From Frigidibacter oleivorans (GTDB taxonomy: Bacteria; Pseudomonadota; Alphaproteobacteria; Rhodobacterales; Rhodobacteraceae), in contig NZ_RJRZ01000002.1 in assembly GCF_003993775.1 (NCBI RefSeq), positions 62,001 through 126,000 on the forward strand: 64,000 bases of DNA, written 5' to 3'. The notes below the pieces were generated by a model that had not been told where the DNA came from, did no database searches, and worked only from the letters and a program-made list of their open reading frames with translations. Within the stretch, counting starts at the first letter, position 1, and each line of letters opens with the position of its first letter. The position numbers and the translations under genes are program-made. Shown here in pieces: positions 1 to 64,000 of the stretch.

Positions 1-16
1 TGAGCTACGGGGGCGT

Positions 17-34
17 CCGGTCCGGCGGGACCGG
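17..34 (+). terminator. Possible terminator hairpin at window edge
   Basis: CCGGTCC, loop GGCG, GGACCGG form a perfect 7-bp stem. It follows a TGA at 1-3 that could be the stop of a gene outside the window. There is no real T-run after it, so this is a weak call. Confidence 0.3.
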
Positions 35-244
35 CCGCGCCCTTCATGCGGGCAAATGCGGCGCGTTGCAAGTACGGGGGCAATGACAGGCGGCAAGCGC
101 GGGGGCAGGTCGGGCGGCCATCGGGGATCGGGCGGGATGTCGGGGGAGGTGTCGGGGGGGCAGATCTTGGCCCACCGCCCCCCCGGGGTCCGTTGCGTCT
201 GGATAGGAAGCTTGCGTGACGCGCCGGAGTCCGGGCTTCCGCCC

Positions 245-256
245 GTTAGCGTTAAC
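245..256. promoter_or_regulatory. Candidate LacI/GntR-type operator
   Basis: GTTAGCGTTAAC is a 10-of-12 palindrome with a central CG step, the usual form of LacI-family operators and close to the TGTTA(N)4TAACA pattern of gluconate-type GntR repressors. It lies 74 bp before the ATG of the adjacent LacI-family gene, consistent with autoregulation and perhaps control of a divergent operon left of the window. The site is seen directly; its binding is inferred. Confidence 0.55.
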
Positions 257-329
257 ATAGCAGGCGCGGCGCGGCTTGCACAAGGTTTTCCTTTGGCGCT
301 ATGCAGATTGCATCGCCCCCAGCCCGGAC

Positions 330-1373
330 ATGCCAGTGCCCCAACCGCCCGTCCCGCCCGAACCGCGCCGCCCCCTGACGCTGAGGGACGTGTCCGAAGC
401 GTCCGGCGTGTCGGAAATGACGGTCAGCCGGGTGCTGCGGAACCGGGGCGACGTGTCGGTGGCGACGCGGGAAAAGGTGCTGGCGGCCGCCAAGGGGCTT
501 GGCTACGTGCCGAACAAGATCGCGGGGGCGCTGGCCAGCCAGCGGGTCAACCTCGTCGCCGTGGTGATCCCCTCGCTCGGCAACCTCGTCTTCCCCGAGG
601 TGCTGGCGGGCGTGTCGGAAACGCTGGAGGATACCGGGCTGCAGCCGGTCTTCGGCGTCACCAACTATTCCCCCGACCGCGAAGAGGCGGTGCTGTACGA
701 AATGCTCAGCTGGCGGCCCTCGGGCGTGATCGTCGCGGGGCTCGAACATTCCGACGCGGCCTCGGCCATGCTGCGCAATGCCGGCATCCCCATCGTCGAG
801 ATCATGGATGTGGATGGCGAGCCCATCGATTCGGTCGTCGGCATCTCGCATATGCGCGCGGGGCGCGAGATGGCGCGGGCGATCGTGGCGGCGGGCTATC
901 GCCGGATCGGGTTCCTCGGCACGAAGATGCCGCTCGACCACCGGGCGCGGAAACGGATGGAGGGGTTCGAGGCGGGGCTGGCCGAGGCGGGCCTGGCGCT
1001 GGCGGATCGCGAGTTCTATTCCGGCGGATCGGCGCTGGCCAAGGGGCGCGAGATGACGCAGGCGATGCTGGCCCGCTCGCCCGATCTCGATTTCCTCTAC
1101 TACTCCAACGACATGATCGGCGCGGGCGGGCTGTTGTGGTGTCTGGGCCAGGGGCTGGACGTGCCGGGCAAGATCGGGCTGGCCGGGTTCAACGGCGTCG
1201 ATCTGCTGGACGGTCTGCCGGTGCGGCTGGCCACGATGGATGCCTGCCGGCGCGAGATCGGCCAGCAGGCGGCGAAGATCGTCGCGGGGCAGAGCGGGTC
1301 GGGCCTGATCGGTGGCGAGCGGATCGAACTGACCCCGCGCCTGCAACCCGGCGACACCATCCGCAAGGCCTGA
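330..1373 (+). CDS. LacI-family transcriptional regulator (GntR-like)
   Basis: This is a DNA-binding repressor of the LacI/GalR family, 347 aa from the ATG at 330; a TTG at 276 would add 18 unconserved residues. The N-terminal helix-turn-helix and hinge helix (about residues 13-60) read LTLRDVSEASGVSEMTVSRV followed by NKIAGALASQR. The rest is a periplasmic-binding-protein-like effector domain (about 65-335) with the usual IPSLGNLVF, GVIVAGLEH and FLGTKM segments. The best resemblance is to gluconate-utilisation GntR regulators. No sugar gene lies downstream, since the next gene is a glycosyltransferase 141 bp away, so its target is probably itself or genes left of position 1. The effector is unknown. 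Confidence 0.85.
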   Translation: MPVPQPPVPPEPRRPLTLRDVSEASGVSEMTVSRVLRNRGDVSVATREKVLAAAKGLGYVPNKIAGALASQRVNLVAVVIPSLGNLVFPEVLAGVSETLEDTGLQPVFGVTNYSPDREEAVLYEMLSWRPSGVIVAGLEHSDAASAMLRNAGIPIVEIMDVDGEPIDSVVGISHMRAGREMARAIVAAGYRRIGFLGTKMPLDHRARKRMEGFEAGLAEAGLALADREFYSGGSALAKGREMTQAMLARSPDLDFLYYSNDMIGAGGLLWCLGQGLDVPGKIGLAGFNGVDLLDGLPVRLATMDACRREIGQQAAKIVAGQSGSGLIGGERIELTPRLQPGDTIRKA

Positions 1374-1514
1374 CCCGGCGGCCGCCCGGCGGGGACGCGG
1401 CCGGCCAGATGGACAAGCCCGCCCGGCTCGTGTTTAACGGCTGGGTGCCCGAGCGCCGCCCCCAGACCGGCGCGGCGCGGGGAGCAGCGGAACGGACGGG
1501 ACGGGCAGGCCGGG

Positions 1515-2258
1515 ATGACAGAGGTTTCCATCGTGATCCCGATGAAGAACGAGGCCGGCAACGTCGCCGCGCTGCTGCGCGAGATCGTCGCCGCCTGTTC
1601 CCCGGGACCGGATTTCGAGATCCTCGTGGTCGATGACGGTTCGACCGACGGCACGGGCGAGGCGGTGCGCGCCCTGTCGGCGGAAATCCCGGCGCTGCGG
1701 CTGTTGCGGCATGAACGGTCCGGCGGACAGTCTGCGGCGGTGCATTCGGGCGTGCTGGCGGCGCGCGGCGCGATCTGCTGCACGCTGGACGGCGACGGGC
1801 AGAACCCGCCCGCCGAACTGCCCCGACTGATGGCGCCGCTGCTGGCCGATACCTCGGGCCGGCTGGGGCTGGTCGCGGGTCAGCGCGTGGAACGGCAGGA
1901 CACCGCGTCGAAAAAGCTGGCCAGCCGCGCCGCGAACCGGCTGCGCGGCTGGATGCTGAAGGACGGCACCCGCGACACCGGCTGCGGGCTGAAGGCGTTT
2001 CGCCGGGCGGGCTTCCTCGAACTGCCCTATTTCGACCACATGCACCGCTACCTGCCGGCGCTGTTCCGCCGCGACGGCTGGGACATCGCCCATGTCGATG
2101 TCAGCCACCGGGGGCGGATGTCGGGGCGGTCGAACTATTCCAACATCCAGCGGGCGCTGGTCGGGCTTTACGACCTCGTCGGCGTGGCCTGGCTGATCCG
2201 GCGGCGCAAGAAGGCGCGCCCGGTCGAACTGCCCCTGCATCCGCGGAGCGAGCCATGA
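1515..2258 (+). CDS. GT2 family polyprenyl-phosphate glycosyltransferase
   Basis: A 247-aa GT-A fold glycosyltransferase of the dolichol-phosphate mannose synthase/ArnC type. It should transfer a sugar from a nucleotide donor to undecaprenyl phosphate on the cytoplasmic face. VSIVIPMKNEAGNV (4-17), VVDDGSTDGT (38-47) and the metal-binding LDGDGQNP (91-98) are typical, as is the later DTGCGLKAF segment. No C-terminal membrane pair is present, so it is the short DPM1-like form. It overlaps the next gene by ATGA and so is translationally coupled to the LAB_N-like protein and the GT39 enzyme. The three probably make and transfer one lipid-linked sugar. The sugar cannot be read from the sequence. 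Confidence 0.85.
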   Translation: MTEVSIVIPMKNEAGNVAALLREIVAACSPGPDFEILVVDDGSTDGTGEAVRALSAEIPALRLLRHERSGGQSAAVHSGVLAARGAICCTLDGDGQNPPAELPRLMAPLLADTSGRLGLVAGQRVERQDTASKKLASRAANRLRGWMLKDGTRDTGCGLKAFRRAGFLELPYFDHMHRYLPALFRRDGWDIAHVDVSHRGRMSGRSNYSNIQRALVGLYDLVGVAWLIRRRKKARPVELPLHPRSEP

Positions 2259-2560
2259 AAGACGCGGTCTTTGCCTTCCTGCATGTCGGGGGATGGCGCG
2301 AATTCTGGTGGGTGATGATCGGGCTGGCGGGGCAGCTTCTGTTCACCGCCCGCTTCCTCGTGCAGTGGCTGGCCTCGGAACGGGCGCGGCGGTCGGTGGT
2401 GCCGGTGGCCTTCTGGTGGTTTTCCATCGGCGGCGGGCTGATCCTGCTGGCCTATGCGATCTACCGGCGCGATCCGGTCTTCGTGCTGGGGCAGGGTATG
2501 GGGCTGTTCATCTACCTGCGTAACCTGTGGCTGATCGAGGCGGAACGGCGTGCGGCCTGA
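2255..2560 (+). CDS. LAB_N-domain small membrane protein (lipid A biosynthesis-like)
   Basis: A 101-aa integral membrane protein matching the family called 'lipid-A-disaccharide synthase N-terminal domain', which exists on its own and is not LpxB. Three hydrophobic helices are visible (about 17-38, 49-66, 72-90). Its hallmark is the QLLFTARFLVQWLASE segment (27-42), followed by PVAFWWFSI and GLFIYLRNLWLI. It sits between GT2 and GT39 genes with a 4-bp overlap before and an 11-bp overlap after. That suggests a role in presenting or flipping the lipid-linked sugar, similar in logic to ArnE/ArnF. This role is inferred, as the domain has no settled biochemical function. Confidence 0.8.
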   Translation: MKDAVFAFLHVGGWREFWWVMIGLAGQLLFTARFLVQWLASERARRSVVPVAFWWFSIGGGLILLAYAIYRRDPVFVLGQGMGLFIYLRNLWLIEAERRAA

Positions 2561-4004
2561 CAGCCGCGACTGGCTGGCCCCCGCGCTGGTCGCGGTGGGG
2601 GCGCTGACGGCGCTGCGCATCCTCGCGCTGGCGCTGACGCCGATGGACCTGTTCGTCGACGAGGCGCAATACTGGCTGTGGTCCGAGGATCCGGCCTTCG
2701 GCTATTACTCGAAGCCGCCGCTCATCGCCTGGGTGATCGGGCTGTCGACTTTCCTGGGCGGGTCGGACGCACCGTTCTGGATCCGGCTGCCGGGGCCCCT
2801 GCTGCACATGGCGACGGCGCTGATCCTGGGTGCCGTGGCCGCGCGGCTGTGGAACGGGCGGGCGGCGGTGTTCACCGCGGCGGGCTTCGCCACGCTGCCG
2901 ATGGTGGCGGTCGCGTCGATCCTGATCTCGACCGATACGGTGATGTTTCCGTTCCTCGCCGCCGCACTCTGGTTCTGGCTGCGCGCGGCGGAACGCCGGG
3001 GCATCGCCGCGGCGCTGGCGGCGGGGGCCTGCCTCGGCCTCGCGATCCTCGGGAAATATGCCGGGGTCTATTATCTTGGGGGGGCGGCGCTGGCGGCGCT
3101 CGCGGTGCCGGCGATGCGGCTGCGGCCGGCGCAGGCGGGGGCGGCGCTGCTGGCCTGCGGGCTGGTCGTTGCGCCGAACCTGATCTGGAATGCCGCGAAC
3201 GGCTTCTCGACGCTGAACCACACGCTCGACAATGCCGACTGGGTGCGCGACCCCGGCGCACGCTCGACCGTCGGGCTGATCGACCCGGCGCTGTTCCTGC
3301 TGGAACAGTTCGGGGTGTTCGGGCCGGTGCTGTTCGGGGCGCTGGTCGGGCTGACGCTCGCCGCGGTCCGGGGCGCGGCCCGGGCGCCGGTGCCGCTGCT
3401 GCTGTGCCTTGCGCTGCCGCCGCTGGCGGTGGTGACGGTGCAGGCCTTCCTCGCCGAGGCCTATGCCAACTGGGCGGCCTCGGCCTATGTCGCAGGCACC
3501 GTCGCCGTGGTGCCCTGGCTTCTGGCGCGGGCGCGGGGCTGGCTCGCGGCCTCGTTCCTGATCAACGGCGCAGTCTGCCTTGCCCTGCCCCTGGGCGCGA
3601 TCTTCGCCGACCGCCTGTCCCTTGGCGGCGATCTTCTCTTCGCGCGCTACCTGGGCCGGGCCGAGATGTCGCGCGCCATCATCGACACCGCCCGGGCCGA
3701 GGGGCTGTCGACCGTCACCGCCCGCAACCGCGACATTCTCGCCGACCTGTTCCATACCGGGCGGGACAGCGGCCTCAGCTTTCGCGCCGTGGTCGATGCC
3801 GGCCCCGCGCCGCATCACTACGCGCTGAAATTCCCGCTCGATCCCGGCCAACCGGGCGATGTCCTCTATGCCACGACCAGCCCCACCGCACCGCCCTGCG
3901 TGGCGGCCGCCCCGCCCCTGCGGCAGATCACCCCGGCCGAAGGGGCCTGGGCCGGCGACCGGGTCACGCTGTGGCGGGTCCCGGCGGGATGCTGGCAGGG
4001 CTGA
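2550..4004 (+). CDS. GT39/ArnT-like membrane glycosyltransferase
   Basis: A 484-aa GT-C fold enzyme starting at GTG 2550, inside the end of the previous gene. The first periplasmic loop has DLFVDEAQYW (about 33-42, with the catalytic DE pair) and GYYSKPPLIAW (51-61), the signature of ArnT/RgtA-type transferases that use polyprenyl-phosphate sugars. About ten hydrophobic helices follow and then a soluble periplasmic C-terminus. It probably moves the sugar made by the upstream GT2 enzyme onto lipid A, core LPS or another envelope acceptor. Its last 41 bp overlap the 3' end of oxyR on the opposite strand. Confidence 0.85.
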   Translation: MRPDSRDWLAPALVAVGALTALRILALALTPMDLFVDEAQYWLWSEDPAFGYYSKPPLIAWVIGLSTFLGGSDAPFWIRLPGPLLHMATALILGAVAARLWNGRAAVFTAAGFATLPMVAVASILISTDTVMFPFLAAALWFWLRAAERRGIAAALAAGACLGLAILGKYAGVYYLGGAALAALAVPAMRLRPAQAGAALLACGLVVAPNLIWNAANGFSTLNHTLDNADWVRDPGARSTVGLIDPALFLLEQFGVFGPVLFGALVGLTLAAVRGAARAPVPLLLCLALPPLAVVTVQAFLAEAYANWAASAYVAGTVAVVPWLLARARGWLAASFLINGAVCLALPLGAIFADRLSLGGDLLFARYLGRAEMSRAIIDTARAEGLSTVTARNRDILADLFHTGRDSGLSFRAVVDAGPAPHHYALKFPLDPGQPGDVLYATTSPTAPPCVAAAPPLRQITPAEGAWAGDRVTLWRVPAGCWQG

Positions 4005-4920
4005 GGGCATGGCCCTCGGCCGGGCTGAGCGTGCCGCCTGGGGCCAGGCTGCGCATCGTCTCTACCAGCGGGGCATAATGCCGCCCCAGCGGATTGGTCC
4101 GCCGCCAGATCACCCCGATCGTGCGGCTTGGCCGCGGCGCGGGCAGCCGGGCCACCGCCACCGGCGCGATACGGGTTTCCATCGCGACCGCCATCTGCGG
4201 GATCAGCGTCACCCCGATCCCCGCCCCCACCATCTGCACCAGGGTGGACAGCGAACTGCCCTCCATCAGGTTGCGGATCGTCGGCGCGCGGTTGCAGAAG
4301 GACAGCGCCTGATCGCGGAAGCAATGCCCCTCTTCCAGCAGCAACAGCCGCATCTCGGGCAGCGCCTCGGGCGGGGGCACCGGCGCATCGGCATCGGCCA
4401 GCGGCCGGACCAGCACGAATTCCTCGGCGAACAGCGGCTGTTCCAGCAGCGCGGGTTCCGACACCGGCAGCGCCGTCACCGCCATGTCGAGCCGGCCTTC
4501 CAGCAGATCCTCGACCAGCCGCGGGGTCACCGTCTCGCGCGGGCGCAGGTCCAGCGTCGGATGGCTGGCCTGCAGCCGCTGGATCATCCGCGGCAGCAGA
4601 TAGGGCGCCACGGTCGGAATCATGCCGATTCGCAGCGGCCCGGTCAGCGGGCCGTCGGCGGCGCGGGCGAGCGTCCCCAGCTCGTCGACCGAGCGCAGGA
4701 TGTCACGCGCCCGTTCGGCGAAGACCTCGCCCAGCCCGGTCAGCCGCACCTGCCGCGCCCCCCGTTCGATCAGCGGCGCGCCGAGGATATCCTCCAGCTC
4801 CTTCATCTGCAGGGACAGGGCCGGCTGCGAGATGGCGCAAGCCTCGGCCGCGCGGCCGAAATGCAGCTGCTGCGACAGCGCGTCGAAATAGCGAAGGTGG
4901 CGCATGGTGATGGCACTCAT
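3964..4920 (-). CDS. oxyR: Hydrogen peroxide-sensing regulator OxyR (LysR family)
   Basis: A 318-aa LysR-type regulator that activates katG and other peroxide-defence genes. The winged HTH is at the N-terminus (HFGRAAEACAISQPALSLQMKE, about 20-41). The redox pair is clear: GHCFRDQALSFC places Cys200 and Cys209 nine residues apart, as in E. coli OxyR (C199/C208), so it should sense peroxide by disulfide formation. I chose the ATG at 4920 because family members begin a few residues before the MRHLRYF motif; an ATG at 4941 gives an unconserved extension and one at 4905 is possible. It is divergent from katG. The C-terminal tail overlaps the convergent GT39 gene by 41 bp. Confidence 0.93.
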   Translation of the reverse strand: MSAITMRHLRYFDALSQQLHFGRAAEACAISQPALSLQMKELEDILGAPLIERGARQVRLTGLGEVFAERARDILRSVDELGTLARAADGPLTGPLRIGMIPTVAPYLLPRMIQRLQASHPTLDLRPRETVTPRLVEDLLEGRLDMAVTALPVSEPALLEQPLFAEEFVLVRPLADADAPVPPPEALPEMRLLLLEEGHCFRDQALSFCNRAPTIRNLMEGSSLSTLVQMVGAGIGVTLIPQMAVAMETRIAPVAVARLPAPRPSRTIGVIWRRTNPLGRHYAPLVETMRSLAPGGTLSPAEGHALSPASIPPGPATA

Positions 4921-4955
4921 AAGCGCACCATATGGGGGCAATTTGAAAATGAAAA

Positions 4956-4983
4956 TTCTAATTATCCTGCGACTCTGCTAGAA
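4956..4983. promoter_or_regulatory. Candidate OxyR-type inverted repeat between oxyR and katG
   Basis: The divergent spacer holds TTCTA, 18 bases, TAGAA, a dyad in its only AT-rich part. LysR-family regulators bind such interrupted dyads, and OxyR controls divergent catalase genes in many proteobacteria. A possible katG -35 (TTGAAA at 4943) overlaps its left edge. The repeat is seen directly; its use is inferred. Confidence 0.4.
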
Positions 4984-5051
4984 CCCGCGTCGAACCGGCG
5001 GAGTCCGGGCGTGGTGACACGGGACCGTCACCTTCGCCTGCCACCGGATGA

Positions 5052-7253
<2,202 letters not shown>

Positions 7254-7276
7254 GGCCGGTCACGGCAGAACCGACG

Positions 7277-7298
7277 CGGCGGGCCCCCGGGCCCGCCG
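7277..7298 (+). terminator. GC-rich hairpin after katG
   Basis: CGGCGGGCCC and GGGCCCGCCG form an almost continuous inverted repeat 23 bp after the katG stop, followed by TTCTCATTT. It lies between convergent katG and tcuB and could serve katG. The T-tract is interrupted. Confidence 0.55.
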
Positions 7299-7356
7299 TT
7301 CTCATTTGCGGCGGGCCGTGCCCTCGCCCGTTCGCCGGGCCGCAGCCGGTGCGGAC

Positions 7357-8457
7357 CTATTCGCCGCCGCCGGCCGGTGCGGGCTTGCCGGCCTCGGCGA
7401 CCAGCGCGGCGAGGCGGAAGAAGCCGTGCACCATCTTGGAAAAGGGCATCAGCAGGAACAGCACCATGACGGTGGCCAGATGCACGGCCAGCAGCGGGCC
7501 GACCAGCGCGGTACCGCTGGCCCCGTACAGCGCCAGCCCGGTGGCGGCGATGGCGCCCAGAAGCAGGATGAAGGCCATCTCTCCGCCCCACACCCGCACG
7601 GCACCGAGCGCGGCGGTCGCCCGCAGTTTCAGCCAGACCAGACCGGCGGTGCCCGCCAGCATCATCACGCCCCCCGGCACCCCCAGGATCTTGGGCGGCG
7701 ACAGCAGCGGATAGGGTGCCTCCCAGCCGAAGCCGTAATGCAGCACCGTGCCGCTGGCGGTGGAGGCGAAGCACAGCAGGAAGCCGTACATCATCAGCTG
7801 GTGAAAGACCCGGCGGCGGTCGCTGAAGCGGTCGCCCTCCTCGAAGTTGCAGCCCTCGCCATGACCGCCGGACAGGTTCTTCATCCGGGCGGCGCTGTCG
7901 AAGGCGCGCAGCACATGCGACAGGCGGACCCGCCCGCCCCCGACCTCGCGCCAGTAGTCGCGCAGCGACAGCCCGATCAGCGCCAGCGGCAGCAGGAAGG
8001 CCGGCACGAAGATCGCGACCAGCGTGTTATGCGCCAGATAGGCGTAGAAGCCCGCGCCCGTCTCGGGGCGCAGGGCCGCCAGCGCCCAGAAGAACGCGGC
8101 CAGCGCCACGACCAGCGCCCCGGCCATGGCGACGCCATGGGTCTGGAACAGCCGCGCCAGCGCCTGCGGGCGGGCCAGCCGTTCCCAGCTGTCCACCCGC
8201 ACCTCGGCCAGCGCGGCGGGGATGTTCAGCGCGAATTCATGCGGCGCGGTATACTGGCAGGCGTAATAGCAGCCGCGGCAGTTGTGGCAGAGATTGGCAA
8301 GCTGCGTCAGGTCGCCGTCGGCGAAGGCCCGTTCCCGCGTCATCGCCGGGAAGACGGCGCAGAACCCCTCGCAATAGCGGCAGGCATTGCAGATCTCGAT
8401 CTGGCGGCGCGCCTCTTCGGTGGCCGACAGTTGCGGGGGTGTCAGGTCAAGCGACAT
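7357..8457 (-). CDS. tcuB: Tricarballylate utilization protein TcuB (CitB-like electron carrier)
   Basis: A 366-aa membrane iron-sulfur protein that passes electrons from FADH2 on TcuA to the quinone pool. The N-terminus has two cysteine clusters: C23-x2-C26-x2-C29-x3-C33 and C57-x2-C60-x2-C63-x3-C67, fitting two [4Fe-4S] centres. Six or so transmembrane helices follow (for example about 107-130, 140-165, 230-250, 265-285, 300-320), as in the CitB/TcuB family. It overlaps the end of tcuA by 11 bp and is the last gene of the gntR-tcuA-tcuB operon. The family is known from Salmonella tricarballylate growth. Confidence 0.9.
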   Translation of the reverse strand: MSLDLTPPQLSATEEARRQIEICNACRYCEGFCAVFPAMTRERAFADGDLTQLANLCHNCRGCYYACQYTAPHEFALNIPAALAEVRVDSWERLARPQALARLFQTHGVAMAGALVVALAAFFWALAALRPETGAGFYAYLAHNTLVAIFVPAFLLPLALIGLSLRDYWREVGGGRVRLSHVLRAFDSAARMKNLSGGHGEGCNFEEGDRFSDRRRVFHQLMMYGFLLCFASTASGTVLHYGFGWEAPYPLLSPPKILGVPGGVMMLAGTAGLVWLKLRATAALGAVRVWGGEMAFILLLGAIAATGLALYGASGTALVGPLLAVHLATVMVLFLLMPFSKMVHGFFRLAALVAEAGKPAPAGGGE

Positions 8458-9838
8458 GCGCGGCGGCCTCCTTGCCTGCGATGCGTCCGAAGACGGTGCC
8501 GATGGTCATGCCGAAGCCGGCCAGATAGCCCTGCCCCAGAATGGAGCCGGCCATGATCTCGCCCGCGGCCCAGAGGTTGCGGATCGGTCCGGCGGCGGTA
8601 TGGACCTGCGCGCGGGCATCCACCTTCAGCCCCAGATAGGTGAAGGTCACGCCGGGGCGCAGCTGATAGCCGTAGAAGGGCGGGGTATCGAGCGGCCGGG
8701 CCCAGTTGGTCTTGGCGATCTCCAGCCCCTCGGTCCGCAGCCCGTCCAGCTCGGTCGGGTGGAAGGGACCGGGACGGCAGGCGGCGTTGAACCCGTCCAC
8801 CGTCCGGCGCACCGCCTGCGGGTCGAGGTTCATCTGCGCGGCCAGCCCCTCGATCGTGTCGGCCTTCACCGGCGGAAAGACCGAGGGCATGAACAGATCG
8901 ATGGATTTCGCGTCGATCAGCGCATAACCCACCTGATCGGGCTGGGCCGCCACCAGACGGCCCCAGATGGCATAGCGTTTGGGCCAGACATCCTCGCCCT
9001 CGTCGTAGAAGCGGTCGCCGTTCCGGTTCACCACGATGGAGAACGGCACGCAATCCAGCCGGGTGACGATGCCGCCGTCGTATTTCGGGGCGCGGCCGTC
9101 GATGGCGACCGCGTGGCATTGCGTCGGGTCGCCGACCGAGTCCGCGCCCTGATCCAGCATGTCGCGCAGCACCACGCCGCGGTTGTAGGGCGTGCCGCGG
9201 ATCAGGAAATTCCGCGCCGCCGGACCCCAGGCCCGGGCCAGCCAGTCCAGATCGGCCTGAAACCCGCCCGAGGCCAGCACGAAGGCGCGGGCCTGCACCG
9301 TCACCGGGTGGCCGGCGATCTCGGCCTCCGCCCAGGCGATGCGGTCGCCGTCCAGATGCACATGGCTGACCTGCGCGTCATAGGCGATCTTCACGCCCAG
9401 ATCGGCGGCGGTGTTGTAATAGGCATTCACCAGCGCCTTGCCGCCGCCCAGGAAGAAGGCATTGGTCCGGCTGAGGCTGAGCGTGCCGGACAGCGACGGC
9501 TGGAACCGCACGCCATGGGCCTGCATCCAGGGCAGGCATTCTTCCGACGAGCGGATCGCCAGCCGGGCCAGCCCCTCGTCGGTCTTGCCCTTGGTGACCA
9601 GCATCAGGTCGTGCAGATATTCCTCTTCCTCATAGGCGCCGGTCAGCGGGAACATCGGGCCGCGATGCATGCAGCGGAAGTTGCGGGTGTGCCGGCTGTT
9701 GCCGCCGCGATAGGGCGCGGGCGCGCCTTCCAGCACCAGCACGCTGGCCCCGGCTTCGGCGGCGGTGATCGCGGCACACAGCGCGGCATTGCCGCCGCCC
9801 ACAACCGCCAGGTCAAAGGTTTCGGGCCAGTCCTTCAC
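8447..9838 (-). CDS. tcuA: FAD-dependent tricarballylate dehydrogenase TcuA
   Basis: A 463-aa flavoprotein of the fumarate reductase/succinate dehydrogenase group that oxidises tricarballylate to cis-aconitate, feeding the TCA cycle. The N-terminal dinucleotide fold (DLAVVGGGNAALCAA, about 10-24, ending LVLEGAP) and the C-terminal GLKVDARAQV and LWAAGEIMAGSILGQGYLAGFG segments are typical. The start is GTG 9838, coupled to the stop of the upstream GntR gene (GTGA). Electrons would go to TcuB. The reaction is inferred from family and partner; closely related enzymes oxidise other tricarboxylates. Confidence 0.88.
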   Translation of the reverse strand: MKDWPETFDLAVVGGGNAALCAAITAAEAGASVLVLEGAPAPYRGGNSRHTRNFRCMHRGPMFPLTGAYEEEEYLHDLMLVTKGKTDEGLARLAIRSSEECLPWMQAHGVRFQPSLSGTLSLSRTNAFFLGGGKALVNAYYNTAADLGVKIAYDAQVSHVHLDGDRIAWAEAEIAGHPVTVQARAFVLASGGFQADLDWLARAWGPAARNFLIRGTPYNRGVVLRDMLDQGADSVGDPTQCHAVAIDGRAPKYDGGIVTRLDCVPFSIVVNRNGDRFYDEGEDVWPKRYAIWGRLVAAQPDQVGYALIDAKSIDLFMPSVFPPVKADTIEGLAAQMNLDPQAVRRTVDGFNAACRPGPFHPTELDGLRTEGLEIAKTNWARPLDTPPFYGYQLRPGVTFTYLGLKVDARAQVHTAAGPIRNLWAAGEIMAGSILGQGYLAGFGMTIGTVFGRIAGKEAAAHVA

Positions 9839-10503
9839 AGATCGTCCTCCGGTGAAACTTCGCGGCCGCGCATCCCGCGCAGGCGGGCCGACAGCGCGGC
9901 ATCGACATGCAGGCGCATCGCCGCCTCGGCCGCCTGCCCGTCCCGCGCCTGCAGCGCCACCAGCACCGCGCGGTGCTCCTCGACGGCCGAGACGGCGCGT
10001 TCGGCTTCGGTCAGCGTGCTGGGGCCAAGGATCAGCAGCGTCTTCTGCAGCGCGCTCATCGACTTGACGAGAAAGCGGTTGCGGGCCGCCTCGAGCAGGG
10101 TGCGGTGAAACTGCCGGTTCAGTTCACGCGCCTGCGGCCCCGGGTCAGAGGCGGCGAGCGCGTCGTTCAGCGCGGCCAGTTCGGCCAGTTCGACATCCGA
10201 GGCCGCCCGCGCCGCCAGCCGGCCCGCGGTGCCTTCCAGAACCGACCGCATCTCGTACAGTTCCACCACCTCGGCATGGTCGAGGTTGCGGATGGTGGCG
10301 CCCTGCCGGGCCATATGGACGACCAGTCCGTCCGCTTCCAGCTGGCGGATCGCCTCGCGCACGGGGGTGCGGCTGATGCCCAGCCGTTCGGCCAGTTCGG
10401 TTTCGCGCAGCCGCGCGCCGGGGGTCAGCGCGCCGTTGCGGATTTCCTCCAGCAGGCGCCGGTAGGCCCCCTGACCTTGCGGAATTTCACTGTCGTCGGC
10501 CAT
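9835..10503 (-). CDS. GntR-family regulator, FCD subfamily, of the tcu operon
   Basis: A 222-aa repressor with an N-terminal winged helix (ELAERLGISRTPVREAIRQLEADGLV, about 36-61) and an all-helical FCD effector domain, which binds organic acids with a metal ion. I start it at ATG 10503 (MADDSEIP); the frame also opens at 10545, inside the probable operator. It is the first gene of the operon with tcuA and tcuB (4-bp overlap), so it would control itself, tcuAB and probably the divergent AbrB-like gene from the palindrome at 10538-10553. In Salmonella the tcu regulator is LysR-type, so a GntR/FCD regulator is a regulator swap. The effector may be tricarballylate or aconitate. Confidence 0.85.
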   Translation of the reverse strand: MADDSEIPQGQGAYRRLLEEIRNGALTPGARLRETELAERLGISRTPVREAIRQLEADGLVVHMARQGATIRNLDHAEVVELYEMRSVLEGTAGRLAARAASDVELAELAALNDALAASDPGPQARELNRQFHRTLLEAARNRFLVKSMSALQKTLLILGPSTLTEAERAVSAVEEHRAVLVALQARDGQAAEAAMRLHVDAALSARLRGMRGREVSPEDDL

Positions 10504-10537
10504 CGGATCGACTCGCTTGCGGCTGGTGTGTCCGACG

Positions 10538-10553
10538 GTATACATATGGATAC
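10538..10553. promoter_or_regulatory. Operator palindrome of the FCD/GntR regulator
   Basis: GTATACATATGGATAC is a 14-of-16 palindrome in the short divergent gap between the GntR gene and the AbrB-like gene. FCD-type GntR proteins favour GTATAC-containing palindromes. It lies 22 bp before the AbrB-like ATG and 35 bp before the GntR ATG, so a bound repressor would block both. Confidence 0.65.
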
Positions 10554-10575
10554 ATGTTCAGGCAAGGAGATCGTC

Positions 10576-11649
10576 ATGCCGGATCAGATGGTGCGTCGCG
10601 CCGGGACATTCGCGCTGGCGCTCGCGGGGGCCGGGCTGTTCCATGCCCTCGGCCTGCCCCTGCCGTTCCTGTTCGGGCCGATGACGCTGTGCCTGCTGGC
10701 GGCGCTGGCGGGGGCGCCGCTGAAGGGGATGGGCCTGCTGTCCACGCTAGCACGCACCGTCCTCGGCGCGGGGATCGGCGCCTCGATCACGCCCGAGGTG
10801 GTGCACCGCATTCCGCAGATGGCAGGCAGCGTGGCGCTGGTGCCGCTGTATGTGGTGCTGATCGGGCTGGTGGGCTTTCCCTTCTTCCGCCGGCTGGGGT
10901 TCGATCCCGTGACGGCATGGTATGCGGCCATGCCCGGCGGGCTGCAGGACATGGTGGCCTTCGGGCAGGAGGCGGGGGCGGATGTCCGCGCGCTGGCGCT
11001 GATCCATGCCACCCGCGTGCTGATCATCGTGACGCTGGCGCCGCTGATCCTGACCGGGCTCTACGACGCGGACCTGACCGGGGCCGTGGGCGCCGCCGCC
11101 CGCGATCTTCCGGCCGGCGAGCTGGCGCTGCTGGCCGCGGCGGCGGTGCTGGGCTGGAAGGTGGCGGAATGGCTGGGCCTGTTCGGCGCCACGATCCTCG
11201 GCCCGATGATCCTGACCGCGGCCCTGTCGCTGGCCGGGCTGATCCATACCCGCCCCCCGGCCGAGGCCATTCTGGCCGCGCAGCTGTTCATCGGGCTGGG
11301 GATCGGGGTGCAGTATGTGGGCGTGACGCTGCGGGAACTGCGCAGTTACGTGCTGTCGGGGCTGGCCTTCGTGGTGCTGCTGGCGGTGCTGGCCGCCCTG
11401 TTCACCGAGATCGTTACCCTGACCGGGCTGGCCCGCCCGGTCGAGGGGTTCCTGTCCTTCGCGCCCGGCGGGCAGGCGGAGATGACGGTGCTGGCGCTGG
11501 TCGCGGGCGCGGATCTGGGCTTCGTGATCCTTCACCATCTGACGCGGATGGTGGTGGTCATTCTGGGCGCCCCGGTCGCCGCGCGGCTGGCCGGGGCGGT
11601 GCGCGAAAAGCCGGGCGCTACGCCCGGGCCGCCAGAACCTCGGGATTGA
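10576..11649 (+). CDS. AbrB-family integral membrane protein (putative transporter)
   Basis: A 357-aa protein with about ten hydrophobic helices arranged as two similar halves, the AbrB duplication. LPFLFGPMTLCLLAAL (about 25-40) in the first half corresponds to LFGATILGPMILTAAL (about 200-215) in the second, and AAMPGGLQDMVAFGQEAGAD corresponds to FAPGGQAEMTVLALVAGAD. The start at ATG 10576 has AAGGAGA five bases before it. It has no link to the Bacillus AbrB regulator. It is divergent from the tcu operon across a shared operator, so it may export or import a tricarboxylate or an intermediate. Its last 32 bp overlap the convergent dehydrogenase gene. Substrate unknown. Confidence 0.8.
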   Translation: MPDQMVRRAGTFALALAGAGLFHALGLPLPFLFGPMTLCLLAALAGAPLKGMGLLSTLARTVLGAGIGASITPEVVHRIPQMAGSVALVPLYVVLIGLVGFPFFRRLGFDPVTAWYAAMPGGLQDMVAFGQEAGADVRALALIHATRVLIIVTLAPLILTGLYDADLTGAVGAAARDLPAGELALLAAAAVLGWKVAEWLGLFGATILGPMILTAALSLAGLIHTRPPAEAILAAQLFIGLGIGVQYVGVTLRELRSYVLSGLAFVVLLAVLAALFTEIVTLTGLARPVEGFLSFAPGGQAEMTVLALVAGADLGFVILHHLTRMVVVILGAPVAARLAGAVREKPGATPGPPEPRD

Positions 11650-12595
11650 TCATGTGGGTCGGCGCGCCGGCCGCATAGGCGTTGACCTGATCGAAGATGT
11701 CGCTGAACTGCAGGTCGAACTCGTCCTCGGTCACATAGCCGATATGGGGCGTGGGCAGCACGTTCGGATGCACCAGCAGCGGATGGCGCGTGTCGCGCAA
11801 GGGTTCTTCGTCGAAGACGTCCACGGCGGCATGGATGCGTCCCCGGGCGATTTCCGCCTCCAGCACCCCCGGCGCGATCAGGCCCGACCGCGACGTGTTC
11901 ACCAGCAGGCTGCGCGGGCGCATCGCGGCAAGATCGGCGGCGGTGATGATGCCCTTCGTGTCCGGCTTCAGCCGCACATGCAGGCTGACGATGTCCGAGG
12001 TCGCGAAGAACGCCTCGCGGCTGTCGGGGACGGTCTTGCCATCGGCCGCCGCGCGGGCGCGACCCGCCTCGGACGCCCACCACTGCACCCGCATGCCAAG
12101 CGCCTCGGCATAGCCCTCGACCGCCCGGGCGATCCGGCCATAGCCGTAAAGGCCCAGCACCCGCCCCCGCAGCGTGCGGCCGACCCCCATCTGCCAGTCG
12201 CCCTGCCGAAGGCTGGCAACCTGCTGCGGGATCTGGCGCAGGCTGGCCAGCATCAGCGTCAGGGTCAGTTCGGCGGCGGCATAGGACGGCGTGTCCGCAT
12301 GCATGTTGGAACACAGCAGCACCCCGTTGCGGGTGCAGGCGGGCACATCGACATGCGGATAGACGCTGCGTTGGCTGATCAGGCGCAGGTTGGGCAGGCG
12401 GTCCAGCAGGTCGGCACCGATGCGGGTGCGTTCGCGGAACAGCACCAGCGCCTCGGCCTCCCCGAGCCGTTCGGCCAGACGGGCCGGGTCGGGTTCGTGA
12501 TCCGTCCAGACCGTCACGTCATGCCCGGCGAGCCGCCCGAAACAGGGCAGCCCCCGCAGCGTGTCGAACCAGTCGTCGAGGATGTGGACCTTCAC
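11618..12595 (-). CDS. D-isomer-specific 2-hydroxyacid dehydrogenase
   Basis: A 325-aa NAD(P)-dependent dehydrogenase interconverting a D-2-hydroxy acid and a 2-keto acid. The Rossmann motif LGLYGYGRIA is at about 147-156, and the catalytic triad is visible: Arg236 (NTSRSG), Glu264 (FDEEPL) and His284 (PTPHIGY). The start is GTG 12595, coupled by GTGA to the stop of the prpF-like gene and preceded by GGGACGG; longer frames upstream are overlap artefacts. Pairing with an isomerase and tricarboxylate transport suggests a hydroxy-tricarboxylate or a C4/C5 product as substrate, but the family is too broad to say which. Confidence 0.85.
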   Translation of the reverse strand: MKVHILDDWFDTLRGLPCFGRLAGHDVTVWTDHEPDPARLAERLGEAEALVLFRERTRIGADLLDRLPNLRLISQRSVYPHVDVPACTRNGVLLCSNMHADTPSYAAAELTLTLMLASLRQIPQQVASLRQGDWQMGVGRTLRGRVLGLYGYGRIARAVEGYAEALGMRVQWWASEAGRARAAADGKTVPDSREAFFATSDIVSLHVRLKPDTKGIITAADLAAMRPRSLLVNTSRSGLIAPGVLEAEIARGRIHAAVDVFDEEPLRDTRHPLLVHPNVLPTPHIGYVTEDEFDLQFSDIFDQVNAYAAGAPTHMINPEVLAARA

Positions 12596-13683
12596 TTTCC
12601 GTCCCACACCGAACCGGGCACCATCACCTCGCCCCGTGCCAGCAGCCGCGCGGTCCGCAGCAGGCCGGCGGATTTCAGGGCGAATCCGCTGTCGCCCATC
12701 TCGTAATCCACGGTCACGTCGATGACGCCGCCGGGATGTTCGATCAGCACCAGCGCCGGCGTGCCCTCGGGCCGGGTGAACAGACCCTCGGCCACGGTGC
12801 CGGGGGTGAGGACGCAGGAGGCGAGGCATTGCGCCCCGGTCACGGCCATGGTGGGGTGGCAGCTCCACGGCATGAAATAGCGGGCGGCGATGGTGCCGCC
12901 GGCGCGCGGTTCGGCCAGCAGGGCGAATTTCGGTGTCACCGATTTCGACACGTCGCCCATGCCCATCCGCCGCCCGGCCTCCTGCCGGATCGGCTCCATC
13001 CGGGCATAGAAGTCGCGGTTGGCGTCCAGGTCGGCCGCGGTTTCATGGCCGGTCAGCCCGAAGTCGGCGGCACGGGCGATGGCGATCGGCATCGCCACAT
13101 CCATGCAGGTGACCTCGATCCCGTCGATGGTGTCGCGCAGCGCGCCCGTGGGCAACAGCGCCCCGGTGACCGAGCCCACGACATCCATGAAGTTCAGATA
13201 GATCGGCGCGGCGGTGCCGGGGACGCCGTCGATGGCGGCCTCGCCCTCGTATTCCACCGCGCCGCCGGGGGTGCGGATCACCGCCTCGACCTTGGCGCCG
13301 GTGTTGACCGAGCGGATGCGGATGCGCGTCACGTCACCCTGCGGGGCGACCAGCCCCATCTCGACCGCGGCGGGGCCGACGCCGGACAGGATGTTGCCGC
13401 AGGTGGGCTTGAAGTCCACCAGCCGGTCCTCGACGCTGACCTGGGCGAAGAAATAGTCGATGTCGCAGTCGGGCGCCTCGGACCGCGACAGCATCGCCAC
13501 CTTGGTGGTGACGGCCGCGCCGCCGCCGATGCCGTCGATGTTCAGCTTCTGCCCCGACCCGAGCACCGAGACCAGCACGCGGGCCAGCATGTCCTGATCG
13601 GCGGGCAGATCCTCGCGCCGGAAATACGGCCCGCGCGAGGTGCCGCCGCGGAAGAAGTGATAGGGAATCGGGGTCTGGGCCAT
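12592..13683 (-). CDS. PrpF/GalD-family isomerase (4-oxalomesaconate tautomerase or aconitate-type isomerase)
   Basis: A 363-aa cofactor-free isomerase of the diaminopimelate-epimerase fold. Members include PrpF (2-methyl-aconitate isomerase) and GalD (4-oxalomesaconate tautomerase). The opening PYHFFRGGTSRGPYF (7-21), DGIGGGAAVTTKVAM (about 50-64, with its lysine) and KPTCGNILSGVGP (92-104, with C95) match the active-site regions. GTSRG plus the long middle insert resembles GalD slightly more than PrpF. No propionate or gallate genes are near; the neighbours are tcu, tct and a hydroxyacid dehydrogenase, so a trans/cis-aconitate or related double-bond shift is a reasonable guess. It has a good ribosome site (GGAGG) and lies downstream of the hairpin that ends the tct operon. 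Confidence 0.82.
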   Translation of the reverse strand: MAQTPIPYHFFRGGTSRGPYFRREDLPADQDMLARVLVSVLGSGQKLNIDGIGGGAAVTTKVAMLSRSEAPDCDIDYFFAQVSVEDRLVDFKPTCGNILSGVGPAAVEMGLVAPQGDVTRIRIRSVNTGAKVEAVIRTPGGAVEYEGEAAIDGVPGTAAPIYLNFMDVVGSVTGALLPTGALRDTIDGIEVTCMDVAMPIAIARAADFGLTGHETAADLDANRDFYARMEPIRQEAGRRMGMGDVSKSVTPKFALLAEPRAGGTIAARYFMPWSCHPTMAVTGAQCLASCVLTPGTVAEGLFTRPEGTPALVLIEHPGGVIDVTVDYEMGDSGFALKSAGLLRTARLLARGEVMVPGSVWDGK

Positions 13684-13709
13684 GCGTGCCTCCGTCCGGA
13701 ACTGGGAAA

Positions 13710-13732
13710 GGCCCGCGCGGTCAGCGCGGGCC
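13710..13732 (-). terminator. Intrinsic terminator of the tct transporter operon
   Basis: On the minus strand GGCCCGCGC, loop TGACC, GCGCGGGCC form a perfect 9-bp stem followed by TTTCCC, directly after the stop of the tctA-tctB fusion. It separates tctC-tctAB from the prpF-like gene, although read-through is possible because the gap is only 57 bp. Confidence 0.7.
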
Positions 13733-13740
13733 GGATGCGA

Positions 13741-15735
13741 TCAGCGGAAGGGCCAAGGCAGGTCGACGTAGTATTGCAGCAGGCCCGAGGGGAAGTTGAG
13801 CGACAATAGCCACGCCGCCAGAATGATTCCACCCACTGCCCAGGCCGTCATGTGCAGGCTTTGCAGCCAGCTGGCCCTGACCCGCAGCCGCATGAAGACC
13901 ATGAAGAACACCGCCACGCCCAGCACGAAGCCGCCCAGCGTGGACAACAGCACCAGCGCCGCCAGCCAGGCGAGGCCGGACCAGATGCCATAGACGCCGG
14001 GCTTGCCGACATGCTCGCCCGTCAGCTCGCTGTCGAAATGCGAATGGTGGCCGGTCTTGCCGAACCACAGTTCCCACAGCAGCACCGCCACCATCACCAG
14101 CCCGACGATGGACACCGACAGCGGAAAGACCTTGCCGAGGAAGTCGTGCTGCAGCGCGTCCCAGAAGGCCAGCGCCATGGCCGCCAGCACCAGCGCGGCG
14201 AAACCGATCTGCGGCAGATGCGCCTGGAACTGCGGCACGTCGGGGGCCTTGTCGTCGACCGGGCCGAGCTTGCCGTGTTCGTCCACGCGGTTGCGCAGCC
14301 CGAAGATCACCGAGGCCAGCGTCAGCAGGCCGATGATGATGACGCCCGGACGGCCGAGGAACGACCAGCCGTTGAACTGCACCGCCTGATACAGGAACGT
14401 CTCGGCCTGCGGGGCCAGCACGTAACCGATCAGCAGCGCCGGACGCGACCAGCCGAACCGCTTCATCAGCACGCCCACCACGCCAAGCACCAGCAGCGCC
14501 AGCAGGTCGTTGACCGACCGGGTGGACTGGAAGGCCGCGAAGGCGATCATCACCATCAGGAAGGGTGCCATGTACTGGAACGGCACCTTGGTCAGCCCGG
14601 CGATCGGACGGGCCAGCGCCACGCAGGCGATCGCCCCGAAGATGTTGGCCAGCGCCAGCGACCAGATCATCGTGTAGGTCAGGTGCAGGTCGGTGGTGAC
14701 CATCGACGGGCCGGGCTCGATCCCGATCAGGACCATGCAGCCCAGGAACACCGCCATCGCCCCCGATCCGGGAATGCCGAACAGGATGGTCGGCAGCATG
14801 GCGCCGCCGGTCATGGCGTTGTTGGCGCTTTCCGGCGCGATCACGCCGCGGATGTCGCCCTTGCCGAATTCCGAGGTGTCCTTGGTGGTCTGCACGGCAT
14901 GGCCATAGGCGATCCAGTCCACGACCGATCCGCCCAGACCCGGGATCACGCCGACCATGCAGCCCACGGCCGCGCAACGCAGCGACAGGAACCAGTTCGC
15001 GGCCCAGTCGCGGATGCCGCGGGTCCAGCCCTTGCCCAGCGGCATCTCGCCCGCGATGGCCTGGTTGGCGCGCATCAGGTCGACGATCTCGGGGATGGCG
15101 AAGACGCCCATACCGACCACGACCAGCGGGATGCCGTCGTACAGATACTCGACATCGAAGACCATCCGGAACTCGCCCGTGGCCGGGGCCGCCCCGATCG
15201 AGCCGATGACCAGACCGATGCAGCAGGCGCCGATGCCTTTCACGAGGCTGCGCCCCGACAGCACGGCGACCATCGACAGGCCCAGAAGCGCCAGCATGAA
15301 CAGTTCGGCCGAGCCGAAGGCAAGGATGACCGGCCGCGCGATGAAGACGAAGCCCGTCAGCACCACCGCCCCGAACACCCCGCCGAACATCGACGAGATG
15401 AAGGCGGTGGACAGGGCGCGGGCAGCCTCGCCCTTCTTGGCCAGCGGGAAGCCGTCCAGCACGGTGGCCTGACTGGACGATCCGCCCGGAATGCCCAGGA
15501 GGATGGAGGAGAAGGTATCCCCCGTGGGCATGATGGCCAGAAGCCCGATCAGCATGGCCAGCGCCGAGACCTGATCCATCCCGTAGATGAAGGGGATCAG
15601 CAGCGACAGGCCGGCGATTCCGCCCAGTGCGGGCAGCACGCCGATCATCAGCCCGACGAGCAGCCCGAGGAACATGTACGCCAAGTGCTGCAGGCTCAGA
15701 AGCTCGGACAAGGCGAGAACTAGGGTATCGACCAC
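13741..15735 (-). CDS. tctA: TctA-TctB fusion, tripartite tricarboxylate transporter membrane subunits
   Basis: A 664-aa inner-membrane protein. Residues about 1-500 are a full TctA permease with the family signatures LGGIAGLSLLIPF and the GIPGSGAMAVFLG region; TctA alone is about 500 aa. After a hydrophilic linker (about 490-515), four more helices with the pattern of TctB (about 520-660) follow in the same frame with no stop. One polypeptide thus supplies both membrane subunits. The start is GTG 15735. It works with TctC, 113 bp upstream on the same strand, to import a tri- or dicarboxylate with sodium or protons. The substrate is inferred as a tricarboxylate from the tcu and tctDE neighbours. 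Confidence 0.9.
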   Translation of the reverse strand: MVDTLVLALSELLSLQHLAYMFLGLLVGLMIGVLPALGGIAGLSLLIPFIYGMDQVSALAMLIGLLAIMPTGDTFSSILLGIPGGSSSQATVLDGFPLAKKGEAARALSTAFISSMFGGVFGAVVLTGFVFIARPVILAFGSAELFMLALLGLSMVAVLSGRSLVKGIGACCIGLVIGSIGAAPATGEFRMVFDVEYLYDGIPLVVVGMGVFAIPEIVDLMRANQAIAGEMPLGKGWTRGIRDWAANWFLSLRCAAVGCMVGVIPGLGGSVVDWIAYGHAVQTTKDTSEFGKGDIRGVIAPESANNAMTGGAMLPTILFGIPGSGAMAVFLGCMVLIGIEPGPSMVTTDLHLTYTMIWSLALANIFGAIACVALARPIAGLTKVPFQYMAPFLMVMIAFAAFQSTRSVNDLLALLVLGVVGVLMKRFGWSRPALLIGYVLAPQAETFLYQAVQFNGWSFLGRPGVIIIGLLTLASVIFGLRNRVDEHGKLGPVDDKAPDVPQFQAHLPQIGFAALVLAAMALAFWDALQHDFLGKVFPLSVSIVGLVMVAVLLWELWFGKTGHHSHFDSELTGEHVGKPGVYGIWSGLAWLAALVLLSTLGGFVLGVAVFFMVFMRLRVRASWLQSLHMTAWAVGGIILAAWLLSLNFPSGLLQYYVDLPWPFR

Positions 15736-15795
15736 GGAGGACTCTCCCGTGTTGATCGCGGCAACCGCGACAGGTCAGCGAAGACGAAAAGGGGA

Positions 15796-15826
15796 GGGGC
15801 GGACATCCGGTCCCGGAGCCCGCCCC
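15796..15826 (-). terminator. Intercistronic hairpin between tctC and tctAB
   Basis: In the 113-bp gap, minus-strand GGGGCGG pairs with CCGCCCC around a GC-rich loop and is followed by CTCCCCTTTTCG. Partial termination here would give more binding protein than permease, a known arrangement for solute-binding-protein transporters. The hairpin is visible; attenuation is inferred. Confidence 0.45.
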
Positions 15827-15848
15827 CGTCAGATATCGAGGGGCGCGA

Positions 15849-16955
15849 TCAGTCCTCGCCCAGCTTCACACCGTATTCGGTGGCCAGCGTCTCGGCCACT
15901 CGGGTGCGCAGTTCGGGCGCGATGGTCGTGCCGCTTTCGAACAGGGCCTGCGCCAGCGGACCGGTGACCTGCCCGTAGGTGCCCAGCACCGTTTCGGCAT
16001 TGGCCTGATAGTCCGGGTCGGCCTTCATGTCCTCGAAGGCCTTCTGGTAGGCGGCCACGATCTCGTCCGGGGTGTCCTTGGGCAGGAACACCATCTTCTG
16101 CGCGGGGAACCCGGCGGTGAAGAAGGCGAAATAGGCCTCATAGTCCGGGCCCGAGGGCGGGGCGCCGGTCAGCGTCTCGTAAGCCTCGACGAAAGAGGGC
16201 AGGTCCGGGAAGGTGGGGTCGCGCACGACCTCGCCGGCCTCGTTCAGGACGCCCCAGCTGAACAGCGGCACGGCCTCGCCGGCATCGACCAGCGGCTGGA
16301 CGTTCTTCAGATAGGCCGAGGAGGTCTGGTAGTCGATATTGACCTCGCCCCGCTCGAAGGCCAGCCGGCCATCGCCGCGGCCCTTGAAGCCGAAGACGTG
16401 CTGCACGTCGAGACCCATCAGCCGGAAGCCCAGCAGCGGCACGAGATCCAGCGAGGTCGCGCCCTGGCTGGCATAGACCAGCTCCTTGTCCTTCAGCATC
16501 GCGATGTCCTGCGGACCGGTCAGCCCGAGATCCGGCGTCGTGTAGACCACGCCGCCGGTGGGGCCGGCCATCGCGATCTTCCAGTCCTTGTATTCATAGC
16601 GCACCCGCGGGTCGCCCAGCAGGTAGGGGAACTGGGTCGAGCCCGAGGTGCCGAGGATCATCAGCCCGTCGGGCTTGGCCCGCGCGGCGAAGAGGTTGGT
16701 CCCCTTGGTGGACCCGCCACCCGGTTCGTTCACCACGATCACCGTCGGCTGGCCCGGCAGATATTTGGACAGCAGCGGCGCGTTGAACCGCGCCCAGGTG
16801 TCCGATCCGCCACCCGCCGAGAACGGGATGATCCATTCGATCGTCTCGCCCGAAAAATCGACTTCGGCGGCGGCCGGTCCGGCCAGGCCGAGTGCGACCG
16901 CGCAAGCCGCGACACCAAGTGCAAAGCGGCGCGTGAAACCCACTGGTTCAGACAT
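15849..16955 (-). CDS. tctC: TctC/Bug-family tricarboxylate-binding periplasmic protein
   Basis: A 368-aa secreted binding protein. From ATG 16955 (AGGAGG just upstream) it begins with an RRF motif and a hydrophobic stretch ending GLAGPAAAE, a signal peptide cleaved at about residue 32; the upstream frame to 17051 has no start support. The mature part opens IEWIIPFSAGGGSDTWAR, the Bug/TctC ligand loop, then VVNEPGGGSTKGTNLFAA. It captures the carboxylate for the TctA-TctB fusion. It is divergent from tctD, which should activate it. At 368 aa it is longer than the common 320-aa Bug proteins, as seen in a subset of TctC proteins. Confidence 0.9.
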   Translation of the reverse strand: MSEPVGFTRRFALGVAACAVALGLAGPAAAEVDFSGETIEWIIPFSAGGGSDTWARFNAPLLSKYLPGQPTVIVVNEPGGGSTKGTNLFAARAKPDGLMILGTSGSTQFPYLLGDPRVRYEYKDWKIAMAGPTGGVVYTTPDLGLTGPQDIAMLKDKELVYASQGATSLDLVPLLGFRLMGLDVQHVFGFKGRGDGRLAFERGEVNIDYQTSSAYLKNVQPLVDAGEAVPLFSWGVLNEAGEVVRDPTFPDLPSFVEAYETLTGAPPSGPDYEAYFAFFTAGFPAQKMVFLPKDTPDEIVAAYQKAFEDMKADPDYQANAETVLGTYGQVTGPLAQALFESGTTIAPELRTRVAETLATEYGVKLGED

Positions 16956-17064
16956 TCTTGTTCCTCCCTCTCTTGTCAGGTGCGCCCCGCAATGGCGTTC
17001 GGGCGCGATGCCGTTCTTGATTTCTCCTCCGAAGAACAGCCTGATGCACACCTAAGGGAGAATT

Positions 17065-17080
17065 CTGTCGGAAACCTGTC
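17065..17080. promoter_or_regulatory. Candidate TctD direct-repeat box
   Basis: CTGTC occurs at 17065-17069 and again at 17076-17080, an 11-bp period expected for tandem binding of an OmpR-type regulator. It lies in the 144-bp gap between divergent tctC and tctD, 20 bp before the tctD ATG. Binding by TctD is inferred. Confidence 0.4.
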
Positions 17081-17099
17081 TGCCATAAAAGGGCTTTTG

Positions 17100-17765
17100 A
17101 TGCGGATCGTTCTGGTGGAAGACAACCCGAGCCTGGCCAAGGGCATTGAAAATGCTTTGAAAGATCAGGGTCATGCCGTGGATCATCTCGAAGACGGCCT
17201 CGACGGCGATGCCTTCCTGTCGCGCCAGCGCGCGGATGTGGCCATCGTGGACGTCAACCTTCCGCGGCTGTCGGGCCTGGAAATCATCCGGCGGGCACGG
17301 GCGCGGCGCGACACCATCCCCATCCTGATTCTGACCGCACGGGGCAAGACGTCGGAACGGGTCGAGGGGCTGGATGCCGGAGCGGACGACTACCTCGTGA
17401 AACCCTTCGACATGGAAGAACTCGTCGCCCGCCTGCGCGCCCTCGCGCGCCGCCGCCCGGAAGTGGCCCTCTCGCGCGAGCCGGTGGGACAGCTGGTCTA
17501 TGACCGGGAACAGCGCAGCGTCTGGCATGGCGAGCGTAGCCTGAACCTGCCCCGGCGCGAACTGGCGCTGTTCGAGGTGCTGCTGGAGAACCGGGGCCGG
17601 CTGATCGAGAAGGACCGGATCGCCGACGCGCTGTACGGCACCGGCGCGCCGGTAGAGCCGAACGCGGTGGAACTGCTGGTGTCCCGCTTGCGGCGCAAGA
17701 TCGACGGGTCCGGCGTCACCATCCGCACCGCCCGCGGCCTTGGCTACATGCTGGACGAAGGATGA
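17100..17765 (+). CDS. tctD: OmpR-family response regulator TctD
   Basis: A 221-aa two-component response regulator. The receiver domain (1-115) has the acidic pocket E7/D8, the phospho-acceptor D51 (VAIVDVNLP), T83-type LTARG and K104 (DDYLVKPFD). The C-terminal winged helix (about 130-221) ends VEPNAVELLVSRLRRKI and TARGLGYML, the OmpR/PhoB DNA-binding form. The real start is ATG 17100; the open frame upstream runs over tctC on the other strand. It overlaps tctE by ATGA. Together with TctE it should switch on the divergent tctC-tctAB genes when tricarboxylate is present, as in Salmonella tctDE. Confidence 0.9.
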   Translation: MRIVLVEDNPSLAKGIENALKDQGHAVDHLEDGLDGDAFLSRQRADVAIVDVNLPRLSGLEIIRRARARRDTIPILILTARGKTSERVEGLDAGADDYLVKPFDMEELVARLRALARRRPEVALSREPVGQLVYDREQRSVWHGERSLNLPRRELALFEVLLENRGRLIEKDRIADALYGTGAPVEPNAVELLVSRLRRKIDGSGVTIRTARGLGYMLDEG

Positions 17766-19156
17766 TGCGGTGGCACCTGTCGCTGCGGGCGCGACTGTTC
17801 CTGCTGCTGATCCTGCCGCTGATCCTGGTGGCGGCGGTCGCGTCCTCCGCCCGCTACCTGTCGGCGAACAGGCTGTCGCAGGAACTGTACGACAACACCC
17901 TGCTGGCCGTGGCGCTGACCATCTCGCGCGATGTGGTGATCTCGGAAGGCGACATCCTGACCGAAACGCTGCTGGAAGACCTCACCGCTGCGCTGGGCGA
18001 TCCGGTCTATTACCGGATCACCGGGCCGGACGGCAGCTTCGTCACCGGCTATTCCGACCCGCCCGATCCGCCGGAGGGGATGGTGCAGGACAGCGCCTCG
18101 CCGATGTTCTACGACAGCGTGTCGCTGGGCCAGACGGTCCGCGCCGTCACCCTGCGCGAGTTCATCGGCGAGCCGCGGTTCGGCGGCTGGGTCACGGTCG
18201 AGGTCTGGCAGACCACCACGCAGCGCCGCGCCCTGTCACGGGAACTGGTCGCGCAGTCCATCATGCTGCTGGGGTCGGTGATCGTCACCGCCGCGCTGGT
18301 CCTGTGGTTTGCCATCCAGCTGGGCCTGAAGCCGCTGCTGGAACTGCGCGAGGCCATCGGCCAGCGCAGCGCCGACGACCTGCGCCCGATCCGCCGCTGG
18401 GTGCCGCCCGAACTGCGCCCGCTGGTGCGCACGCTGAATTCGCTGTTCGACCGGCTGTCGCGGGCCATCGCGCTGCGCGACGGCTTCATCTCGGACGCGG
18501 CGCATCAGATGCGCAATCCGGTGGCCGCGATCCAGAGCCTGGCCGAGGCCGCGATCAGCGCTCCCGACGAGGCCGAACTGCGGTCGCGCGTGCAGGACGT
18601 GGCGGAAAGCGCGCGGCACACCAGCCGGCTGACCTCGCAACTGCTGTCGCTGGAACGGGTGCGCGGCCGCAGCCTCAGGCTGCTGGCCAAGCCGCTGGAT
18701 CTGGTGGCGCTGGTGCGGAACAAGGTCCGCCCCTTCGCGGAAACCCAGCTGCGGCGCGGTGTCGATGTGGGCTTCTCGGTCACCGGCACGCCGGAGCCGG
18801 TAGCCTGCGATCCGGTCCTGATCGAGGAACTGGTGACCAATATCCTCGACAATGCGGCGAAATACGCGCTGCGCCCCGGCGGCCAGATGGATGCCGTGGT
18901 GTCCTTCGAGCCCGATGTCGTCCGCCTGCGGTTCAGCGACGACGGCCCCGGCATCCCCGAGGATCTGCGCGAGCGGATCTTCGACCGCTTCTTCCGCATC
19001 GACACGGATCATGCCTCGGGATGCGGCCTTGGCCTCGCGATCGTGCATGACGTGGCACAGGGCCATGGCGGCACCGTGCGCTGCCTGTCGAACGAGAAGG
19101 GCTCGACCTTCGAGGTGGTGCTGCCCCGGACGATCCCGGACGACGTGGCGGCCTAG
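17762..19156 (+). CDS. tctE: Sensor histidine kinase TctE
   Basis: A 464-aa membrane kinase for TctD. Two transmembrane helices (about 8-28 and 163-187) flank a periplasmic sensor region of about 130 residues, fitting direct sensing of an external carboxylate. The cytoplasmic part has a linker, then the H-box FISDAAHQMRNP with His248 as phosphorylation site. ATP-binding N, G1 and G2 boxes follow (ILDNAAKYAL, DDGPGIPEDL, GCGLGLAIV). It overlaps tctD by 4 bp and ends 44 bp before the convergent IclR gene. It is 464 aa, close to the usual TctE size. Confidence 0.9.
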   Translation: MMRWHLSLRARLFLLLILPLILVAAVASSARYLSANRLSQELYDNTLLAVALTISRDVVISEGDILTETLLEDLTAALGDPVYYRITGPDGSFVTGYSDPPDPPEGMVQDSASPMFYDSVSLGQTVRAVTLREFIGEPRFGGWVTVEVWQTTTQRRALSRELVAQSIMLLGSVIVTAALVLWFAIQLGLKPLLELREAIGQRSADDLRPIRRWVPPELRPLVRTLNSLFDRLSRAIALRDGFISDAAHQMRNPVAAIQSLAEAAISAPDEAELRSRVQDVAESARHTSRLTSQLLSLERVRGRSLRLLAKPLDLVALVRNKVRPFAETQLRRGVDVGFSVTGTPEPVACDPVLIEELVTNILDNAAKYALRPGGQMDAVVSFEPDVVRLRFSDDGPGIPEDLRERIFDRFFRIDTDHASGCGLGLAIVHDVAQGHGGTVRCLSNEKGSTFEVVLPRTIPDDVAA

Positions 19157-19200
19157 CTGGTCCTCGGCGGCGGCTGCGAAGGGGTCGAGGGGCGCCGGGC

Positions 19201-19968
19201 TCAGCGCGGCCGGGCGCCCAGCGCGTTGGAGATGTCGCCGGTCAGGGCCAGCAGCCTGTGCACCAGCTGCGGATCCGGCGGCGTGGTGATGTGCTGCACG
19301 CTGCCGATCAGGCCGATGCTGCCGACAAGCCGCTGTTCATAGTTGAAGATCGGCGCCGCGATCGCGTTCACGCCAAGCAGGCTTTCCTCGGGCGCGGCCG
19401 CATAACCGAGACGCCGGACCTCGGCAATCTCGGCGGCCAGACGGGCGGGATCGGTCACGCTGCGGGTGGTGATCGCCGGTAGCGGTGCCGCCAGGGCCCG
19501 CGACAGCGCGTCCGCGGGACCGAAGGCGAGGTAGATCTTGCCCTGGGCGGAGGCGTGCAACGTCAGTTCGCTTCCGGCGCGCACGCCGATCTCGATCTGA
19601 TGGTTGCTCGGGACCGTGGCCACCACATAGGCCGACCGCGGGCTGGGGGTGCTGAGCACGACCGCCAGCCCCAGTTCGTTGCGGGCCGCCTGCATCAGCG
19701 GCAGCGCGATGGCCGCCACATCATCCAGATCGGGCGCATTGCGCGCCAGAAGCCAGGTCTTCGGACCCAGACGATAGCGCGACGTCGCCGGATCCTGCGC
19801 GACGAAGCCGCGGTCGATCAGGGTCTGCAGATGCTTGAACACAGCGCTCTTGGCGATTCCCACCGCCTGCGCGATCTGCGTCACCCCCGCACCCTGCGCC
19901 TCGAACGCAACAAATTCGAGGATCTGCAGGCAGATGTCCGCTGCCTTAACCCCTTCGCTGACCGTCAT
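19201..19968 (-). CDS. IclR-family transcriptional regulator
   Basis: A 255-aa regulator with an N-terminal winged helix (VTQIAQAVGIAKSAVFKHLQTLIDRGFV, about 29-56) and an IclR effector domain (HASAQGKIYLAF, ESLLGVNAIAAPIFNYEQRLVGSIGLIG). I use ATG 19968; a GTG at 19980 would add four residues. It is transcribed away from the TRAP/catabolic operon that starts at 20105. A strong promoter followed at once by a perfect palindrome lies between them, so repression relieved by the substrate is the simplest model. The effector is unknown and probably is the compound carried by the TRAP system. Confidence 0.88.
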   Translation of the reverse strand: MTVSEGVKAADICLQILEFVAFEAQGAGVTQIAQAVGIAKSAVFKHLQTLIDRGFVAQDPATSRYRLGPKTWLLARNAPDLDDVAAIALPLMQAARNELGLAVVLSTPSPRSAYVVATVPSNHQIEIGVRAGSELTLHASAQGKIYLAFGPADALSRALAAPLPAITTRSVTDPARLAAEIAEVRRLGYAAAPEESLLGVNAIAAPIFNYEQRLVGSIGLIGSVQHITTPPDPQLVHRLLALTGDISNALGARPR

Positions 19969-20028
19969 ATTCCCTGCCACTTGTCGTTCTGATCCGCCTG
20001 CGGCGCCACGGTCGCCCGCATCACCGCA

Positions 20029-20057
20029 TTGACAATTTCTAGCACATCCCGATTATG
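20029..20057 (+). promoter_or_regulatory. Sigma-70 promoter of the TRAP/catabolic operon
   Basis: TTGACA (20029-20034), a 17-base spacer and ATTATG (20052-20057) form a near-consensus promoter, rare in so GC-rich a genome. The ATG of dctP is 48 bp downstream. The IclR-type palindrome begins at the next base, so a bound protein would cover the transcription start. Confidence 0.8.
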
Positions 20058-20090
20058 GAGAACAGTGTTCTCTACAGGAGAACGCATCTC
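20058..20090. promoter_or_regulatory. IclR operator: palindrome plus half-site repeat
   Basis: GAGAACAGTGTTCTC (20058-20072) is a perfect 7-1-7 inverted repeat. Just after it, GAGAACGCATCTC (20078-20090) repeats the left half and a degraded right half, 20 bp away on the same face of the helix. Both lie between the -10 box and the dctP ribosome site GGGAGGAG. The arrangement fits repression by the divergent IclR protein; which protein binds is inferred. Confidence 0.7.
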
Positions 20091-20104
20091 TGGGAGGAGT
20101 ATCC

Positions 20105-21097
20105 ATGACCCGTCTTCTGGCACTGTCGGCGCTGCTGCTCGGCTCGACCGCCGTCCACGCCTTCGCCGAACCCGTCACCCTGCGCCTCGGCCATGCCGTC
20201 TTCGAGGCACACCCGAACCACGATACGGCGGTCCGCTTCAAGGAAGCCGTCGAGCGCCTGACGAATGGCGAGGTCAAGATCGAGATCTTTCCCGCCCGCC
20301 AGCTGGGTGACGTGAAAGAGCTGATGGAGGGCGTCCAGCTCGGCACCGTCGACATGACCGTCAACGCCTCTTCCGCCTTTGCGACGCTCGAGCCTTCGGT
20401 CGATGCCTTCCAGCTGCCCGGCGTGATCCCGAGCTATGAAGGATTCGCGCAACTCGCCGTCTCGGAACCGGCGCGCGAGATCATGGACACGCTGGAAAAG
20501 CACGGAATGATCGCGCTCGGCCTCTATGAGGGCGGCCAGCGCCACTTTCTGACGGTGGGCGAGCCGGTCACCGCGATGGAGGGTTTCAAGGGCCTGAAGA
20601 CCCGCGTGGCCCCGGTGAAGCTGTTCCTCGATGTCTGGTCCGCGCTCGGCACCAATCCGACGCCGATGGCCTATGGTGAGGTCTACTCCGCCCTGGAAAC
20701 CGGCACGCTCGATGCCGTCGAGATCAACCTGACCTCGATCGAATCCGAAAAGTTCTACGAGGTCGCCAAGGGCGTCACCCTGACCGGCCACTATTTCTGG
20801 CCGAGCTTCCTGCTGGTCAACAAGGATGTGTTCGACGGCCTGACGCCCGAGCAGCAGGCCGCGATCAAGGAGGCCGCGGTGGAGATCACCGAACCGCAGG
20901 TGATGGCCGTCAAGGCGCTGGACGAGAAGGTCGTGGCGCATCTCGAAGAGCTGAACATCCCGGTGATTACCCCCGACGCGGCCTTTGCCGCCGCCTTCGA
21001 CGATGCCGTGGCCCCGGTCGTCGCGACCTACCGCGACGCAGACCCGCTGATCGGCGCCTTCGTCGATGCGGCCGAAGCGCTGCCGCGCACGAACTGA
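20105..21097 (+). CDS. TRAP transporter substrate-binding protein DctP
   Basis: A 330-aa periplasmic receptor. The signal peptide (1-21) ends VHAFA. The mature part begins VTLRLGHAV and carries the DctP helix GFKGLKTRVAP, whose arginine binds the carboxylate of the ligand, then NPTPMAYGEVYSALETGTLDAVE (about 180-202), the typical family region. It should capture an organic acid for DctQ and DctM directly downstream. It is the first gene of an operon that runs without a clear terminator to the GMC oxidoreductase at 29084. Ligand identity cannot be read; the enzymes downstream suggest a hydroxy- or oxo-carboxylate. Confidence 0.92.
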   Translation: MTRLLALSALLLGSTAVHAFAEPVTLRLGHAVFEAHPNHDTAVRFKEAVERLTNGEVKIEIFPARQLGDVKELMEGVQLGTVDMTVNASSAFATLEPSVDAFQLPGVIPSYEGFAQLAVSEPAREIMDTLEKHGMIALGLYEGGQRHFLTVGEPVTAMEGFKGLKTRVAPVKLFLDVWSALGTNPTPMAYGEVYSALETGTLDAVEINLTSIESEKFYEVAKGVTLTGHYFWPSFLLVNKDVFDGLTPEQQAAIKEAAVEITEPQVMAVKALDEKVVAHLEELNIPVITPDAAFAAAFDDAVAPVVATYRDADPLIGAFVDAAEALPRTN

Positions 21098-21149
21098 CCC
21101 AACACCGGCGGGGTCCGCCCCGCCCGACGCTTTATCGGGAGGAGAACCG

Positions 21150-21635
21150 ATGCACCCCTTGCTGAGCGGCTATCGCAGGGCCGTGGAGACCGTCTGCATC
21201 GCAGGCATCTGCATCGTCGCCATCCTCGGCGGGTTGCAGGTGTGGTTTCGCTATGTCTCGGGCAATTCTCTGGTCTGGTCCGAAGAGGTCATGCGCCTGT
21301 CGATGATCTGGACGGTCATGCTGGGTTCGGGCCTCGCCTATTCGCGGGGCCAGTTTCTGGGCATGCAGTTCCTGGTCGAGGCGCTGCCCCAACCGCTGGC
21401 ACGGGCCTGCAATCTGCTCTCCGCCCTGCTCGTCGTCGGCTTTCTGGCGGCGATCGCCTGGTTCGGCTGGAAATTCGCCTGGAAGACCCGCCTGCAACTG
21501 TCCAGCACGCTCGGCTATTCGCTGATCTGGCTGCATGTGTCGATTGTCGTCGGCTCGATCCTGATGGCGGCCCATGTGCTTGCCGAGGCGATCTGGGGCA
21601 GACGGCCCCTGCTGGCCGAGGAGGCGATCCGATGA
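21150..21635 (+). CDS. TRAP transporter small membrane subunit DctQ
   Basis: A 161-aa protein with four transmembrane helices (about 14-32, 48-66, 86-108, 128-148). The family pattern FRYVSGNSLVWSEEVMRLSMIW (27-48) is present. The start at ATG 21150 has GGGAGGAG upstream; the frame opens earlier within dctP. It overlaps dctM by ATGA. DctQ couples the DctP receptor to the DctM channel. Confidence 0.92.
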   Translation: MHPLLSGYRRAVETVCIAGICIVAILGGLQVWFRYVSGNSLVWSEEVMRLSMIWTVMLGSGLAYSRGQFLGMQFLVEALPQPLARACNLLSALLVVGFLAAIAWFGWKFAWKTRLQLSSTLGYSLIWLHVSIVVGSILMAAHVLAEAIWGRRPLLAEEAIR

Positions 21636-22912
21636 TCTGGCTCGGGTCGATCTTCGTCTTCACGCTGCTCATCGGCGTGCCGATCGCCTTCGTGCTGGGG
21701 ATCAGCGGCCTTGGCTATTTCGTCATGACCGACCAGACGAAGTTCCTGATCGCACTGCCGCAGCGGATGATCGCGGGCATGGACCAGTTCGTGCTGCTGG
21801 CGATACCGCTGTTCGTGCTGGCGGGCAGCATCATGGATGTGGGCGGACTGACGCGCCGCCTGGTCGGGCTGGCAAACTCTGTCGTCGGGCGGTTCCGGGG
21901 CGGATTGTCGCTGACCGCCGTCTGGGGGGCGTTCCTGTTCGGCGGCGTCTCCGGCTCGGCCGCCGCCGATGCCGCGGCGCTCGGCACCGTGCTGGTTCCC
22001 GACATGAAGCGGCAGGGCTATGACGAGGATTATTCCGCGGCGCTCATCGCCGTGTCGTCGCTGATGGCGCCGCTGGTGCCCCCGTCCATCGCGATGATCA
22101 TCTACGGCGCGCTGTCCGGCACCTCGATCTCGCAGCTGCTGATCGCGGGCATCGTGCCGGGGGTGATGCTGGCGGCGATCCTGTCCTGCTATGCGATCTG
22201 GGTCGCGCATCGCGAGCAGTATCCGCGGGCCGAGGCCCTGCCCCCGGCCGAGATCCTGCGCAACGCGGTGCAGGCGATCCCGGTCATGCTGCTGCCGGTC
22301 ATCATCGTGGTGGGCATCCGCGGCGGCATCTTCACCGCGACCGAGGCCGCGGCCGTCGCCGCCATCTACGCGCTGCTCGTGTCAGGCTTCGTCTACCGGG
22401 CGCTCAGCTGGCGGTTCCTGCGCGAGGCGCTGCTGTCGACGGCCATCATCTCGTCCGCGATCTACATCCTGATCGCTATGGCCAATATCGCGGCCTTCAT
22501 CTTCGCGATCGAGCAGTTGCCGCAAAAGGCGGTCGCCGGCCTGACGACGGTCACGGACAACCCGCTGCTGATCCTTCTGATGGTCAATATCATCCTGCTG
22601 ATCCTCGGCATGTTCCTCGACACGATCGGGATCCTGATCCTGACCGTTCCGGCACTGACGGCCATCGGCACGACGCTGGGAATGGACCCGGTGCATCTGG
22701 GGGTAATGGTCGTCTTCAACGTGCTGATCGGTTTCGTCACGCCGCCGGTCGGCCTGTGCCTCTTCGTCATTGCCGGCGTCACCGGCCGCCCGATCGAGAG
22801 GATCAGCCTCAAGGCGCTGCCGATGATCGCGCTGGCGCTGATCGTGCTCGCCATCGTCGCGCTGGTCCCGGATGTGGTGCTGTTCCTGCCCCGGGCCATC
22901 GGGGGGGCATGA
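21632..22912 (+). CDS. TRAP transporter large permease DctM
   Basis: A 426-aa ion-transporter-type permease with about twelve hydrophobic segments. The family signatures AIPLFVLAGSIMDVGGLTRRL (about 54-74), [18 protein letters not shown] (near 108-125), PPSIAMIIYG and GFVTPPVGLCLFV are in order. It uses a sodium gradient to drive uptake. The start at ATG 21632 overlaps the dctQ stop, and its stop almost touches the next gene, tying transport to the flavoprotein and downstream enzymes in one transcript. Confidence 0.93.
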   Translation: MIWLGSIFVFTLLIGVPIAFVLGISGLGYFVMTDQTKFLIALPQRMIAGMDQFVLLAIPLFVLAGSIMDVGGLTRRLVGLANSVVGRFRGGLSLTAVWGAFLFGGVSGSAAADAAALGTVLVPDMKRQGYDEDYSAALIAVSSLMAPLVPPSIAMIIYGALSGTSISQLLIAGIVPGVMLAAILSCYAIWVAHREQYPRAEALPPAEILRNAVQAIPVMLLPVIIVVGIRGGIFTATEAAAVAAIYALLVSGFVYRALSWRFLREALLSTAIISSAIYILIAMANIAAFIFAIEQLPQKAVAGLTTVTDNPLLILLMVNIILLILGMFLDTIGILILTVPALTAIGTTLGMDPVHLGVMVVFNVLIGFVTPPVGLCLFVIAGVTGRPIERISLKALPMIALALIVLAIVALVPDVVLFLPRAIGGA

Positions 22913-22914
22913 CG

Positions 22915-23988
22915 ATGACGCGTCTGGAAACAAGGGTGGGCCGCCTCAGGCTGAAGAACCCCGTCATCGCCGCGGCGGGCGAGCACATGATCGACGCGGC
23001 CGGCATCCGGTCGGCGATCCTGGCGGGCGCCGGTGCGGTGGTGGGCAAGTCCACCAACGAATCCGAGGCCGCGAAGGACCAGCTGACCCGCGCGGAATAT
23101 GTGGCGCTGGACCCGGACTGGCGGCCCGTGACATGGGGCGCCGACGCGCCCCGCGCGACGGTGCTGACCCGGTCGGGCCTGACCCCGCTGCCCTTCGACG
23201 CCTGGCTCGCCCAATGCGTCGAAATGGATGCCTTCGCCGGTCTGCACGACTGTCTCTATGTGCCGTCGCTGATCCTCGCCGCCCCCGGACCGGCGGTGGA
23301 GATGGCGCGCGCGGTCCAGGCCGCGGGCCTGCGGGTGCTCGAATTCAACATCGGCACCCCCTATGCCAGCCAGGCGGCGACAGGCGCGGTCTCGACCGAA
23401 CTGTCGCCCGACCGCGTCGGCGACCTGACGCGGATGATGGTGCAGGCCGTGGACATTCCGGTCTGGGTCAAGATCACCGGGCAGAGCGAACGCGTTCCCG
23501 ACCTTGCCGCCGCGGCCTTCGCGGCCGGTGCGGAAAGCGTGGTGATGGCCGGCCGCGCATTGGGGATGCTGCCCGATCTCGACACGATGGCGCCGATGCT
23601 GGGAACCAGCTGCGGAATCGGCGGCTGGTGGAACCTGCCGCTGACCTGCCACTGGCTCGCCACCACCCGCGCGGCCCTGGGGCCGGGGCCGAGCCTCATC
23701 GGCATCAACGGCGCCACGAACGGCGAGGACGTGGCGCGAATGCTGCTCGCCGGCGCCTCTGCCGTGGGCCTGTCGTCCGAAGTCATGCTGCGCGGATGGC
23801 CGGTGCTGACCGAGGCCGTCGCCGAACTCGACCGCTATTGCACCGCCAAGAACCTGACCGCGGCGGATCTGGTCGGCCGCGCGGGCGATGCGCGCAAACG
23901 CTTCGCCGACATGCCGAAACTCGACGACCACTGGCGCAACTTCATTCCCGCGCCCTCTGACGCGGCTCTCACGGAGACCACGACATGA
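22915..23988 (+). CDS. Dihydroorotate/dihydropyrimidine dehydrogenase-like FMN protein (PreA-like, no Fe-S domain)
   Basis: A 357-aa TIM-barrel flavoprotein of the DHODH/PreA superfamily. LRLKNPVIAAAGEHM (about 10-24) is the usual entry to the barrel, NIGTPYAS corresponds to the substrate-binding NxxxP loop, and VWVKITGQSE supplies the FMN lysine. INGATNGEDVARMLLAGASAVGL near the end is the phosphate-binding region. It is not PyrD: it lacks the canonical PyrD sequence motifs and also the C-terminal ferredoxin domain of PreA. An ATG at 22909 touches the dctM stop, but the G-rich ribosome site fits 22915 better. It probably reduces or oxidises a C=C or C=N bond in the imported compound. Substrate unknown. 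Confidence 0.75.
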   Translation: MTRLETRVGRLRLKNPVIAAAGEHMIDAAGIRSAILAGAGAVVGKSTNESEAAKDQLTRAEYVALDPDWRPVTWGADAPRATVLTRSGLTPLPFDAWLAQCVEMDAFAGLHDCLYVPSLILAAPGPAVEMARAVQAAGLRVLEFNIGTPYASQAATGAVSTELSPDRVGDLTRMMVQAVDIPVWVKITGQSERVPDLAAAAFAAGAESVVMAGRALGMLPDLDTMAPMLGTSCGIGGWWNLPLTCHWLATTRAALGPGPSLIGINGATNGEDVARMLLAGASAVGLSSEVMLRGWPVLTEAVAELDRYCTAKNLTAADLVGRAGDARKRFADMPKLDDHWRNFIPAPSDAALTETTT

Positions 23989-24890
23989 CCGATCTCACTG
24001 CCCGCGTCGACGCGCTGATGAAAGGCGCGGTCGACCTGCATATCCATTCGGGGCCCTCGCTGCATCCGCGCAAGGTGGACCATATGGAGGTGCTGCGCGC
24101 CGCGGATGCCGCGGGCATGCGCGCGATCCTTCTGAAGGATCACTACTATCCCACGATGCCGATCACCCGGCTGATGAACGACAACCTCGGTTGCCAGACC
24201 GAGGCGATCGGCGCCATCGTGTTGAACAACCCGGTCGGCGGGCTGAACCCTTCTGCCGTGGACTATGCGCTGAAACAGGGCGCGCGCGTGGTGTGGATGG
24301 CGACGGCCCATGCCAGGAACCATCTGGACCACGAGGCCAAGGAAGCCGATTTCAAGAACAAGTTCCCGGTCAATTCCAAGAAGACCGTGGCCGCGATCCC
24401 GGCGACCCTGACCGACGAGGCGGGCGCGGTGCGTGACGAGGTGAAGCTGATCCTCGACCTGATCGCGGAAAACGACGCGGTCGTCTCTGCCGGGCACCAC
24501 CACATCAGCGAGGCGTTCCCGTTCTACGAGGAAGCGAAGGCGCGCGGCGTGACGCGACTGTTCCTGAACCATCCGACCTACGTCAACGAAGGCAGCCTCG
24601 AAGACATCAGGTCCCTCGTGGCGATGGGCGTGAAGATGGAACATTCGATCTGCATGTTCATCCCCTCGACCTTCCACCTCTTCGATGACAACCACCTGCG
24701 GGCGGTGATCGCGGCGGCGGGGGTCGAGAACACCTTCTTCGGCTCCGACCTCGGCCAGAAGAACAACCCCACCCCGGTCGAAGGCATGCGCTCGATGATC
24801 GAGCTGCTGATCAAGCTCGGCCATGACGATGCCGAGGTGCGGATGATGACTTCGACCGTCGCGAGGGAACTGGCGGGGATCGAGGGATGA
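23985..24890 (+). CDS. DUF6282-like amidohydrolase-fold protein
   Basis: A 301-aa protein resembling the DUF6282 group of amidohydrolase-like metal enzymes. An HxH metal motif opens the barrel (VDLHIHSGPS, about 16-25), a lysine-histidine pair follows (LLKDHYYPT, 47-55), then SAGHHHISEA (about 168-177), LNHPTYVNEG (about 194-203) and a late aspartate in FFGSDLGQ (about 247-254), as expected for a binuclear or mononuclear hydrolase. The reaction has not been established for the group as far as I know. It overlaps both neighbours by 4 bp, so it is translated together with the PreA-like enzyme and the aldolase. A hydrolytic or decarboxylation step on the operon's substrate is the likely role. 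Confidence 0.7.
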   Translation: MTDLTARVDALMKGAVDLHIHSGPSLHPRKVDHMEVLRAADAAGMRAILLKDHYYPTMPITRLMNDNLGCQTEAIGAIVLNNPVGGLNPSAVDYALKQGARVVWMATAHARNHLDHEAKEADFKNKFPVNSKKTVAAIPATLTDEAGAVRDEVKLILDLIAENDAVVSAGHHHISEAFPFYEEAKARGVTRLFLNHPTYVNEGSLEDIRSLVAMGVKMEHSICMFIPSTFHLFDDNHLRAVIAAAGVENTFFGSDLGQKNNPTPVEGMRSMIELLIKLGHDDAEVRMMTSTVARELAGIEG

Positions 24891-25630
24891 GCCTGCGCAG
24901 GCGCATCCTTGCGGGCGAGCGGCTGGTGGGTTGCTTCGTCAAGACGCCGAGCCCGCAGGTGATCGAGTTGCTGGGTCTGGGCGGCATGGATTTCGTGGTC
25001 GCCGACCGGGAACATGCACCCATCGGGACCGGTGCGCTCGACCTGATGACGCTGGCTGGCCGGTCGGTCGGCCTTCCGGTCCTGATCCGGTCCCGCAATG
25101 CAGAGGGGGCGGAAATCTGGCCCGCGCTCGACATGGGCTGCGCGGGGGTGATGGTGCCGCATGTCCGCAGCGCGGCCGGGGCCGAGGCGGCGGCGGGCGC
25201 GATGAAATACGGGCGCGGCCGCGGCTTCTCGCCCTCCGGCCGTGCCGGGGCCTATGGCACGATGCCGGGGGCGGACTATCGCCGCCGGCAGGATGACGAG
25301 GGGGTCTTCCTCGCCCAGATCGAGGATGCCGCCGCGCTCGACCACCTGGACGCGATTGCGGCGGTGCCCGAGGTCGATGTCCTGTTCATCGGCCCGCAGG
25401 ACCTGTCGCTGTCGCTGGGCTGCGCCGTGACCGCGCCGGAGATGACCGCCGCAACCGAGGCGGTCGTTTCCGCTGCCCGCCGCGCGGGCAAGGCTGCCGG
25501 ACTGTTCGTCGCCGATCCGGCCACCATCGCGGGTCATGTCGCCGGCGGCATCACCCTTTTCGTCTGCGGCTCCGACCAGGGGCTGCTCATCGGCGGCGCA
25601 AGGCGGCTGATGGCCGCCGCGCGCGCCTGA
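24887..25630 (+). CDS. HpcH/HpaI-family class II aldolase
   Basis: A 247-aa metal-dependent pyruvate or oxaloacetate aldolase, related to HpaI, GarL and RhmA. Key residues are visible: H43 (DREHAP), R70 (IRSRNAEG), E146 (AQIEDAAA) and D172 (GPQDLSLSLG); E146 and D172 bind the metal. GCAGVMVPHVRSA (84-96) is a family landmark. The RYG region of typical members is changed to GAYGTMPGADYRR, hinting at a different aldehyde partner. It probably cleaves a 2-oxo-4-hydroxy acid late in the pathway, giving pyruvate and an aldehyde for the downstream dehydrogenase. It overlaps the DUF6282-like gene by 4 bp. Confidence 0.88.
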   Translation: MSLRRRILAGERLVGCFVKTPSPQVIELLGLGGMDFVVADREHAPIGTGALDLMTLAGRSVGLPVLIRSRNAEGAEIWPALDMGCAGVMVPHVRSAAGAEAAAGAMKYGRGRGFSPSGRAGAYGTMPGADYRRRQDDEGVFLAQIEDAAALDHLDAIAAVPEVDVLFIGPQDLSLSLGCAVTAPEMTAATEAVVSAARRAGKAAGLFVADPATIAGHVAGGITLFVCGSDQGLLIGGARRLMAAARA

Positions 25631-25646
25631 CCGCAAGGAGATCACC

Positions 25647-25994
25647 ATGAACATCCATCAGATCGACTGGTCCCGGCTGGAGTGGAAGACCATCCGCCCC
25701 GGTGTCGAGCAGAAGGCGTTTTCCGGGCAGGGGGCGACCATCGCGCTGCACCGCCTGCAGCCGCAGCACGAACCGAAACCGCACAAGCATGACAACGAGC
25801 AGATCGCCTACATCGTCTCCGGCACCTGCGACTTCCATGTCGGCGACAGCGTGACCCGTCTCGGACCCGGCGGGATCATCGTGGTGCCCGGCGGGGTCAT
25901 GCACCATGCCGTGGTCGTCGGCGACGAAGAGGTGATCAACCTCGACGTCTTCACCCCCGCCCGGCCCGAATACGCCCCCCTGCCCGAGGCCTGA
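25647..25994 (+). CDS. Small cupin-domain protein
   Basis: A 115-aa single-domain cupin. The metal site is H46, H48, Q52 (PHKHDNEQIAYIVSG) in motif 1 and H86/H87 (PGGVMHHAVV) in motif 2; a glutamine or E51 replaces the usual glutamate position. The size matches small cupins that act as isomerases, lyases or accessory stabilisers in catabolic operons. It starts 16 bp after the aldolase stop with AAGGAG upstream. A precise role cannot be assigned. Confidence 0.82.
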   Translation: MNIHQIDWSRLEWKTIRPGVEQKAFSGQGATIALHRLQPQHEPKPHKHDNEQIAYIVSGTCDFHVGDSVTRLGPGGIIVVPGGVMHHAVVVGDEEVINLDVFTPARPEYAPLPEA

Positions 25995-26075
25995 TTCCCG
26001 ACCGGGCGTCCTCCTGCCCCTGCTGGTTCGCCCGTCCCGGGGCGCGCCCCGTCTCCTTGCATCCCGGAGTTTCCG

Positions 26076-27503
26076 ATGACCGACCTTCTTTTCATCGACG
26101 GCCAGTGGTCCGCCGGTTCCGGCACCCGCCGCGGCGATGTCTTCGATCCCGCCACCGGCGCGGCGATCGGGCAGGTGCCCTTCGCCGAAAAGGCCGACCT
26201 CGACCGTGCCCTTGCCGCCGCGGGCCGCGCTTTCCCGGCCTGGGCCGCCACCTCGGCCCATGACCGGGCGGGGTTGCTGAAGAAGGCCGCCGCCATCGCG
26301 CGCGGCAAGGCCGAGGAGATGGCGCAGGCGATCAGCCGCGAGCAGGGCAAGCCGCTGTCCGAAGCCCGGATGGAAGCAGGTGGCGCGGGCGATCATATCG
26401 AATGGTATGCCGAGGAAGCGCGGCGCACCTATGGCCGGATCATTCCCGCGCGCGCCCCGCAGGTGATGCAAAGCGTCATCCTTGAACCCGTGGGTCCCGT
26501 CGCGGCCTTCAGCCCCTGGAACTTCCCGGTCGGCCAGCTGGTCCGCAAGATCGCGGGCGCGCTGGCGGCCGGGTGCACGATCATCGCCAAGGGCCCCGAG
26601 GAAACGCCGACCTGCATCGCGCTGCTCGTCAGATGCTTCGAGGAGGCGGGCGTCCCCGCCGGTGTCGTCAACCTCGTCTTCGGCGTCCCGTCCGAGATTT
26701 CCGCCCATCTGCTCCCCTCGCCCGTCATCCGCAAGGTATCCTTCACCGGCTCGGTCCCGGTGGGGCGGCATCTGGGCGCGATGGCCGCGCAACACCTCAA
26801 ACGCACGACGATGGAGCTGGGCGGCCACGCGCCCTTCATCGTCTGCGACGACGCGGATATCGAGGCGGTCAGCAGCCTCGGCGTCGGGCTGAAATTCCGC
26901 AATGCCGGGCAGGTCTGTGCCTCGCCGACCCGGTTTCTGGTGCAGGACGCGGCGTTCGAGGGCTTCCTCGACCGGTTCGCGACCAAGGCGCAGGCGCTGA
27001 AACTGGGCGCCGCGGCCGAAGAGGGCGTGCAGATGGGCCCCCTTGCCCATGGCCGCAGGCTCGACGCGATGCAGGATTTCGTGGCCGATGCCGTGGCGCA
27101 GGGCGCGCGGCTGGTCACGGGCGGCAAGCGCCGCGGCAATGAGGGCTGGTTCTTCGAGCCTACGGTTCTGGCGGATGTCCCGCCTTCGGCCCGGATCATG
27201 TCGGAAGAGCCCTTCGGCCCGATCGCCGTCGTCAACCGCTTCGCCGACCTGCCCGACGCCATCGCCGAGGCGAACCGCCTGCCCTATGGCCTGGCCGCCT
27301 TCGGCTTCTCCACGCTGGCCGCGCGCACCCATGAGATGACCGTCGGGATCGAGACCGGGATGCTGTCGATCAACCATTTCGGCCTCGCCGCGCCCGAGAC
27401 CCCCTTCGGCGGGGTCAAGGATTCGGGCCACGGGTCCGAGGGCGGGTCGGAAGGGATCATGGCCTACCTGACTACGAAATTCGTCTCGCAGCGAAACGGC
27501 TGA
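26076..27503 (+). CDS. NAD(P)-dependent aldehyde dehydrogenase (succinate-semialdehyde dehydrogenase-like)
   Basis: A 475-aa ALDH superfamily enzyme. Catalytic residues are present: N149 (SPWNFP), K172 (IIAKGPEE), E247 (TMELGGHAP) and C281 (NAGQVCASPTRF). The ASPTRF context resembles GabD and other semialdehyde dehydrogenases. In this operon it should oxidise the aldehyde produced by the aldolase or by the GMC enzyme to an acid. KGPEE replaces the common KPAEE or KPSE at the NADP/NAD-binding site, a mild oddity. It is 81 bp after the cupin and 3 bp before the GMC gene. Confidence 0.9.
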   Translation: MTDLLFIDGQWSAGSGTRRGDVFDPATGAAIGQVPFAEKADLDRALAAAGRAFPAWAATSAHDRAGLLKKAAAIARGKAEEMAQAISREQGKPLSEARMEAGGAGDHIEWYAEEARRTYGRIIPARAPQVMQSVILEPVGPVAAFSPWNFPVGQLVRKIAGALAAGCTIIAKGPEETPTCIALLVRCFEEAGVPAGVVNLVFGVPSEISAHLLPSPVIRKVSFTGSVPVGRHLGAMAAQHLKRTTMELGGHAPFIVCDDADIEAVSSLGVGLKFRNAGQVCASPTRFLVQDAAFEGFLDRFATKAQALKLGAAAEEGVQMGPLAHGRRLDAMQDFVADAVAQGARLVTGGKRRGNEGWFFEPTVLADVPPSARIMSEEPFGPIAVVNRFADLPDAIAEANRLPYGLAAFGFSTLAARTHEMTVGIETGMLSINHFGLAAPETPFGGVKDSGHGSEGGSEGIMAYLTTKFVSQRNG

Positions 27504-27506
27504 GGG

Positions 27507-29084
27507 ATGGAGAGCTTCGACCATATCGTCGTCGGCGCAGGTTCGGGCGGCGCGACCGTCGCCCGGCGTCTGGTCGATGCCGGTCGATCGGTCCTGCTGC
27601 TGGAGGCGGGGCCGAGCGACCGCGTGCCCTTCGTCCATATCCCCGGTGCCTTCGTGAAGGTCATCGGCACCCGGCGGACCTGGCCCTATGCGACCGAGCC
27701 CGAACCGGGCGCGGCAGGGCGGGTCATGCATGTGCCGCAGGGCCGGATGCTGGGGGGAAGCTCGTCGGTCAACGCGATGATCTACATCCGGGGCGACGCG
27801 CAGGATTACGACGACTGGGCTGCGGCCGGGGCGGCAGGCTGGTCCTATGCCGATGTGCTGCCCTTCTTCCGCAAGGCCGAGGCGAACCAGCGCCTGGCCG
27901 ACGACTATCACGGCACGGACGGCCCGCTGCGCGTCTCGGACCCCGCCTATCGCCATCCGCTGGCCTATGCGTTCCTGCGGGCCGCCCAGCAGACCGGACT
28001 GCCGCTGACTCACGATTTCAACGGCTCCCGGCAGGAGGGCGTGGGTTTCTACCAGACCACCACCTTCGACGGGCGCCGCGGTTCGACCGCCGTCTGCTAT
28101 CTCAACCCCGTGCGGGGCAATCCCCGCCTGACCATCCGCACCGGAGCGGCGGTCGAACGCCTGATCCTTCAGGATCGGACCGTGACCGGGGTCGAATGCC
28201 GGATGGCCAACGGCCAGCGCCTGCGCTTCGCCGCGCGGCACGAGGTCGTGCTGGCCGCGGGCGCGCTGTCCTCGCCCAAGATCCTGATGCTGTCGGGGAT
28301 CGGGGCAGAGGCCGACCTGGCCCCGCATGGCATCGCGGTCCGTCACAACCTGCCCGGCGTCGGTCAGGGGTTTCAGGATCATGTCGCGGCTTCGGTCTAT
28401 GGCGGCCTTCGCGATCCGATCGGCGTTTTCGGCGCCGACCGGGGGATGAAGGCGGTGCGGCACATGCTGCAATACCTGCTGACGCGCACCGGGCTTCTGA
28501 CCTCCAATGTCATCGAATGCGGGGGCTTCATCGACACGGCCGGGACCGGCAGGCCCGATGTGCAGCTGCATGTCGTGCCCACCATGCTGGGCGATGTCGA
28601 CCGCCCCGCGCCCGAGGGCCACGGCATCTCGCTCAACCCCTGCTGCCTGCGCCCCACGTCGCGCGGGTCGATGACGCTCCGCAGCGCGGATCCGCAGGCA
28701 TTGCCGGTGGTGCGGGCAATGAACCTGACGACGCGCGAGGATGTGGACACGGTGATGCGCGGGGTCGCGCTGTGCCGTCGCATCCTCAAGGCGCCCGCAC
28801 TGGCCGCGCTGGTGCGCGAGGAGCTGGCCCCCGGGCCGTCCGGGGACACGCCCGAGGGGCTGGAGGATCACGCGCGGCGGTTCGCCAAGACGGTCTACCA
28901 TCCGTCCTGCACCGCGCGCATGGGGACGGATGCGATGGCGGTGACCGATTCCGAGCTGCGGGTGCGGGGCCTGAACGGCCTGCGGATCGCCGATGCTTCG
29001 GTCATGCCGAAACTTGTCAGCGGCAACACCAATGCGCCCTGCGTGATGATCGGCGAACGCTGCGCCGACTTCCTGCTGCGGTAG
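27507..29084 (+). CDS. GMC-family FAD alcohol dehydrogenase (choline dehydrogenase-like)
   Basis: A 525-aa flavoprotein oxidising an alcohol to an aldehyde or ketone. The FAD fold DHIVVGAGSGGATVARRL (5-22), GMC signature 1 (GRMLGGSSSVNAMIYIRG, 79-96) and signature 2 (GALSSPKILMLSGIG, 252-266) are present. The catalytic pair H465 (YHPSCTARMG) and N509 (SGNTNAP) aligns with H466 and N510 of choline oxidase. HPSCTARMG in place of HPVGTCKMG is the form found in broad alcohol dehydrogenases rather than BetA. It is the last gene of the IclR-controlled operon; the reduced flavin probably passes electrons to the respiratory chain. Confidence 0.9.
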   Translation: MESFDHIVVGAGSGGATVARRLVDAGRSVLLLEAGPSDRVPFVHIPGAFVKVIGTRRTWPYATEPEPGAAGRVMHVPQGRMLGGSSSVNAMIYIRGDAQDYDDWAAAGAAGWSYADVLPFFRKAEANQRLADDYHGTDGPLRVSDPAYRHPLAYAFLRAAQQTGLPLTHDFNGSRQEGVGFYQTTTFDGRRGSTAVCYLNPVRGNPRLTIRTGAAVERLILQDRTVTGVECRMANGQRLRFAARHEVVLAAGALSSPKILMLSGIGAEADLAPHGIAVRHNLPGVGQGFQDHVAASVYGGLRDPIGVFGADRGMKAVRHMLQYLLTRTGLLTSNVIECGGFIDTAGTGRPDVQLHVVPTMLGDVDRPAPEGHGISLNPCCLRPTSRGSMTLRSADPQALPVVRAMNLTTREDVDTVMRGVALCRRILKAPALAALVREELAPGPSGDTPEGLEDHARRFAKTVYHPSCTARMGTDAMAVTDSELRVRGLNGLRIADASVMPKLVSGNTNAPCVMIGERCADFLLR

Positions 29085-29282
29085 GCCGCCGACGCGGCCC
29101 GCGCCTCTTCCTAGCGTCGCGCCCGTTGCTGCCGAATGGCGGCGCTGGCTGACCCCGGGGCTACGGCCGCCCCGCTGCAGGATCGAGATGCCTTCGTTGG
29201 GATAGCCACCGGCTCCCCGCCGGAGGTGCGATACCCGCGACTTGGCATGTCGGACGACTGCTGGATGACGCTTGCAGAAGCG

Positions 29283-29358
29283 TGGTGCCGCTGAAGGGAC
29301 TCGAACCCCCGACCCCATCATTACGAATGACGTGCTCTACCAGCTGAGCTACAGCGGC
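29283..29358 (-). tRNA. tRNA-Thr (anticodon CGT)
   Basis: On the minus strand a 76-nt cloverleaf folds completely: acceptor GCCGCTG/CAGCGGC, D-arm GCTC...GAGC, anticodon stem CGTCA/TGATG with loop TTCGTAA, five-base variable loop, T-arm with TTCGAGT, discriminator A and an encoded CCA. The anticodon CGT reads ACG (threonine). It lies 81 bp after hemY on the same strand. The 198 bp between it and the GMC gene contain no gene I can support. Confidence 0.97.
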
Positions 29359-29439
29359 CTGGTGGCGGGCTGATAGCACCATCCTCGGCGGGTGTGTAGC
29401 CCCTTTTGCCGCCTTCTTGCACCTCGGGCGCGGGCGCCG

Positions 29440-30996
29440 CTACAGCCCCGCGCTGCGGGCGGCGGCGACGGAGGGCGGGTCGGCGAAGGGGTCGTCCTTC
29501 TCCGGCTCCGGCTCCGGTGCGGGATCTGGCGCCGCCTGCGGCGCGGGGTCGTGCCGCGGCGGGGCTGCCGGTTCCACCGGCGGCACCGGGGCATCGACCG
29601 GCGGTTCGGCCTCCGCCGCCGCGCCGCGTCCGACGATCAGCGGCAGCATCTCGGCCCCGTGCGGCAGGGGCGGCGTATCGGGGGCCTCGCGCCAGCTGAG
29701 CGTGTCGAACCCGCCGCAGTGCGGGCAGACCGGCGCCCAGTCGGCGCTGACGGTCTGGCACTTGTCGCAGATCCATTGCGGCCCCCGGCTGGCCGAGACG
29801 GCGCGGGTCAGCCAGCCGCGCACCTCGGCATCGTCGGCGCCCTCGCCCCGGGCGATGGCGGCCATCAAGGTCAGGCTGCGGGCGGTCGGGTGCCGTTCCG
29901 GCAGATCGGCCAGCGTCCGGCGCGCGGCGGGGAAATCCTCGGCCGCGATCAGCAGCTCGGCGCGCGTCAGCCGCGTCTCTTCCGCCTCGGGGGCGGCCTT
30001 GAACAGCGTCTCGAAGCGCGACAGCCGGTCCTGCGGCGATTCATCCGGCACCAGCCCCGCAAAGGCGGCGGCGAGGTCGGGATGGGGCTGCGCCTCCCAT
30101 GCCTTGCGCAGCACGCGCACCGCATATTTCGGCTCGCCCTTTGCGGCATAGGACCGCGCCGCCATCACCGCGGCGGGGATCAGGTCGGGCGAGGCGCGGT
30201 TGGCGGCGATAGCGGCCTCGCGCGCCTCGATCGACCGGCCCTCGTCCAGCACGTCCTTGGCCTCCTGCAGCGCCAGCAGCGCGTCGCGGCGGCGGTGCAC
30301 GTCTTTCGGCAGCTCGCCCGTCTTCGCCTTCGCGCCCAGCACGGCGCGAGCGCCGGCCCAGTTCCCGGCCTCGGTCTGCAGGCGCAGCAGCACATCCTGC
30401 ACCTCACGATGCGCGGGCTTCATCTCGAAGGCCTTCTCGGCCAGCCGCAGCGCGGTTTCGGTCTCGCCCTGCGCCAGCTTCTGGATCATCAGCCCGCGCA
30501 CGGCGGCAAAGCGCGACCGGTCGTCGTTCAGCAGCCGCTTGTAATACTGGATCGCGCGGCGGTGGTCGCCCTGCATCTCGGCCGCCTGCGCCGACACGAG
30601 GCTGGTCAGTTCCGGCCGGTTCAGCAGGCGTTCGGCCTTTTGCGCGCGGGCGGCGGCGGTGCGGCCCTCGCCCGAGGCCAAGGCCAGCAGGCCATCGGCC
30701 AGCGCCTCATAGCCGCGGCGTTCACGGTTGCGGTCGAACCAGCGGCCGATCGCGGTTTCGTCCCCGGCGAGAAAGCGCATGAGCGCGACCAGAAAGCCGA
30801 TCACCGCCAGCGCCAGCCAGACCAGCGCCACGCCCGCCAGCAGGACCAGCGCCGCCTGCAGCGGGCCGAGCGTGAATTCCATCCCGGCGGCGGCGATGCG
30901 GATGCCCTCGCCGCTGTTCGACAACCATGTGCCGGCCAGGGCCAGCACCACCACCAGCGCGACGAACAGCGCGACCTTGACGAAGGACCAGATCAT
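29440..30996 (-). CDS. hemY: HemY-like TPR membrane protein with C-terminal zinc ribbon
   Basis: A 518-aa inner-membrane protein of the proteobacterial HemY_N family, unrelated to Bacillus HemY. Two N-terminal helices (about 2-22, 42-66) are followed by tetratricopeptide-like helical repeats (about 90-400). Residues 408-429 add two CxxC knuckles (WICDKCQ and VCPHCGG), a rubredoxin-like metal site close to that of LapB/YciM, then a proline-rich tail. The start ATG 30996 (MIWSF) is chosen because the N-terminal helix begins there. Its gene follows mic60 with an 10-bp gap, downstream of hemD, as in other alphaproteobacteria. A role in heme synthesis or envelope scaffold assembly is inferred. Confidence 0.85.
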   Translation of the reverse strand: MIWSFVKVALFVALVVVLALAGTWLSNSGEGIRIAAAGMEFTLGPLQAALVLLAGVALVWLALAVIGFLVALMRFLAGDETAIGRWFDRNRERRGYEALADGLLALASGEGRTAAARAQKAERLLNRPELTSLVSAQAAEMQGDHRRAIQYYKRLLNDDRSRFAAVRGLMIQKLAQGETETALRLAEKAFEMKPAHREVQDVLLRLQTEAGNWAGARAVLGAKAKTGELPKDVHRRRDALLALQEAKDVLDEGRSIEAREAAIAANRASPDLIPAAVMAARSYAAKGEPKYAVRVLRKAWEAQPHPDLAAAFAGLVPDESPQDRLSRFETLFKAAPEAEETRLTRAELLIAAEDFPAARRTLADLPERHPTARSLTLMAAIARGEGADDAEVRGWLTRAVSASRGPQWICDKCQTVSADWAPVCPHCGGFDTLSWREAPDTPPLPHGAEMLPLIVGRGAAAEAEPPVDAPVPPVEPAAPPRHDPAPQAAPDPAPEPEPEKDDPFADPPSVAAARSAGL

Positions 30997-31006
30997 GCGC
31001 GTTCCC

Positions 31007-32461
31007 TTATCCGATCTCGGCGGCGAGGCTGTCGGCCGCGGCCAGCGCGTCGAGCCGCGCCTGCGCATCCGCTTCCCATGCGGCGGTGGCGGCCCGGCCT
31101 TCCGGCGGCAGGCCCTGCAACTCCGTCAGCGCGGCCTGCAGGTCGCCCTCGGCCAGCGCCGCCTCGGCCCGCGACAGCACCGCATCGGGGCCGGTGCCCT
31201 GTTGCGGGGTCAGCGACCGCGCGCCGGTCTGGGCCTGCAGGAAGGCGCCGACCCGCGCCTGCCAGCCCTCGCCCGCCGTCACCGGCAGCGCGGCGGCAAG
31301 CGCGGCGCGGGCCGCCGCGGGGAAGTCCTGTTGCAACCCGGCGAGGCTCGCCACGCCGTCGGGGCGCGAGGACAGGGGCTCGGGCACCGTCACGCCGACG
31401 GCGGCCAGTTCTTCCGTCACCGGCGACAGCGGCGCGCCGCTGTCCAACGCCGCGCGCAGATGCGACAGCGCGGCCCGGGCGCGGGCGGCGCGGGCGGTTT
31501 CCTCGGCCTCGGCCCGCAGCCGCTGCGCCTCGGCCTCGGCGGCAGCGATGCGCTCTTCGGCGGCGGCTGCCGCGGCGGCGACGCTGTCCTGCAGGCCGGA
31601 CTGGCCCTCGATCGCGGCGCGCAGATCGTCGATCTGCTGCTGCAGGGCGGGGTCGGCGGCAGCCGTCGTCCCCTCCCCCGATTCCACCGCCCCGAGCCGC
31701 GCCTCGATGTCCTGCAGCCGGGTCAGCGCCTCGCCTTCCGCCGCGCGCGAGGCGGCGAGGTCCGACGACAGCTGGTCGATCCGGGTCAGCAGATCCTCTG
31801 GCGCCGCCTCTGCCTGCGGTGCCGCGCGCAGGGCCGCGACCTCATCGCTCAGCGCGGCGATCTGCGCCTCGACGGGGCCCATGTCGGCCTGCGGCACCGG
31901 GCGCAGCCCCTGCGGGAAGAGCCAGATCACCGCGCCCGCACCCAGTGCCGCCGCCAGAACCCCGCCCAGCAGCGCGGGCAGGAAGCCGCCCCGGCGTGGC
32001 GAAGGATTGTCGTCCCTTGCCTTGGGCGGGTCGGCGGGCGGGGGCGCCGGTTCCTCGGCGGGGGGCATCGGCGCGGATTCGGTCGCCAGCGCCATCGCCT
32101 CGGGCCCGGGACCGGATGCGGGCACCGTGTCTGCGGGCACTGTGTCCGCATCGGCCATCGCGGCCGGTTCGTGCGGTTGCGGGAAATCCTCCAGCGGGTC
32201 CGATACCCGCGCATCGCCGGTCAGGTTCGGCACCGGCTCCTCCGCCGGGGTCGGCGCGGGGTCCGGCGCTCCGGCCTCGGGTGCCGTCAGGTCCGACGTC
32301 CCCTCGCGCCCGGCGGCCTTGCTGCGCCCGCGCGGGCGTTTGGCCCCGGCGGCTGTGGTCGGGCCGGCATCCTGCGCCCCGGGCCCCTGCGGGTTCGGAC
32401 CCTGCAGATCGGGCGCCGCCTGCGGCTCGGTTTCCGGGGGCGTCTCGCTGGGCTTCTTCAC
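31007..32461 (-). CDS. Mic60/mitofilin-family membrane protein
   Basis: A 484-aa bitopic protein. A proline- and acid-rich N-terminus (1-155) precedes one transmembrane helix (about 160-182), then a long alanine/glutamate coiled coil (about 195-345) and a helical C-terminal domain (about 345-484). This order, and the position between hemD and hemY, match the alphaproteobacterial Mic60 homologue known to shape intracytoplasmic membranes and to be the ancestor of the mitochondrial MICOS subunit. The low-complexity composition makes sequence proof by eye weak, so gene order carries much of the call. Confidence 0.75.
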   Translation of the reverse strand: MKKPSETPPETEPQAAPDLQGPNPQGPGAQDAGPTTAAGAKRPRGRSKAAGREGTSDLTAPEAGAPDPAPTPAEEPVPNLTGDARVSDPLEDFPQPHEPAAMADADTVPADTVPASGPGPEAMALATESAPMPPAEEPAPPPADPPKARDDNPSPRRGGFLPALLGGVLAAALGAGAVIWLFPQGLRPVPQADMGPVEAQIAALSDEVAALRAAPQAEAAPEDLLTRIDQLSSDLAASRAAEGEALTRLQDIEARLGAVESGEGTTAAADPALQQQIDDLRAAIEGQSGLQDSVAAAAAAAEERIAAAEAEAQRLRAEAEETARAARARAALSHLRAALDSGAPLSPVTEELAAVGVTVPEPLSSRPDGVASLAGLQQDFPAAARAALAAALPVTAGEGWQARVGAFLQAQTGARSLTPQQGTGPDAVLSRAEAALAEGDLQAALTELQGLPPEGRAATAAWEADAQARLDALAAADSLAAEIG

Positions 32462-32539
32462 CGGGCGGTTCCTTTCGGTTTCGTCCTGCGGACAGCTTAG
32501 CCGCCGGTTCCGCCCGCCTCAAGCGGCGCAGGGTCGCGG

Positions 32540-33256
32540 TCAGCCTGCGGCCTCGTCTGTCGCCAGCCGGTCCAGCGCGTCGAGCATCGCCGCCAGCGCG
32601 GGCCGGTCTGCCACCTCAATGCGCCGGGGGGACAGCGGTTCCGCAGCGGCGGCGACGGCCTCGCCGATCGCCGCGATCCACAGCGGCGCGGCCGCGCCCG
32701 CCGGCAGATCCTCGGCCAGCAGCCGCGCCGTGCGGGCCGAAAACAGCGGCAGCAGCACCGGCGCCGCCCCGGTCATCAGTGCGCGCGCCGCCGGGGTCAG
32801 CGGCTGGCGCGGCTGCTCGTAGACCACGGCCTCCGCCACCTCGATCCCGTCCCCCGCCAGCGCCGCCGCCAGATCGACGGCCGCGTGCCGCCCCCGCGCG
32901 TGCAGCAGCGGCCCCGGCCGTGCCGCCCGGATCAGCGGCAGCAGCCGCGCCGCATCGGGCGCCGTCGCGGCGAGGGGAAAGCCTGCCTGCCGCGCCGCCT
33001 CGGCCGTGCGCTCGCCCACGCAGAAGGCCGGGGGCCGCGCCGGCCAGTCCGCCAGCGCCGCCACCGCATGGGCCGAGGTCAGCACCACCGCCGCGACCCG
33101 GGGCAGCGGCGGCAGCGGCAGCGGCACCACCGCCATCACCGGCGAGATCACCACCGGCCGCGGCCCGATCCGCGCCAGCGCCAGCGCGGCCAAGCGGGCC
33201 GAGTCCGCCGCAGGGCGCGTCAGCAGCAGCGCGGCGCGGTCAGTGGCGGGGGTCAT
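32540..33256 (-). CDS. hemD: Uroporphyrinogen-III synthase HemD
   Basis: A 238-aa two-domain enzyme that cyclises hydroxymethylbilane to uroporphyrinogen III in heme and cobalamin synthesis. [15 protein letters not shown] opens the first domain, [12 protein letters not shown] and [16 protein letters not shown] mark the middle, [17 protein letters not shown] the hinge return, and [12 protein letters not shown] the C-terminal lobe. The family is poorly conserved, but this motif order and the adjacent mic60 and hemY genes are convincing. I use ATG 33256 (MTPATDR); the frame extends to 33283. It is divergent from tsaD. Confidence 0.87.
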
Positions 33257-33355
33257 GCGGGCATCCATCCGGCGCGGCGCCATTGTCTGGCGGGTGCCCC
33301 GGTGTTACCTCGCGCCATGCGGCGCCGGCAACCGGCGCGTGACGGGCCGGCCGGA

Positions 33356-34447
33356 ATGAACGCCATCACCTTCCTCGGACTCGAAAGCAGCTGCGACGAT
33401 ACCGCCGCCGCCGTCGTCCGGCTGCGCGGGGACCGGGCCGAGATCCTCGCCTCGGTCGTCGCCGGGCAGACCGCGCTGCATGCCGTTTTCGGCGGGGTGG
33501 TGCCGGAACTCGCCGCGCGGGCGCATGTGGAAAAGCTCGACCTCTGCGTGGAAGAGGCGCTGGACCGGGCGGGCACGGCGCTGGCCGATCTGGACGGCAT
33601 CGCGGTGACGGCGGGGCCGGGGCTGATCGGCGGGGTGATGGCCGGGGTGATGTGCGCCAAGGGGCTGGCCGCCGGGGCGGGCCTGCCGCTGGTCGGCGTC
33701 AATCACCTCGCCGGCCATGCGCTGACCCCCCGCCTGACCGACGGGCTGGCCTTCCCCTATCTGATGCTGCTGGTCTCGGGCGGGCATTGCCAGTTCCTGA
33801 TCGCGAGGGGGGTGGAAGACTTCACCCGTCTTGGCGGCACCATCGACGATGCGCCGGGCGAGGCCTTCGACAAGACGGCCAAGCTGTTGGGCCTGCCGCA
33901 GCCCGGCGGGCCGAGCGTCGAGGCCGAGGCGGCGAAGGGCGACCCCGCCCGTTTCGCCTTTCCCCGGCCGCTGATGGACCGGGCCGATTGCGACCTCAGC
34001 TTTTCGGGGCTCAAGACAGCGCTGCTGCGGGCGCGCGACGGGGTGATGGCCGGGCAGGGCGGGCTGACGGTGCAGGACCGCGCCGATCTTTGCGCCGGGT
34101 TTCAGGCGGCGGTGGCGGATGTGCTGGCCGGCAAGGCGCGGCGGGCGCTGGCCCGGTACATGGCGCTGTCGCCCGCCGAACCCGCGCTGGCCGTCGCGGG
34201 CGGCGTCGCCGCGAACCGCACGATCCGGGGGCGGCTGGAACAGGTCTGCGCGGAATGCGGGGTGCGCTTCCTCGCGCCGCCGCTGGCGCTGTGCACCGAC
34301 AATGCCGCGATGATCGCCTGGGCGGGGATCGAGCGGTTCCGGCTGGGCGCGCGCGACGGCATGGACCTTGCCGCCCGCCCGCGCTGGCCGCTGGACCGGA
34401 CCACCGCGCCGATGCTGGGCTCGGGCCGCAAGGGGGCCAAGGCATGA
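33356..34447 (+). CDS. tsaD: tRNA N6-threonylcarbamoyladenosine transferase TsaD
   Basis: A 363-aa ASKHA-fold enzyme transferring threonylcarbamoyl to A37 of ANN-decoding tRNAs, with TsaB and Tsa[16 protein letters not shown] (7-21) is the family entry; the metal-binding histidines lie in VNHLAGHAL (about 112-120), and [26 protein letters not shown] and [12 protein letters not shown] follow. ATG 33356 fits the family N-terminus. It overlaps gpsA by ATGA. tsaE lies about 10 kb further along the same strand. Confidence 0.97.
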
Positions 34448-35403
34448 TCGCGGTGCTGGGCGCGGGGGCCTTCGGCACGGCGCTGGCCGTGGTGCTGGCG
34501 GGCGCGGGGCACCGGGTGATGCTGTGGGCGCGGGATGGCAGCCATGTGGCGGCGATGCGCGACAGTCGCCTGAACGACCGCCGGCTGCCCGGGGTCGCGC
34601 TGCCCGACGGGGTGACCGTCACCGACGATCTGTCCGCGACGGATGGCGCGGAAACCGTGCTGCTGGCGGTGCCGATGCAGCGGCTGGCGGGATTTCTCGC
34701 CGCGCATCCGCGCTTTGCGGGCCGGGCGCTCGTCGCCTGTTCCAAGGGCATCGACCTCGACAGTCTCGAAGGACCGACGGCGCTGATCGCGCGGCTGGCG
34801 CCGGGGGCGGTCGCGGCGGTGCTGACGGGGCCGAGCTTTGCCGCCGATATCGCCCGCGGCCTGCCCACCGCGCTGACGCTGGCCTGCGCCGATCCCGCCG
34901 CCGCGCGGGCGCTGCAGGCGGAACTGGCGGCGCCGGCGTTGCGGCTTTACCGCAGCGACGATCCGAAGGGGGCGGAACTGGGCGGGGCGCTGAAGAACGT
35001 CATCGCCATCGCGGCGGGCGTCGCCATCGGCGCGGGTCTGGGCGAATCCGCCCGCGCGGCGCTGATCACCCGCGGCTTTGCCGAGATGAGCCGGCTGGCG
35101 CTGGCACTTGGCGCGCGGGGCGAGACGCTGGCGGGCCTCTCGGGCCTCGGCGACCTGATCCTGACCGCGACCAGCCCGCAATCGCGCAACTTCCGGTTCG
35201 GCCTGTCGCTGGGGCAGGGCGCCGAATTCGACCCAGCGACTACGGTCGAGGGCGTGGCCACCGCCGCCGCCGTTACCCGTCTGGCCGCGGCGCGCGGCAT
35301 CGACATGCCGCTGGCGGCCACCGTCGATGCGCTGGCCAGCCGGCGCCTGACCGTCGCCGAGGCCGCAGAGGCCCTGCTTTCCCGCCCCCTGAAGAAGGAA
35401 TGA
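34444..35403 (+). CDS. gpsA: Glycerol-3-phosphate dehydrogenase [NAD(P)+] GpsA
   Basis: A 319-aa soluble enzyme making sn-glycerol 3-phosphate from dihydroxyacetone phosphate for phospholipids. The Rossmann motif [10 protein letters not shown] (6-15), [21 protein letters not shown] and the catalytic [17 protein letters not shown] region are present, then [10 protein letters not shown]. It starts in the tsaD stop (ATGA) and is followed immediately by the YciI gene. Confidence 0.97.
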
Positions 35404-35405
35404 CG

Positions 35406-35672
35406 ATGCTTTATGCCGTGATCTGCCGCGACAAGCCCGGCCATCTGCAAACCCGCCTCGACACCCGGGACGCGCATGTGGCCTATCTGAAATCGACGCC
35501 GGTGGTGCTGGCCGGCCCGTTCCTGGAAGACGGGCAGATGTGCGGCTCGCTGGTGGTGGTCGAGGCCGAAAGCCTGCAGGCGGCGCAGGACTGGGTCGCG
35601 GGCGACCCCTATGGCAAGGCGGGGCTGTTCGACAGCGTCACCGTCACCCAGTGGAACAAGGTGATCGGCTGA
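35406..35672 (+). CDS. YciI-family protein
   Basis: An 88-aa ferredoxin-like-fold protein. MLYAVICRDKPGHLQTRLDTRDAHVAYL with the conserved histidine-aspartate pair is characteristic of YciI/YCII domains. The start is set by AAGGA six bases before ATG 35406; the ATG at 35400 has no room for a ribosome site. It lies between gpsA and the EVE gene in one operon. No cellular role is established for this version. Confidence 0.9.
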   Translation: MLYAVICRDKPGHLQTRLDTRDAHVAYLKSTPVVLAGPFLEDGQMCGSLVVVEAESLQAAQDWVAGDPYGKAGLFDSVTVTQWNKVIG

Positions 35673-36091
35673 TGGCCTTCTGGCTGTTCAAATCCGAACC
35701 CGACGCCTGGAGCTGGGACCAGCAGGTGGCCAAGGGCACCGAGGGCGAGGAATGGGGCGGGGTGCGCAACTATCAGGCGCGCAATCACATGCGGGCGATG
35801 AAGGTGGGCGACCTCGGCTTCTTCTACCATTCCAACATCGGGAAAGAGGTCGTGGGCATCGTCGAGGTCTGCCGCGAGGCGCATCCCGACAGCACGACCG
35901 AGGATCCCCGCTGGGAATGCGTCGACATCCGCGCCGTCCGGCCGCTGAAGACGCCGGTGACGCTGGCGCAGGTCAAGGCCGAACCGCGGCTGGCGCAGAT
36001 GGCGCTGGTCACCTCGATGCGGCTGTCGGTGCAGCCGGTGACGGAGGCGGAATGGCGCATCGTCTGCGAGATGGGCGGCGTCGCACCGTGA
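35672..36091 (+). CDS. EVE-domain protein
   Basis: A 139-aa PUA-like EVE domain, which elsewhere binds modified nucleobases in DNA or RNA. The signature WLFKSEPDAWSWD (4-16), GVRNYQARNHMRAMKVGD (about 31-48), FFYHSN and the final MRLSVQPVTEAEW are all present. It starts on the last base of the YciI stop (TGATG). It is the last gene of the tsaD-gpsA-yciI-EVE operon and is followed by a strong hairpin. Its pairing with tsaD, a tRNA modifier, may be meaningful but is only an association. Confidence 0.92.
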   Translation: MAFWLFKSEPDAWSWDQQVAKGTEGEEWGGVRNYQARNHMRAMKVGDLGFFYHSNIGKEVVGIVEVCREAHPDSTTEDPRWECVDIRAVRPLKTPVTLAQVKAEPRLAQMALVTSMRLSVQPVTEAEWRIVCEMGGVAP

Positions 36092-36100
36092 ACGAAAAAT

Positions 36101-36134
36101 GAAGGGTCCCGGCCACCCCTGCCCGGGACCCTTC
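36101..36134. terminator. Bidirectional intrinsic terminator
   Basis: GAAGGGTCCCGG (36101-36112) and CCGGGACCCTTC (36123-36134) form a perfect 12-bp stem with a 10-base loop. Read on the minus strand it is followed by ATTTTTCGTT, a good T-tract ending the DUF2853 transcript. On the plus strand it sits 9 bp after the EVE stop and may also act there. About 155 bp between it and DUF2853 hold nothing I recognise. Confidence 0.85.
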
Positions 36135-36290
36135 ACCACCCCACGTGCACACCCACCACACGTGATCTGTTCAAAGGTCCGGGCCTACTGGCCGTGACCG
36201 GACGCTAGGCCGGATGCCCCGAGTCGGGCAAGCGGGGGTTGCGCGGCATTTTCCGCGTATTCGCGGCAACGCCACCGCGCGACCCGCGCG

Positions 36291-36629
36291 TCAGGCATAG
36301 GCGGCTTCGCGGCCCAGCTTCTTGACCAGCATGTAATAGATCGCCGCGCGATACTTGTTGCGGTCGGACCGGCCCCAGGCCTCGATCACCTCGTCCAGCG
36401 CCCGGTCCAGGTCCGGCCCGTCCGGCAGACCCAGCTTCTTCACCAGAAAGCCGGCTTTCACCCGCGCCAGTTCCGCCTTGTCGCTGGCGGCGATGGTTTC
36501 GGAATCCGCGCTGTAGATCGACGGGCCGCAGCCGATCGTCACCTTTTCCAGCAGCGGCATGTCGGGTTCGATCCCGCGGGTCTTCAGCGCCTCGGCATAC
36601 CGGGCGATCAGTTCGTCGCGCTTGCCCAT
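36291..36629 (-). CDS. DUF2853 family protein
   Basis: A 112-aa mostly helical protein. The YAEALKTRGIEPDMPLLEKVTIGCGPSIYSADSETI region and the end RSDRNKYRAAIYYMLVKKLGRE identify the DUF2853 family, which has a solved fold but no known function. It is cytoplasmic, with no signal or membrane segment. It stands alone, 97 bp downstream of ahcY on the same strand, and ends at the terminator at 36101-36134. Confidence 0.88.
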   Translation of the reverse strand: MGKRDELIARYAEALKTRGIEPDMPLLEKVTIGCGPSIYSADSETIAASDKAELARVKAGFLVKKLGLPDGPDLDRALDEVIEAWGRSDRNKYRAAIYYMLVKKLGREAAYA

Positions 36630-36726
36630 GTTTCACTCCCTCGCACAACCGGCCCGGTCGCCGCCGGGCCTGGGGCAAGTCTGTGCTCACGCCGCCGTGA
36701 TGGCAAGTTCGTCGAGTGTCGCAGGC

Positions 36727-38115
36727 TCAGTAGCGGTAATGGTCCGCCTTGAACGGACCCTCGACGGTGACGCCGATATAGGCCGCCTGGTCGGGGCGCA
36801 GTTCGGTCAGCTTCACGCCGATCTTCTTCAGATGCAGGCGGGCCACCTTTTCATCCAGATGCTTCGGCAGGATATAGACGCCCGGCGCGTAGTCCTCATG
36901 GCGGGTGTAAAGCTCGATCTGCGCCAGAACCTGGTTGGTGAAGCTGGCCGACATCACGAAGGACGGATGGCCCGTGGCATTGCCGAGGTTCAGCAGGCGC
37001 CCCTCGGACAGCAGGATGATCCGGTTGCCCGAAGGCATCTCGATCATGTCCACCTGATCCTTGATGTTCGTCCACTTGTGGTTCTTGAGCGCGGCGACCT
37101 GGATCTCGTTGTCGAAATGGCCGATGTTGCCGACGATGGCCATGTCCTTCATGTCGCGCATGTGCTCGATGCGGATCACGTCCTTGTTGCCGGTGGTGGT
37201 GATGAAGATGTCGGCGGTGGCCACCTCATCCTCCAGCAGCGTCACCTCATAGCCGTCCATCGCCGCCTGCAGCGCGCAGATCGGGTCGACCTCGGTCACC
37301 TTCACCCGGGCGCCGGCGCCGCGCAGCGACGCGGCCGAACCCTTGCCCACATCGCCATAGCCGCAGACGACGGCGACCTTGCCGGCCATCATCGTGTCGG
37401 TGGCGCGGCGGATGCCGTCGACCAGCGATTCCTTGCAGCCATACTTGTTGTCGAATTTCGACTTGGTGACAGAGTCGTTGACGTTGATCGCCGGGAAGGG
37501 CAGCAGGCCCTTGCGGTGCAGGTCATAGAGCCGGTGCACGCCGGTCGTGGTTTCCTCCGACACGCCAAGGATCGCGTCGCGCTGCGCGGTGAACCAGCCG
37601 GGGCTTTCGGCCATGCGCTTGCGGATCTGGTCGAAGAGGCAGACCTCTTCCTCCGACGTGGGCACCTCGATCAGCGCGGTCTCGCCCGCCTCGACCCGCG
37701 CGCCCAGCAGGATATACAGCGTCGCATCCCCGCCATCGTCGAGGATCATGTTGCAGGTGCCTTCGGCGAACTGGAAAATCCGGTCCGTATAGGCCCAGTA
37801 TTCCGCCAGCGTCTCGCCCTTGATGGCGAAGACCGGCACGCCGCTTTCGGCGATGGCGGCGGCGGCATGGTCCTGGGTCGAGAAGATGTTGCACGAGGCC
37901 CAGCGCACATCCGCGCCCAGCGCCACCAGCGTTTCGATCAGCACGCCGGTCTGGATTGTCATGTGCAGAGATCCGGCGATGCGCGCGCCCTTCAGCGGCT
38001 GGCTCGCGCCGAATTCCTCGCGCAGGGCCATCAGGCCTGGCATCTCGGTTTCCGCGATGGTCAGTTCCTTGCGGCCAAATCCGGCCAGCGAGATGTCCTT
38101 GACGATGTAATCCAC
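36727..38115 (-). CDS. ahcY: Adenosylhomocysteinase AhcY
   Basis: A 462-aa NAD-dependent enzyme splitting S-adenosylhomocysteine into adenosine and homocysteine, essential for methyl-group turnover. The GTG start at 38115 gives [17 protein letters not shown], the usual N-terminus; the longer frame to 38163 would include the hairpin leader. [49 protein letters not shown] (catalytic Lys/Asp), the NAD fold [13 protein letters not shown] and the C-terminal end FKADHYRY are all present. In Rhodobacter species ahcY lies by the reg/hvr locus; here two unrelated genes separate it from hvrA. Confidence 0.97.
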
Positions 38116-38128
38116 AGCACATGTACTC

Positions 38129-38148
38129 CCTGTCCGGTCCGGGACAGG
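38129..38148 (-). promoter_or_regulatory. Hairpin over the ahcY ribosome site
   Basis: CCTGTCC, loop of 6, GGACAGG form a perfect 7-bp stem just upstream of the GTG start. On the minus strand the 3' arm runs into GGGAG (38130-38126), the only plausible ribosome site, so folding would partly hide it. It could tune translation. I could not match the leader to a known SAH or SAM riboswitch. Confidence 0.4.
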
Positions 38149-38205
38149 AGGTAACATCCCCATGCAGGCGCGGCAATGCCGCAGCGAGGCGTCAGCCGGA
38201 CGGGG

Positions 38206-38646
38206 TCAGAGCCGGGCAAGGGCGAAGGGATCGGTCTCGCCCGCCCAGTTCCGCCCGGTGTCGATGACGCAGGCGATGCCGTCGGGGCGGGTGGCCAGCA
38301 TCGTCCACGTGCCCAGCCGGTCCGAGGCCCAGACCTCGACCTGCATGTCCTCGACCAGACGGGGCGGGGCGACGCGGCGTTCCTCGAAATCGGCGGCGAG
38401 CTTCGTCGTCACCGTCACGCGGACATCGCAATAGGGCTCGTCATAGGCCTGCGACGCGCCATGCGCGGTGACGAGATTCATGACGGCGAGGTTGTCGAGC
38501 GTCGGGTGCTGCGCCGCCGGTCGCGACAGGGGCGCGCGCGGGCTGGCGGTGAACGAGGGGGCGAAGGATTCGGCGGCATCCGTCATCAGGACGGTGGCGG
38601 CGGCCAGCCCGGTCAGGGCTATCGCGAGGGTGCTGCGGATCGGCAT
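38206..38646 (-). CDS. Small exported protein of unknown function
   Basis: A 146-aa protein. From ATG 38646 it begins MPIRSTLAIALTGLAAATVLMTDAAESFA, a signal peptide with cleavage near residue 28. The mature part has two cysteines (YCDVRVT and IACVIDTG) that could form a periplasmic disulfide, and MQVEVWASDRLGTWTML. I do not recognise a named domain. It is divergent from the HD gene with a 188-bp gap holding nothing clear, and lies 90 bp upstream of ahcY on the same strand. Confidence 0.7.
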   Translation of the reverse strand: MPIRSTLAIALTGLAAATVLMTDAAESFAPSFTASPRAPLSRPAAQHPTLDNLAVMNLVTAHGASQAYDEPYCDVRVTVTTKLAADFEERRVAPPRLVEDMQVEVWASDRLGTWTMLATRPDGIACVIDTGRNWAGETDPFALARL

Positions 38647-38834
38647 GGTCTGGTTCCCTGCCTCGGGTGCGAACGAAAGGGTGTTGCGGCAAGAACACTT
38701 CGCGCCCGCGGCGGGTTCCGCCCGGCGATCCCGCGATCCGCCGCAGCGGACGCTGGCGGCCGCGGTTTGTGGCCCCGGTTTACAGGGCCACGCCCCGCCG
38801 CTAAGTCCGGACGGTCCCCTGACGGAGCCGCCCG

Positions 38835-39443
38835 ATGCCCCCTGCACCCGCAAAGCCGCCCCGCGCCTGGCAACGGATGCTGTCGGGCCGCCGGCTGGAC
38901 CTGCTGGACCCCACGCCCTTCGATATCGAGATCGAGGACATCGCCCACGGGCTGGCCTTCGTCGCGCGCTGGAACGGACAGACGCGCGGCGAGTGGCCCT
39001 ATTCGGTGGCCGAGCATTCGCTGCTGGTGGAACAGATCTTCACCCGCCAAAGTCCCGAGGCACCGGTGAAATGGCGGCTGGCGGCGCTGCTGCACGATGC
39101 GCCGGAATATGTCATCGGCGACATGATCAGCCCGGTGAAGGCGGCGATCGGTCCGGCCTATGGCGAACTCGACGCGCGGCTCGCGGCGGCGGTGCATCTG
39201 CGATTCGGCCTGCCGGCTTCACTGCCGGCGACGGTGAAGAAGGCGGTCAAGCGCGCCGACCAGGTCTCGGCTTGGCTGGAGGCGGTGCAGATCGCGGGGT
39301 TTTCGCGGGCCGAGGCCGACCGGCTGTTCGGCCGGGCCGATCCGCGGCTGATCGCGGGGCTGGAAATCCGCCTGCGGCCCCCGTCCGAGGTGCGGGCGGA
39401 CTACACCGCCCGGCACCGGATGCTGATGGAGGCAATGCCCTGA
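38835..39443 (+). CDS. HD-domain phosphohydrolase (YfbR-like)
   Basis: A 202-aa HD-superfamily hydrolase. The metal ligands H61 (SVAEHSLLVE), H87/D88 (ALLHDAPEYVIGDM) and a later aspartate (VKRADQVSAWLEA, about residue 140) follow the H...HD...D order of YfbR-type 5'-nucleotidases. AWQRMLSGRRLDLLDPTPFDIEIEDIAHGLA is the N-terminus common to the alphaproteobacterial version. Likely substrates are deoxynucleoside monophosphates, by family only. Confidence 0.85.
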   Translation: MPPAPAKPPRAWQRMLSGRRLDLLDPTPFDIEIEDIAHGLAFVARWNGQTRGEWPYSVAEHSLLVEQIFTRQSPEAPVKWRLAALLHDAPEYVIGDMISPVKAAIGPAYGELDARLAAAVHLRFGLPASLPATVKKAVKRADQVSAWLEAVQIAGFSRAEADRLFGRADPRLIAGLEIRLRPPSEVRADYTARHRMLMEAMP

Positions 39444-39450
39444 CGTCCTT

Positions 39451-39486
39451 CGGCGCGCCGATACCCCCGGCGGGACCGGCGCGCCG
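39451..39486. terminator. Hairpin between convergent HD gene and hvrA
   Basis: The self-complementary 10-mer CGGCGCGCCG occurs twice (39451-39460 and 39477-39486) and can form a 10-bp stem around a 16-base loop in the 50-bp convergent gap. No T-tract follows on either strand, so termination is plausible but not certain. Confidence 0.45.
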
Positions 39487-39493
39487 CTGCGGG

Positions 39494-39811
39494 TCAGCTG
39501 ACCGCCAGGCTTTCGAGGCTGCCGCCCTTGGCCAGCGTCTCTTCCACCCAGCGCGGGCGCCGTCCCCGGCCCGTCCAGGTTTCCGACGGGTTCGCCGGAT
39601 TGGCGTATTTCGGCGGGGCCGACTTGCGCTTCTTCTGGCTGCTCACGCCGGTCAGTTCCGCCAGCGTGAAGCCCATTTTCCGCGCCGTCTCTTCGAGTTC
39701 GGACAGCGCCTCTTTCTTCTTTCTGTCCTCGAAGGTGGAAATCGCGCGCGCAACCTGCGTCTGCAATTCCCGCAATTCCTTCAGCGACATGTTGTCGAGA
39801 TCATAGGCCAT
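39494..39811 (-). CDS. hvrA: H-NS-family regulator HvrA
   Basis: A 105-aa H-NS-type nucleoid protein. The N-terminal half (4-50) is a coiled-coil oligomerisation region; the C-terminal DNA-binding segment PKYANPANPSETWTGRGRRPRW (about 67-88) matches the YxNPxxxxxTWxGRGxxPxW core of alphaproteobacterial HvrA/H-NS proteins. In Rhodobacter, HvrA adjusts photosynthesis and nitrogen-fixation genes to light and oxygen and lies beside regA, as here (102 bp downstream of regA on the same strand). Confidence 0.92.
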   Translation of the reverse strand: MAYDLDNMSLKELRELQTQVARAISTFEDRKKKEALSELEETARKMGFTLAELTGVSSQKKRKSAPPKYANPANPSETWTGRGRRPRWVEETLAKGGSLESLAVS

Positions 39812-39912
39812 TCGGATCGTTCCCTTCCGTATCTTGCCTCAGACGGTTTTAAGTCCGCCCCAGAGGCCTATACGAAATCAAGCCCCGTTAAAAGCTGCCA
39901 ATCCGATTGCCG

Positions 39913-40467
39913 TCAGCGCGGACTGCGCTTTGCCAGAATGCGCTGCAATGTCCGGCGATGCATGTTCAGCCGGCGCGCCGTTTCACTGACGTTGCGGTCG
40001 CACATTTCATACACGCGCTGGATGTGTTCCCAGCGCACGCGATCCGCCGACATCGGATTTTCCGGCGGCGAGGGCAGCAGATCGCCGCGCGCCAGCAGGG
40101 CATTCATCACGTCATTCGCATCCGCGGGCTTCGACAGATAATCGGTGGCGCCCATCTTCACCGCCGCCACGGCGGTCGCGATGGCGCCATATCCCGTCAG
40201 CACCACGATCCGCGCATCGGGCCGGCGTTCCCGCAACGCCTCGACGACATCGAGCCCGTTGCCATCCTCCAGCCGCAGGTCGACGACGGCATAGGCGGGC
40301 GGGGCGGTCTGGACCCGGGCCTTGCCGGCGGCGACGCTCTCGGCGGTCACCGGCTCGAAACCGCGTTTTTCCATGGCCCGCGCCAGTCTCGCCACAAAGG
40401 CCGCGTCGTCATCGACGAGCAGAAGCGAACGATCCGGCCCCAGATCGGGCTGTTGGTCGTCGGACAT
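39913..40467 (-). CDS. regA: Redox response regulator RegA (PrrA/ActR)
   Basis: A 184-aa response regulator of the global redox system RegB-RegA. The receiver has the acidic pocket D19-D21, phospho-acceptor D63 (AVVDLRLEDG), T91 and K113. A four-proline linker region (LLPSPPENP, about 130-138) leads to a Fis-type HTH (SETARRLNMHRRTLQRILAKR, 161-181), which is the near-invariant RegA DNA-binding sequence. Its only cysteine is C156, at the edge of the DNA-binding domain. It controls respiration, carbon and nitrogen fixation and, where present, photosynthesis genes. It lies between senC and hvrA, the classical order. Confidence 0.97.
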   Translation of the reverse strand: MSDDQQPDLGPDRSLLLVDDDAAFVARLARAMEKRGFEPVTAESVAAGKARVQTAPPAYAVVDLRLEDGNGLDVVEALRERRPDARIVVLTGYGAIATAVAAVKMGATDYLSKPADANDVMNALLARGDLLPSPPENPMSADRVRWEHIQRVYEMCDRNVSETARRLNMHRRTLQRILAKRSPR

Positions 40468-40571
40468 GGGTCACCCTTTTCGCATGATCTTCCGGTCTTT
40501 CTAGGCCGGTGCATGGCGCGGGTCAATTTAAGCCGGTCGGGCGGGCCGGGGCGCGGCCGCCGGTGCCGCCG

Positions 40572-41201
40572 TCAGCCCGCCGCCTCGACGAAGCAGGCGG
40601 TGCGTTCGGCCATGTCCTGGGGGGTGACATCGCGGTTGAAATATTCCACGAACCCGTGTTCCGGCAGGACCAGATAGGTCTGGGTCGAATGATCGACCAG
40701 ATAGAATTCGTCGCCCGAATCCTGCGCCTTGTAATAGGTGCGATAGGCCTGGCTCGCCGCGCGGACCTGGTCTTCCGATCCGGTCAGGCCCAGCATCCGC
40801 GGATGCATGATTTCGGTGAATTCCTTCACCACCTCGGGCGTGTCGCGTTTCGGGTCGATCGAGATGAAGACGGGCTGCACCTCGTATCCCATTTCCTCCA
40901 GCGCGTCGGTCGCCTCGGCATTGCGCGCGACATCGAGCGGACAGACATCCGGGCAGAAGGTATAGCCGAAATACAGCAGGCTCGGCTGGGTGATCACCTC
41001 GGCGTCGGTGACGGTCCGGCCGTCTTCGTCCACCAGCTCGAACGGGCCGCCGATGGCGCCCGCGCCGCCCGCGACCGCGCCCTGGCGGCAATCGGCGAAC
41101 TGGTCGGCGCCGCCGCCGCTGGTGATCGCGTAGGTCGCCACAAGCCCGATGGCGAGCACGGATACCGCCGCCGCCGCATATCGCCCGCTGGAAATGGCCA
41201 T
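40572..41201 (-). CDS. senC: SCO/SenC/PrrC copper chaperone
   Basis: A 209-aa membrane-anchored, periplasmic thioredoxin-fold protein that delivers copper to cytochrome c oxidase and influences RegB signalling. An N-terminal anchor (about 7-27) is followed by FELVDEDGRTVTD and the copper site C83-x3-C87 (TFCPDVCP) with H171 (LVDHSTQTYLV), all conserved. ATG 41201 is chosen; the frame to 41273 has no membrane character. It is divergent from regB and 104 bp upstream of regA. Confidence 0.95.
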   Translation of the reverse strand: MAISSGRYAAAAVSVLAIGLVATYAITSGGGADQFADCRQGAVAGGAGAIGGPFELVDEDGRTVTDAEVITQPSLLYFGYTFCPDVCPLDVARNAEATDALEEMGYEVQPVFISIDPKRDTPEVVKEFTEIMHPRMLGLTGSEDQVRAASQAYRTYYKAQDSGDEFYLVDHSTQTYLVLPEHGFVEYFNRDVTPQDMAERTACFVEAAG

Positions 41202-41350
41202 TCGCGCCTCCGTATCCTCGGGGGTCCGCACCCCCGTGTTGCCCTGCCGTCTGCCTGTCCGGGGCAGGCGCATTGATCCCCGATCCCGCGGCGACTATCA
41301 ATCCCGCTCGGGCCCGATGCGACAATGGGCCCGGACCGGGAGCCGCCGCC

Positions 41351-42757
41351 ATGTCCTTCAGTGCCCATCCCGACCCGGCGCGCGAAACGCATGGCGACTG
41401 GATCCGGCTGCAGACGCTGATCCTGCTGCGATGGGGCGCCATCGGAGGGCAGCTGGCGGCGATCACCGTGGCCTGGCGCATCTACAAGGTCGACCTCAAC
41501 CTCGGGGCCTGCTTCCTTGCGGTGGGCGCGGCGATCATCGCCAACCTCGTGTCGGTCTTCGTCTTCCCGCTGAACAAGCGGCTGACCGAAACGCAGGCGA
41601 TGCTGACGCTGCTGTTCGACGTGGCGCAGCTGGCCGTGCTGCTGGCGCTGACGGGGGGGCTGCACAACCCCTTCGCGCTGCTGATCCTCGCCCCCGCCAC
41701 CATCGGCGCCACCGCGCTGCGCACGCAATCGACGGTGATGCTGGTCGCCGCGACGGTGGCGATGATCACCGCCATCGGCTGGGTGAACCTGCCCCTGCGG
41801 CTGATCGACGGCACCCCGATCCGGGTGCCGGCGCTGTTCGAGTTCGGGCATTGGCTCGCCATCGTCATCGGCGTCGTCTTCCTGGCTGTCTATGCCCGCC
41901 GCGTCTCGTCGGAGGTGCATTCGATGTCCGAGGCGCTGCTGGCGGCGCAACTGGCGCTGGCCCGCGAACAGAAGCTGACCGATCTGGGCGGCGTGGTGGC
42001 CGCGGCGGCGCATGAACTGGGCACGCCGCTGGCCACGATCAAGCTGGCCAGCAGCGAGCTGGTGGACGAGCTGGAGGACCGGCCGGACCTGCGCGAGGAC
42101 GCGCTGCTGATCCGGGCACAGGCCGACCGCTGCCGCGATATCCTGCGGTCGATGGGCCGCGCCGGGAAAAGCGACCTGCAGGTGACCAGCGCCCCGTTCC
42201 TGCAGGTGGTGCAGGAGGCGGCCGAACCCCATGCCGACCGGGGCAAGACCCTGCACATCGCCGCCGGCCCGCTGCCCGGCGGCGATCCGGCGCATCCGGC
42301 GGTGCTGCGGCTGCCGGAACTGATCCACGGCATCCGCAACCTCGTGCAGAACGCCGTCGATTTCGCCGCGCAGGATGTCTGGATCGACATCGACTGGACG
42401 CCGGCCTGGCTGCGGCTGCGGATCGCGGATGACGGGCCCGGGTTCCCGCCGCATCTGCTGGGCCGGATCGGCGACCCGTTCATGCGCCGCCGCCGCACCG
42501 GCCCGCAGCCCGAGCCGGAGCCGGGCGGCGATCCGGCGCGCCCCGGCTACGAGGGCATGGGGCTGGGCCTGTTCATCGCCAAGACCCTGCTGGAACGGAC
42601 CGGGGCCGAGCTGTCCTTCGCCAATGGCAGCGACCCGTTCCTGTCGGCGGAGGAACGGCCCGAACGCTGCGGCGCCATCGTCGAGGTGCGCCTGCCCCGC
42701 GACCGGCTGACGCCGCGCGGCGGCCCGCTGGGCGACAATCCCCGCCTGACGCCCTGA
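41351..42757 (+). CDS. regB: Redox sensor histidine kinase RegB (PrrB/ActS)
   Basis: A 468-aa membrane kinase. Six hydrophobic helices span about residues 20-182, with the quinone-sensing loop GGLHNPF at 102-108. The H-box AAAHELGTPLATIK contains H221, and the redox cysteine C261 (ADRCRDIL) is in place, so both the ubiquinone and the thiol switch of RegB are conserved. The ATPase part has LVQNAVDFA, DDGPGFPP and GMGLGLFIAKTLLE. ATG 41351 is used. It is divergent from senC-regA. Confidence 0.97.
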   Translation: MSFSAHPDPARETHGDWIRLQTLILLRWGAIGGQLAAITVAWRIYKVDLNLGACFLAVGAAIIANLVSVFVFPLNKRLTETQAMLTLLFDVAQLAVLLALTGGLHNPFALLILAPATIGATALRTQSTVMLVAATVAMITAIGWVNLPLRLIDGTPIRVPALFEFGHWLAIVIGVVFLAVYARRVSSEVHSMSEALLAAQLALAREQKLTDLGGVVAAAAHELGTPLATIKLASSELVDELEDRPDLREDALLIRAQADRCRDILRSMGRAGKSDLQVTSAPFLQVVQEAAEPHADRGKTLHIAAGPLPGGDPAHPAVLRLPELIHGIRNLVQNAVDFAAQDVWIDIDWTPAWLRLRIADDGPGFPPHLLGRIGDPFMRRRRTGPQPEPEPGGDPARPGYEGMGLGLFIAKTLLERTGAELSFANGSDPFLSAEERPERCGAIVEVRLPRDRLTPRGGPLGDNPRLTP

Positions 42758-42840
42758 CAACTTCCGATTGTGGAACGGACAGGGCGCGCTTTTGCCCGAT
42801 TCGACCAGTTTTAACAGATCATTAACCTTTGGCCGCAACC

Positions 42841-42869
42841 TTGACTTGCATCGTACGCGATTGAATACA
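42841..42869 (+). promoter_or_regulatory. Probable promoter of the divL-tsaE-add train
   Basis: TTGACT (42841-42846), a 17-base spacer and AATACA (42864-42869) stand 27 bp before the ATG of the PAS protein, in the only AT-rich stretch after regB. This would start the long overlapping operon. The boxes are seen; activity is inferred. Confidence 0.55.
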
Positions 42870-42896
42870 TTGCTGGCGCGACCATCGGGAATTGAC

Positions 42897-44549
42897 ATGC
42901 CGCTTACTGTCCTGCCGCCGCACATCCTGCTTCCCGCCACGCTCGTCGCCATCTCGCTATCCTCCGCCCTGCTGTCCCTGCTGCTGATCACGGTCATGCT
43001 GCGCCGGAACCGCGCCCGGACCGCCGGCCTGGGCGAGGCGGCGGAGATCGGGGCCGAGGATCACGCCGCGGTCTTCCTGTTCGACGACCAGTTGCTGGTC
43101 GAAGCCTCGCCCGCCGCCCAGGGCCTGTTCGACACGCTGCCCCCCGGCGCCTCCGACTGGGCGCGGCTCGCGGCCTTCCTCGCGCCGCGTTTCCCGGGGA
43201 TCGAGGGCCGGATTGCCCGGCTGGCCGACATCGGCACGCTCGACCTGCGCAGCGAGGAGCCGGCGCCGCTGCGCCTGCGGGCCGAGATGGCGGGCGCGCT
43301 GGCGCGGATCACGCTGGTGGACCTGACGGCCGAGGGCCAGTCGGTCCGGCTCGACGCGCTGAGCCTGAGGGCGATGGAGGACGAGTTGCGCGCCCTGCGC
43401 GACACGGTGCAGCACCTGCCCGCCCCCGTCTGGCGCAGCGATGCCGAAGGGCAGGTGATCTGGGCGAACCGCGCTTATCTGTCGCTGATCCGGTCCGAGG
43501 CGGATGCGCCCGAGGGCGTGGCGGCGGCCTGGCCCCTGCCGCAACTCTTCGATCCGGTCCCGCAGGACAAGGGCACAAGGCGGCTGCGGCTCGACCGGCC
43601 CGCGAGCGGGGGACGCGATGGCACCCGCTGGTTCGAGGGCTACCGCCACAACCTGCCGGGGGGCAGGCTGGGGGTCGCGCTGCCGGCGGATGCGACGGTG
43701 CGGGCCGAGGCAGCGCTGCGCGAATTCGTGCAGACCCTGACCAAGACCTTCGCGCATCTGCCGATCGGTCTGGCGATCTTCGACCGGCAGCGGCAACTGG
43801 CACTGTTCAATCCCGCGCTGACGGACCTGACGACGCTGGGGGCGGAATTCCTGTCGGCGCGCCCGACGCTGTTCGCCTTTCTCGACCGGCTGCGCGAGGC
43901 GCGGATGATCCCCGAACCCAAGGATTACGGCAGCTGGCGGCGCGACATGGCGGCGCTGGAAAAGGCCGCGGCCTCGGGCCAGTACAGCGAGGTATGGGCG
44001 CTGGCGGGCGGGCAGACCTGGCAGGTGACGGGCCGGCCCCACCCCGACGGGGCGGTCGCGCTGATGATCGAGGACATCTCTGCCGAGATGTCGCTGACCC
44101 GCCGCTTCCGGTCCGAACTGGAACTGGGGCAAAGCGTCGTCGACGCGCTCGACGAGGGGATCGCGGTGTTCTCGCCCACGGGCAGCCTGATCATGTCGAA
44201 CGCCGCCTATGGCCGCATCTGGGGGCAGGACCCCGAACGGCTGATGGCCGAGACGGGGCTGTCCGCCACGATCCGGCTGTGGCAGGCGCGCGGCTTGCCG
44301 AACCAGACATGGGAGGCGGCGCGCGACTTCCTGTCCCGGTCGGGACCGCGCCCGGACTGGGGGGCAGAGGTGACGCTGTGGGGCGGGCAGCGGCTGTCGT
44401 TCCGGCTGCGCACCCTGCCGGGCGGGCGGGTCATGGCCAGCTTCCGGCCGCTGGACGGCGGCGCGCTGCAGGTCGCCCGGCAGCGGCGGCGGGGCGGGCT
44501 GTCCGCCATCGCGGCGAACCGGCCGGAGCAGGAGGCGCCCCCCGCCTGA
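42897..44549 (+). CDS. divL: Multi-PAS membrane protein, DivL-like without kinase domain
   Basis: A 550-aa protein with one N-terminal membrane helix (about 12-35) and three clear PAS-type units: about 165-262 (PVWRSDAEGQVIWANRAYLSL), 283-395 (FAHLPIGLAIFDRQRQLALFN) and 411-510 (ALDEGIAVFSPTGSLIMSN), plus a PAS-like 57-143. No H-box or ATPase motifs follow; it ends after the last PAS. Rhodobacterales carry such a PAS protein, called DivL in Rhodobacter capsulatus, that acts with CckA-ChpT-CtrA in cell-cycle and gene-transfer-agent control. Position beside regB and upstream of tsaE supports this. The name rests on architecture and context and is less certain than the domain call. Confidence 0.7.
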   Translation: MPLTVLPPHILLPATLVAISLSSALLSLLLITVMLRRNRARTAGLGEAAEIGAEDHAAVFLFDDQLLVEASPAAQGLFDTLPPGASDWARLAAFLAPRFPGIEGRIARLADIGTLDLRSEEPAPLRLRAEMAGALARITLVDLTAEGQSVRLDALSLRAMEDELRALRDTVQHLPAPVWRSDAEGQVIWANRAYLSLIRSEADAPEGVAAAWPLPQLFDPVPQDKGTRRLRLDRPASGGRDGTRWFEGYRHNLPGGRLGVALPADATVRAEAALREFVQTLTKTFAHLPIGLAIFDRQRQLALFNPALTDLTTLGAEFLSARPTLFAFLDRLREARMIPEPKDYGSWRRDMAALEKAAASGQYSEVWALAGGQTWQVTGRPHPDGAVALMIEDISAEMSLTRRFRSELELGQSVVDALDEGIAVFSPTGSLIMSNAAYGRIWGQDPERLMAETGLSATIRLWQARGLPNQTWEAARDFLSRSGPRPDWGAEVTLWGGQRLSFRLRTLPGGRVMASFRPLDGGALQVARQRRRGGLSAIAANRPEQEAPPA

Positions 44550-44634
44550 GCTGCCCCGCCTGAGACGCCGGCCGCCACGGCCCTCCGCCGCCTGCCGCCT
44601 TGCGGCGACCCGCCGCGGGGGGCTAGATGACGGC

Positions 44635-45159
44635 ATGAGCCCCGCCCCCCGCTTTCCCGATCCGGCGCCCCCCGCCAGCCCCGCCTGCGAGGTCGTGCTG
44701 GCCCTGCCCGACCCCGCCGCGACCGAGGCGCTGGCCCGGCGGATGGCGCCGCTGCTGCGGGCCGGGGATGTCCTGCTGCTGCAAGGCCCCATCGGCGCGG
44801 GCAAGACCCATTTCGCCCGCCACCTGATCCAGCAGCTGATGGCCCGCGACGGTCAGGTCGAGGACGTGCCCTCGCCGACCTTCACGCTGGTCCAGACCTA
44901 TGAGGCCGGCGGGATGGAGATCTGGCATGCCGACCTCTATCGCCTGACCGGCCCCGCCGAGGTCGAGGAACTGGGCCTGATCGAGGCGTTCGACAGCGCG
45001 CTCTGCCTGATCGAATGGCCCGACCGGCTGGGACCGCTGGTCCCCGGTCACGGGCTGCGGCTGGAGTTCGGTATCGCGGGCGAGGGGCGGCGGCTGCGCC
45101 TGTCGGGCGGGGCCAGCTGGCCGGACCGGCTGGCGGGACTGGCGGGGGCCGGACCGTGA
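44635..45159 (+). CDS. tsaE: tRNA threonylcarbamoyladenosine synthesis ATPase TsaE
   Basis: A 174-aa P-loop ATPase that supports TsaD-TsaB in t6A formation. Walker A is GPIGAGKTH (51-59), the switch-like region is PSPTFTLVQTYE and the Walker B-type HADLYRL is followed by EELGLIEAFD and IEWPDRL, the usual TsaE order. It has an unusually long proline-rich N-terminus of about 18 residues. It overlaps the amgK-like gene by GTGA. Confidence 0.95.
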   Translation: MSPAPRFPDPAPPASPACEVVLALPDPAATEALARRMAPLLRAGDVLLLQGPIGAGKTHFARHLIQQLMARDGQVEDVPSPTFTLVQTYEAGGMEIWHADLYRLTGPAEVEELGLIEAFDSALCLIEWPDRLGPLVPGHGLRLEFGIAGEGRRLRLSGGASWPDRLAGLAGAGP

Positions 45160-46184
45160 CGCCCTCGCGCAGCCCCGCCGCGATGCTGGCCGCCGCCGGA
45201 TGGGCCGATGCCCTGCGCCGGCCGCTGGCGGGCGACGCCTCGAACCGGAAATACGAACGCCTGACCCGGGCCGGGACCGGGGCCGCTGCGGTGCTGATGG
45301 ATGCCGATCCGGCGAAAGGCGAGGATGTGCGCCCCTTCCTGCGCATCGCCCGCCATCTGGCCGCGCAGGGCCTGTCCGCGCCCGCGATCCTGGCCGAGGA
45401 CGTGGCGCAGGGCTTCCTGCTGATCGAGGATCTGGGCGACGCGCTCTTTGCCCGCATCCTCGCCGCCGAACCGGGCCGCGAGGTCGAACTGTACGCCCCC
45501 GCCGCCGCCGCGCTGGCCCGGCTGCACGCGGCGCCGCTGCCCCCGGGCATCGCCCGCTATGACGCGGCGCTGATGGGCCGGATGGCGGCGCTGGCGCTCG
45601 ACTGGTATCTGCCGGGCGCGACCGGGCTGGCGCGCGATCCGGATGCCTCCGCCGCCTTCGCTGCGATGGTCGCCGGGCTGAAGGATCGCCTCGCCCCGGG
45701 CGAGCCGGTGCTGGTGCTGCGCGACTTCCACGCTGAAAACCTGCTGTGGCTGCCAGAGCGGGACGGCGCGGCGCGGGTCGGCCTGCTGGACTTCCAGGAC
45801 GCGATGGCGGGGCCGCGGGCCTATGACCTCGTGTCGATGCTGCAGGACGCCCGGCGCGACGTGACACCCGCGGCCGAGGCCGAGCTGCGGGCGCGGTTCG
45901 CCGCGGACGAGGGGCTGGACCCGCAGGCCTTTGCCGCGGAATACGCCTTCTGCGGCGCGCAGCGGAACCTGCGGATCATCGGCGTCTTTGCCCGGCTGTC
46001 GATGCATTACGGCAAGCCGCACTATGTGGACCTGATCCCCCGCGTCTGGGATCTGCTGCAGCGCGACCTGTCCCACCCGGCGCTGGCGGACCTGGCGCGC
46101 GCCGTCGCGGCCCTGCTGCCGCCCCCCGACCCCGCGACCCTGCGAAGGATCAAGGACGAATGCGGACGCCACCCGCTGCACTGA
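45156..46184 (+). CDS. amgK: AmgK-like amino-sugar kinase (aminoglycoside phosphotransferase fold)
   Basis: A 342-aa kinase. The catalytic loop LRDFHAENLLWLPE (about 189-202) and the metal motif GLLDFQDAMAGPRAYDL (about 210-226) are of the AmgK type, which phosphorylates N-acetylmuramic acid and GlcNAc at the anomeric carbon in peptidoglycan recycling. The start is GTG 45156 in the tsaE stop; frames opening earlier are overlap artefacts. It overlaps the nucleotidyltransferase gene by 25 bp. The AmgK-MurU pair forms UDP-MurNAc without de novo synthesis, giving intrinsic tolerance to fosfomycin in other bacteria. Function is inferred from this pairing. Confidence 0.8.
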   Translation: MTPSRSPAAMLAAAGWADALRRPLAGDASNRKYERLTRAGTGAAAVLMDADPAKGEDVRPFLRIARHLAAQGLSAPAILAEDVAQGFLLIEDLGDALFARILAAEPGREVELYAPAAAALARLHAAPLPPGIARYDAALMGRMAALALDWYLPGATGLARDPDASAAFAAMVAGLKDRLAPGEPVLVLRDFHAENLLWLPERDGAARVGLLDFQDAMAGPRAYDLVSMLQDARRDVTPAAEAELRARFAADEGLDPQAFAAEYAFCGAQRNLRIIGVFARLSMHYGKPHYVDLIPRVWDLLQRDLSHPALADLARAVAALLPPPDPATLRRIKDECGRHPLH

Positions 46185-46846
46185 TGCTGTATGCCGCGGG
46201 GCTTGGCACCCGGATGCGGCCGCTGACCGACGACCGGCCCAAGCCGCTGGTCGCGGTGGCGGGCCGGGCGCTGATCGACCATGCGCTGGCGCTGGTGCCG
46301 GACGGGCTGCGCGTCGTCGCCAACAGCCACTACCGCGCGCCGCAACTGGCCGCGCATCTGGCCGGGCGGGGGATCGCGATCTCGCACGAGCCGGTGCTGC
46401 TGGATACCGGCGGCGGCCTCGCCGCGGCGCTGCCGCTGCTGGACGCGGATCCCGTCTATACGCTGAACACCGATGCGGTCTGGACCGGGCCCGGCCCGCT
46501 CGCCACCCTCGCGGCGGCATGGGATGCGGCGCGGATGGACGCGCTGTTGCTGGTGGTGCCGCAGGACCGGGCCACGGGCCATGCCGGGGCGGGCGATTTC
46601 CGGCTGCATCCCGACGGGCGGCTGGAGCGGGGTCCGGGGGTGGCGGCGGACCGCGTCTATACCGGCGCGCAGATCCTGACGCCCCGCCTGATCGAACCGG
46701 GCGACGGCGCGGTCTTTTCCAACAACCTGCTGTGGAACCGCGCCGCCGCGCGCGGGCGGCTGTTCGGCGTGACCCATCCCGGCGGCTGGTGCGATGTCGG
46801 CCGCCCCGACAGCATCCCGCTGGCCGAGACGCTGCTGCATGGCTGA
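46160..46846 (+). CDS. murU: MurU-like nucleotidyltransferase
   Basis: A 228-aa sugar-phosphate nucleotidyltransferase. LYAAGLGTRMRPLTDDRPKPL (10-30) is the nucleotide loop with catalytic R and K; LNTDAVW gives the metal aspartate, and GGWCDVGRPDSI ends the sugar pocket. MurU converts MurNAc-1-phosphate to UDP-MurNAc. The gene starts inside amgK and ends inside addB (8-bp overlap). A generic mannose-1-phosphate guanylyltransferase is the alternative but the AmgK partner makes MurU more likely. Confidence 0.8.
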   Translation: MRTPPAALMLYAAGLGTRMRPLTDDRPKPLVAVAGRALIDHALALVPDGLRVVANSHYRAPQLAAHLAGRGIAISHEPVLLDTGGGLAAALPLLDADPVYTLNTDAVWTGPGPLATLAAAWDAARMDALLLVVPQDRATGHAGAGDFRLHPDGRLERGPGVAADRVYTGAQILTPRLIEPGDGAVFSNNLLWNRAAARGRLFGVTHPGGWCDVGRPDSIPLAETLLHG

Positions 46847-49832
46847 GCTGTATGCCCTGCCCTGCGGTGTCGATTTCGCCGAGGCGCTGGTCGCCGGGCT
46901 GATCGGGCGGATGGCCGGTGCCCCGCCCGAGGCGATGGCCCGGGTGACGATCTACCTGAACGGCGGGCGGATGCTGCGGCAGGTGCGCCGCGCCTTCGAT
47001 GCCCGCGTGGCCCCGGGCCGGGCGCTGCTGCTGCCGCGGCTGCGGCTGGTCACCGATATCGGCCAGGACCCGCTGTCGGACCTGCCGCCCGCGGTGCCGC
47101 CGCTGCGCCGCCGGCTGGAACTGGCGCAGCTGGTCGCGGGCCTCGTGGCGCGCCAGCCGGATTTCGCCGCGGGCGGCGCGCCCTACGATCTGGCCGACAG
47201 CCTGCAGGCGCTGATGACCGAGATGCAGGAAGAGGCGGTCGATCCCGCCGCGCTGGACGGGCTGGATGTGGCCGACCATGCCGCGCACTGGCAGCGCTCG
47301 CTGGCCTTCATCCGCATCGTCGCCCGCTTCTGCACCGGGGACGAGCCGCCCGATCCCGGCCTGCGGCTGCGGCTGGCGGTCGAGGCGCAGGCCCGGGCGT
47401 GGCAGCTGGTCCCACCCCCCGGCCCGGTGATTGCCGCAGGCTCCACCGGATCGCGCGGGCCGATCGCCGCCTTCCTGCGGGCGGTGGCGGCGCTGCCGGG
47501 CGGGGCGGTGGTGCTGCCCGGCTTCGACTTCGACCTGCCGGAGGCCGTGTGGCACATCCTCGATGCCGGGCCGGTCCCGGCCGAGGATCATCCCCAATAC
47601 CGGCATCTGGCGCTGGCGACCTCGCTGGGCCTGGCCCCGGCCCAGATCCGGCGCTGGCACGACGCGCCCGCGCCCAGCCCGGCGCGCAACGCGCTGGTGT
47701 CGCTGGCGCTGCGCCCTGCGCCCGTTACCGACCAGTGGCTGGTCGAAGGCGCGGCCCTGCCGCCCCTGGCCGAGGCCGCCGGGCGGATGACGCTGATCGA
47801 GGCGCCCAATCCGCGGGCCGAGGCGCTGGCTGTCGCCCTGCGCCTGCGGCAGGCGGTGGAGGAGGGCACCCGCGCCGCGCTGATCACCCCCGACCGGCTG
47901 CTGACGCGCCGGGTGGCGGCGGCGCTGGACCGCTGGGGGCTGGTCGCCGACGATTCCGCCGGGCAGCCGCTGATCCTGTCGCCGCCCGGGCGGTTCCTGC
48001 GGCATGTGGCGGACCTGTTCGGCCGCAAGCCTTCGGTGGAATCGCTGCTGACGCTGCTGAAACATCCGCTGGCCCATACCGGCGGCACGGATCGCGGGCC
48101 GCATCTGCGCTTCACCCGCGAACTGGAACTGCACCTGCGCCGCCACGGCCCCGCCTTCCCCGCCCCCGAGGATCTGATCCGCTGGGCGGCGAGGGCGGCG
48201 GAGGACGGGCGCGAGGACTGGGCACGCTGGCTGGCCGCGCGGATCGGCGGGCTCGACGCGCAGTCGGGCGACCGGCCGCTGCCGGACTGGGTGGCCGCGC
48301 ATCTGGCCCTGGCCGGGGCGCTGGCGGCGGGACCGGGCGGCACGGTCGAGGCCAGCGCGCTGTGGCGCGACGCGGCGGGGCGCGCGGCTTGGACGGTGAT
48401 GGCGGAACTGGCGGCAGAGGCCGGGCATGGCGGCGCGATGGGTCCGCGCGATTATGCGGTGCTGCTGGCCGGGCTGCTGGACCGCGGCTCGGTCCGCCTG
48501 CCCGAGGGCGCGCATCCGCTGCTGTCGATCTGGGGACCGCGCGATGCCCGGGCGCAGGGGGCGGAACTGGTGATCCTCGGCGGTCTGACCGAAGGCACCT
48601 GGCCCGCGATGCCCGCGCCCGACCCGTGGATGTCGCGGCGGATGCGGATGGAGGCGGGGCTGCGCCTGCCCGAACGGCAGGTGGGGCTGGCGGCGCATGA
48701 CTTCCAGCAGGCTGTCGCCGCGCCCGAGGTGGTGCTGACCCGCGCCCTGCGCGATGCCGAGGCGGAAACCGTGCCCTCGCGCTGGCTGAACCGGCTGACC
48801 AACCTGATGGAGGGTCTGCCGGGCCGGGGCGGACCGCAGGCGCTGGCCGCGATGCGGGACCGGGGGCGGGCGATCCTGCGCGATGCGCTGGCGCTGGAGG
48901 CGCCGGCGGCGGCCGAACCGCGCGCGCCCCGCCCCGCCCCCCGCCCGCCGCTGAAGGACCGGCCAAGGGAACTGGCCGTCACCGGGATCCGCACGCTGAT
49001 CCGCGACCCCTATGCGATCTATGCCCGCCATATCCTGCGGCTGCGCCCGCTCGACCCCGTGGGGGCGGCGCCAGACCCACGGCTGCGGGGGCAGGTGCTG
49101 CACCTGATCGTCGAGCGCTTCCTGCGCGGGCGCGCCGCGGACGAGACGGCGGAGCTGACCCGCGCCCGGCTGCTGGCCGTGGCCGAGGCGGTGCTGGCCG
49201 AAGAGGTGCCTTGGACCGGGGCGCAGCGGCTGTGGCTGGCGCGGCTCGCCCGGGTCGCCGACCGGTTCCTTGCCGCCGAGGCGGGGCGCGCGGCGCGGGG
49301 ACAGCCCGTGGTGCTGGAACGCACGGGGCGGGTGACGCTACCCGCGCTCGGCTTCACGCTGACCGCAAGACCCGACCGGATCGACCTGCTGGAGGACGGG
49401 CGGGTGCATATCTACGACTACAAGACCGGCACGCCGCCCAGCCTCGACCAGCAGGCGCATTTCGAGAAACAGCTGCTGCTGGAGGCGGCGATGGCCGAAC
49501 GCGGCGGGTTCGAGATGCTGGGTCCGCGCGAGGTCGAGGCGGTGACCTATATCGGCCTCGGCACCAGGGCGCGGCAGGTGACGAACCCGCTGACCGATGC
49601 CGACAAGGGCCTGACCATCGGCCAGACCTGGGACGGGCTGAACCGCCTGATGCAGGGCTATCTGGCCGAGGGCCGCCCCTACCCCGCCCGCCGCGCGATG
49701 TTCGAGACGCGCAGCGCCAGCGACTATGACCACCTGTCCCGCTTCGGCGAGTGGGAGATCACGGCGGCGGCGCAGACGATCCCGGTAGGCGACGATCCGG
49801 GCCAGAACGGCAACGGCGGGGGCGCGGCATGA
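46839..49832 (+). CDS. addB: Double-strand break repair protein AddB
   Basis: A 997-aa subunit of the AddAB helicase-nuclease that resects DNA ends for recombination. No Walker A is present, as in alphaproteobacterial AddB. The C-terminal RecB-type nuclease has ARPDRIDLLEDGRVHIYDYKTG (about 844-865), with the catalytic D and DYK. Only two cysteines exist in the whole protein (C9 and one near residue 165), so the four-cysteine iron-sulfur staple known in Bacillus AddB is absent. ATG 46839 overlaps the murU stop; the end overlaps addA by ATGA. Confidence 0.95.
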   Translation: MAELYALPCGVDFAEALVAGLIGRMAGAPPEAMARVTIYLNGGRMLRQVRRAFDARVAPGRALLLPRLRLVTDIGQDPLSDLPPAVPPLRRRLELAQLVAGLVARQPDFAAGGAPYDLADSLQALMTEMQEEAVDPAALDGLDVADHAAHWQRSLAFIRIVARFCTGDEPPDPGLRLRLAVEAQARAWQLVPPPGPVIAAGSTGSRGPIAAFLRAVAALPGGAVVLPGFDFDLPEAVWHILDAGPVPAEDHPQYRHLALATSLGLAPAQIRRWHDAPAPSPARNALVSLALRPAPVTDQWLVEGAALPPLAEAAGRMTLIEAPNPRAEALAVALRLRQAVEEGTRAALITPDRLLTRRVAAALDRWGLVADDSAGQPLILSPPGRFLRHVADLFGRKPSVESLLTLLKHPLAHTGGTDRGPHLRFTRELELHLRRHGPAFPAPEDLIRWAARAAEDGREDWARWLAARIGGLDAQSGDRPLPDWVAAHLALAGALAAGPGGTVEASALWRDAAGRAAWTVMAELAAEAGHGGAMGPRDYAVLLAGLLDRGSVRLPEGAHPLLSIWGPRDARAQGAELVILGGLTEGTWPAMPAPDPWMSRRMRMEAGLRLPERQVGLAAHDFQQAVAAPEVVLTRALRDAEAETVPSRWLNRLTNLMEGLPGRGGPQALAAMRDRGRAILRDALALEAPAAAEPRAPRPAPRPPLKDRPRELAVTGIRTLIRDPYAIYARHILRLRPLDPVGAAPDPRLRGQVLHLIVERFLRGRAADETAELTRARLLAVAEAVLAEEVPWTGAQRLWLARLARVADRFLAAEAGRAARGQPVVLERTGRVTLPALGFTLTARPDRIDLLEDGRVHIYDYKTGTPPSLDQQAHFEKQLLLEAAMAERGGFEMLGPREVEAVTYIGLGTRARQVTNPLTDADKGLTIGQTWDGLNRLMQGYLAEGRPYPARRAMFETRSASDYDHLSRFGEWEITAAAQTIPVGDDPGQNGNGGGAA

Positions 49833-52800
49833 GCCTGAACGACGCGAGCCTTCGGCAGGTGACGGCGGCGAACCCCGCCGCCTCGACCTGGCTGTCGGCC
49901 AATGCCGGATCGGGCAAGACCCGGGTGCTGACCGACCGGGTGGCACGGCTGTTGCTGGGCGGGACAGAACCGCAGCGCATCCTGTGCCTGACCTATACCA
50001 AGGCCGCCGCGTCCGAGATGCAGAACCGCCTGTTCGCGCGGCTGGGGCAATGGGCGATGCTGGACGAGGCCGACCTGCGCCGGCAGTTGCAGGATCTGGG
50101 CGCCAAAGGCCCCGTCTCCCCGGCCACGCTGGCCGAGGCGCGGCGGCTGTTCGCCCGCGCCATCGAGACGCCGGGCGGGCTGAAGATCCAGACGATCCAT
50201 TCCTTCTGCGCGGGTCTTCTGCGCCGCTTCCCGCTGGAGGCCGGCGTCGCGCCCGGCTTCACCGAGATGGACGACCGCGCGGCGGAACTGCTGCGGGCCG
50301 AGATCTTCGAAGGTCTCGCCGCGGGCGAGGACCGGGACGCGGTGGACGCGCTGGCCGCGATTGCCAGCGGCGACGGGGTGGACGGACTTTTGGCGGAAAT
50401 CTGTGCCCATGCCCCGGCCTTCGAACCGCCGCTGGACGCAGCCTCCGCGCGCCAGGTCTTCGGCCTGGCCGCCGACCTGACCGAAGAGGCGCTGGCGGCC
50501 GAGGTGTTCCTGGGCGGCGAGGCCGAGCTGCTGGCAGAGCTGCTGCCCCTTCTGGAAGGCGGCAAGAGCACCGACCAGAAGGCGGGAACGGTGCTGGCGG
50601 CGCTGTCCGGCGATCTGGGGCCGGCCTGTCTGGAACAGCTCGAATCCGTGTTCCTGTATGGCCCCAAGGCCAAGGCCGGTGCCTTCGCCGCCAAGACCGA
50701 CGCTTTCCCCACCAAGGACCTGCGCGACGGCCCCTGCGCCGCGCTTCTGCCGCGCCTGCACGACCTGATGCGCCGGGTCGAGGCCGCGCGCCCCCGGCGG
50801 ATCGCGCTGGCCGCCGCGCTGTGGACCGCCGCGCTGCACCGCTTTGCCGGGGCCTTCCTGCCGCGCTACCGGGCGCGCAAGCAGGCGGCGGGCTGGCTCG
50901 ACTTCGACGACCTGATCCTGCGGGCGGCCGCCCTGCTGTCCGACCGGGGGGTGGCGCAATGGGTGCTGTTCCGGCTGGACGGCGGGATCGACCACATCCT
51001 GGTGGACGAGGCGCAGGACACCTCGCCCGGCCAGTGGCAGGTGATCGAGCGGCTGTCCGAGGAGTTCACCGCGGGCGAAGGCGCGCGCGACCGGCCGCGC
51101 ACCATCTTCGTCGTCGGCGACAAGAAACAGTCGATCTACAGCTTTCAGGGCGCGGACCTTGCCGCCTTCGACCGGATGCGCGGCCATTTCGGCGCACGCT
51201 TCGCCGCGCTCGGCACGGCGATGCAGGACCTGACGCTGGACCATTCCTTCCGCTCGGCCCCCGCCGTGCTGCGGGCGGTGGACGAAACCTTCGCCGACAC
51301 GCGTGGCGGGGGCCTGGGCGGGGCGCCCCGCCACATCGCCTTCAAGGACCGGATGCCGGGGCGGGTGGACCTGTGGCCGCTGATCCCCAGGGCCGAACCG
51401 GCCGAGCCCGAGGACTGGTCCGCCCCCGTCGATGCCCTGCCCGAGACGCATCACAACGTGCAGCTGGCGCGGCGGATCGCCGGATGGATCGGGACCACGC
51501 TGGCCGCGGGCACCTGCATCCCTGCGCGGGACGGCCCCCGCCCGATGCACGAGGGCGATATCCTGATCCTCGTGCAGCGGCGGTCGGACCTGTTCGCCGA
51601 GATCATCGCCGCCTGCAAGGCCGCGGGTCTGGCCATTGCCGGGGCCGACCGGCTGAAGCTGGGGGGCGAACTGGCGGTCCGGGACATCCGGGCGGTGCTG
51701 TCCTTCCTCGCCACGCCCGAGGATGACCTGTCGCTGGCTGCCGCCCTGCGCTCGCCGCTGTTCGGCTGGACCGAGCCGCAGCTTTATGCGCTCGCCCAGC
51801 CGCGCAAGGGCTATCTGTGGCAGGAACTGCGCGCGCGGACCGATGCCGGCGCGCTGGCCGCACGGGCGGTGCTGGACGATCTGCGCGGGCAGGCGGATTA
51901 CCTGCGCCCCTTCGAGCTGATCGAGCGGCTGCTGACCCGGCATGGTGGCCGCGCCCGGCTGGTGGCGCGGCTGGGGGTGGAGGCCGAGGACGGCATCGAC
52001 GAGCTGCTGACGCAGGCGCTGGCCTTCGAGCGGACATCGGTGCCGAGCCTGACCGGCTTCCTCGTCTGGCTGGAAGGCGGCGAGGTCGAGGTGAAGCGCC
52101 GCCCCGAGGCGGCGGGCCGGGCGATCCGGGTGATGACGGTGCATGGCGCCAAGGGGCTGGAGGCGCCCGTGGTGATCCTGCCCGACACGATCCGCGGCGA
52201 TCCGCGGGCCGAGGGCGCGGTGCTGCGCCTGCCTGGGGACGGACCGGCCGGCACCGCCGTCTGGCGGATGACCGCGGACGAGGCGCCCCCGGCGCTGGCC
52301 GCCGCCCGCGACGCGCTGAAGGACCGGCAGGCCGAGGAGCGCGACCGGCTGCTCTATGTGGCGATGACGCGGGCCGAATGCTGGCTGGTGGTCTGCGGCG
52401 CGGGCGATCCGGGGCGCGGCACGGGTCCGCAATGGTATCTGCAGGTGGCCGAGGCGATGGACCGGTTGCCGACGGAGGCCATCGACACCGGGTCCTTCGG
52501 CGAGATCCGCCGCCATGCCGAAGGCGACTGGCCCGCGCCCGCCCCCCGGGCAGAGGCGCCCCCCGCCCCGCCCGCCGCGCCGGCCCTGCCCGGCTGGATG
52601 CGGGCCTTCCCCGCCAGCCCCGCGACCGACCGGGTGTTGTCGCCCTCGGACCTCGGCGGGGCGAAGGCGCTGCCGGGCGATGCGGGCCTGCCCGAGGCCG
52701 AGGCGCTGGCCTGGGGCACGCGGCTGCATCTGCTGCTGGAATATCTGCCGGGCTGGCCCCCGGCTGATCAGGCGGAGCTGGCCGCGCGGCTGCTGTGCCG

Positions 52801-53230
52801 GGGCGACGAGGCGATGGACCCGCTGCACCTGCCGGGCCTGCTGGCGGCGGCGCGCGGAGTTCTGGCCGCGCCGGGGCTTGCCCGCTTCCTCGGCCCCGAG
52901 ACCCTGGCCGAGGTGGAGCTGAGCGCGCGCCTGCCGGAACTGGGCGGGCGGCAGGTCCACGGGACGGTGGACCGGCTGCACGTGGCGGCCGACCGCGTGA
53001 CCGCGCTCGACTGGAAGTCGAACCGCGTGGTGCCGGACCGGGCCGAGGCGGTGCCCGAAGGCATCCTGCGGCAGATGGGGGCCTATCGCGCGGCGCTGCG
53101 CCTTGCCTTCCCCGGCCGGCAGGTCGAGATGGCCGTGGTCTGGACGGCGACCGGCACGCTGATGCCGCTGCCATGCGAATTGGTGGACGCGGCCTTGCGC
53201 CGGGCGGGACAGGCGCTGGCCCCGACCTGA
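49829..53230 (+). CDS. addA: Double-strand break repair helicase AddA
   Basis: A 1133-aa UvrD-type helicase with a C-terminal nuclease. Walker A is SANAGSGKTRVLTDR (23-37); LTYTKAAASEMQNR, LVDEAQDTSPGQW (Walker B), VGDKKQSIYSFQGAD and VMTVHGAKGLEAPVV are helicase motifs in order. The nuclease domain ends with GTVDRLHVAADRVTALDWKSN (about 1043-1063). It would use 3'-5' translocation and, with AddB, cut both strands. It starts in the addB stop and is the last gene of the overlapping train before trxA, which appears to have its own promoter. Confidence 0.96.
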   Translation: MSLNDASLRQVTAANPAASTWLSANAGSGKTRVLTDRVARLLLGGTEPQRILCLTYTKAAASEMQNRLFARLGQWAMLDEADLRRQLQDLGAKGPVSPATLAEARRLFARAIETPGGLKIQTIHSFCAGLLRRFPLEAGVAPGFTEMDDRAAELLRAEIFEGLAAGEDRDAVDALAAIASGDGVDGLLAEICAHAPAFEPPLDAASARQVFGLAADLTEEALAAEVFLGGEAELLAELLPLLEGGKSTDQKAGTVLAALSGDLGPACLEQLESVFLYGPKAKAGAFAAKTDAFPTKDLRDGPCAALLPRLHDLMRRVEAARPRRIALAAALWTAALHRFAGAFLPRYRARKQAAGWLDFDDLILRAAALLSDRGVAQWVLFRLDGGIDHILVDEAQDTSPGQWQVIERLSEEFTAGEGARDRPRTIFVVGDKKQSIYSFQGADLAAFDRMRGHFGARFAALGTAMQDLTLDHSFRSAPAVLRAVDETFADTRGGGLGGAPRHIAFKDRMPGRVDLWPLIPRAEPAEPEDWSAPVDALPETHHNVQLARRIAGWIGTTLAAGTCIPARDGPRPMHEGDILILVQRRSDLFAEIIAACKAAGLAIAGADRLKLGGELAVRDIRAVLSFLATPEDDLSLAAALRSPLFGWTEPQLYALAQPRKGYLWQELRARTDAGALAARAVLDDLRGQADYLRPFELIERLLTRHGGRARLVARLGVEAEDGIDELLTQALAFERTSVPSLTGFLVWLEGGEVEVKRRPEAAGRAIRVMTVHGAKGLEAPVVILPDTIRGDPRAEGAVLRLPGDGPAGTAVWRMTADEAPPALAAARDALKDRQAEERDRLLYVAMTRAECWLVVCGAGDPGRGTGPQWYLQVAEAMDRLPTEAIDTGSFGEIRRHAEGDWPAPAPRAEAPPAPPAAPALPGWMRAFPASPATDRVLSPSDLGGAKALPGDAGLPEAEALAWGTRLHLLLEYLPGWPPADQAELAARLLCRGDEAMDPLHLPGLLAAARGVLAAPGLARFLGPETLAEVELSARLPELGGRQVHGTVDRLHVAADRVTALDWKSNRVVPDRAEAVPEGILRQMGAYRAALRLAFPGRQVEMAVVWTATGTLMPLPCELVDAALRRAGQALAPT

Positions 53231-53242
53231 CGGGGCCGCACC

Positions 53243-53271
53243 TTGACCGGACGGGGGTGCGTTCATAGGTT
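53243..53271 (+). promoter_or_regulatory. Probable trxA promoter
   Basis: TTGACC (53243-53248), 17 bases, TAGGTT (53266-53271) lie in the 72-bp gap between addA and trxA, 31 bp before the ATG and followed by AGGAG. It would let thioredoxin be expressed apart from the repair train. Confidence 0.5.
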
Positions 53272-53302
53272 CATCCCCAGCCCCGCATTCAGGAGAAGCG
53301 TC

Positions 53303-53623
53303 ATGGCCACCACCCCCGTCACCGATGCCACCTTCGACAGCGAAGTCCGCCAGTCCGACATTCCGGTCGTGGTGGATTTCTGGGCCGAATGGTGCGGCCC
53401 CTGCCGGCAGATCGGCCCGGCGCTGGAAGAGATCGCCGAGGAACTGGCCGGCAAGGTCAAGATCGTCAAGGTGAACGTCGACGAGAACCCGGATTCCCCC
53501 GCCCAGCTGGGCGTGCGCGGCATCCCGGCGCTGTTCATGTTCAAGGACGGTCAGGTCGTGTCGAACAAGGTCGGCGCCGCGCCCAAGGCCGCGCTGCAAA
53601 GCTGGATCCAGTCCGAGATCTGA
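53303..53623 (+). CDS. trxA: Thioredoxin TrxA
   Basis: A 106-aa classical thioredoxin. The active site WCGPC is at 30-34, preceded by VVVDFWAE and followed by the cis-proline loop [15 protein letters not shown] 53303 has AGGAG six bases upstream; the frame to 53243 is not supported. It is cytoplasmic, reducing protein disulfides. A hairpin terminator follows. Confidence 0.97.
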
Positions 53624-53651
53624 TCGCGCCCGGCCCTTGCCCGCAGATTGG

Positions 53652-53674
53652 GGGGCGCCTGCGGGCGCCCCTTT
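53652..53674 (+). terminator. Intrinsic terminator after trxA
   Basis: GGGGCGCC, loop TGCG, GGCGCCCC give a perfect 8-bp stem followed by TTTCGT, 28 bp after the trxA stop. It lies between convergent trxA and the phosphotransferase gene and its stem can work in both directions. Confidence 0.8.
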
Positions 53675-53686
53675 CGTATCGCGGGC

Positions 53687-54709
53687 CTACCACAGGTCCG
53701 GAAACACCCGCCCCGCCAGCCGCATCAGCGCCTCCATCCGCTGGTCGCGCCACAGGCCCGGCGGCGCGCCCGCCTGCCCCAGACGGGCCCAGTCGGCGAC
53801 CAGCTGGTTCAGCATCAGGAAGCCGATCGCCCCATCCGCGGCATCCGCCGCCCGGTAGCCGGTGAAGAAGGCCGCCTCCTCTGCCGCGGGCAGCAGCCGG
53901 CCGGCCGGCGCCGCGCCGGCGGGCACATAGGCCAGCGCATAGGCCAGCATCAGCCGCGCCACGTCATGGCCCGCCGGGGCGGTCTGCGGCCCGGCGAAGT
54001 CGATGCCCCAGGCGCGGTCCTCGTCCATCAGGATGTTGCGCAGGTTCATGTCGCCATGCCGCGCCGCCGACAGCGCGGGCCGTCCCTGCCAGTGCGCGGC
54101 CTCGGCCTCGACCCGCAGCGACAGCGCGACGAAGCGGTCCGGCGCCCGCACCCGCCGCCGCCCCTCGGCCACCGCCTGCCGCTGCCGGGCGAGATGCTCG
54201 CAGACCTTGGCGGGATTGTAGGGCCGCAGCCCGTTGGAGGTGCCGGCGTGGAAGTCCGACAGCCAGCGCGCGGCGCGGGTCAGGATGGCGCGCATGGCGG
54301 CGGGGCTGCGGGCATCGTCGAGCCAGTGTTCCACCGTCCGGCCCGGCACCTGTTCCATCAGGATCAGCCCGGCCCCGGCATCCTCGGCCAGGATCAGCGG
54401 CGCCTGCCCGCCCGTCGCCTCGCGCGCGCGGCGCTGTGCCGCGATCTCGGCGGCGACCAGCGCGGGATCGGCCGGGCGGGTCATGTGCTTCAGGACCAGC
54501 GCGTCGCCGGTCCCGTCGTCCCGGATAAGCGACAGCACGATGCGGCGGCGGGCGGGTTCGTCGCGGCGGGTGACGATCTCGGCCCGCCAGCCCTCGGGCG
54601 AAAGGCCCGCCGCCCGGGCAAGGCGCGGCCAATGCGCCATCGCCCCGGCCAGCTGCGCCGCGCGGTCGCCGGGCACATCCCGCCCGTGGTCCCGCCCGTC
54701 GTCGCGCAT
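53687..54709 (-). CDS. Phosphotransferase of the APH/choline kinase fold, substrate unknown
   Basis: A 340-aa kinase-like protein. The ATP lysine region is DALVLKHM (about 69-76), the catalytic loop is SAARHGDMNLRNILMDED (about 214-231) and the metal aspartate is in WGIDFAGP. This is the aminoglycoside-phosphotransferase superfamily, but the HGDMNLRNIL loop differs from AmgK and from resistance enzymes. The sequence does not show a substrate; small-molecule kinases for choline, sugars or homoserine share the fold. It stands alone, 90 bp downstream of matB on the same strand, with trxA convergent. Confidence 0.7.
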   Translation of the reverse strand: MRDDGRDHGRDVPGDRAAQLAGAMAHWPRLARAAGLSPEGWRAEIVTRRDEPARRRIVLSLIRDDGTGDALVLKHMTRPADPALVAAEIAAQRRAREATGGQAPLILAEDAGAGLILMEQVPGRTVEHWLDDARSPAAMRAILTRAARWLSDFHAGTSNGLRPYNPAKVCEHLARQRQAVAEGRRRVRAPDRFVALSLRVEAEAAHWQGRPALSAARHGDMNLRNILMDEDRAWGIDFAGPQTAPAGHDVARLMLAYALAYVPAGAAPAGRLLPAAEEAAFFTGYRAADAADGAIGFLMLNQLVADWARLGQAGAPPGLWRDQRMEALMRLAGRVFPDLW

Positions 54710-54799
54710 GGTCCGCCCTCTCTGTCGCCCGCCGCTGGCCCGTCGCCCCGAGCAGAGCCGCAGTCGCGCGCTGGCGCAAGGCCCGGCGCGCGGGCGGCG

Positions 54800-56311
54800 T
54801 CAGCGGAACAGCGTGGCGAAGTCCTGGCGCAACAGGTTCTTCTGCACCTTGCCCATGGTGTTGCGCGGCAGTTCCGGCACCACGGCGATATGTTTGGGCT
54901 GCTTGAACTTCGCCAGACGCTCGGCCATCGCCGCCTGCAGCGCGGCATCGTCGACCTGCGCCCCCGGCTGGGCCACGATCACGCCCACCACCGCCTCGCC
55001 GAAATCCGGGTGCGGAACGCCGATCACCGCGCTTTCCAGCACCCCCGGCTGTTCGTCGAGGATCAGCTCGATCTCTTTCGGATAGACGTTGTAGCCGCCG
55101 GTGATGATCAGGTCCTTCTGCCGGCCGACGATGCTGACATAGCCGTCCGCGTCGATTACGCCGATATCGCCGGTGATGAAGAAGCCGTCCGCGCGCAGTT
55201 CCTCGCGGGTCTTTTCCGGCATCTGCCAGTAGCCGGCGAAGACATTGGGGCCGCGCACCTCGATCATCCCGGGCTCGCCCTGCGGCAGGCTGGCGCCGGT
55301 GACGGGATCGGTGATCTTCACCTCCACCCCCGGCAGCGGCAGGCCCACCGTCCCGGCGCGGCGGTCGCCGTCATAGGGGTTGGAGGTGTTCATGTTGGTT
55401 TCGGTCATGCCATAGCGTTCGAGGATGCGGTGGCCTGTCCGAGTCTCGAACTGCACATGGGTTTCGGCCAGCAGCGGGGCGGAACCCGAGGTGAACAGCC
55501 GCATATGCGCCACCAGATCGCGGGTGAAGCGCGGATCGTCCAGCAGCCGGGTGTAGAAGGTCGGCACGCCCATCATCGTGGTGGCGGCGGGCAGGCTGGC
55601 AATGACCTGATCGGTCTTGAAGCCGGGCAGGAAGATCATCGCCCCCCGCGACAGCAGCACCACATTCGTCGCCACGAACAGCCCGTGGGTGTGGAAGATC
55701 GGCAGCGCGTGCAGCAGCACGTCGCGGTCGGTGAAACGCCATTCCCGGGCCAGAACCTCGGCATTGGACAGAAGGTTCGCATGGGTCAGCATCGCGCCCT
55801 TCGACCGGCCGGTGGTGCCCGAGGTGTACAGGATCGCCGCCAGATCGTCCGGCGCGCGCGGCACGGGGGCGAAGCCGGGGTCGGCCCCGGCGGCAAGGTC
55901 GGCCAGGCTGCCCGCGCCGGCGGCGTCCAGCGTTTCGAACCGGGCCCCGTTGCGGGCGGCGACGGCGCGCAGGCTGTCGGCCCGGACCGGGCTGCCCACC
56001 AGCAGTGCCGCCCCGGCATTGGCCACGAAATACTCCACCTCGTCGGCGGTATAGGCGGTGTTCAGCGGCAGGAAGACGATGCCCGCCGCCAGCGCCGCCA
56101 GATACAGCGCCAGCGCCTGCGGCGTCTTGTCGATCTGCACCGCCATGCGGTCCCCCGGCCGCAGGCCCAGACCCGCCAGCGCGGCCGCCTGCGCCATCGC
56201 CATCCGGTGCAGGTCGCGGCCGGTCAGCGCGGTGCCGCCGGCATCGGTCAGAACGGGGGTGTCGCGCCCGGCCAGCGGCGCGGCAAGCGCATCGTAGAGC
56301 GGATTGGTCAT
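54800..56311 (-). CDS. matB: Malonyl-CoA synthetase MatB
   Basis: A 503-aa adenylate-forming ligase activating malonate to malonyl-CoA. The P-loop YTSGTTGRSKG is at 162-172, the acyl-pocket and gate region includes ERYGMTETNMNTSNPYDG, typical for MatB, and the C-terminal A8/A10 lysines are in GRQKDLIITGGYNVYPKEIE and GKVQK. It overlaps matA by ATGA, and matA consumes its product. A plain fatty-acid CoA ligase is unlikely because of the TETNMNTSNPYDG segment and the partner. Confidence 0.93.
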   Translation of the reverse strand: MTNPLYDALAAPLAGRDTPVLTDAGGTALTGRDLHRMAMAQAAALAGLGLRPGDRMAVQIDKTPQALALYLAALAAGIVFLPLNTAYTADEVEYFVANAGAALLVGSPVRADSLRAVAARNGARFETLDAAGAGSLADLAAGADPGFAPVPRAPDDLAAILYTSGTTGRSKGAMLTHANLLSNAEVLAREWRFTDRDVLLHALPIFHTHGLFVATNVVLLSRGAMIFLPGFKTDQVIASLPAATTMMGVPTFYTRLLDDPRFTRDLVAHMRLFTSGSAPLLAETHVQFETRTGHRILERYGMTETNMNTSNPYDGDRRAGTVGLPLPGVEVKITDPVTGASLPQGEPGMIEVRGPNVFAGYWQMPEKTREELRADGFFITGDIGVIDADGYVSIVGRQKDLIITGGYNVYPKEIELILDEQPGVLESAVIGVPHPDFGEAVVGVIVAQPGAQVDDAALQAAMAERLAKFKQPKHIAVVPELPRNTMGKVQKNLLRQDFATLFR

Positions 56312-57630
56312 GCTGTCCTTCCCGTGGTCTTCTTGCCCTCTGGCCGGGCCTGCGCCAGCAGCGCCCGCACCTGTCGCGCGGCCGCGACCGTCCGTTCGGT
56401 CCCGAACCGTTCGTTGTTCCGCTCGACCTGCGACAGGTCATAGAGGTAGTTCACCATCGCGCTGGCCGACTGCCGCAGGCCGTTGGCCGAGGTATCGGCC
56501 AGCGCATGGACGTCGTGCAGGATCGCGCCGTTGCCCAGATGGAAGCGCGCGACCGGATCGGCCGGCAGCCCGTCGCCCCGGCGCGCCTGCAGCAGGAATT
56601 CCGCCGTCAGCCGCCGCAGCGTGTCGGCCTCGGGCGCGATCGCCGCGGCATCGCCCGCCGCCACCAGGTTCAGCAGGCGCGCGGCCTCGGGCCGGTCGGG
56701 CGCGATGCCCTTCAGCCAGCGCACCAGCCCCGGCACCGGCGAAAGGGTGACGAAGCATTCGATCTGCGGCAGGTCGTGGCGCAGTTCCTCGACCACCTGC
56801 TTGATCAGCGAGTTGCCGAACGAGATGCCGCGCAGCCCTTCCTGACAGTTCGAGATCGAGTAGAAGGCGGCGGTGTCGCACTCCGCGGCGGGGACGGGCG
56901 TCCGTTCTTCGGCCAGCAGCGCCTGCACCGATCCCGGGATGCCCCGGCACAGCGCCACCTCGACGAAGATCAGCGGCTCTTCCGGCATGGCCGGGTGGAA
57001 GAAGGCAAAGCAGCGCCTGTCCTCGGGCCGCAGCCGGCGCTGCAGGTCGTCCCAGTCGTCGATGGCATGCACCGCCTCATATTCGATGATCTTCTCGAGG
57101 ATGTTGGCCGGGCTGCGCCAGTCGATATGCCGCAGCACCAGGAAGCCGCGGTTGAACCAGCTGGCGAAGAGGTGGCGAAAGTCCCAGTCGATCACCGCCA
57201 GTTCCGGCGCCTCGGGCAGCATCCGCAACAGGTCGAGCCGCATGCGCACCAGATCTTCCGTCGCCCCCGGCGCCTGGTTCAGCCGGCGCAGCAGTTCCTG
57301 GCGGCGCGGCTCTGCCTCGTGGCAGAGGTCGGCCAGCGCCTCGGGGTCGCCGCTGTCGCGATAGCGGGTCGCGGCCGCGATGACCCGCCCGGGGTCGAGG
57401 TCCAGCGCCCGCGCCATGTGGCGGAAGAACTCCTGCCGGTCGGCGGCGGACAGGGCGCGATAGCCCGACAGGATCTCGGCCGCGAGCCGCACGCCGGACA
57501 CCTCGCCCTGCGCCGACAGCAGCGCCTCGCACAGTTCGGCCAGCGGCCGGCGGCTTTGCGCGGCGGGGGCGGAGGGCCGCCGTTCGAACAGCGTCCCCAT
57601 CAGGTCGGAGAAGAAGGCGATACGGCTCAT
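56308..57630 (-). CDS. matA: Malonyl-CoA decarboxylase MatA
   Basis: A 440-aa decarboxylase producing acetyl-CoA from malonyl-CoA. An N-terminal helical domain (about 1-150) precedes the GNAT-like catalytic domain with AVHAIDDWDDLQRRL, CFAFFHPAMPEEPLIFVEVAL, FYSISNCQEGLRGISFGNSLIKQV (catalytic serine area) and CFVTLSPVPGLVRWL, all well-known MCD landmarks. A good GGAGG precedes the ATG. Together MatB and MatA turn imported malonate into acetyl-CoA. Confidence 0.95.
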   Translation of the reverse strand: MSRIAFFSDLMGTLFERRPSAPAAQSRRPLAELCEALLSAQGEVSGVRLAAEILSGYRALSAADRQEFFRHMARALDLDPGRVIAAATRYRDSGDPEALADLCHEAEPRRQELLRRLNQAPGATEDLVRMRLDLLRMLPEAPELAVIDWDFRHLFASWFNRGFLVLRHIDWRSPANILEKIIEYEAVHAIDDWDDLQRRLRPEDRRCFAFFHPAMPEEPLIFVEVALCRGIPGSVQALLAEERTPVPAAECDTAAFYSISNCQEGLRGISFGNSLIKQVVEELRHDLPQIECFVTLSPVPGLVRWLKGIAPDRPEAARLLNLVAAGDAAAIAPEADTLRRLTAEFLLQARRGDGLPADPVARFHLGNGAILHDVHALADTSANGLRQSASAMVNYLYDLSQVERNNERFGTERTVAAARQVRALLAQARPEGKKTTGRTA

Positions 57631-57640
57631 CCCGGCCTCC

Positions 57641-58954
57641 TCAGACCGGGCCCATGACGCGGTCCGGCAGCCATGTCGCCAGTTCCGGCACGAAGCACAG
57701 GATGACGATGGCCAGCGCCATGCAGCCGACGAAGGGCGCCGATCCCCAGAGGATCGTCCGCAGCGAGATGTTGGGCGCGATGGAATTGATGACGAACAGG
57801 TTCAGCCCCACGGGGGGCGTGATCAGCCCGATCTCCATGTTGATGGTCAGGATCACCGCGAACCAGTAGGGATCGAAATTCGCGGTTTCCAGGATCGGCA
57901 GCAGGATCGGCGCGGTCATCAGGATCACCGCGACCGGCGGCAGGAAAAAGCCCGCGACCAACAGGAACAGGTTGATGACCGCCATCAGCACCCAGCGGTT
58001 GACCTCCAGCGCGGAAATCCACTGCGCGATGGACTGGGTGATGAACAGCGACGACATCATGTAGGCGAAGACGCCCGAGGCGGCCATGATGAACAGGATC
58101 ATCACGCTTTCGCGGGTGCTGTCGCGCAGGACACCCCAGATCGCGCGGGGGTTCCACAGCCGGTAGATCGCAATCGCCATCAGCAGGCACAGCACCGCGC
58201 CGACCGCCGCCGTTTCCGACGTCGTGGCGATGCCGCCATACATGGCATAGAGCACGCCGGCGATCACCAGCAGGAAGGGCAGGACGCGGGGCAGGATCTC
58301 GAACCGTTCGCGCAGGTTGTAGTGCCGCGGCGACAGCACGGCCGCATTGCCCGACCGCCAGGTCGCATAGATCGCCCAGGCCATGAACAGCAGCGTCAGC
58401 AGCAGCCCCGGGATGATCCCGGCCAGGAACAGCCGGCCGATCGAGGTTTCTGTGGCGATGCCATAGACGATCAGCGTGACCGAGGGCGGGATCAGGATGC
58501 CCAGCGTTCCGCCCGCCGCGATGGCGCCCGCCGCCACCCCGTCCGGATAGCCGCGTTTCTGCATCTCGGGGATGCCCATCTTGCCGATGGCGGCGCAGGT
58601 GGCCGGGCTGGACCCCGACATCGCCGCGAACAGCGCGCAGGCCCCGAGGTTGGACACGACAAGGCCCCCCGGCACCCGGGTCAGCCAGCGTTCCAGCGCC
58701 TCGAACAGGTCGGCGCCCGCGCGGGTGGAGGCGATGGCCGCCCCCATGATGATGAACATCGGAATCGACAGGATGGTGAAGCTGTTCAGGTCGGCGAAGA
58801 AGATCTCCGGCATCATCTCGAGCGAGCGCGCCCCGTCGAAGATCAGCAGGAAGGCCGCCGACACCACCAGCAGCCCCACCGCCACCGACACGCCGGAAAA
58901 CAGCACGACAATCGTCGCCACCGCCACGAGAAGGCCCAGAACCAGCGGGTCCAT
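57641..58954 (-). CDS. matM: TRAP transporter large permease (malonate, MatM-like)
   Basis: A 437-aa DctM-type permease with about twelve hydrophobic segments. SIPMFIIMGAAIASTRAGADLF, AAMSGSSPATCAAIGKMGIPEM, IPPSVTLIVYG and GLITPPVGLNLFVINS are the family signatures. ATG 58954 shares its first base with the matQ stop (TGATG). With matQ and matP it replaces the MatC carrier of rhizobial mat operons; a malonate TRAP system (MatPQM) is known from Sinorhizobium. The malonate assignment is by operon context. Confidence 0.88.
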   Translation of the reverse strand: MDPLVLGLLVAVATIVVLFSGVSVAVGLLVVSAAFLLIFDGARSLEMMPEIFFADLNSFTILSIPMFIIMGAAIASTRAGADLFEALERWLTRVPGGLVVSNLGACALFAAMSGSSPATCAAIGKMGIPEMQKRGYPDGVAAGAIAAGGTLGILIPPSVTLIVYGIATETSIGRLFLAGIIPGLLLTLLFMAWAIYATWRSGNAAVLSPRHYNLRERFEILPRVLPFLLVIAGVLYAMYGGIATTSETAAVGAVLCLLMAIAIYRLWNPRAIWGVLRDSTRESVMILFIMAASGVFAYMMSSLFITQSIAQWISALEVNRWVLMAVINLFLLVAGFFLPPVAVILMTAPILLPILETANFDPYWFAVILTINMEIGLITPPVGLNLFVINSIAPNISLRTILWGSAPFVGCMALAIVILCFVPELATWLPDRVMGPV

Positions 58955-59502
58955 CAACGGTCTCCGATACCGAAGGGGGCGTCGGCGCGGGTCAGAAGCC
59001 CCACGAGGTCGGCCAGAAGCTGCAGCAGGAACAGCGCGAAGCCCACGGGCAGCGCCAGATAGGGCACCCATAGCGGCGGCGCCCAGACGGTCGAGGATTT
59101 CCAGCCCCGGTCGAAGGCCTGATGCCAGACCTCGAATCCGTACCACGCGATGGTCGCCGTCACCGCGATGGTGGCCAGCAGCACCGCAATCGCCAGCACC
59201 CGGCGCGCCCGGGGCGGCAACATCTGCGGCACGAGATCCACATTCACATGGCCGCGCAGCCGCTGGACGTAGGGCAGGCCGATCGTCGTCGCCGCGATCA
59301 TCAGGTAGATCACCGCCTCGGTCTGCCAGATGGTGGACTGGTTCAGAACCGAGCGGACGAAGATCATGTGGCAGGTGACGAACAGCGCAATCACGGTGAG
59401 GGCCGCGGCGATCCAGCCGCAGACGGTCGAGATCGCGTGGACGGCCCGGATGAAGGCATTGCCGCCCGGCCGGGCCGGCGTCGCAGCGATGGTTGCTGTC
59501 AT
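58954..59502 (-). CDS. matQ: TRAP transporter small subunit (MatQ-like)
   Basis: A 182-aa DctQ-type protein with four membrane helices (about 26-46, 60-79, 100-122, 145-166) and the family segments RSVLNQSTIWQTEAVIYLMI and RLRGHVNVDLVPQMLPP. The alanine-rich N-terminus (about 20 residues) is longer than usual. It links MatP to MatM and lies 75 bp after matP, across a hairpin that may reduce expression of the membrane subunits relative to the receptor. Confidence 0.88.
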   Translation of the reverse strand: MTATIAATPARPGGNAFIRAVHAISTVCGWIAAALTVIALFVTCHMIFVRSVLNQSTIWQTEAVIYLMIAATTIGLPYVQRLRGHVNVDLVPQMLPPRARRVLAIAVLLATIAVTATIAWYGFEVWHQAFDRGWKSSTVWAPPLWVPYLALPVGFALFLLQLLADLVGLLTRADAPFGIGDR

Positions 59503-59526
59503 GGATGGATCACTCCCGGGTCCTTC

Positions 59527-59550
59527 GGCTGGGACTTTGGCTGGGACTTC
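59527..59550. repeat. 12-bp tandem duplication in matP-matQ spacer
   Basis: GGCTGGGACTTT at 59527-59538 is followed directly by GGCTGGGACTTC at 59539-59550. It lies in the short intercistronic gap and is probably a slipped-strand duplication. No function is evident. Confidence 0.6.
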
Positions 59551-59554
59551 GGGA

Positions 59555-59569
59555 GGCGGCCGCGCCGCC
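59555..59569 (-). terminator. Small hairpin after matP
   Basis: GGCGGC, loop of 3, GCCGCC lies just after the matP stop. Without a T-tract it is more likely a processing or attenuation hairpin that stabilises the matP part of the message than a full terminator. Confidence 0.35.
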
Positions 59570-59577
59570 CCCGCCGG

Positions 59578-60558
59578 TCATTCGACGGCCAGCGCCATGT
59601 CCAGCAGCTTCTGCCCGTCGGGCACCTCCTCGACGAAGACCTTGTAGGAGGATTGCTGGGCGAGGTCGCGCCAGGCCATGAAATCCTCTTCCGTCATTTC
59701 GGCAATCTCGACACCGGCATTGCGGAACACCTCGACCGAGGCCGCGTCTTCCTTCTTCGCCTCTTCGAGGTAATAGGCCTCGGCCTTGGCGGAGGCGGCA
59801 CGCAGCGCCTCTTGCTGTTCCGGGGTCAGCCGGTCGAAGGTCGTCTTGTTGATCAGCAGCGGCTGATACATGAACCACAGCGTCACGTCCGAGGCCGGGG
59901 TATAGCACTTCGCCAGTTCCTGCAGCCGGAAGGAGACGAAGGAGGACGACGAGGTATTCAGCGCCTGCAGCACGTTCTGCTGCATCGCGTTGTAGGTTTC
60001 CGACGAGGGCATCGACGCGATGGAGGCGCCCGCGGCCTGCAGCATCTCCTCGAAGCCCTTGCCGGCGGCGCGGACGGTCTTGCCCTTGATGTCCTCGGGC
60101 CGCCGGATGCAGCCATCGGTGCTGGCGAAGCCGCCGGCCAGATAGCCGTGCACCAGCGTCATCACGTCATCCTCGTTCAGGATGCGCTCGATTTCCGCCA
60201 TGAAGGGCGAGGCGTTCATCCGCGCGGCATGGTCGTGGCTCTTGATCAGGCCCGGCATCAGCGTGAGGTTGTATTCCGGCCGCTGGCCGCCGGCATAGGA
60301 CAGCGGCAGCACCGTCATGTCGAGCTGACCGCGGCTGAGCGGCAGGTACTGCTCGGTCGCCTTGAACAGCGATCCCGACGGGAAGATCTGGATCGTCAGG
60401 TCCACGTCCGCGGCGGCGACATCCTCGGCCACCATCTCGGCGATGCGGTGGCGCAGGTCGCCCGGCGCGAACTGGTGCGACAGGCGCAGCTCCTCGGCCC
60501 CGGCGGCACCCGCCCACAGCGGCAGGGCGGCCAAGGCCGCGATCTTCATCAGTCTCAT
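59578..60558 (-). CDS. matP: TRAP transporter substrate-binding protein (malonate, MatP-like)
   Basis: A 326-aa periplasmic receptor. From ATG 60558 (GGAGGAGG upstream) it starts MRLMKIAALAALPLWAGAAGAEE, a signal peptide cleaved near residue 21; the longer frame to 60648 crosses the operator. GKTVRAAGKGFEEML carries the family arginine that binds the carboxylate and AMQQNVLQALNTSSSSFVSF is the C-lobe helix. As first gene of matPQM-matAB it should bind malonate. It is divergent from matR. Confidence 0.88.
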   Translation of the reverse strand: MRLMKIAALAALPLWAGAAGAEELRLSHQFAPGDLRHRIAEMVAEDVAAADVDLTIQIFPSGSLFKATEQYLPLSRGQLDMTVLPLSYAGGQRPEYNLTLMPGLIKSHDHAARMNASPFMAEIERILNEDDVMTLVHGYLAGGFASTDGCIRRPEDIKGKTVRAAGKGFEEMLQAAGASIASMPSSETYNAMQQNVLQALNTSSSSFVSFRLQELAKCYTPASDVTLWFMYQPLLINKTTFDRLTPEQQEALRAASAKAEAYYLEEAKKEDAASVEVFRNAGVEIAEMTEEDFMAWRDLAQQSSYKVFVEEVPDGQKLLDMALAVE

Positions 60559-60638
60559 CGGAAACCTCCTCCCAAAGGTGTCGCGAATTCTGCGATATGC
60601 ACGCAGACTGGCATTGAGTATATTATGGGTCAAGGATA

Positions 60639-60648
60639 TTGTATGCAA
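60639..60648. promoter_or_regulatory. Candidate MatR operator
   Basis: TTGTATGCAA is an 8-of-10 palindrome differing by one base from TTGTATACAA, the core reported for rhizobial MatR. It lies in the 113-bp divergent gap between matP and the GntR gene, which is AT-rich for this genome. A second AT-rich element (GTATATTAT, about 60618-60626) could be the -10 of one promoter. Confidence 0.6.
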
Positions 60649-60671
60649 AAATGTCCAGTCGAGGATGCAAC

Positions 60672-61355
60672 GTGACCGAAGGCCCCATCGACCGCCGCAC
60701 CGACCAGATCCGCGAGGCGCTGGAAGAGATGATCGTCGAGGGTCATTTCGCCGATGGCGCGCGCCTGGACGAGGTCAGCCTCGCCGACCGGTTCAGCGTA
60801 TCGCGCACGCCCCTGCGCGAGGCATTGCAGGCGCTGGCGGCCTCGGGTCTGGTAGAACTGCGCCACCGGCGCGGCGCCTTCGTCCGCTTCCCTTCGCTGG
60901 AGGATGTGGTCGAGATGTTCGACGTCATGGCCGAGATCGAGGCCCTGTGCGGGCGCTATGCCGCGCGCCGGATGTCCGCCGAGGACCAGTCAGCCATCGA
61001 GGCCGCACTGCTGGCCTGCGAGGCGGCGGCGGCGCAGCAGGATGTCGAGGGTTATTACCGCGCCAACCACGACTTTCACCGGCTGATCTATCACGCCGCG
61101 GGCAACCGGTTCCTCGCCGGCGAGGCCGAGCGCCTGCAGCGGCGGCTGACGCCGTTTCGCCGGCTGCAGCTGCGGGTGCGCGGCCGGATGCCCGAAAGCC
61201 TGCGCCAGCACCGGCAGATCTTCGAGGCGCTGGTGGCGGGCGATGCCGAACGGGTGACGCGGCAGATGCGCGAACATATCGCCGTGCAGGGCGACCGGTT
61301 CAACGACCTCGCCGCCACCTACCGCTCTGCCATCCGCGGCCGCCATGTCGCCTGA
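60672..61355 (+). CDS. matR: GntR/FCD-family regulator of malonate genes (MatR-like)
   Basis: A 227-aa repressor with a winged helix (LDEVSLADRFSVSRTPLREALQALAASGLV, about 36-65) and a helical FCD domain whose metal-binding histidines include NHDFHRLIYH and QHRQIFEAL. I prefer GTG 60672, which has GAGGA six bases upstream; ATG 60651 and TTG 60639 lie in or next to the operator. It is divergent from matPQM-matAB, the position of MatR/GtrA in related operons. Malonate or malonyl-CoA would be the effector. Confidence 0.82.
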   Translation: MTEGPIDRRTDQIREALEEMIVEGHFADGARLDEVSLADRFSVSRTPLREALQALAASGLVELRHRRGAFVRFPSLEDVVEMFDVMAEIEALCGRYAARRMSAEDQSAIEAALLACEAAAAQQDVEGYYRANHDFHRLIYHAAGNRFLAGEAERLQRRLTPFRRLQLRVRGRMPESLRQHRQIFEALVAGDAERVTRQMREHIAVQGDRFNDLAATYRSAIRGRHVA

Positions 61356-61380
61356 CGGCTGGGCCTGACGGGGGCGAGGG

Positions 61381-61409
61381 TTGTTCCCCCGCGCCGCCGG
61401 GCCTATCTC
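61381..61409 (+). promoter_or_regulatory. Possible hslV promoter
   Basis: TTGTTC (61381-61386), 17 bases, TATCTC (61404-61409, within CCTATCTC) lie 28 bp before hslV. The CCTATCT element resembles -10 boxes of alphaproteobacterial heat-shock (RpoH) promoters, expected for this protease, but the -35 is weak. Confidence 0.35.
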
Positions 61410-61437
61410 GGTCCCGACGCAGGAACAGGAGCGGCGG

Positions 61438-61995
61438 ATGGACAGGGACCAGTTTCCCGGCTGGCACGGGACCACGATCATCGGCGTGCGCAAGGGCGGG
61501 CAGGTGGTGGTCGCGGGCGACGGGCAGGTGAGCCTCGGCCAGACCGTCATCAAGGGAACGGCGCGCAAGGTGCGCCGCCTGTCGCCCGGCGGGCGCGAGG
61601 TGGTGGCAGGCTTCGCCGGATCGACCGCCGATGCCTTTACCCTGCTGGAACGGCTGGAAAAGAAGCTGGAAGCCGCGCCCGGGCAGCTGGCCCGCGCCTG
61701 CGTCGAGCTGGCGAAGGATTGGCGCACCGACAAGTATCTGCAGAAGCTGGAGGCGATGCTGATCGTCACCGACGGCACCGACCTTCTGGTGGTCACCGGC
61801 GCGGGCGACGTGCTGGAACCCGAACATGACGTAGCGGCGATCGGATCGGGCGGCAACTATGCGCTGGCCGCCGCGCGCGCCCTGATCGACGGCGATCTGG
61901 ATGCCGAGGCCATCGCCCGCAAGGCAATGGCGATCGCGGCCGAGATCTGCGTCTACACCAACGGCAACCTGACGGTGGAGCGGATCGGCGGCTGA
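61438..61995 (+). CDS. hslV: ATP-dependent protease proteolytic subunit HslV
   Basis: A 185-aa proteasome-beta-like threonine protease. After removal of 11 residues the catalytic threonine T12 ([11 protein letters not shown]) is exposed; [47 protein letters not shown] and [15 protein letters not shown] follow. It forms the HslVU chaperone-protease with HslU, encoded about 690 bp downstream on the same strand. The interval is occupied by an inverted brnT-brnA pair. Confidence 0.97.
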
Positions 61996-62534
61996 GGCCG
62001 GTTCACGCCTTCCCCGCCTTTTCCGCCGCCTCCTTGTAGGCCCGCAGCACCGCGTTCATCCGGGTCTGATAGCCCTTTCCGCCCTTGCGGAAGAAGTCGA
62101 GCACATCGGCATCGACCCGCAGCGAGATCATCGGCTTGCGCCCGGGCTCGACGAAGACGGCCGAGTCCCAGTCCACCTCGAAATCCTCCTCGGGATCCCA
62201 GGGCGGGTCCTCCGTCTGGGCGCGCACCCGCTCCCAGTCGGTTTCGCTTTTCATCTTGCGCGCCTCTTCCAGGGTAACGCGCGTGATACGCTCTTCGCTC
62301 ATTCGTTCGCGCCCTCCTTGCCGTGATCAGCCGCAGCCGTTGCCCGCGCCAGGTGAAGACGACCGCGATCAGCCGTCCGTCCAGCGGACCGATGGCGATG
62401 CTGCGGATTTCGCCCGTAGACCGGGCGTCGATCAGCAGCCAGTCGTCATCGAAGATCGCGACCGCATCGACGAAATCCAGCCCGTGCTTGACCAGCGTCG
62501 CCTGCCGCTTCGCCTCGTCCCATTCGAATTGCAT
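61953..62534 (-). CDS. brnT: BrnT-like toxin with an unusual open C-terminal extension
   Basis: Residues 1 to about 88 are a complete BrnT ribonuclease-type toxin: [35 protein letters not shown]46 region and the end [22 protein letters not shown]. Family members stop about here, at roughly 90 aa. In this frame no stop occurs until 61953, giving a 193-aa product whose last 105 residues (arginine/glycine-rich) are read out of frame across the whole brnA gene and into the 3' end of hslV on the other strand. ATG 62534 has GGAGG six bases upstream. Stop loss by mutation is the simplest explanation; whether the long form is made is unknown. Confidence 0.8.
62003..62302 (-). CDS. brnA: BrnA-family antitoxin
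   Basis: A 99-aa antitoxin. The acidic N-terminal part ([29 protein letters not shown]) neutralises the toxin; the C-terminal [31 protein letters not shown] (about 59-89) is the ribbon-helix-helix-like DNA-binding end that represses its own promoter. It starts within brnT, as usual for this pair, and ends 8 bp from the convergent hslV stop. Confidence 0.92.
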
Positions 62535-62577
62535 CGGCAGCCTCCAAACCGGAGCCTGCCGCCGATACATTGCCGAA

Positions 62578-62606
62578 ACCTTAACGGTGTATATACACCA
62601 CGTCAA
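62578..62606 (-). promoter_or_regulatory. brnTA promoter with operator palindrome in the spacer
   Basis: On the minus strand TTGACG (62606-62601), 17 bases and TAAGGT (62583-62578) form a promoter. The spacer contains a perfect 14-bp palindrome GGTGTATATACACC (62586-62599), and a further half-site GGTGTATT precedes the -35. Toxin-antitoxin operons of this type repress themselves, so this is the likely BrnA site. Confidence 0.7.
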
Positions 62607-62682
62607 TACACCCCGCCCGCCTTGGCATCCCCTGCCCCACCGCCTACATCGGGCAGGCAAGGAACCAGCCGTCGAGGACCCC

Positions 62683-63990
62683 ATGACCAACCTCACCCCG
62701 CGCGAGATCGTCTCGGAACTCGACCGCTTCATCATCGGCCAGTCCGAGGCCAAGCGCGCCGTGGCCGTGGCGCTGCGCAACCGCTGGCGGCGCAAGATGC
62801 TGGCCGACGACCTGCGCGACGAGGTCTATCCGAAGAACATCCTGATGATCGGCCCCACCGGCGTCGGCAAGACCGAGATCAGCCGCCGGCTGGCCCGGCT
62901 GGCCCGCGCGCCCTTCATCAAGGTCGAGGCGACGAAGTTCACCGAGGTGGGCTATGTCGGACGCGACGTCGAACAGATCATCCGCGATCTGGCCGACACC
63001 GCCATCGCCGATACCCGCGCCCGGATGCGGGACGAGGTGAAGGCCCGCGCCCAGCAGGCGGCCGAGGACCGCGTGATCACGGCGCTGGCCGGCACCGATG
63101 CCCGCGAAGGCACGCGCGAGATGTTCCGCGCCAAGGTGAAGCGCGGCGAACTGGACCAGACGGTGATCGAACTGGAAGTGGCCGACACGCCCCCTGCCCT
63201 GCCGATGCTGGACATTCCCGGCCAGCCGGGGATGAGCATGGGGGCGATGAACCTGGGCGACATCTTCGGCAAGGCCTTCGGCCAGCGCCGGGTGCGCAAG
63301 AAGATGACCGTGGCCGACAGCTATGACGTGCTGATCGGCGAAGAGGCCGACAAGCTGTTGGATGACGAACAGGTGAAGCAGGCGGCGCTGGAGGCGGTGC
63401 AGCAGAACGGTATCGTCTTCATCGACGAGATCGACAAGGTCTGCGCCCGGGCCGAGGCGCGCGGCGCCGATGTCAGCCGCGAAGGCGTGCAGCGCGACCT
63501 GCTGCCGCTGATCGAGGGCACGACCGTCAGCACGAAATACGGGCCGGTCAGGACCGACCACATCCTGTTCATCGCCTCGGGCGCCTTCCACATCGCCAAG
63601 CCGTCGGACCTGCTGCCCGAACTGCAGGGTCGCCTGCCGATCCGGGTGGAGTTGCGGGCGCTGACCGAGGACGATTTCGTCCGCATCCTGACCGAGACGG
63701 ACAATGCCCTGACGCGGCAATACACCGCACTGATGGCGACCGAAGAGGTGCAGGTCGGCTTCACCGAGGACGGCATCGCCGCGCTGGCCCGCATCGCCGC
63801 CGAGGTCAACCGCAGCATCGAGAATATCGGTGCGCGGCGACTTTACACGGTGATGGAACGGGTGTTCGAGGAACTGTCCTTCGCCGCGCCGGACCGGTCC
63901 GGCCAGACGGTGACGGTGGATGCCGGTTTCGTCGAACGCAATATCGGCGACCTGTCGCGCTCGGCCGATCTCAGCCGCTACGTCCTGTAG
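62683..63990 (+). CDS. hslU: ATP-dependent protease ATPase subunit HslU
   Basis: A 435-aa AAA+ unfoldase. It begins [20 protein letters not shown]; Walker A is GPTGVGKT (57-64), [15 protein letters not shown] marks the pore loop, the I-domain is about 105-230, Walker B is [10 protein letters not shown], and the arginine sensors are in [14 protein letters not shown] and [17 protein letters not shown]. The C-terminal tail LSRYVL is the segment that inserts into HslV. The gene ends 10 bp before the window edge and is complete. Confidence 0.98.
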
Positions 63991-64000
63991 GGACCGGGTT

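Follow-up and report, generated by a model that had tools for sequence, protein, structure and literature searches.

Conserved linkage of a PreA-like flavoprotein and a DUF6282 protein in a putative carboxylate-catabolic operon

A flavoprotein of the dihydroorotate dehydrogenase (DHODH)/PreA superfamily and a DUF6282 protein are encoded together across genomes, and the pair belongs to a putative catabolic pathway that is probably undescribed. We analysed a 64,000-nucleotide stretch of the Frigidibacter oleivorans genome (the window), for which the original prediction had proposed these two proteins as a new enzyme pair. The linkage is real, but the two genes are part of a larger conserved unit. 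It gives both proteins a common, testable context and suggests a function for the DUF6282 family, which occurs in bacteria and archaea; it may also show that a pyrimidine-type redox and hydrolysis module has been reused on another substrate class. Annotated records that we viewed name the flavoproteins 'dihydroorotate dehydrogenase' or 'hypothetical protein' and give the hydrolase a DUF label, and our search of the open literature found no relevant paper on DUF6282 or these gene combinations.

The operon runs in the order TRAP–flavoprotein–DUF6282–aldolase–cupin–ALDH–GMC on the forward strand, and eight proteins among the open reading frames (ORFs) of 15–34 kb were scanned against Pfam and NCBIfam. 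Divergent from it, on the reverse strand, lies an IclR-family regulator (19201–19980; PF01614 and PF09339). The operon begins with genes for a TRAP solute-binding protein, DctP (20105–21097; PF03480, E = 7e-69), a small permease, DctQ (21150–21635, start approximate; assigned from operon position and the annotation of relatives), and a large permease, DctM (21632–22912, start approximate; assigned by tblastn in related loci and the annotation of relatives), which supports the proposed context of carboxylate uptake. The genes for the flavoprotein (22915–23988), the DUF6282 protein (23985–24890) and an HpcH/HpaI-type aldolase (24887–25630; PF03328, E = 2e-23) follow with successive 4-bp overlaps, each of them an ATGA (23985–23988 and 24887–24890), so the gene positions and overlaps first described were borne out on reading the ORFs. 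Downstream are genes for a small cupin (25647–25994; PF07883), an aldehyde dehydrogenase (ALDH) of the succinate-semialdehyde/alpha-ketoglutaric-semialdehyde type (26076–27503; PF00171 and PDB matches) and a choline-dehydrogenase-like GMC-family FAD oxidoreductase (27507–29084; PF00732, PF05199 and PDB matches). Annotated relatives of the flavoprotein begin at the residue that matches 22915, and this start is therefore favoured over an in-frame ATG at 22909; residue numbers below are counted from the ATG at 22909 (P0001, 359 amino acids).

Across 45 related loci (a 28% partial match, L052, was left out), gene content was determined by tblastn with known genes. DUF6282 lay within 10 kb of the flavoprotein gene in 39 of these loci, in six arrangements: 24 have it immediately downstream, and the other 15 are rearranged, two of these with DUF6282 on the opposite strand. 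Three of the six unlinked loci had a close DUF6282–HpcH–cupin set elsewhere in the genome. Among plasmid records with a close flavoprotein relative, DUF6282 adjoined in nine of nine. An order draw of 292 genomes contained the flavoprotein in five and DUF6282 in eight, with both in all five flavoprotein genomes; a second unselected draw of 385 genomes contained DUF6282 in 18, including both of the two that carried the flavoprotein. Naive hypergeometric probabilities for this co-occurrence are 3e-9 and 2e-3, respectively, with the window genome in both draws. Adjacency, on which the original prediction had been made to hang, is thus conserved in loci, plasmid records and genome draws, and we reject a chance overlap of unrelated genes on the same evidence. 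Other genes recur near the flavoprotein gene in the 45 loci: IclR in 42, a cupin or bicupin of about 300 amino acids in 39, HpcH in 23, ALDH in 16 and GMC in 8. Going by the last three counts, a locus need not include the HpcH, ALDH and GMC steps.

The flavoprotein belongs to a distinct clade. It matched PF01180 at 43.4 bits (gathering threshold 27; E = 3e-11), in a match limited to residues 131–308, and fell far below the curated cut-offs of more specific models: 59.6 bits against 335 for PreA (NF006183), 90.8 against 269 and 85.2 against 270 for class 1 DHODH (PRK07259 and TIGR01037), and 82.7 against 303 for the dihydroorotate dehydrogenase-like NF005741 (PRK07565). Comparison by hhalign with 30 PreA proteins nevertheless extended over residues 3–349 (probability 99.4, E = 5e-21), and the ferredoxin region of PreA had no counterpart in 45 aligned flavoproteins (alignment A2: the window and 44 loci, omitting L041, which is cut within the gene). 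The best Foldseek matches were dihydropyrimidine dehydrogenase (DPD), then class 1 DHODH. A tree of 16 of the 45 flavoproteins and 6 of the 30 PreA proteins separated the family from both PreA and PyrD with strong support; the PRK07565-type protein L166 fell beside the flavoprotein clade on long branches, a placement on which we do not rely. Model scores, tree and hhalign thus agree with the initial view that the protein is neither PyrD nor a ferredoxin-bearing PreA. An ordinary PyrD is rejected on the sub-cut-off DHODH scores and the separate clade, and a simple substitute for PreA is rejected because 26 of 50 flavoprotein-bearing genomes (leaving out that of L018) encode a PreA over the cut-off. 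The window genome has no PreA over the cut-off and encodes a ferredoxin-less PreA-like protein elsewhere.

The residues around the putative flavin site set the family further apart. The FMN-site lysines K47 and K188 are kept, and the protein would be expected to bind FMN, judging from its fold and conserved residues. From the roles of their DPD equivalents, we take N77, E79, N136, N204 and T205 of PreA to be pyrimidine contacts and C139 to be the catalytic cysteine; in 16 family rows, these six positions hold T/S/C, S, N (kept), G, R and T. In flavoprotein numbering, T/S/C87, S89, T150, G215 and R216 replace PreA N, E, C, N and T, so four of five contact positions are changed and the catalytic cysteine becomes threonine. 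S89, T150, G215 and R216 are invariant across the 45 aligned sequences. T150 aligns with residue 671 in DPD C671S and C671A sequences, and the N, C and N of PyrD are absent at positions 87, 150 and 215. The retained N147, the counterpart of the DPD pyrimidine-contact residue N668, counts against a sugar-acid-lactone substrate.

The DUF6282 protein is, on its predicted model, an amidohydrolase-superfamily barrel and is presumed to be a metal hydrolase. It matched PF19799 at 226.5 bits (gathering threshold 26.8; E = 3e-67), whereas phmmer against the PDB returned no match at E up to 1. Its model (pLDDT 94) gave VIA Z scores of 18–21 to dipeptidases, dihydroorotases, TatD and a lactonase, with allantoinase also present, among the best 50 of 1,000 matches. 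H19, H21, H171, H196 and D255 sit at or just past strands 1, 5, 6 and 8 of the model. Among 58 family members, H21 and D255 are found in 58, H19 and H171 in 57, and K51 and H196 in 55 (this residue alignment omits L053–L057, L095, L096, L100, L105, L113 and L115–L117). Of the HxH, KDH, GHHH and D motifs first proposed, the HxH/H/H/D set is therefore conserved, whereas D52 and H173 are largely limited to the near clade and H172, the middle histidine of GHHH, is present in 21 of 36 FMN-linked copies. Alignment A1 comprised the window and 35 of 39 loci (without L013, L015, L024 and L034). The modelled barrel and these residues support the proposed metal-hydrolase type.

The combination of DUF6282 and an HpcH aldolase, in many cases joined by a cupin, also exists where the flavoprotein is missing, and the reverse is rare: 3 of 45 flavoprotein genomes have no close DUF6282. 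The flavoprotein therefore looks like a feeder step added to an older DUF6282–aldolase(–cupin) core. In a DUF6282 tree of 58 rows (omitting L053–L057, L064, L095 and L111–L115), the inner clade includes eight rows that lack the flavoprotein, and each of them has an HpcH-type aldolase gene nearby. Three of these eight near rows, L058, L059 and L102, have long end branches and are less surely placed; L058–L060 were picked from the match list with gene content taken from annotation, and absence of the flavoprotein does not extend to their chromosomes. By tblastn, 19 DUF6282 stretches from a class draw (leaving out G075, L090) had an HpcH- or RraA-type aldolase gene in 8 and none in 11, some of them short.

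By their nearest solved relatives, the neighbouring proteins lean towards sugar acids. The closest solved structure to the aldolase is 1dxe, a 2-dehydro-3-deoxygalactarate aldolase. The ALDH matched 9zh8, 5vbf and 5x5t (the last a KGSADH) at E of about 1e-160, and the cupin weakly matched KdgF (5fq0, E = 3e-9), whose substrates are unsaturated uronates, about as well as BacB, both ranked below the uncharacterised 4e2g. For DctP, the nearest solved structure by sequence is 4x8r, and 4x8r, 4n8y and 7bbr are within its six best PDB matches. 4x8r is described as a glucuronate-bound receptor, but all three of these sugar-acid receptors are also listed as homologues of an isethionate receptor (PMC11668362), so this likeness assigns DctP no ligand. 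Of the substrates first suggested, lactones are thus likelier, and cyclic imides and dihydropyrimidines less so, because the pyrimidine contacts and cysteine are replaced and the neighbours lean towards sugar acids.

From the observed linkage, folds and residue patterns, we infer a pathway in which the operon would catabolise a sugar-acid-like carboxylate; this is our leading but tentative reading, which we hold at somewhat less than an even chance. The TRAP system would import the acid, and GMC and ALDH, where present, could carry out the oxidation of an alcohol or an aldehyde group, or remove the aldehyde that the pathway forms. As the feeder, the flavoprotein would carry out flavin redox chemistry at a C–C bond of a cyclic carboxylate, with reduction of an unsaturated lactone favoured, and R88 and R216 might, judging from the sequence alignment, stand in for the pyrimidine contacts of PreA and PyrD. 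DUF6282 would next open the lactone as a metal-dependent hydrolase. Tautomerisation or isomerisation of the resulting open-chain keto acid would fall to the cupin, after which an aldolase, either the HpcH enzyme or one encoded elsewhere, would split it into pyruvate and an aldehyde. The family may further represent a third flavoprotein–amidohydrolase module alongside the two of pyrimidine metabolism, anabolic and catabolic: a new clade passing the product of sugar-acid-lactone flavin chemistry, performed without a dedicated electron-transfer subunit, to a DUF6282 lactonase. We regard this as possible but doubtful; if true, the lactonase would be the first known function of DUF6282, in an undescribed sugar-acid pathway.

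Known modules offer partial parallels. In the reductive pyrimidine pathway, with PreA or DPD and dihydropyrimidinase, a homologous flavin barrel is likewise encoded with an amidohydrolase-superfamily hydrolase, but here the ferredoxin domain, the catalytic cysteine and most contacts are gone, the hydrolase is DUF6282 and the context is aldolase and cupin. Class 1B DHODH (PyrD–PyrK) also combines a flavoprotein and a hydrolase, and one locus (L168) carries a TRAP–PyrK–PyrD–Zn-hydrolase cluster, likewise behind TRAP transporter genes; our family, by contrast, lost the PyrD residues and forms a separate clade. No PreT- or PyrK-like gene was recognised on reading the ORFs at 15–34 kb of the window. 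Because no reductase partner was recognised, the reductive direction is unproved, and an oxidation or redox-neutral reaction fits as well.

The flavoprotein could accordingly be oxidative, or an oxidase using O2 or another acceptor, and make the ring or lactone for DUF6282, much as in protocatechuate 4,5-cleavage, where LigC produces the lactone substrate of LigI. The feeder position and the want of a recognised PreT, PyrK or ferredoxin partner agree with this reading, and class I DHODH-like proteins can be oxidases, such as fungal dihydrouracil oxidases (PMC9585004). We nonetheless consider it rather unlikely: threonine occupies the catalytic cysteine position, and enzymes of the DHODH fold act at C–C bonds adjoining a carbonyl, so that oxidation of a hemiacetal would be unprecedented among them.

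By the reduction and subsequent hydrolysis of the original prediction, the pair could open a nitrogen heterocycle (a cyclic imide, hydantoin, pyridone or other lactam), but this seems unlikely to us. Barba et al. (2013, PMC4016543) have already described a flavoprotein coupled to a cyclic amidohydrolase as a 'reaction module', an idea that covers the kind of pairing seen here. They also describe two groups of uncharacterised DHODH/DPD-superfamily dehydrogenases: X1, which occurs with a cyclic amidohydrolase and neighbours hydantoinase, carbamoyltransferase and xanthine dehydrogenase, and X2, which neighbours pyruvate-ferredoxin oxidoreductase and PreT. These described neighbours would set X1 and X2 apart from our family, as their contexts were not seen in the annotated stretches, in which genes were scanned in part; oxoprolinase-type hydantoinase A/B genes lie on the other strand at L040. 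The kept N147, the dihydroorotases and allantoinase among the best 50 of 1,000 DUF6282 structural matches, and genes for RidA (7 of 45 loci), PF04909-type proteins (9) and class-III aminotransferases (11) favour a nitrogen-containing ring; many rhizobial loci carry these genes, and their substrate could contain nitrogen. Against it stand the replaced contacts and cysteine, with four invariant substitutions, the sugar-acid leaning of the aldolase, ALDH and transporter relatives, and the annotated stretches viewed, which name no ureidase.

For the favoured lactone-opening role of DUF6282, the working analogy is the series LigI–GalB–CHA aldolase, in which LigI, a 2-pyrone-4,6-dicarboxylate hydrolase of amidohydrolase fold, is followed by a hydratase/isomerase and a pyruvate aldolase. 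By gene context, DUF6282 may be a LigI-type lactone hydrolase, although it is a different branch of the superfamily, the aldolase here is HpcH-type, a cupin takes the place of GalB and the window operon has no aromatic ring-cleavage gene. The superfamily also includes decarboxylases and a lactone isomerase, but such an activity for DUF6282 is improbable, as its positions beside GalB/CHA-aldolase and aconitase/RraA-aldolase genes seem to resemble the LigI slot. The second DUF6282 gene of the window genome adjoins aconitase-family and RraA-like aldolase genes. In Thermus oshimai, a DUF6282 gene shares an overlap with one for a GalB-like protein (5cgz, E = 2e-55), and the next gene encodes a CHA aldolase that scores over its cut-off. 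Weakening this parallel, the Thermus DUF6282 protein is only 33% identical, and a GntR gene separates its gene from a ring-cleavage gene that is of the catechol 2,3-dioxygenase rather than the protocatechuate 4,5-dioxygenase type.

The flavoprotein gene (22915-23988) lies in an operon in which TRAP transporter genes (20105-22912) precede it and from which an IclR gene (19201-19980) diverges. As originally predicted, it meets the DUF6282 gene (23985-24890) at a 4-bp ATGA junction (23985-23988), and a second ATGA overlap of 4 bp (24887-24890) joins DUF6282 to the HpcH/HpaI aldolase gene (24887-25630), followed by cupin, ALDH and GMC genes (25647-29084). Annotated relatives begin at the residue matching the start at 22915; residues are numbered from the ATG at 22909. 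On the other side of the IclR gene, our reading of ORFs placed TctA-/TctC-like genes (-) beside a response regulator and sensor kinase (+) at 13741-19156.

Searching genome contigs with the flavoprotein gave 46 loci (up to 10 kb per side, some shorter where the contig ends), of which 45 were kept; L052, 28% identical over part of the query, is no true relative and was dropped. By tblastn, these loci hold IclR (42/45), DUF6282 (39/45), a cupin or bicupin (39/45), an HpcH-type aldolase (23/45), ALDH (16/45), DctP (15/45), TctC (12/45), a class-III aminotransferase (11/45), a PF04909-type gene (9/45), GMC (8/45) and RidA (7/45). DUF6282 stands directly 3' of the flavoprotein, on the same strand, in 24 loci; relative to the stop codon of the flavoprotein gene, its nearest in-frame start falls at -8 to +23 bp in 23 loci, while L016 yielded none, and 13 of the 24 offer a start with exactly 4 bp of overlap (all of these are candidates rather than annotated starts). 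The remaining 15 DUF6282-bearing loci are rearranged, with a cupin (L018, L033, L050) or TctC genes (L020, L022, L025, L029, L030) between the two, the order DUF6282-HpcH-flavoprotein (L019, L021, L037) or DUF6282-TctC-flavoprotein (L046, L048), or DUF6282 on the opposite strand (L009, L010). Among the six loci lacking it, the genomes of L036 and L044 carry DUF6282-HpcH-cupin elsewhere (L116, L117), and the L041 contig stops inside the flavoprotein gene, with DUF6282-HpcH-cupin opening another contig of that genome (L096). The other three come from metagenome bins: that of L040 holds only a 25%-identical DUF6282 relative, near which tblastn showed no HpcH gene, and searches elsewhere in the L042 and L045 genomes found no DUF6282. 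In all nine plasmid records with a close flavoprotein relative (61-85% identity; one, NZ_CP025013, is also locus L035), DUF6282 (71-85% identity) starts within about 60 bp of it.

Because the 45 loci had been found through the flavoprotein itself, we also drew genomes regardless of it. Among 292 genomes of the order, the flavoprotein occurred in five and DUF6282 in eight (a ninth was below cut-off); all five flavoprotein genomes also hold DUF6282. In four, the two matches lie on one strand, separated by 70-90 bp, and in G570 they are about 11 kb from each other. Among 385 genomes of the class, the counts were two and 18, and both flavoprotein genomes hold DUF6282; in G210 a single contig carries the two genes, on opposite strands and separated by about 4 kb. 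Naive hypergeometric probabilities of this co-occurrence, which ignore shared ancestry, are 3e-9 (order) and 2e-3 (class); two of the five order genomes belong to the same genus, and the window genome counts in both draws. A lack of conserved adjacency in other genomes had been named beforehand as refuting the pairing; adjacency is conserved, and the linkage is well supported in both the loci and the draws.

The original prediction of a two-enzyme pair nevertheless drew the unit too small. A tree of 58 DUF6282 proteins places the flavoprotein-linked members in two main groups and one small group; it requires six changes of the link label, against a mean of 15.5 after shuffling, so gain or loss of the link happened more than once. 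Within a 48-row DUF6282 clade, eight rows from seven genomes or records are unlinked to the flavoprotein; in every one of them an HpcH-type aldolase gene lies a few kb away at most, sometimes on the other strand (five rows by tblastn, L058-L060 by annotation), and six have a bicupin. The class-draw genome search gave no flavoprotein for the four genomes behind the five tblastn rows; for L058-L060 the finding covers the fetched stretch and the plasmid search. The converse is rare: 3/45 have the flavoprotein with no DUF6282 close by. Our inference is a feeder role for the flavoprotein, added to a DUF6282-aldolase(-cupin) core. Only 8 of the 19 DUF6282 stretches of the class draw hold an HpcH or RraA-type aldolase (tblastn), which counts against that core being universal; the other 11 are mostly distant copies, some short. 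A protein family of about 300 residues (members at L020:12085-12984, L019:6439-7344, L030:13532-14431, L055:10755-11657 and L060:3152-4075) stands in place of the small cupin in 15/45 loci; its members are 53-62% identical to that of L020, carry a cupin-like motif, HHHDDFEQ, and had no match in a Pfam scan.

The flavoprotein is predicted to share the DHODH/DPD barrel, as proposed: in a Foldseek search, its AlphaFold2 model (pLDDT 87.5) matches dihydropyrimidine dehydrogenase best, followed by class 1 DHODH. Residues 3-349 align with a profile of 30 PreA proteins (probability 99.4, E 5e-21), in which the ferredoxin part has no counterpart in the flavoprotein. Nor is it a PyrD: in a tree of 30 proteins (16 of the 45 flavoproteins, 6 of the 30 PreA) the family forms a single long-stemmed clade (99/98 support), separate from PreA and PyrD. 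K47, N147 and K188 are the same in the flavoprotein, PreA and PyrD 1B, whereas T/S/C87, S89, T150, G215 and R216 replace the N, E, C, N and T of PreA; S89, T150, G215, R216 and also R88 are invariant across the 45 aligned flavoproteins. T150 aligns with position 671 of PDB DPD sequences mutated at C671, the catalytic cysteine; five positions of DPD, including N668 (N147 here), contact the pyrimidine. By this residue comparison with PreA, the cysteine and four of the five contact positions are replaced and N147 is kept. The residues suggest that the substrate is not a pyrimidine and is probably a carboxylate, with FMN the likely cofactor.

In both Foldseek and VIA comparisons, the DUF6282 model (pLDDT 94) matches members of the amidohydrolase superfamily; the best 50 of 1000 VIA matches (Z 18-21, rmsd about 3) include dipeptidases, dihydroorotases, TatD and a lactonase. 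The proposed metal motifs held in part. Among 58 sequences (36 FMN-linked, 8 near, 14 distant), none lacks H21 or D255, H19 and H171 occur in 57/58, and K51 and H196 in 55/58; in the model the conserved residues lie at the end of, or right after, barrel strands 1, 2, 5, 6 and 8. By contrast, H172 is not conserved, and D52, H173 and H220 are mostly near-clade features.

Our tentative reading of the chemistry, which we hold possible rather than probable, is flavin redox on a cyclic sugar-acid derivative, lactone opening by DUF6282, then tautomerisation and aldol cleavage. The aldolase is closest to 2-dehydro-3-deoxygalactarate aldolase (PDB comparison), the window cupin resembles KdgF, among others, and the ALDH falls with succinate- and alpha-ketoglutaric-semialdehyde dehydrogenases. 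Among the best 60 of 75 PDB matches of DctP, 4x8r, 4n8y and 7bbr are within the first six, and sialic-acid and isethionate receptors are also listed; PMC11668362 places those three, with glucuronate, galacturonate and 2-keto-3-deoxy-D-gluconate as their respective bound ligands, among the homologues of an isethionate receptor. Two distant DUF6282 contexts are consistent with a lactone-opening step. On a Thermus oshimai plasmid (L062:5351-10017), DUF6282 stands between a catechol 2,3-dioxygenase-type gene and GntR on one side and, on the other, genes for a GalB-like protein (2e-55 against 4-oxalmesaconate hydratase), a CHA aldolase over its cut-off and a 6PGDH-like protein, and may stand in for LigI. 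The second copy of the window genome (L104, G000:C36:127000-141000) lies with an aconitase family gene, a TTT transporter, a 2-hydroxyacid dehydrogenase, an RraA-like aldolase and a LysR regulator whose best match, PcaQ, is below cut-off. Alternatively, the pair might open a nitrogen heterocycle. The RidA, PF04909 and aminotransferase genes often found in rhizobial loci would be in keeping with a nitrogen compound. On account of the retained N147 and the limited transporter evidence, we rate this alternative somewhat higher, and the sugar-acid reading slightly lower, than otherwise, yet still consider a nitrogen ring unlikely.

Barba et al. 2013 (PMC4016543) described reaction modules made of a flavoprotein and a cyclic amidohydrolase. 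The same paper presents two families of uncharacterised enzymes, X1 and X2; the neighbours reported for them are unlike those here, and descriptions rather than sequences set them apart. Other electron routes are on record: a relative without the FAD domain is ferredoxin dependent (PMC7332683), and fungal dihydrouracil oxidases are relatives with another route (PMC9585004). Nothing on DUF6282 or on this combination of genes turned up in the open literature library searched.

Several related genes were noticed. No protein of the window genome scores above the PreA cut-off (NF006183); the genome encodes a 365-aa PreA-like protein (L097:5316-6413, G000:C33; 283 bits against a cut-off of 335) that lacks a terminal ferredoxin part and retains N, E, N, C, N and T at the compared positions. 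An orotate or other phosphoribosyltransferase gene accompanies the PyrK-PyrD-Zn-hydrolase clusters of L168:1-6368 (behind a TRAP transporter), L163 and L164, which possibly serve orotate uptake and breakdown. A PyrD-PyrK pair lies within a Rieske dioxygenase/cupin/asparaginase cluster (L167:835-6843), its PyrD having F and A at positions 87 and 216 instead of N and T. A 4.2-kb record labelled 'Bacteriophage sp.' (MT839600.1:1716-2519) carries a gene for a DUF6282 protein that shares 31% identity with the window copy; the record is perhaps bacterial DNA within a phage collection. Finally, L057 (NZ_CP084753.1), flagged UNVERIFIED_ORG as Roseateles, has an operon similar to those of rhizobial loci.
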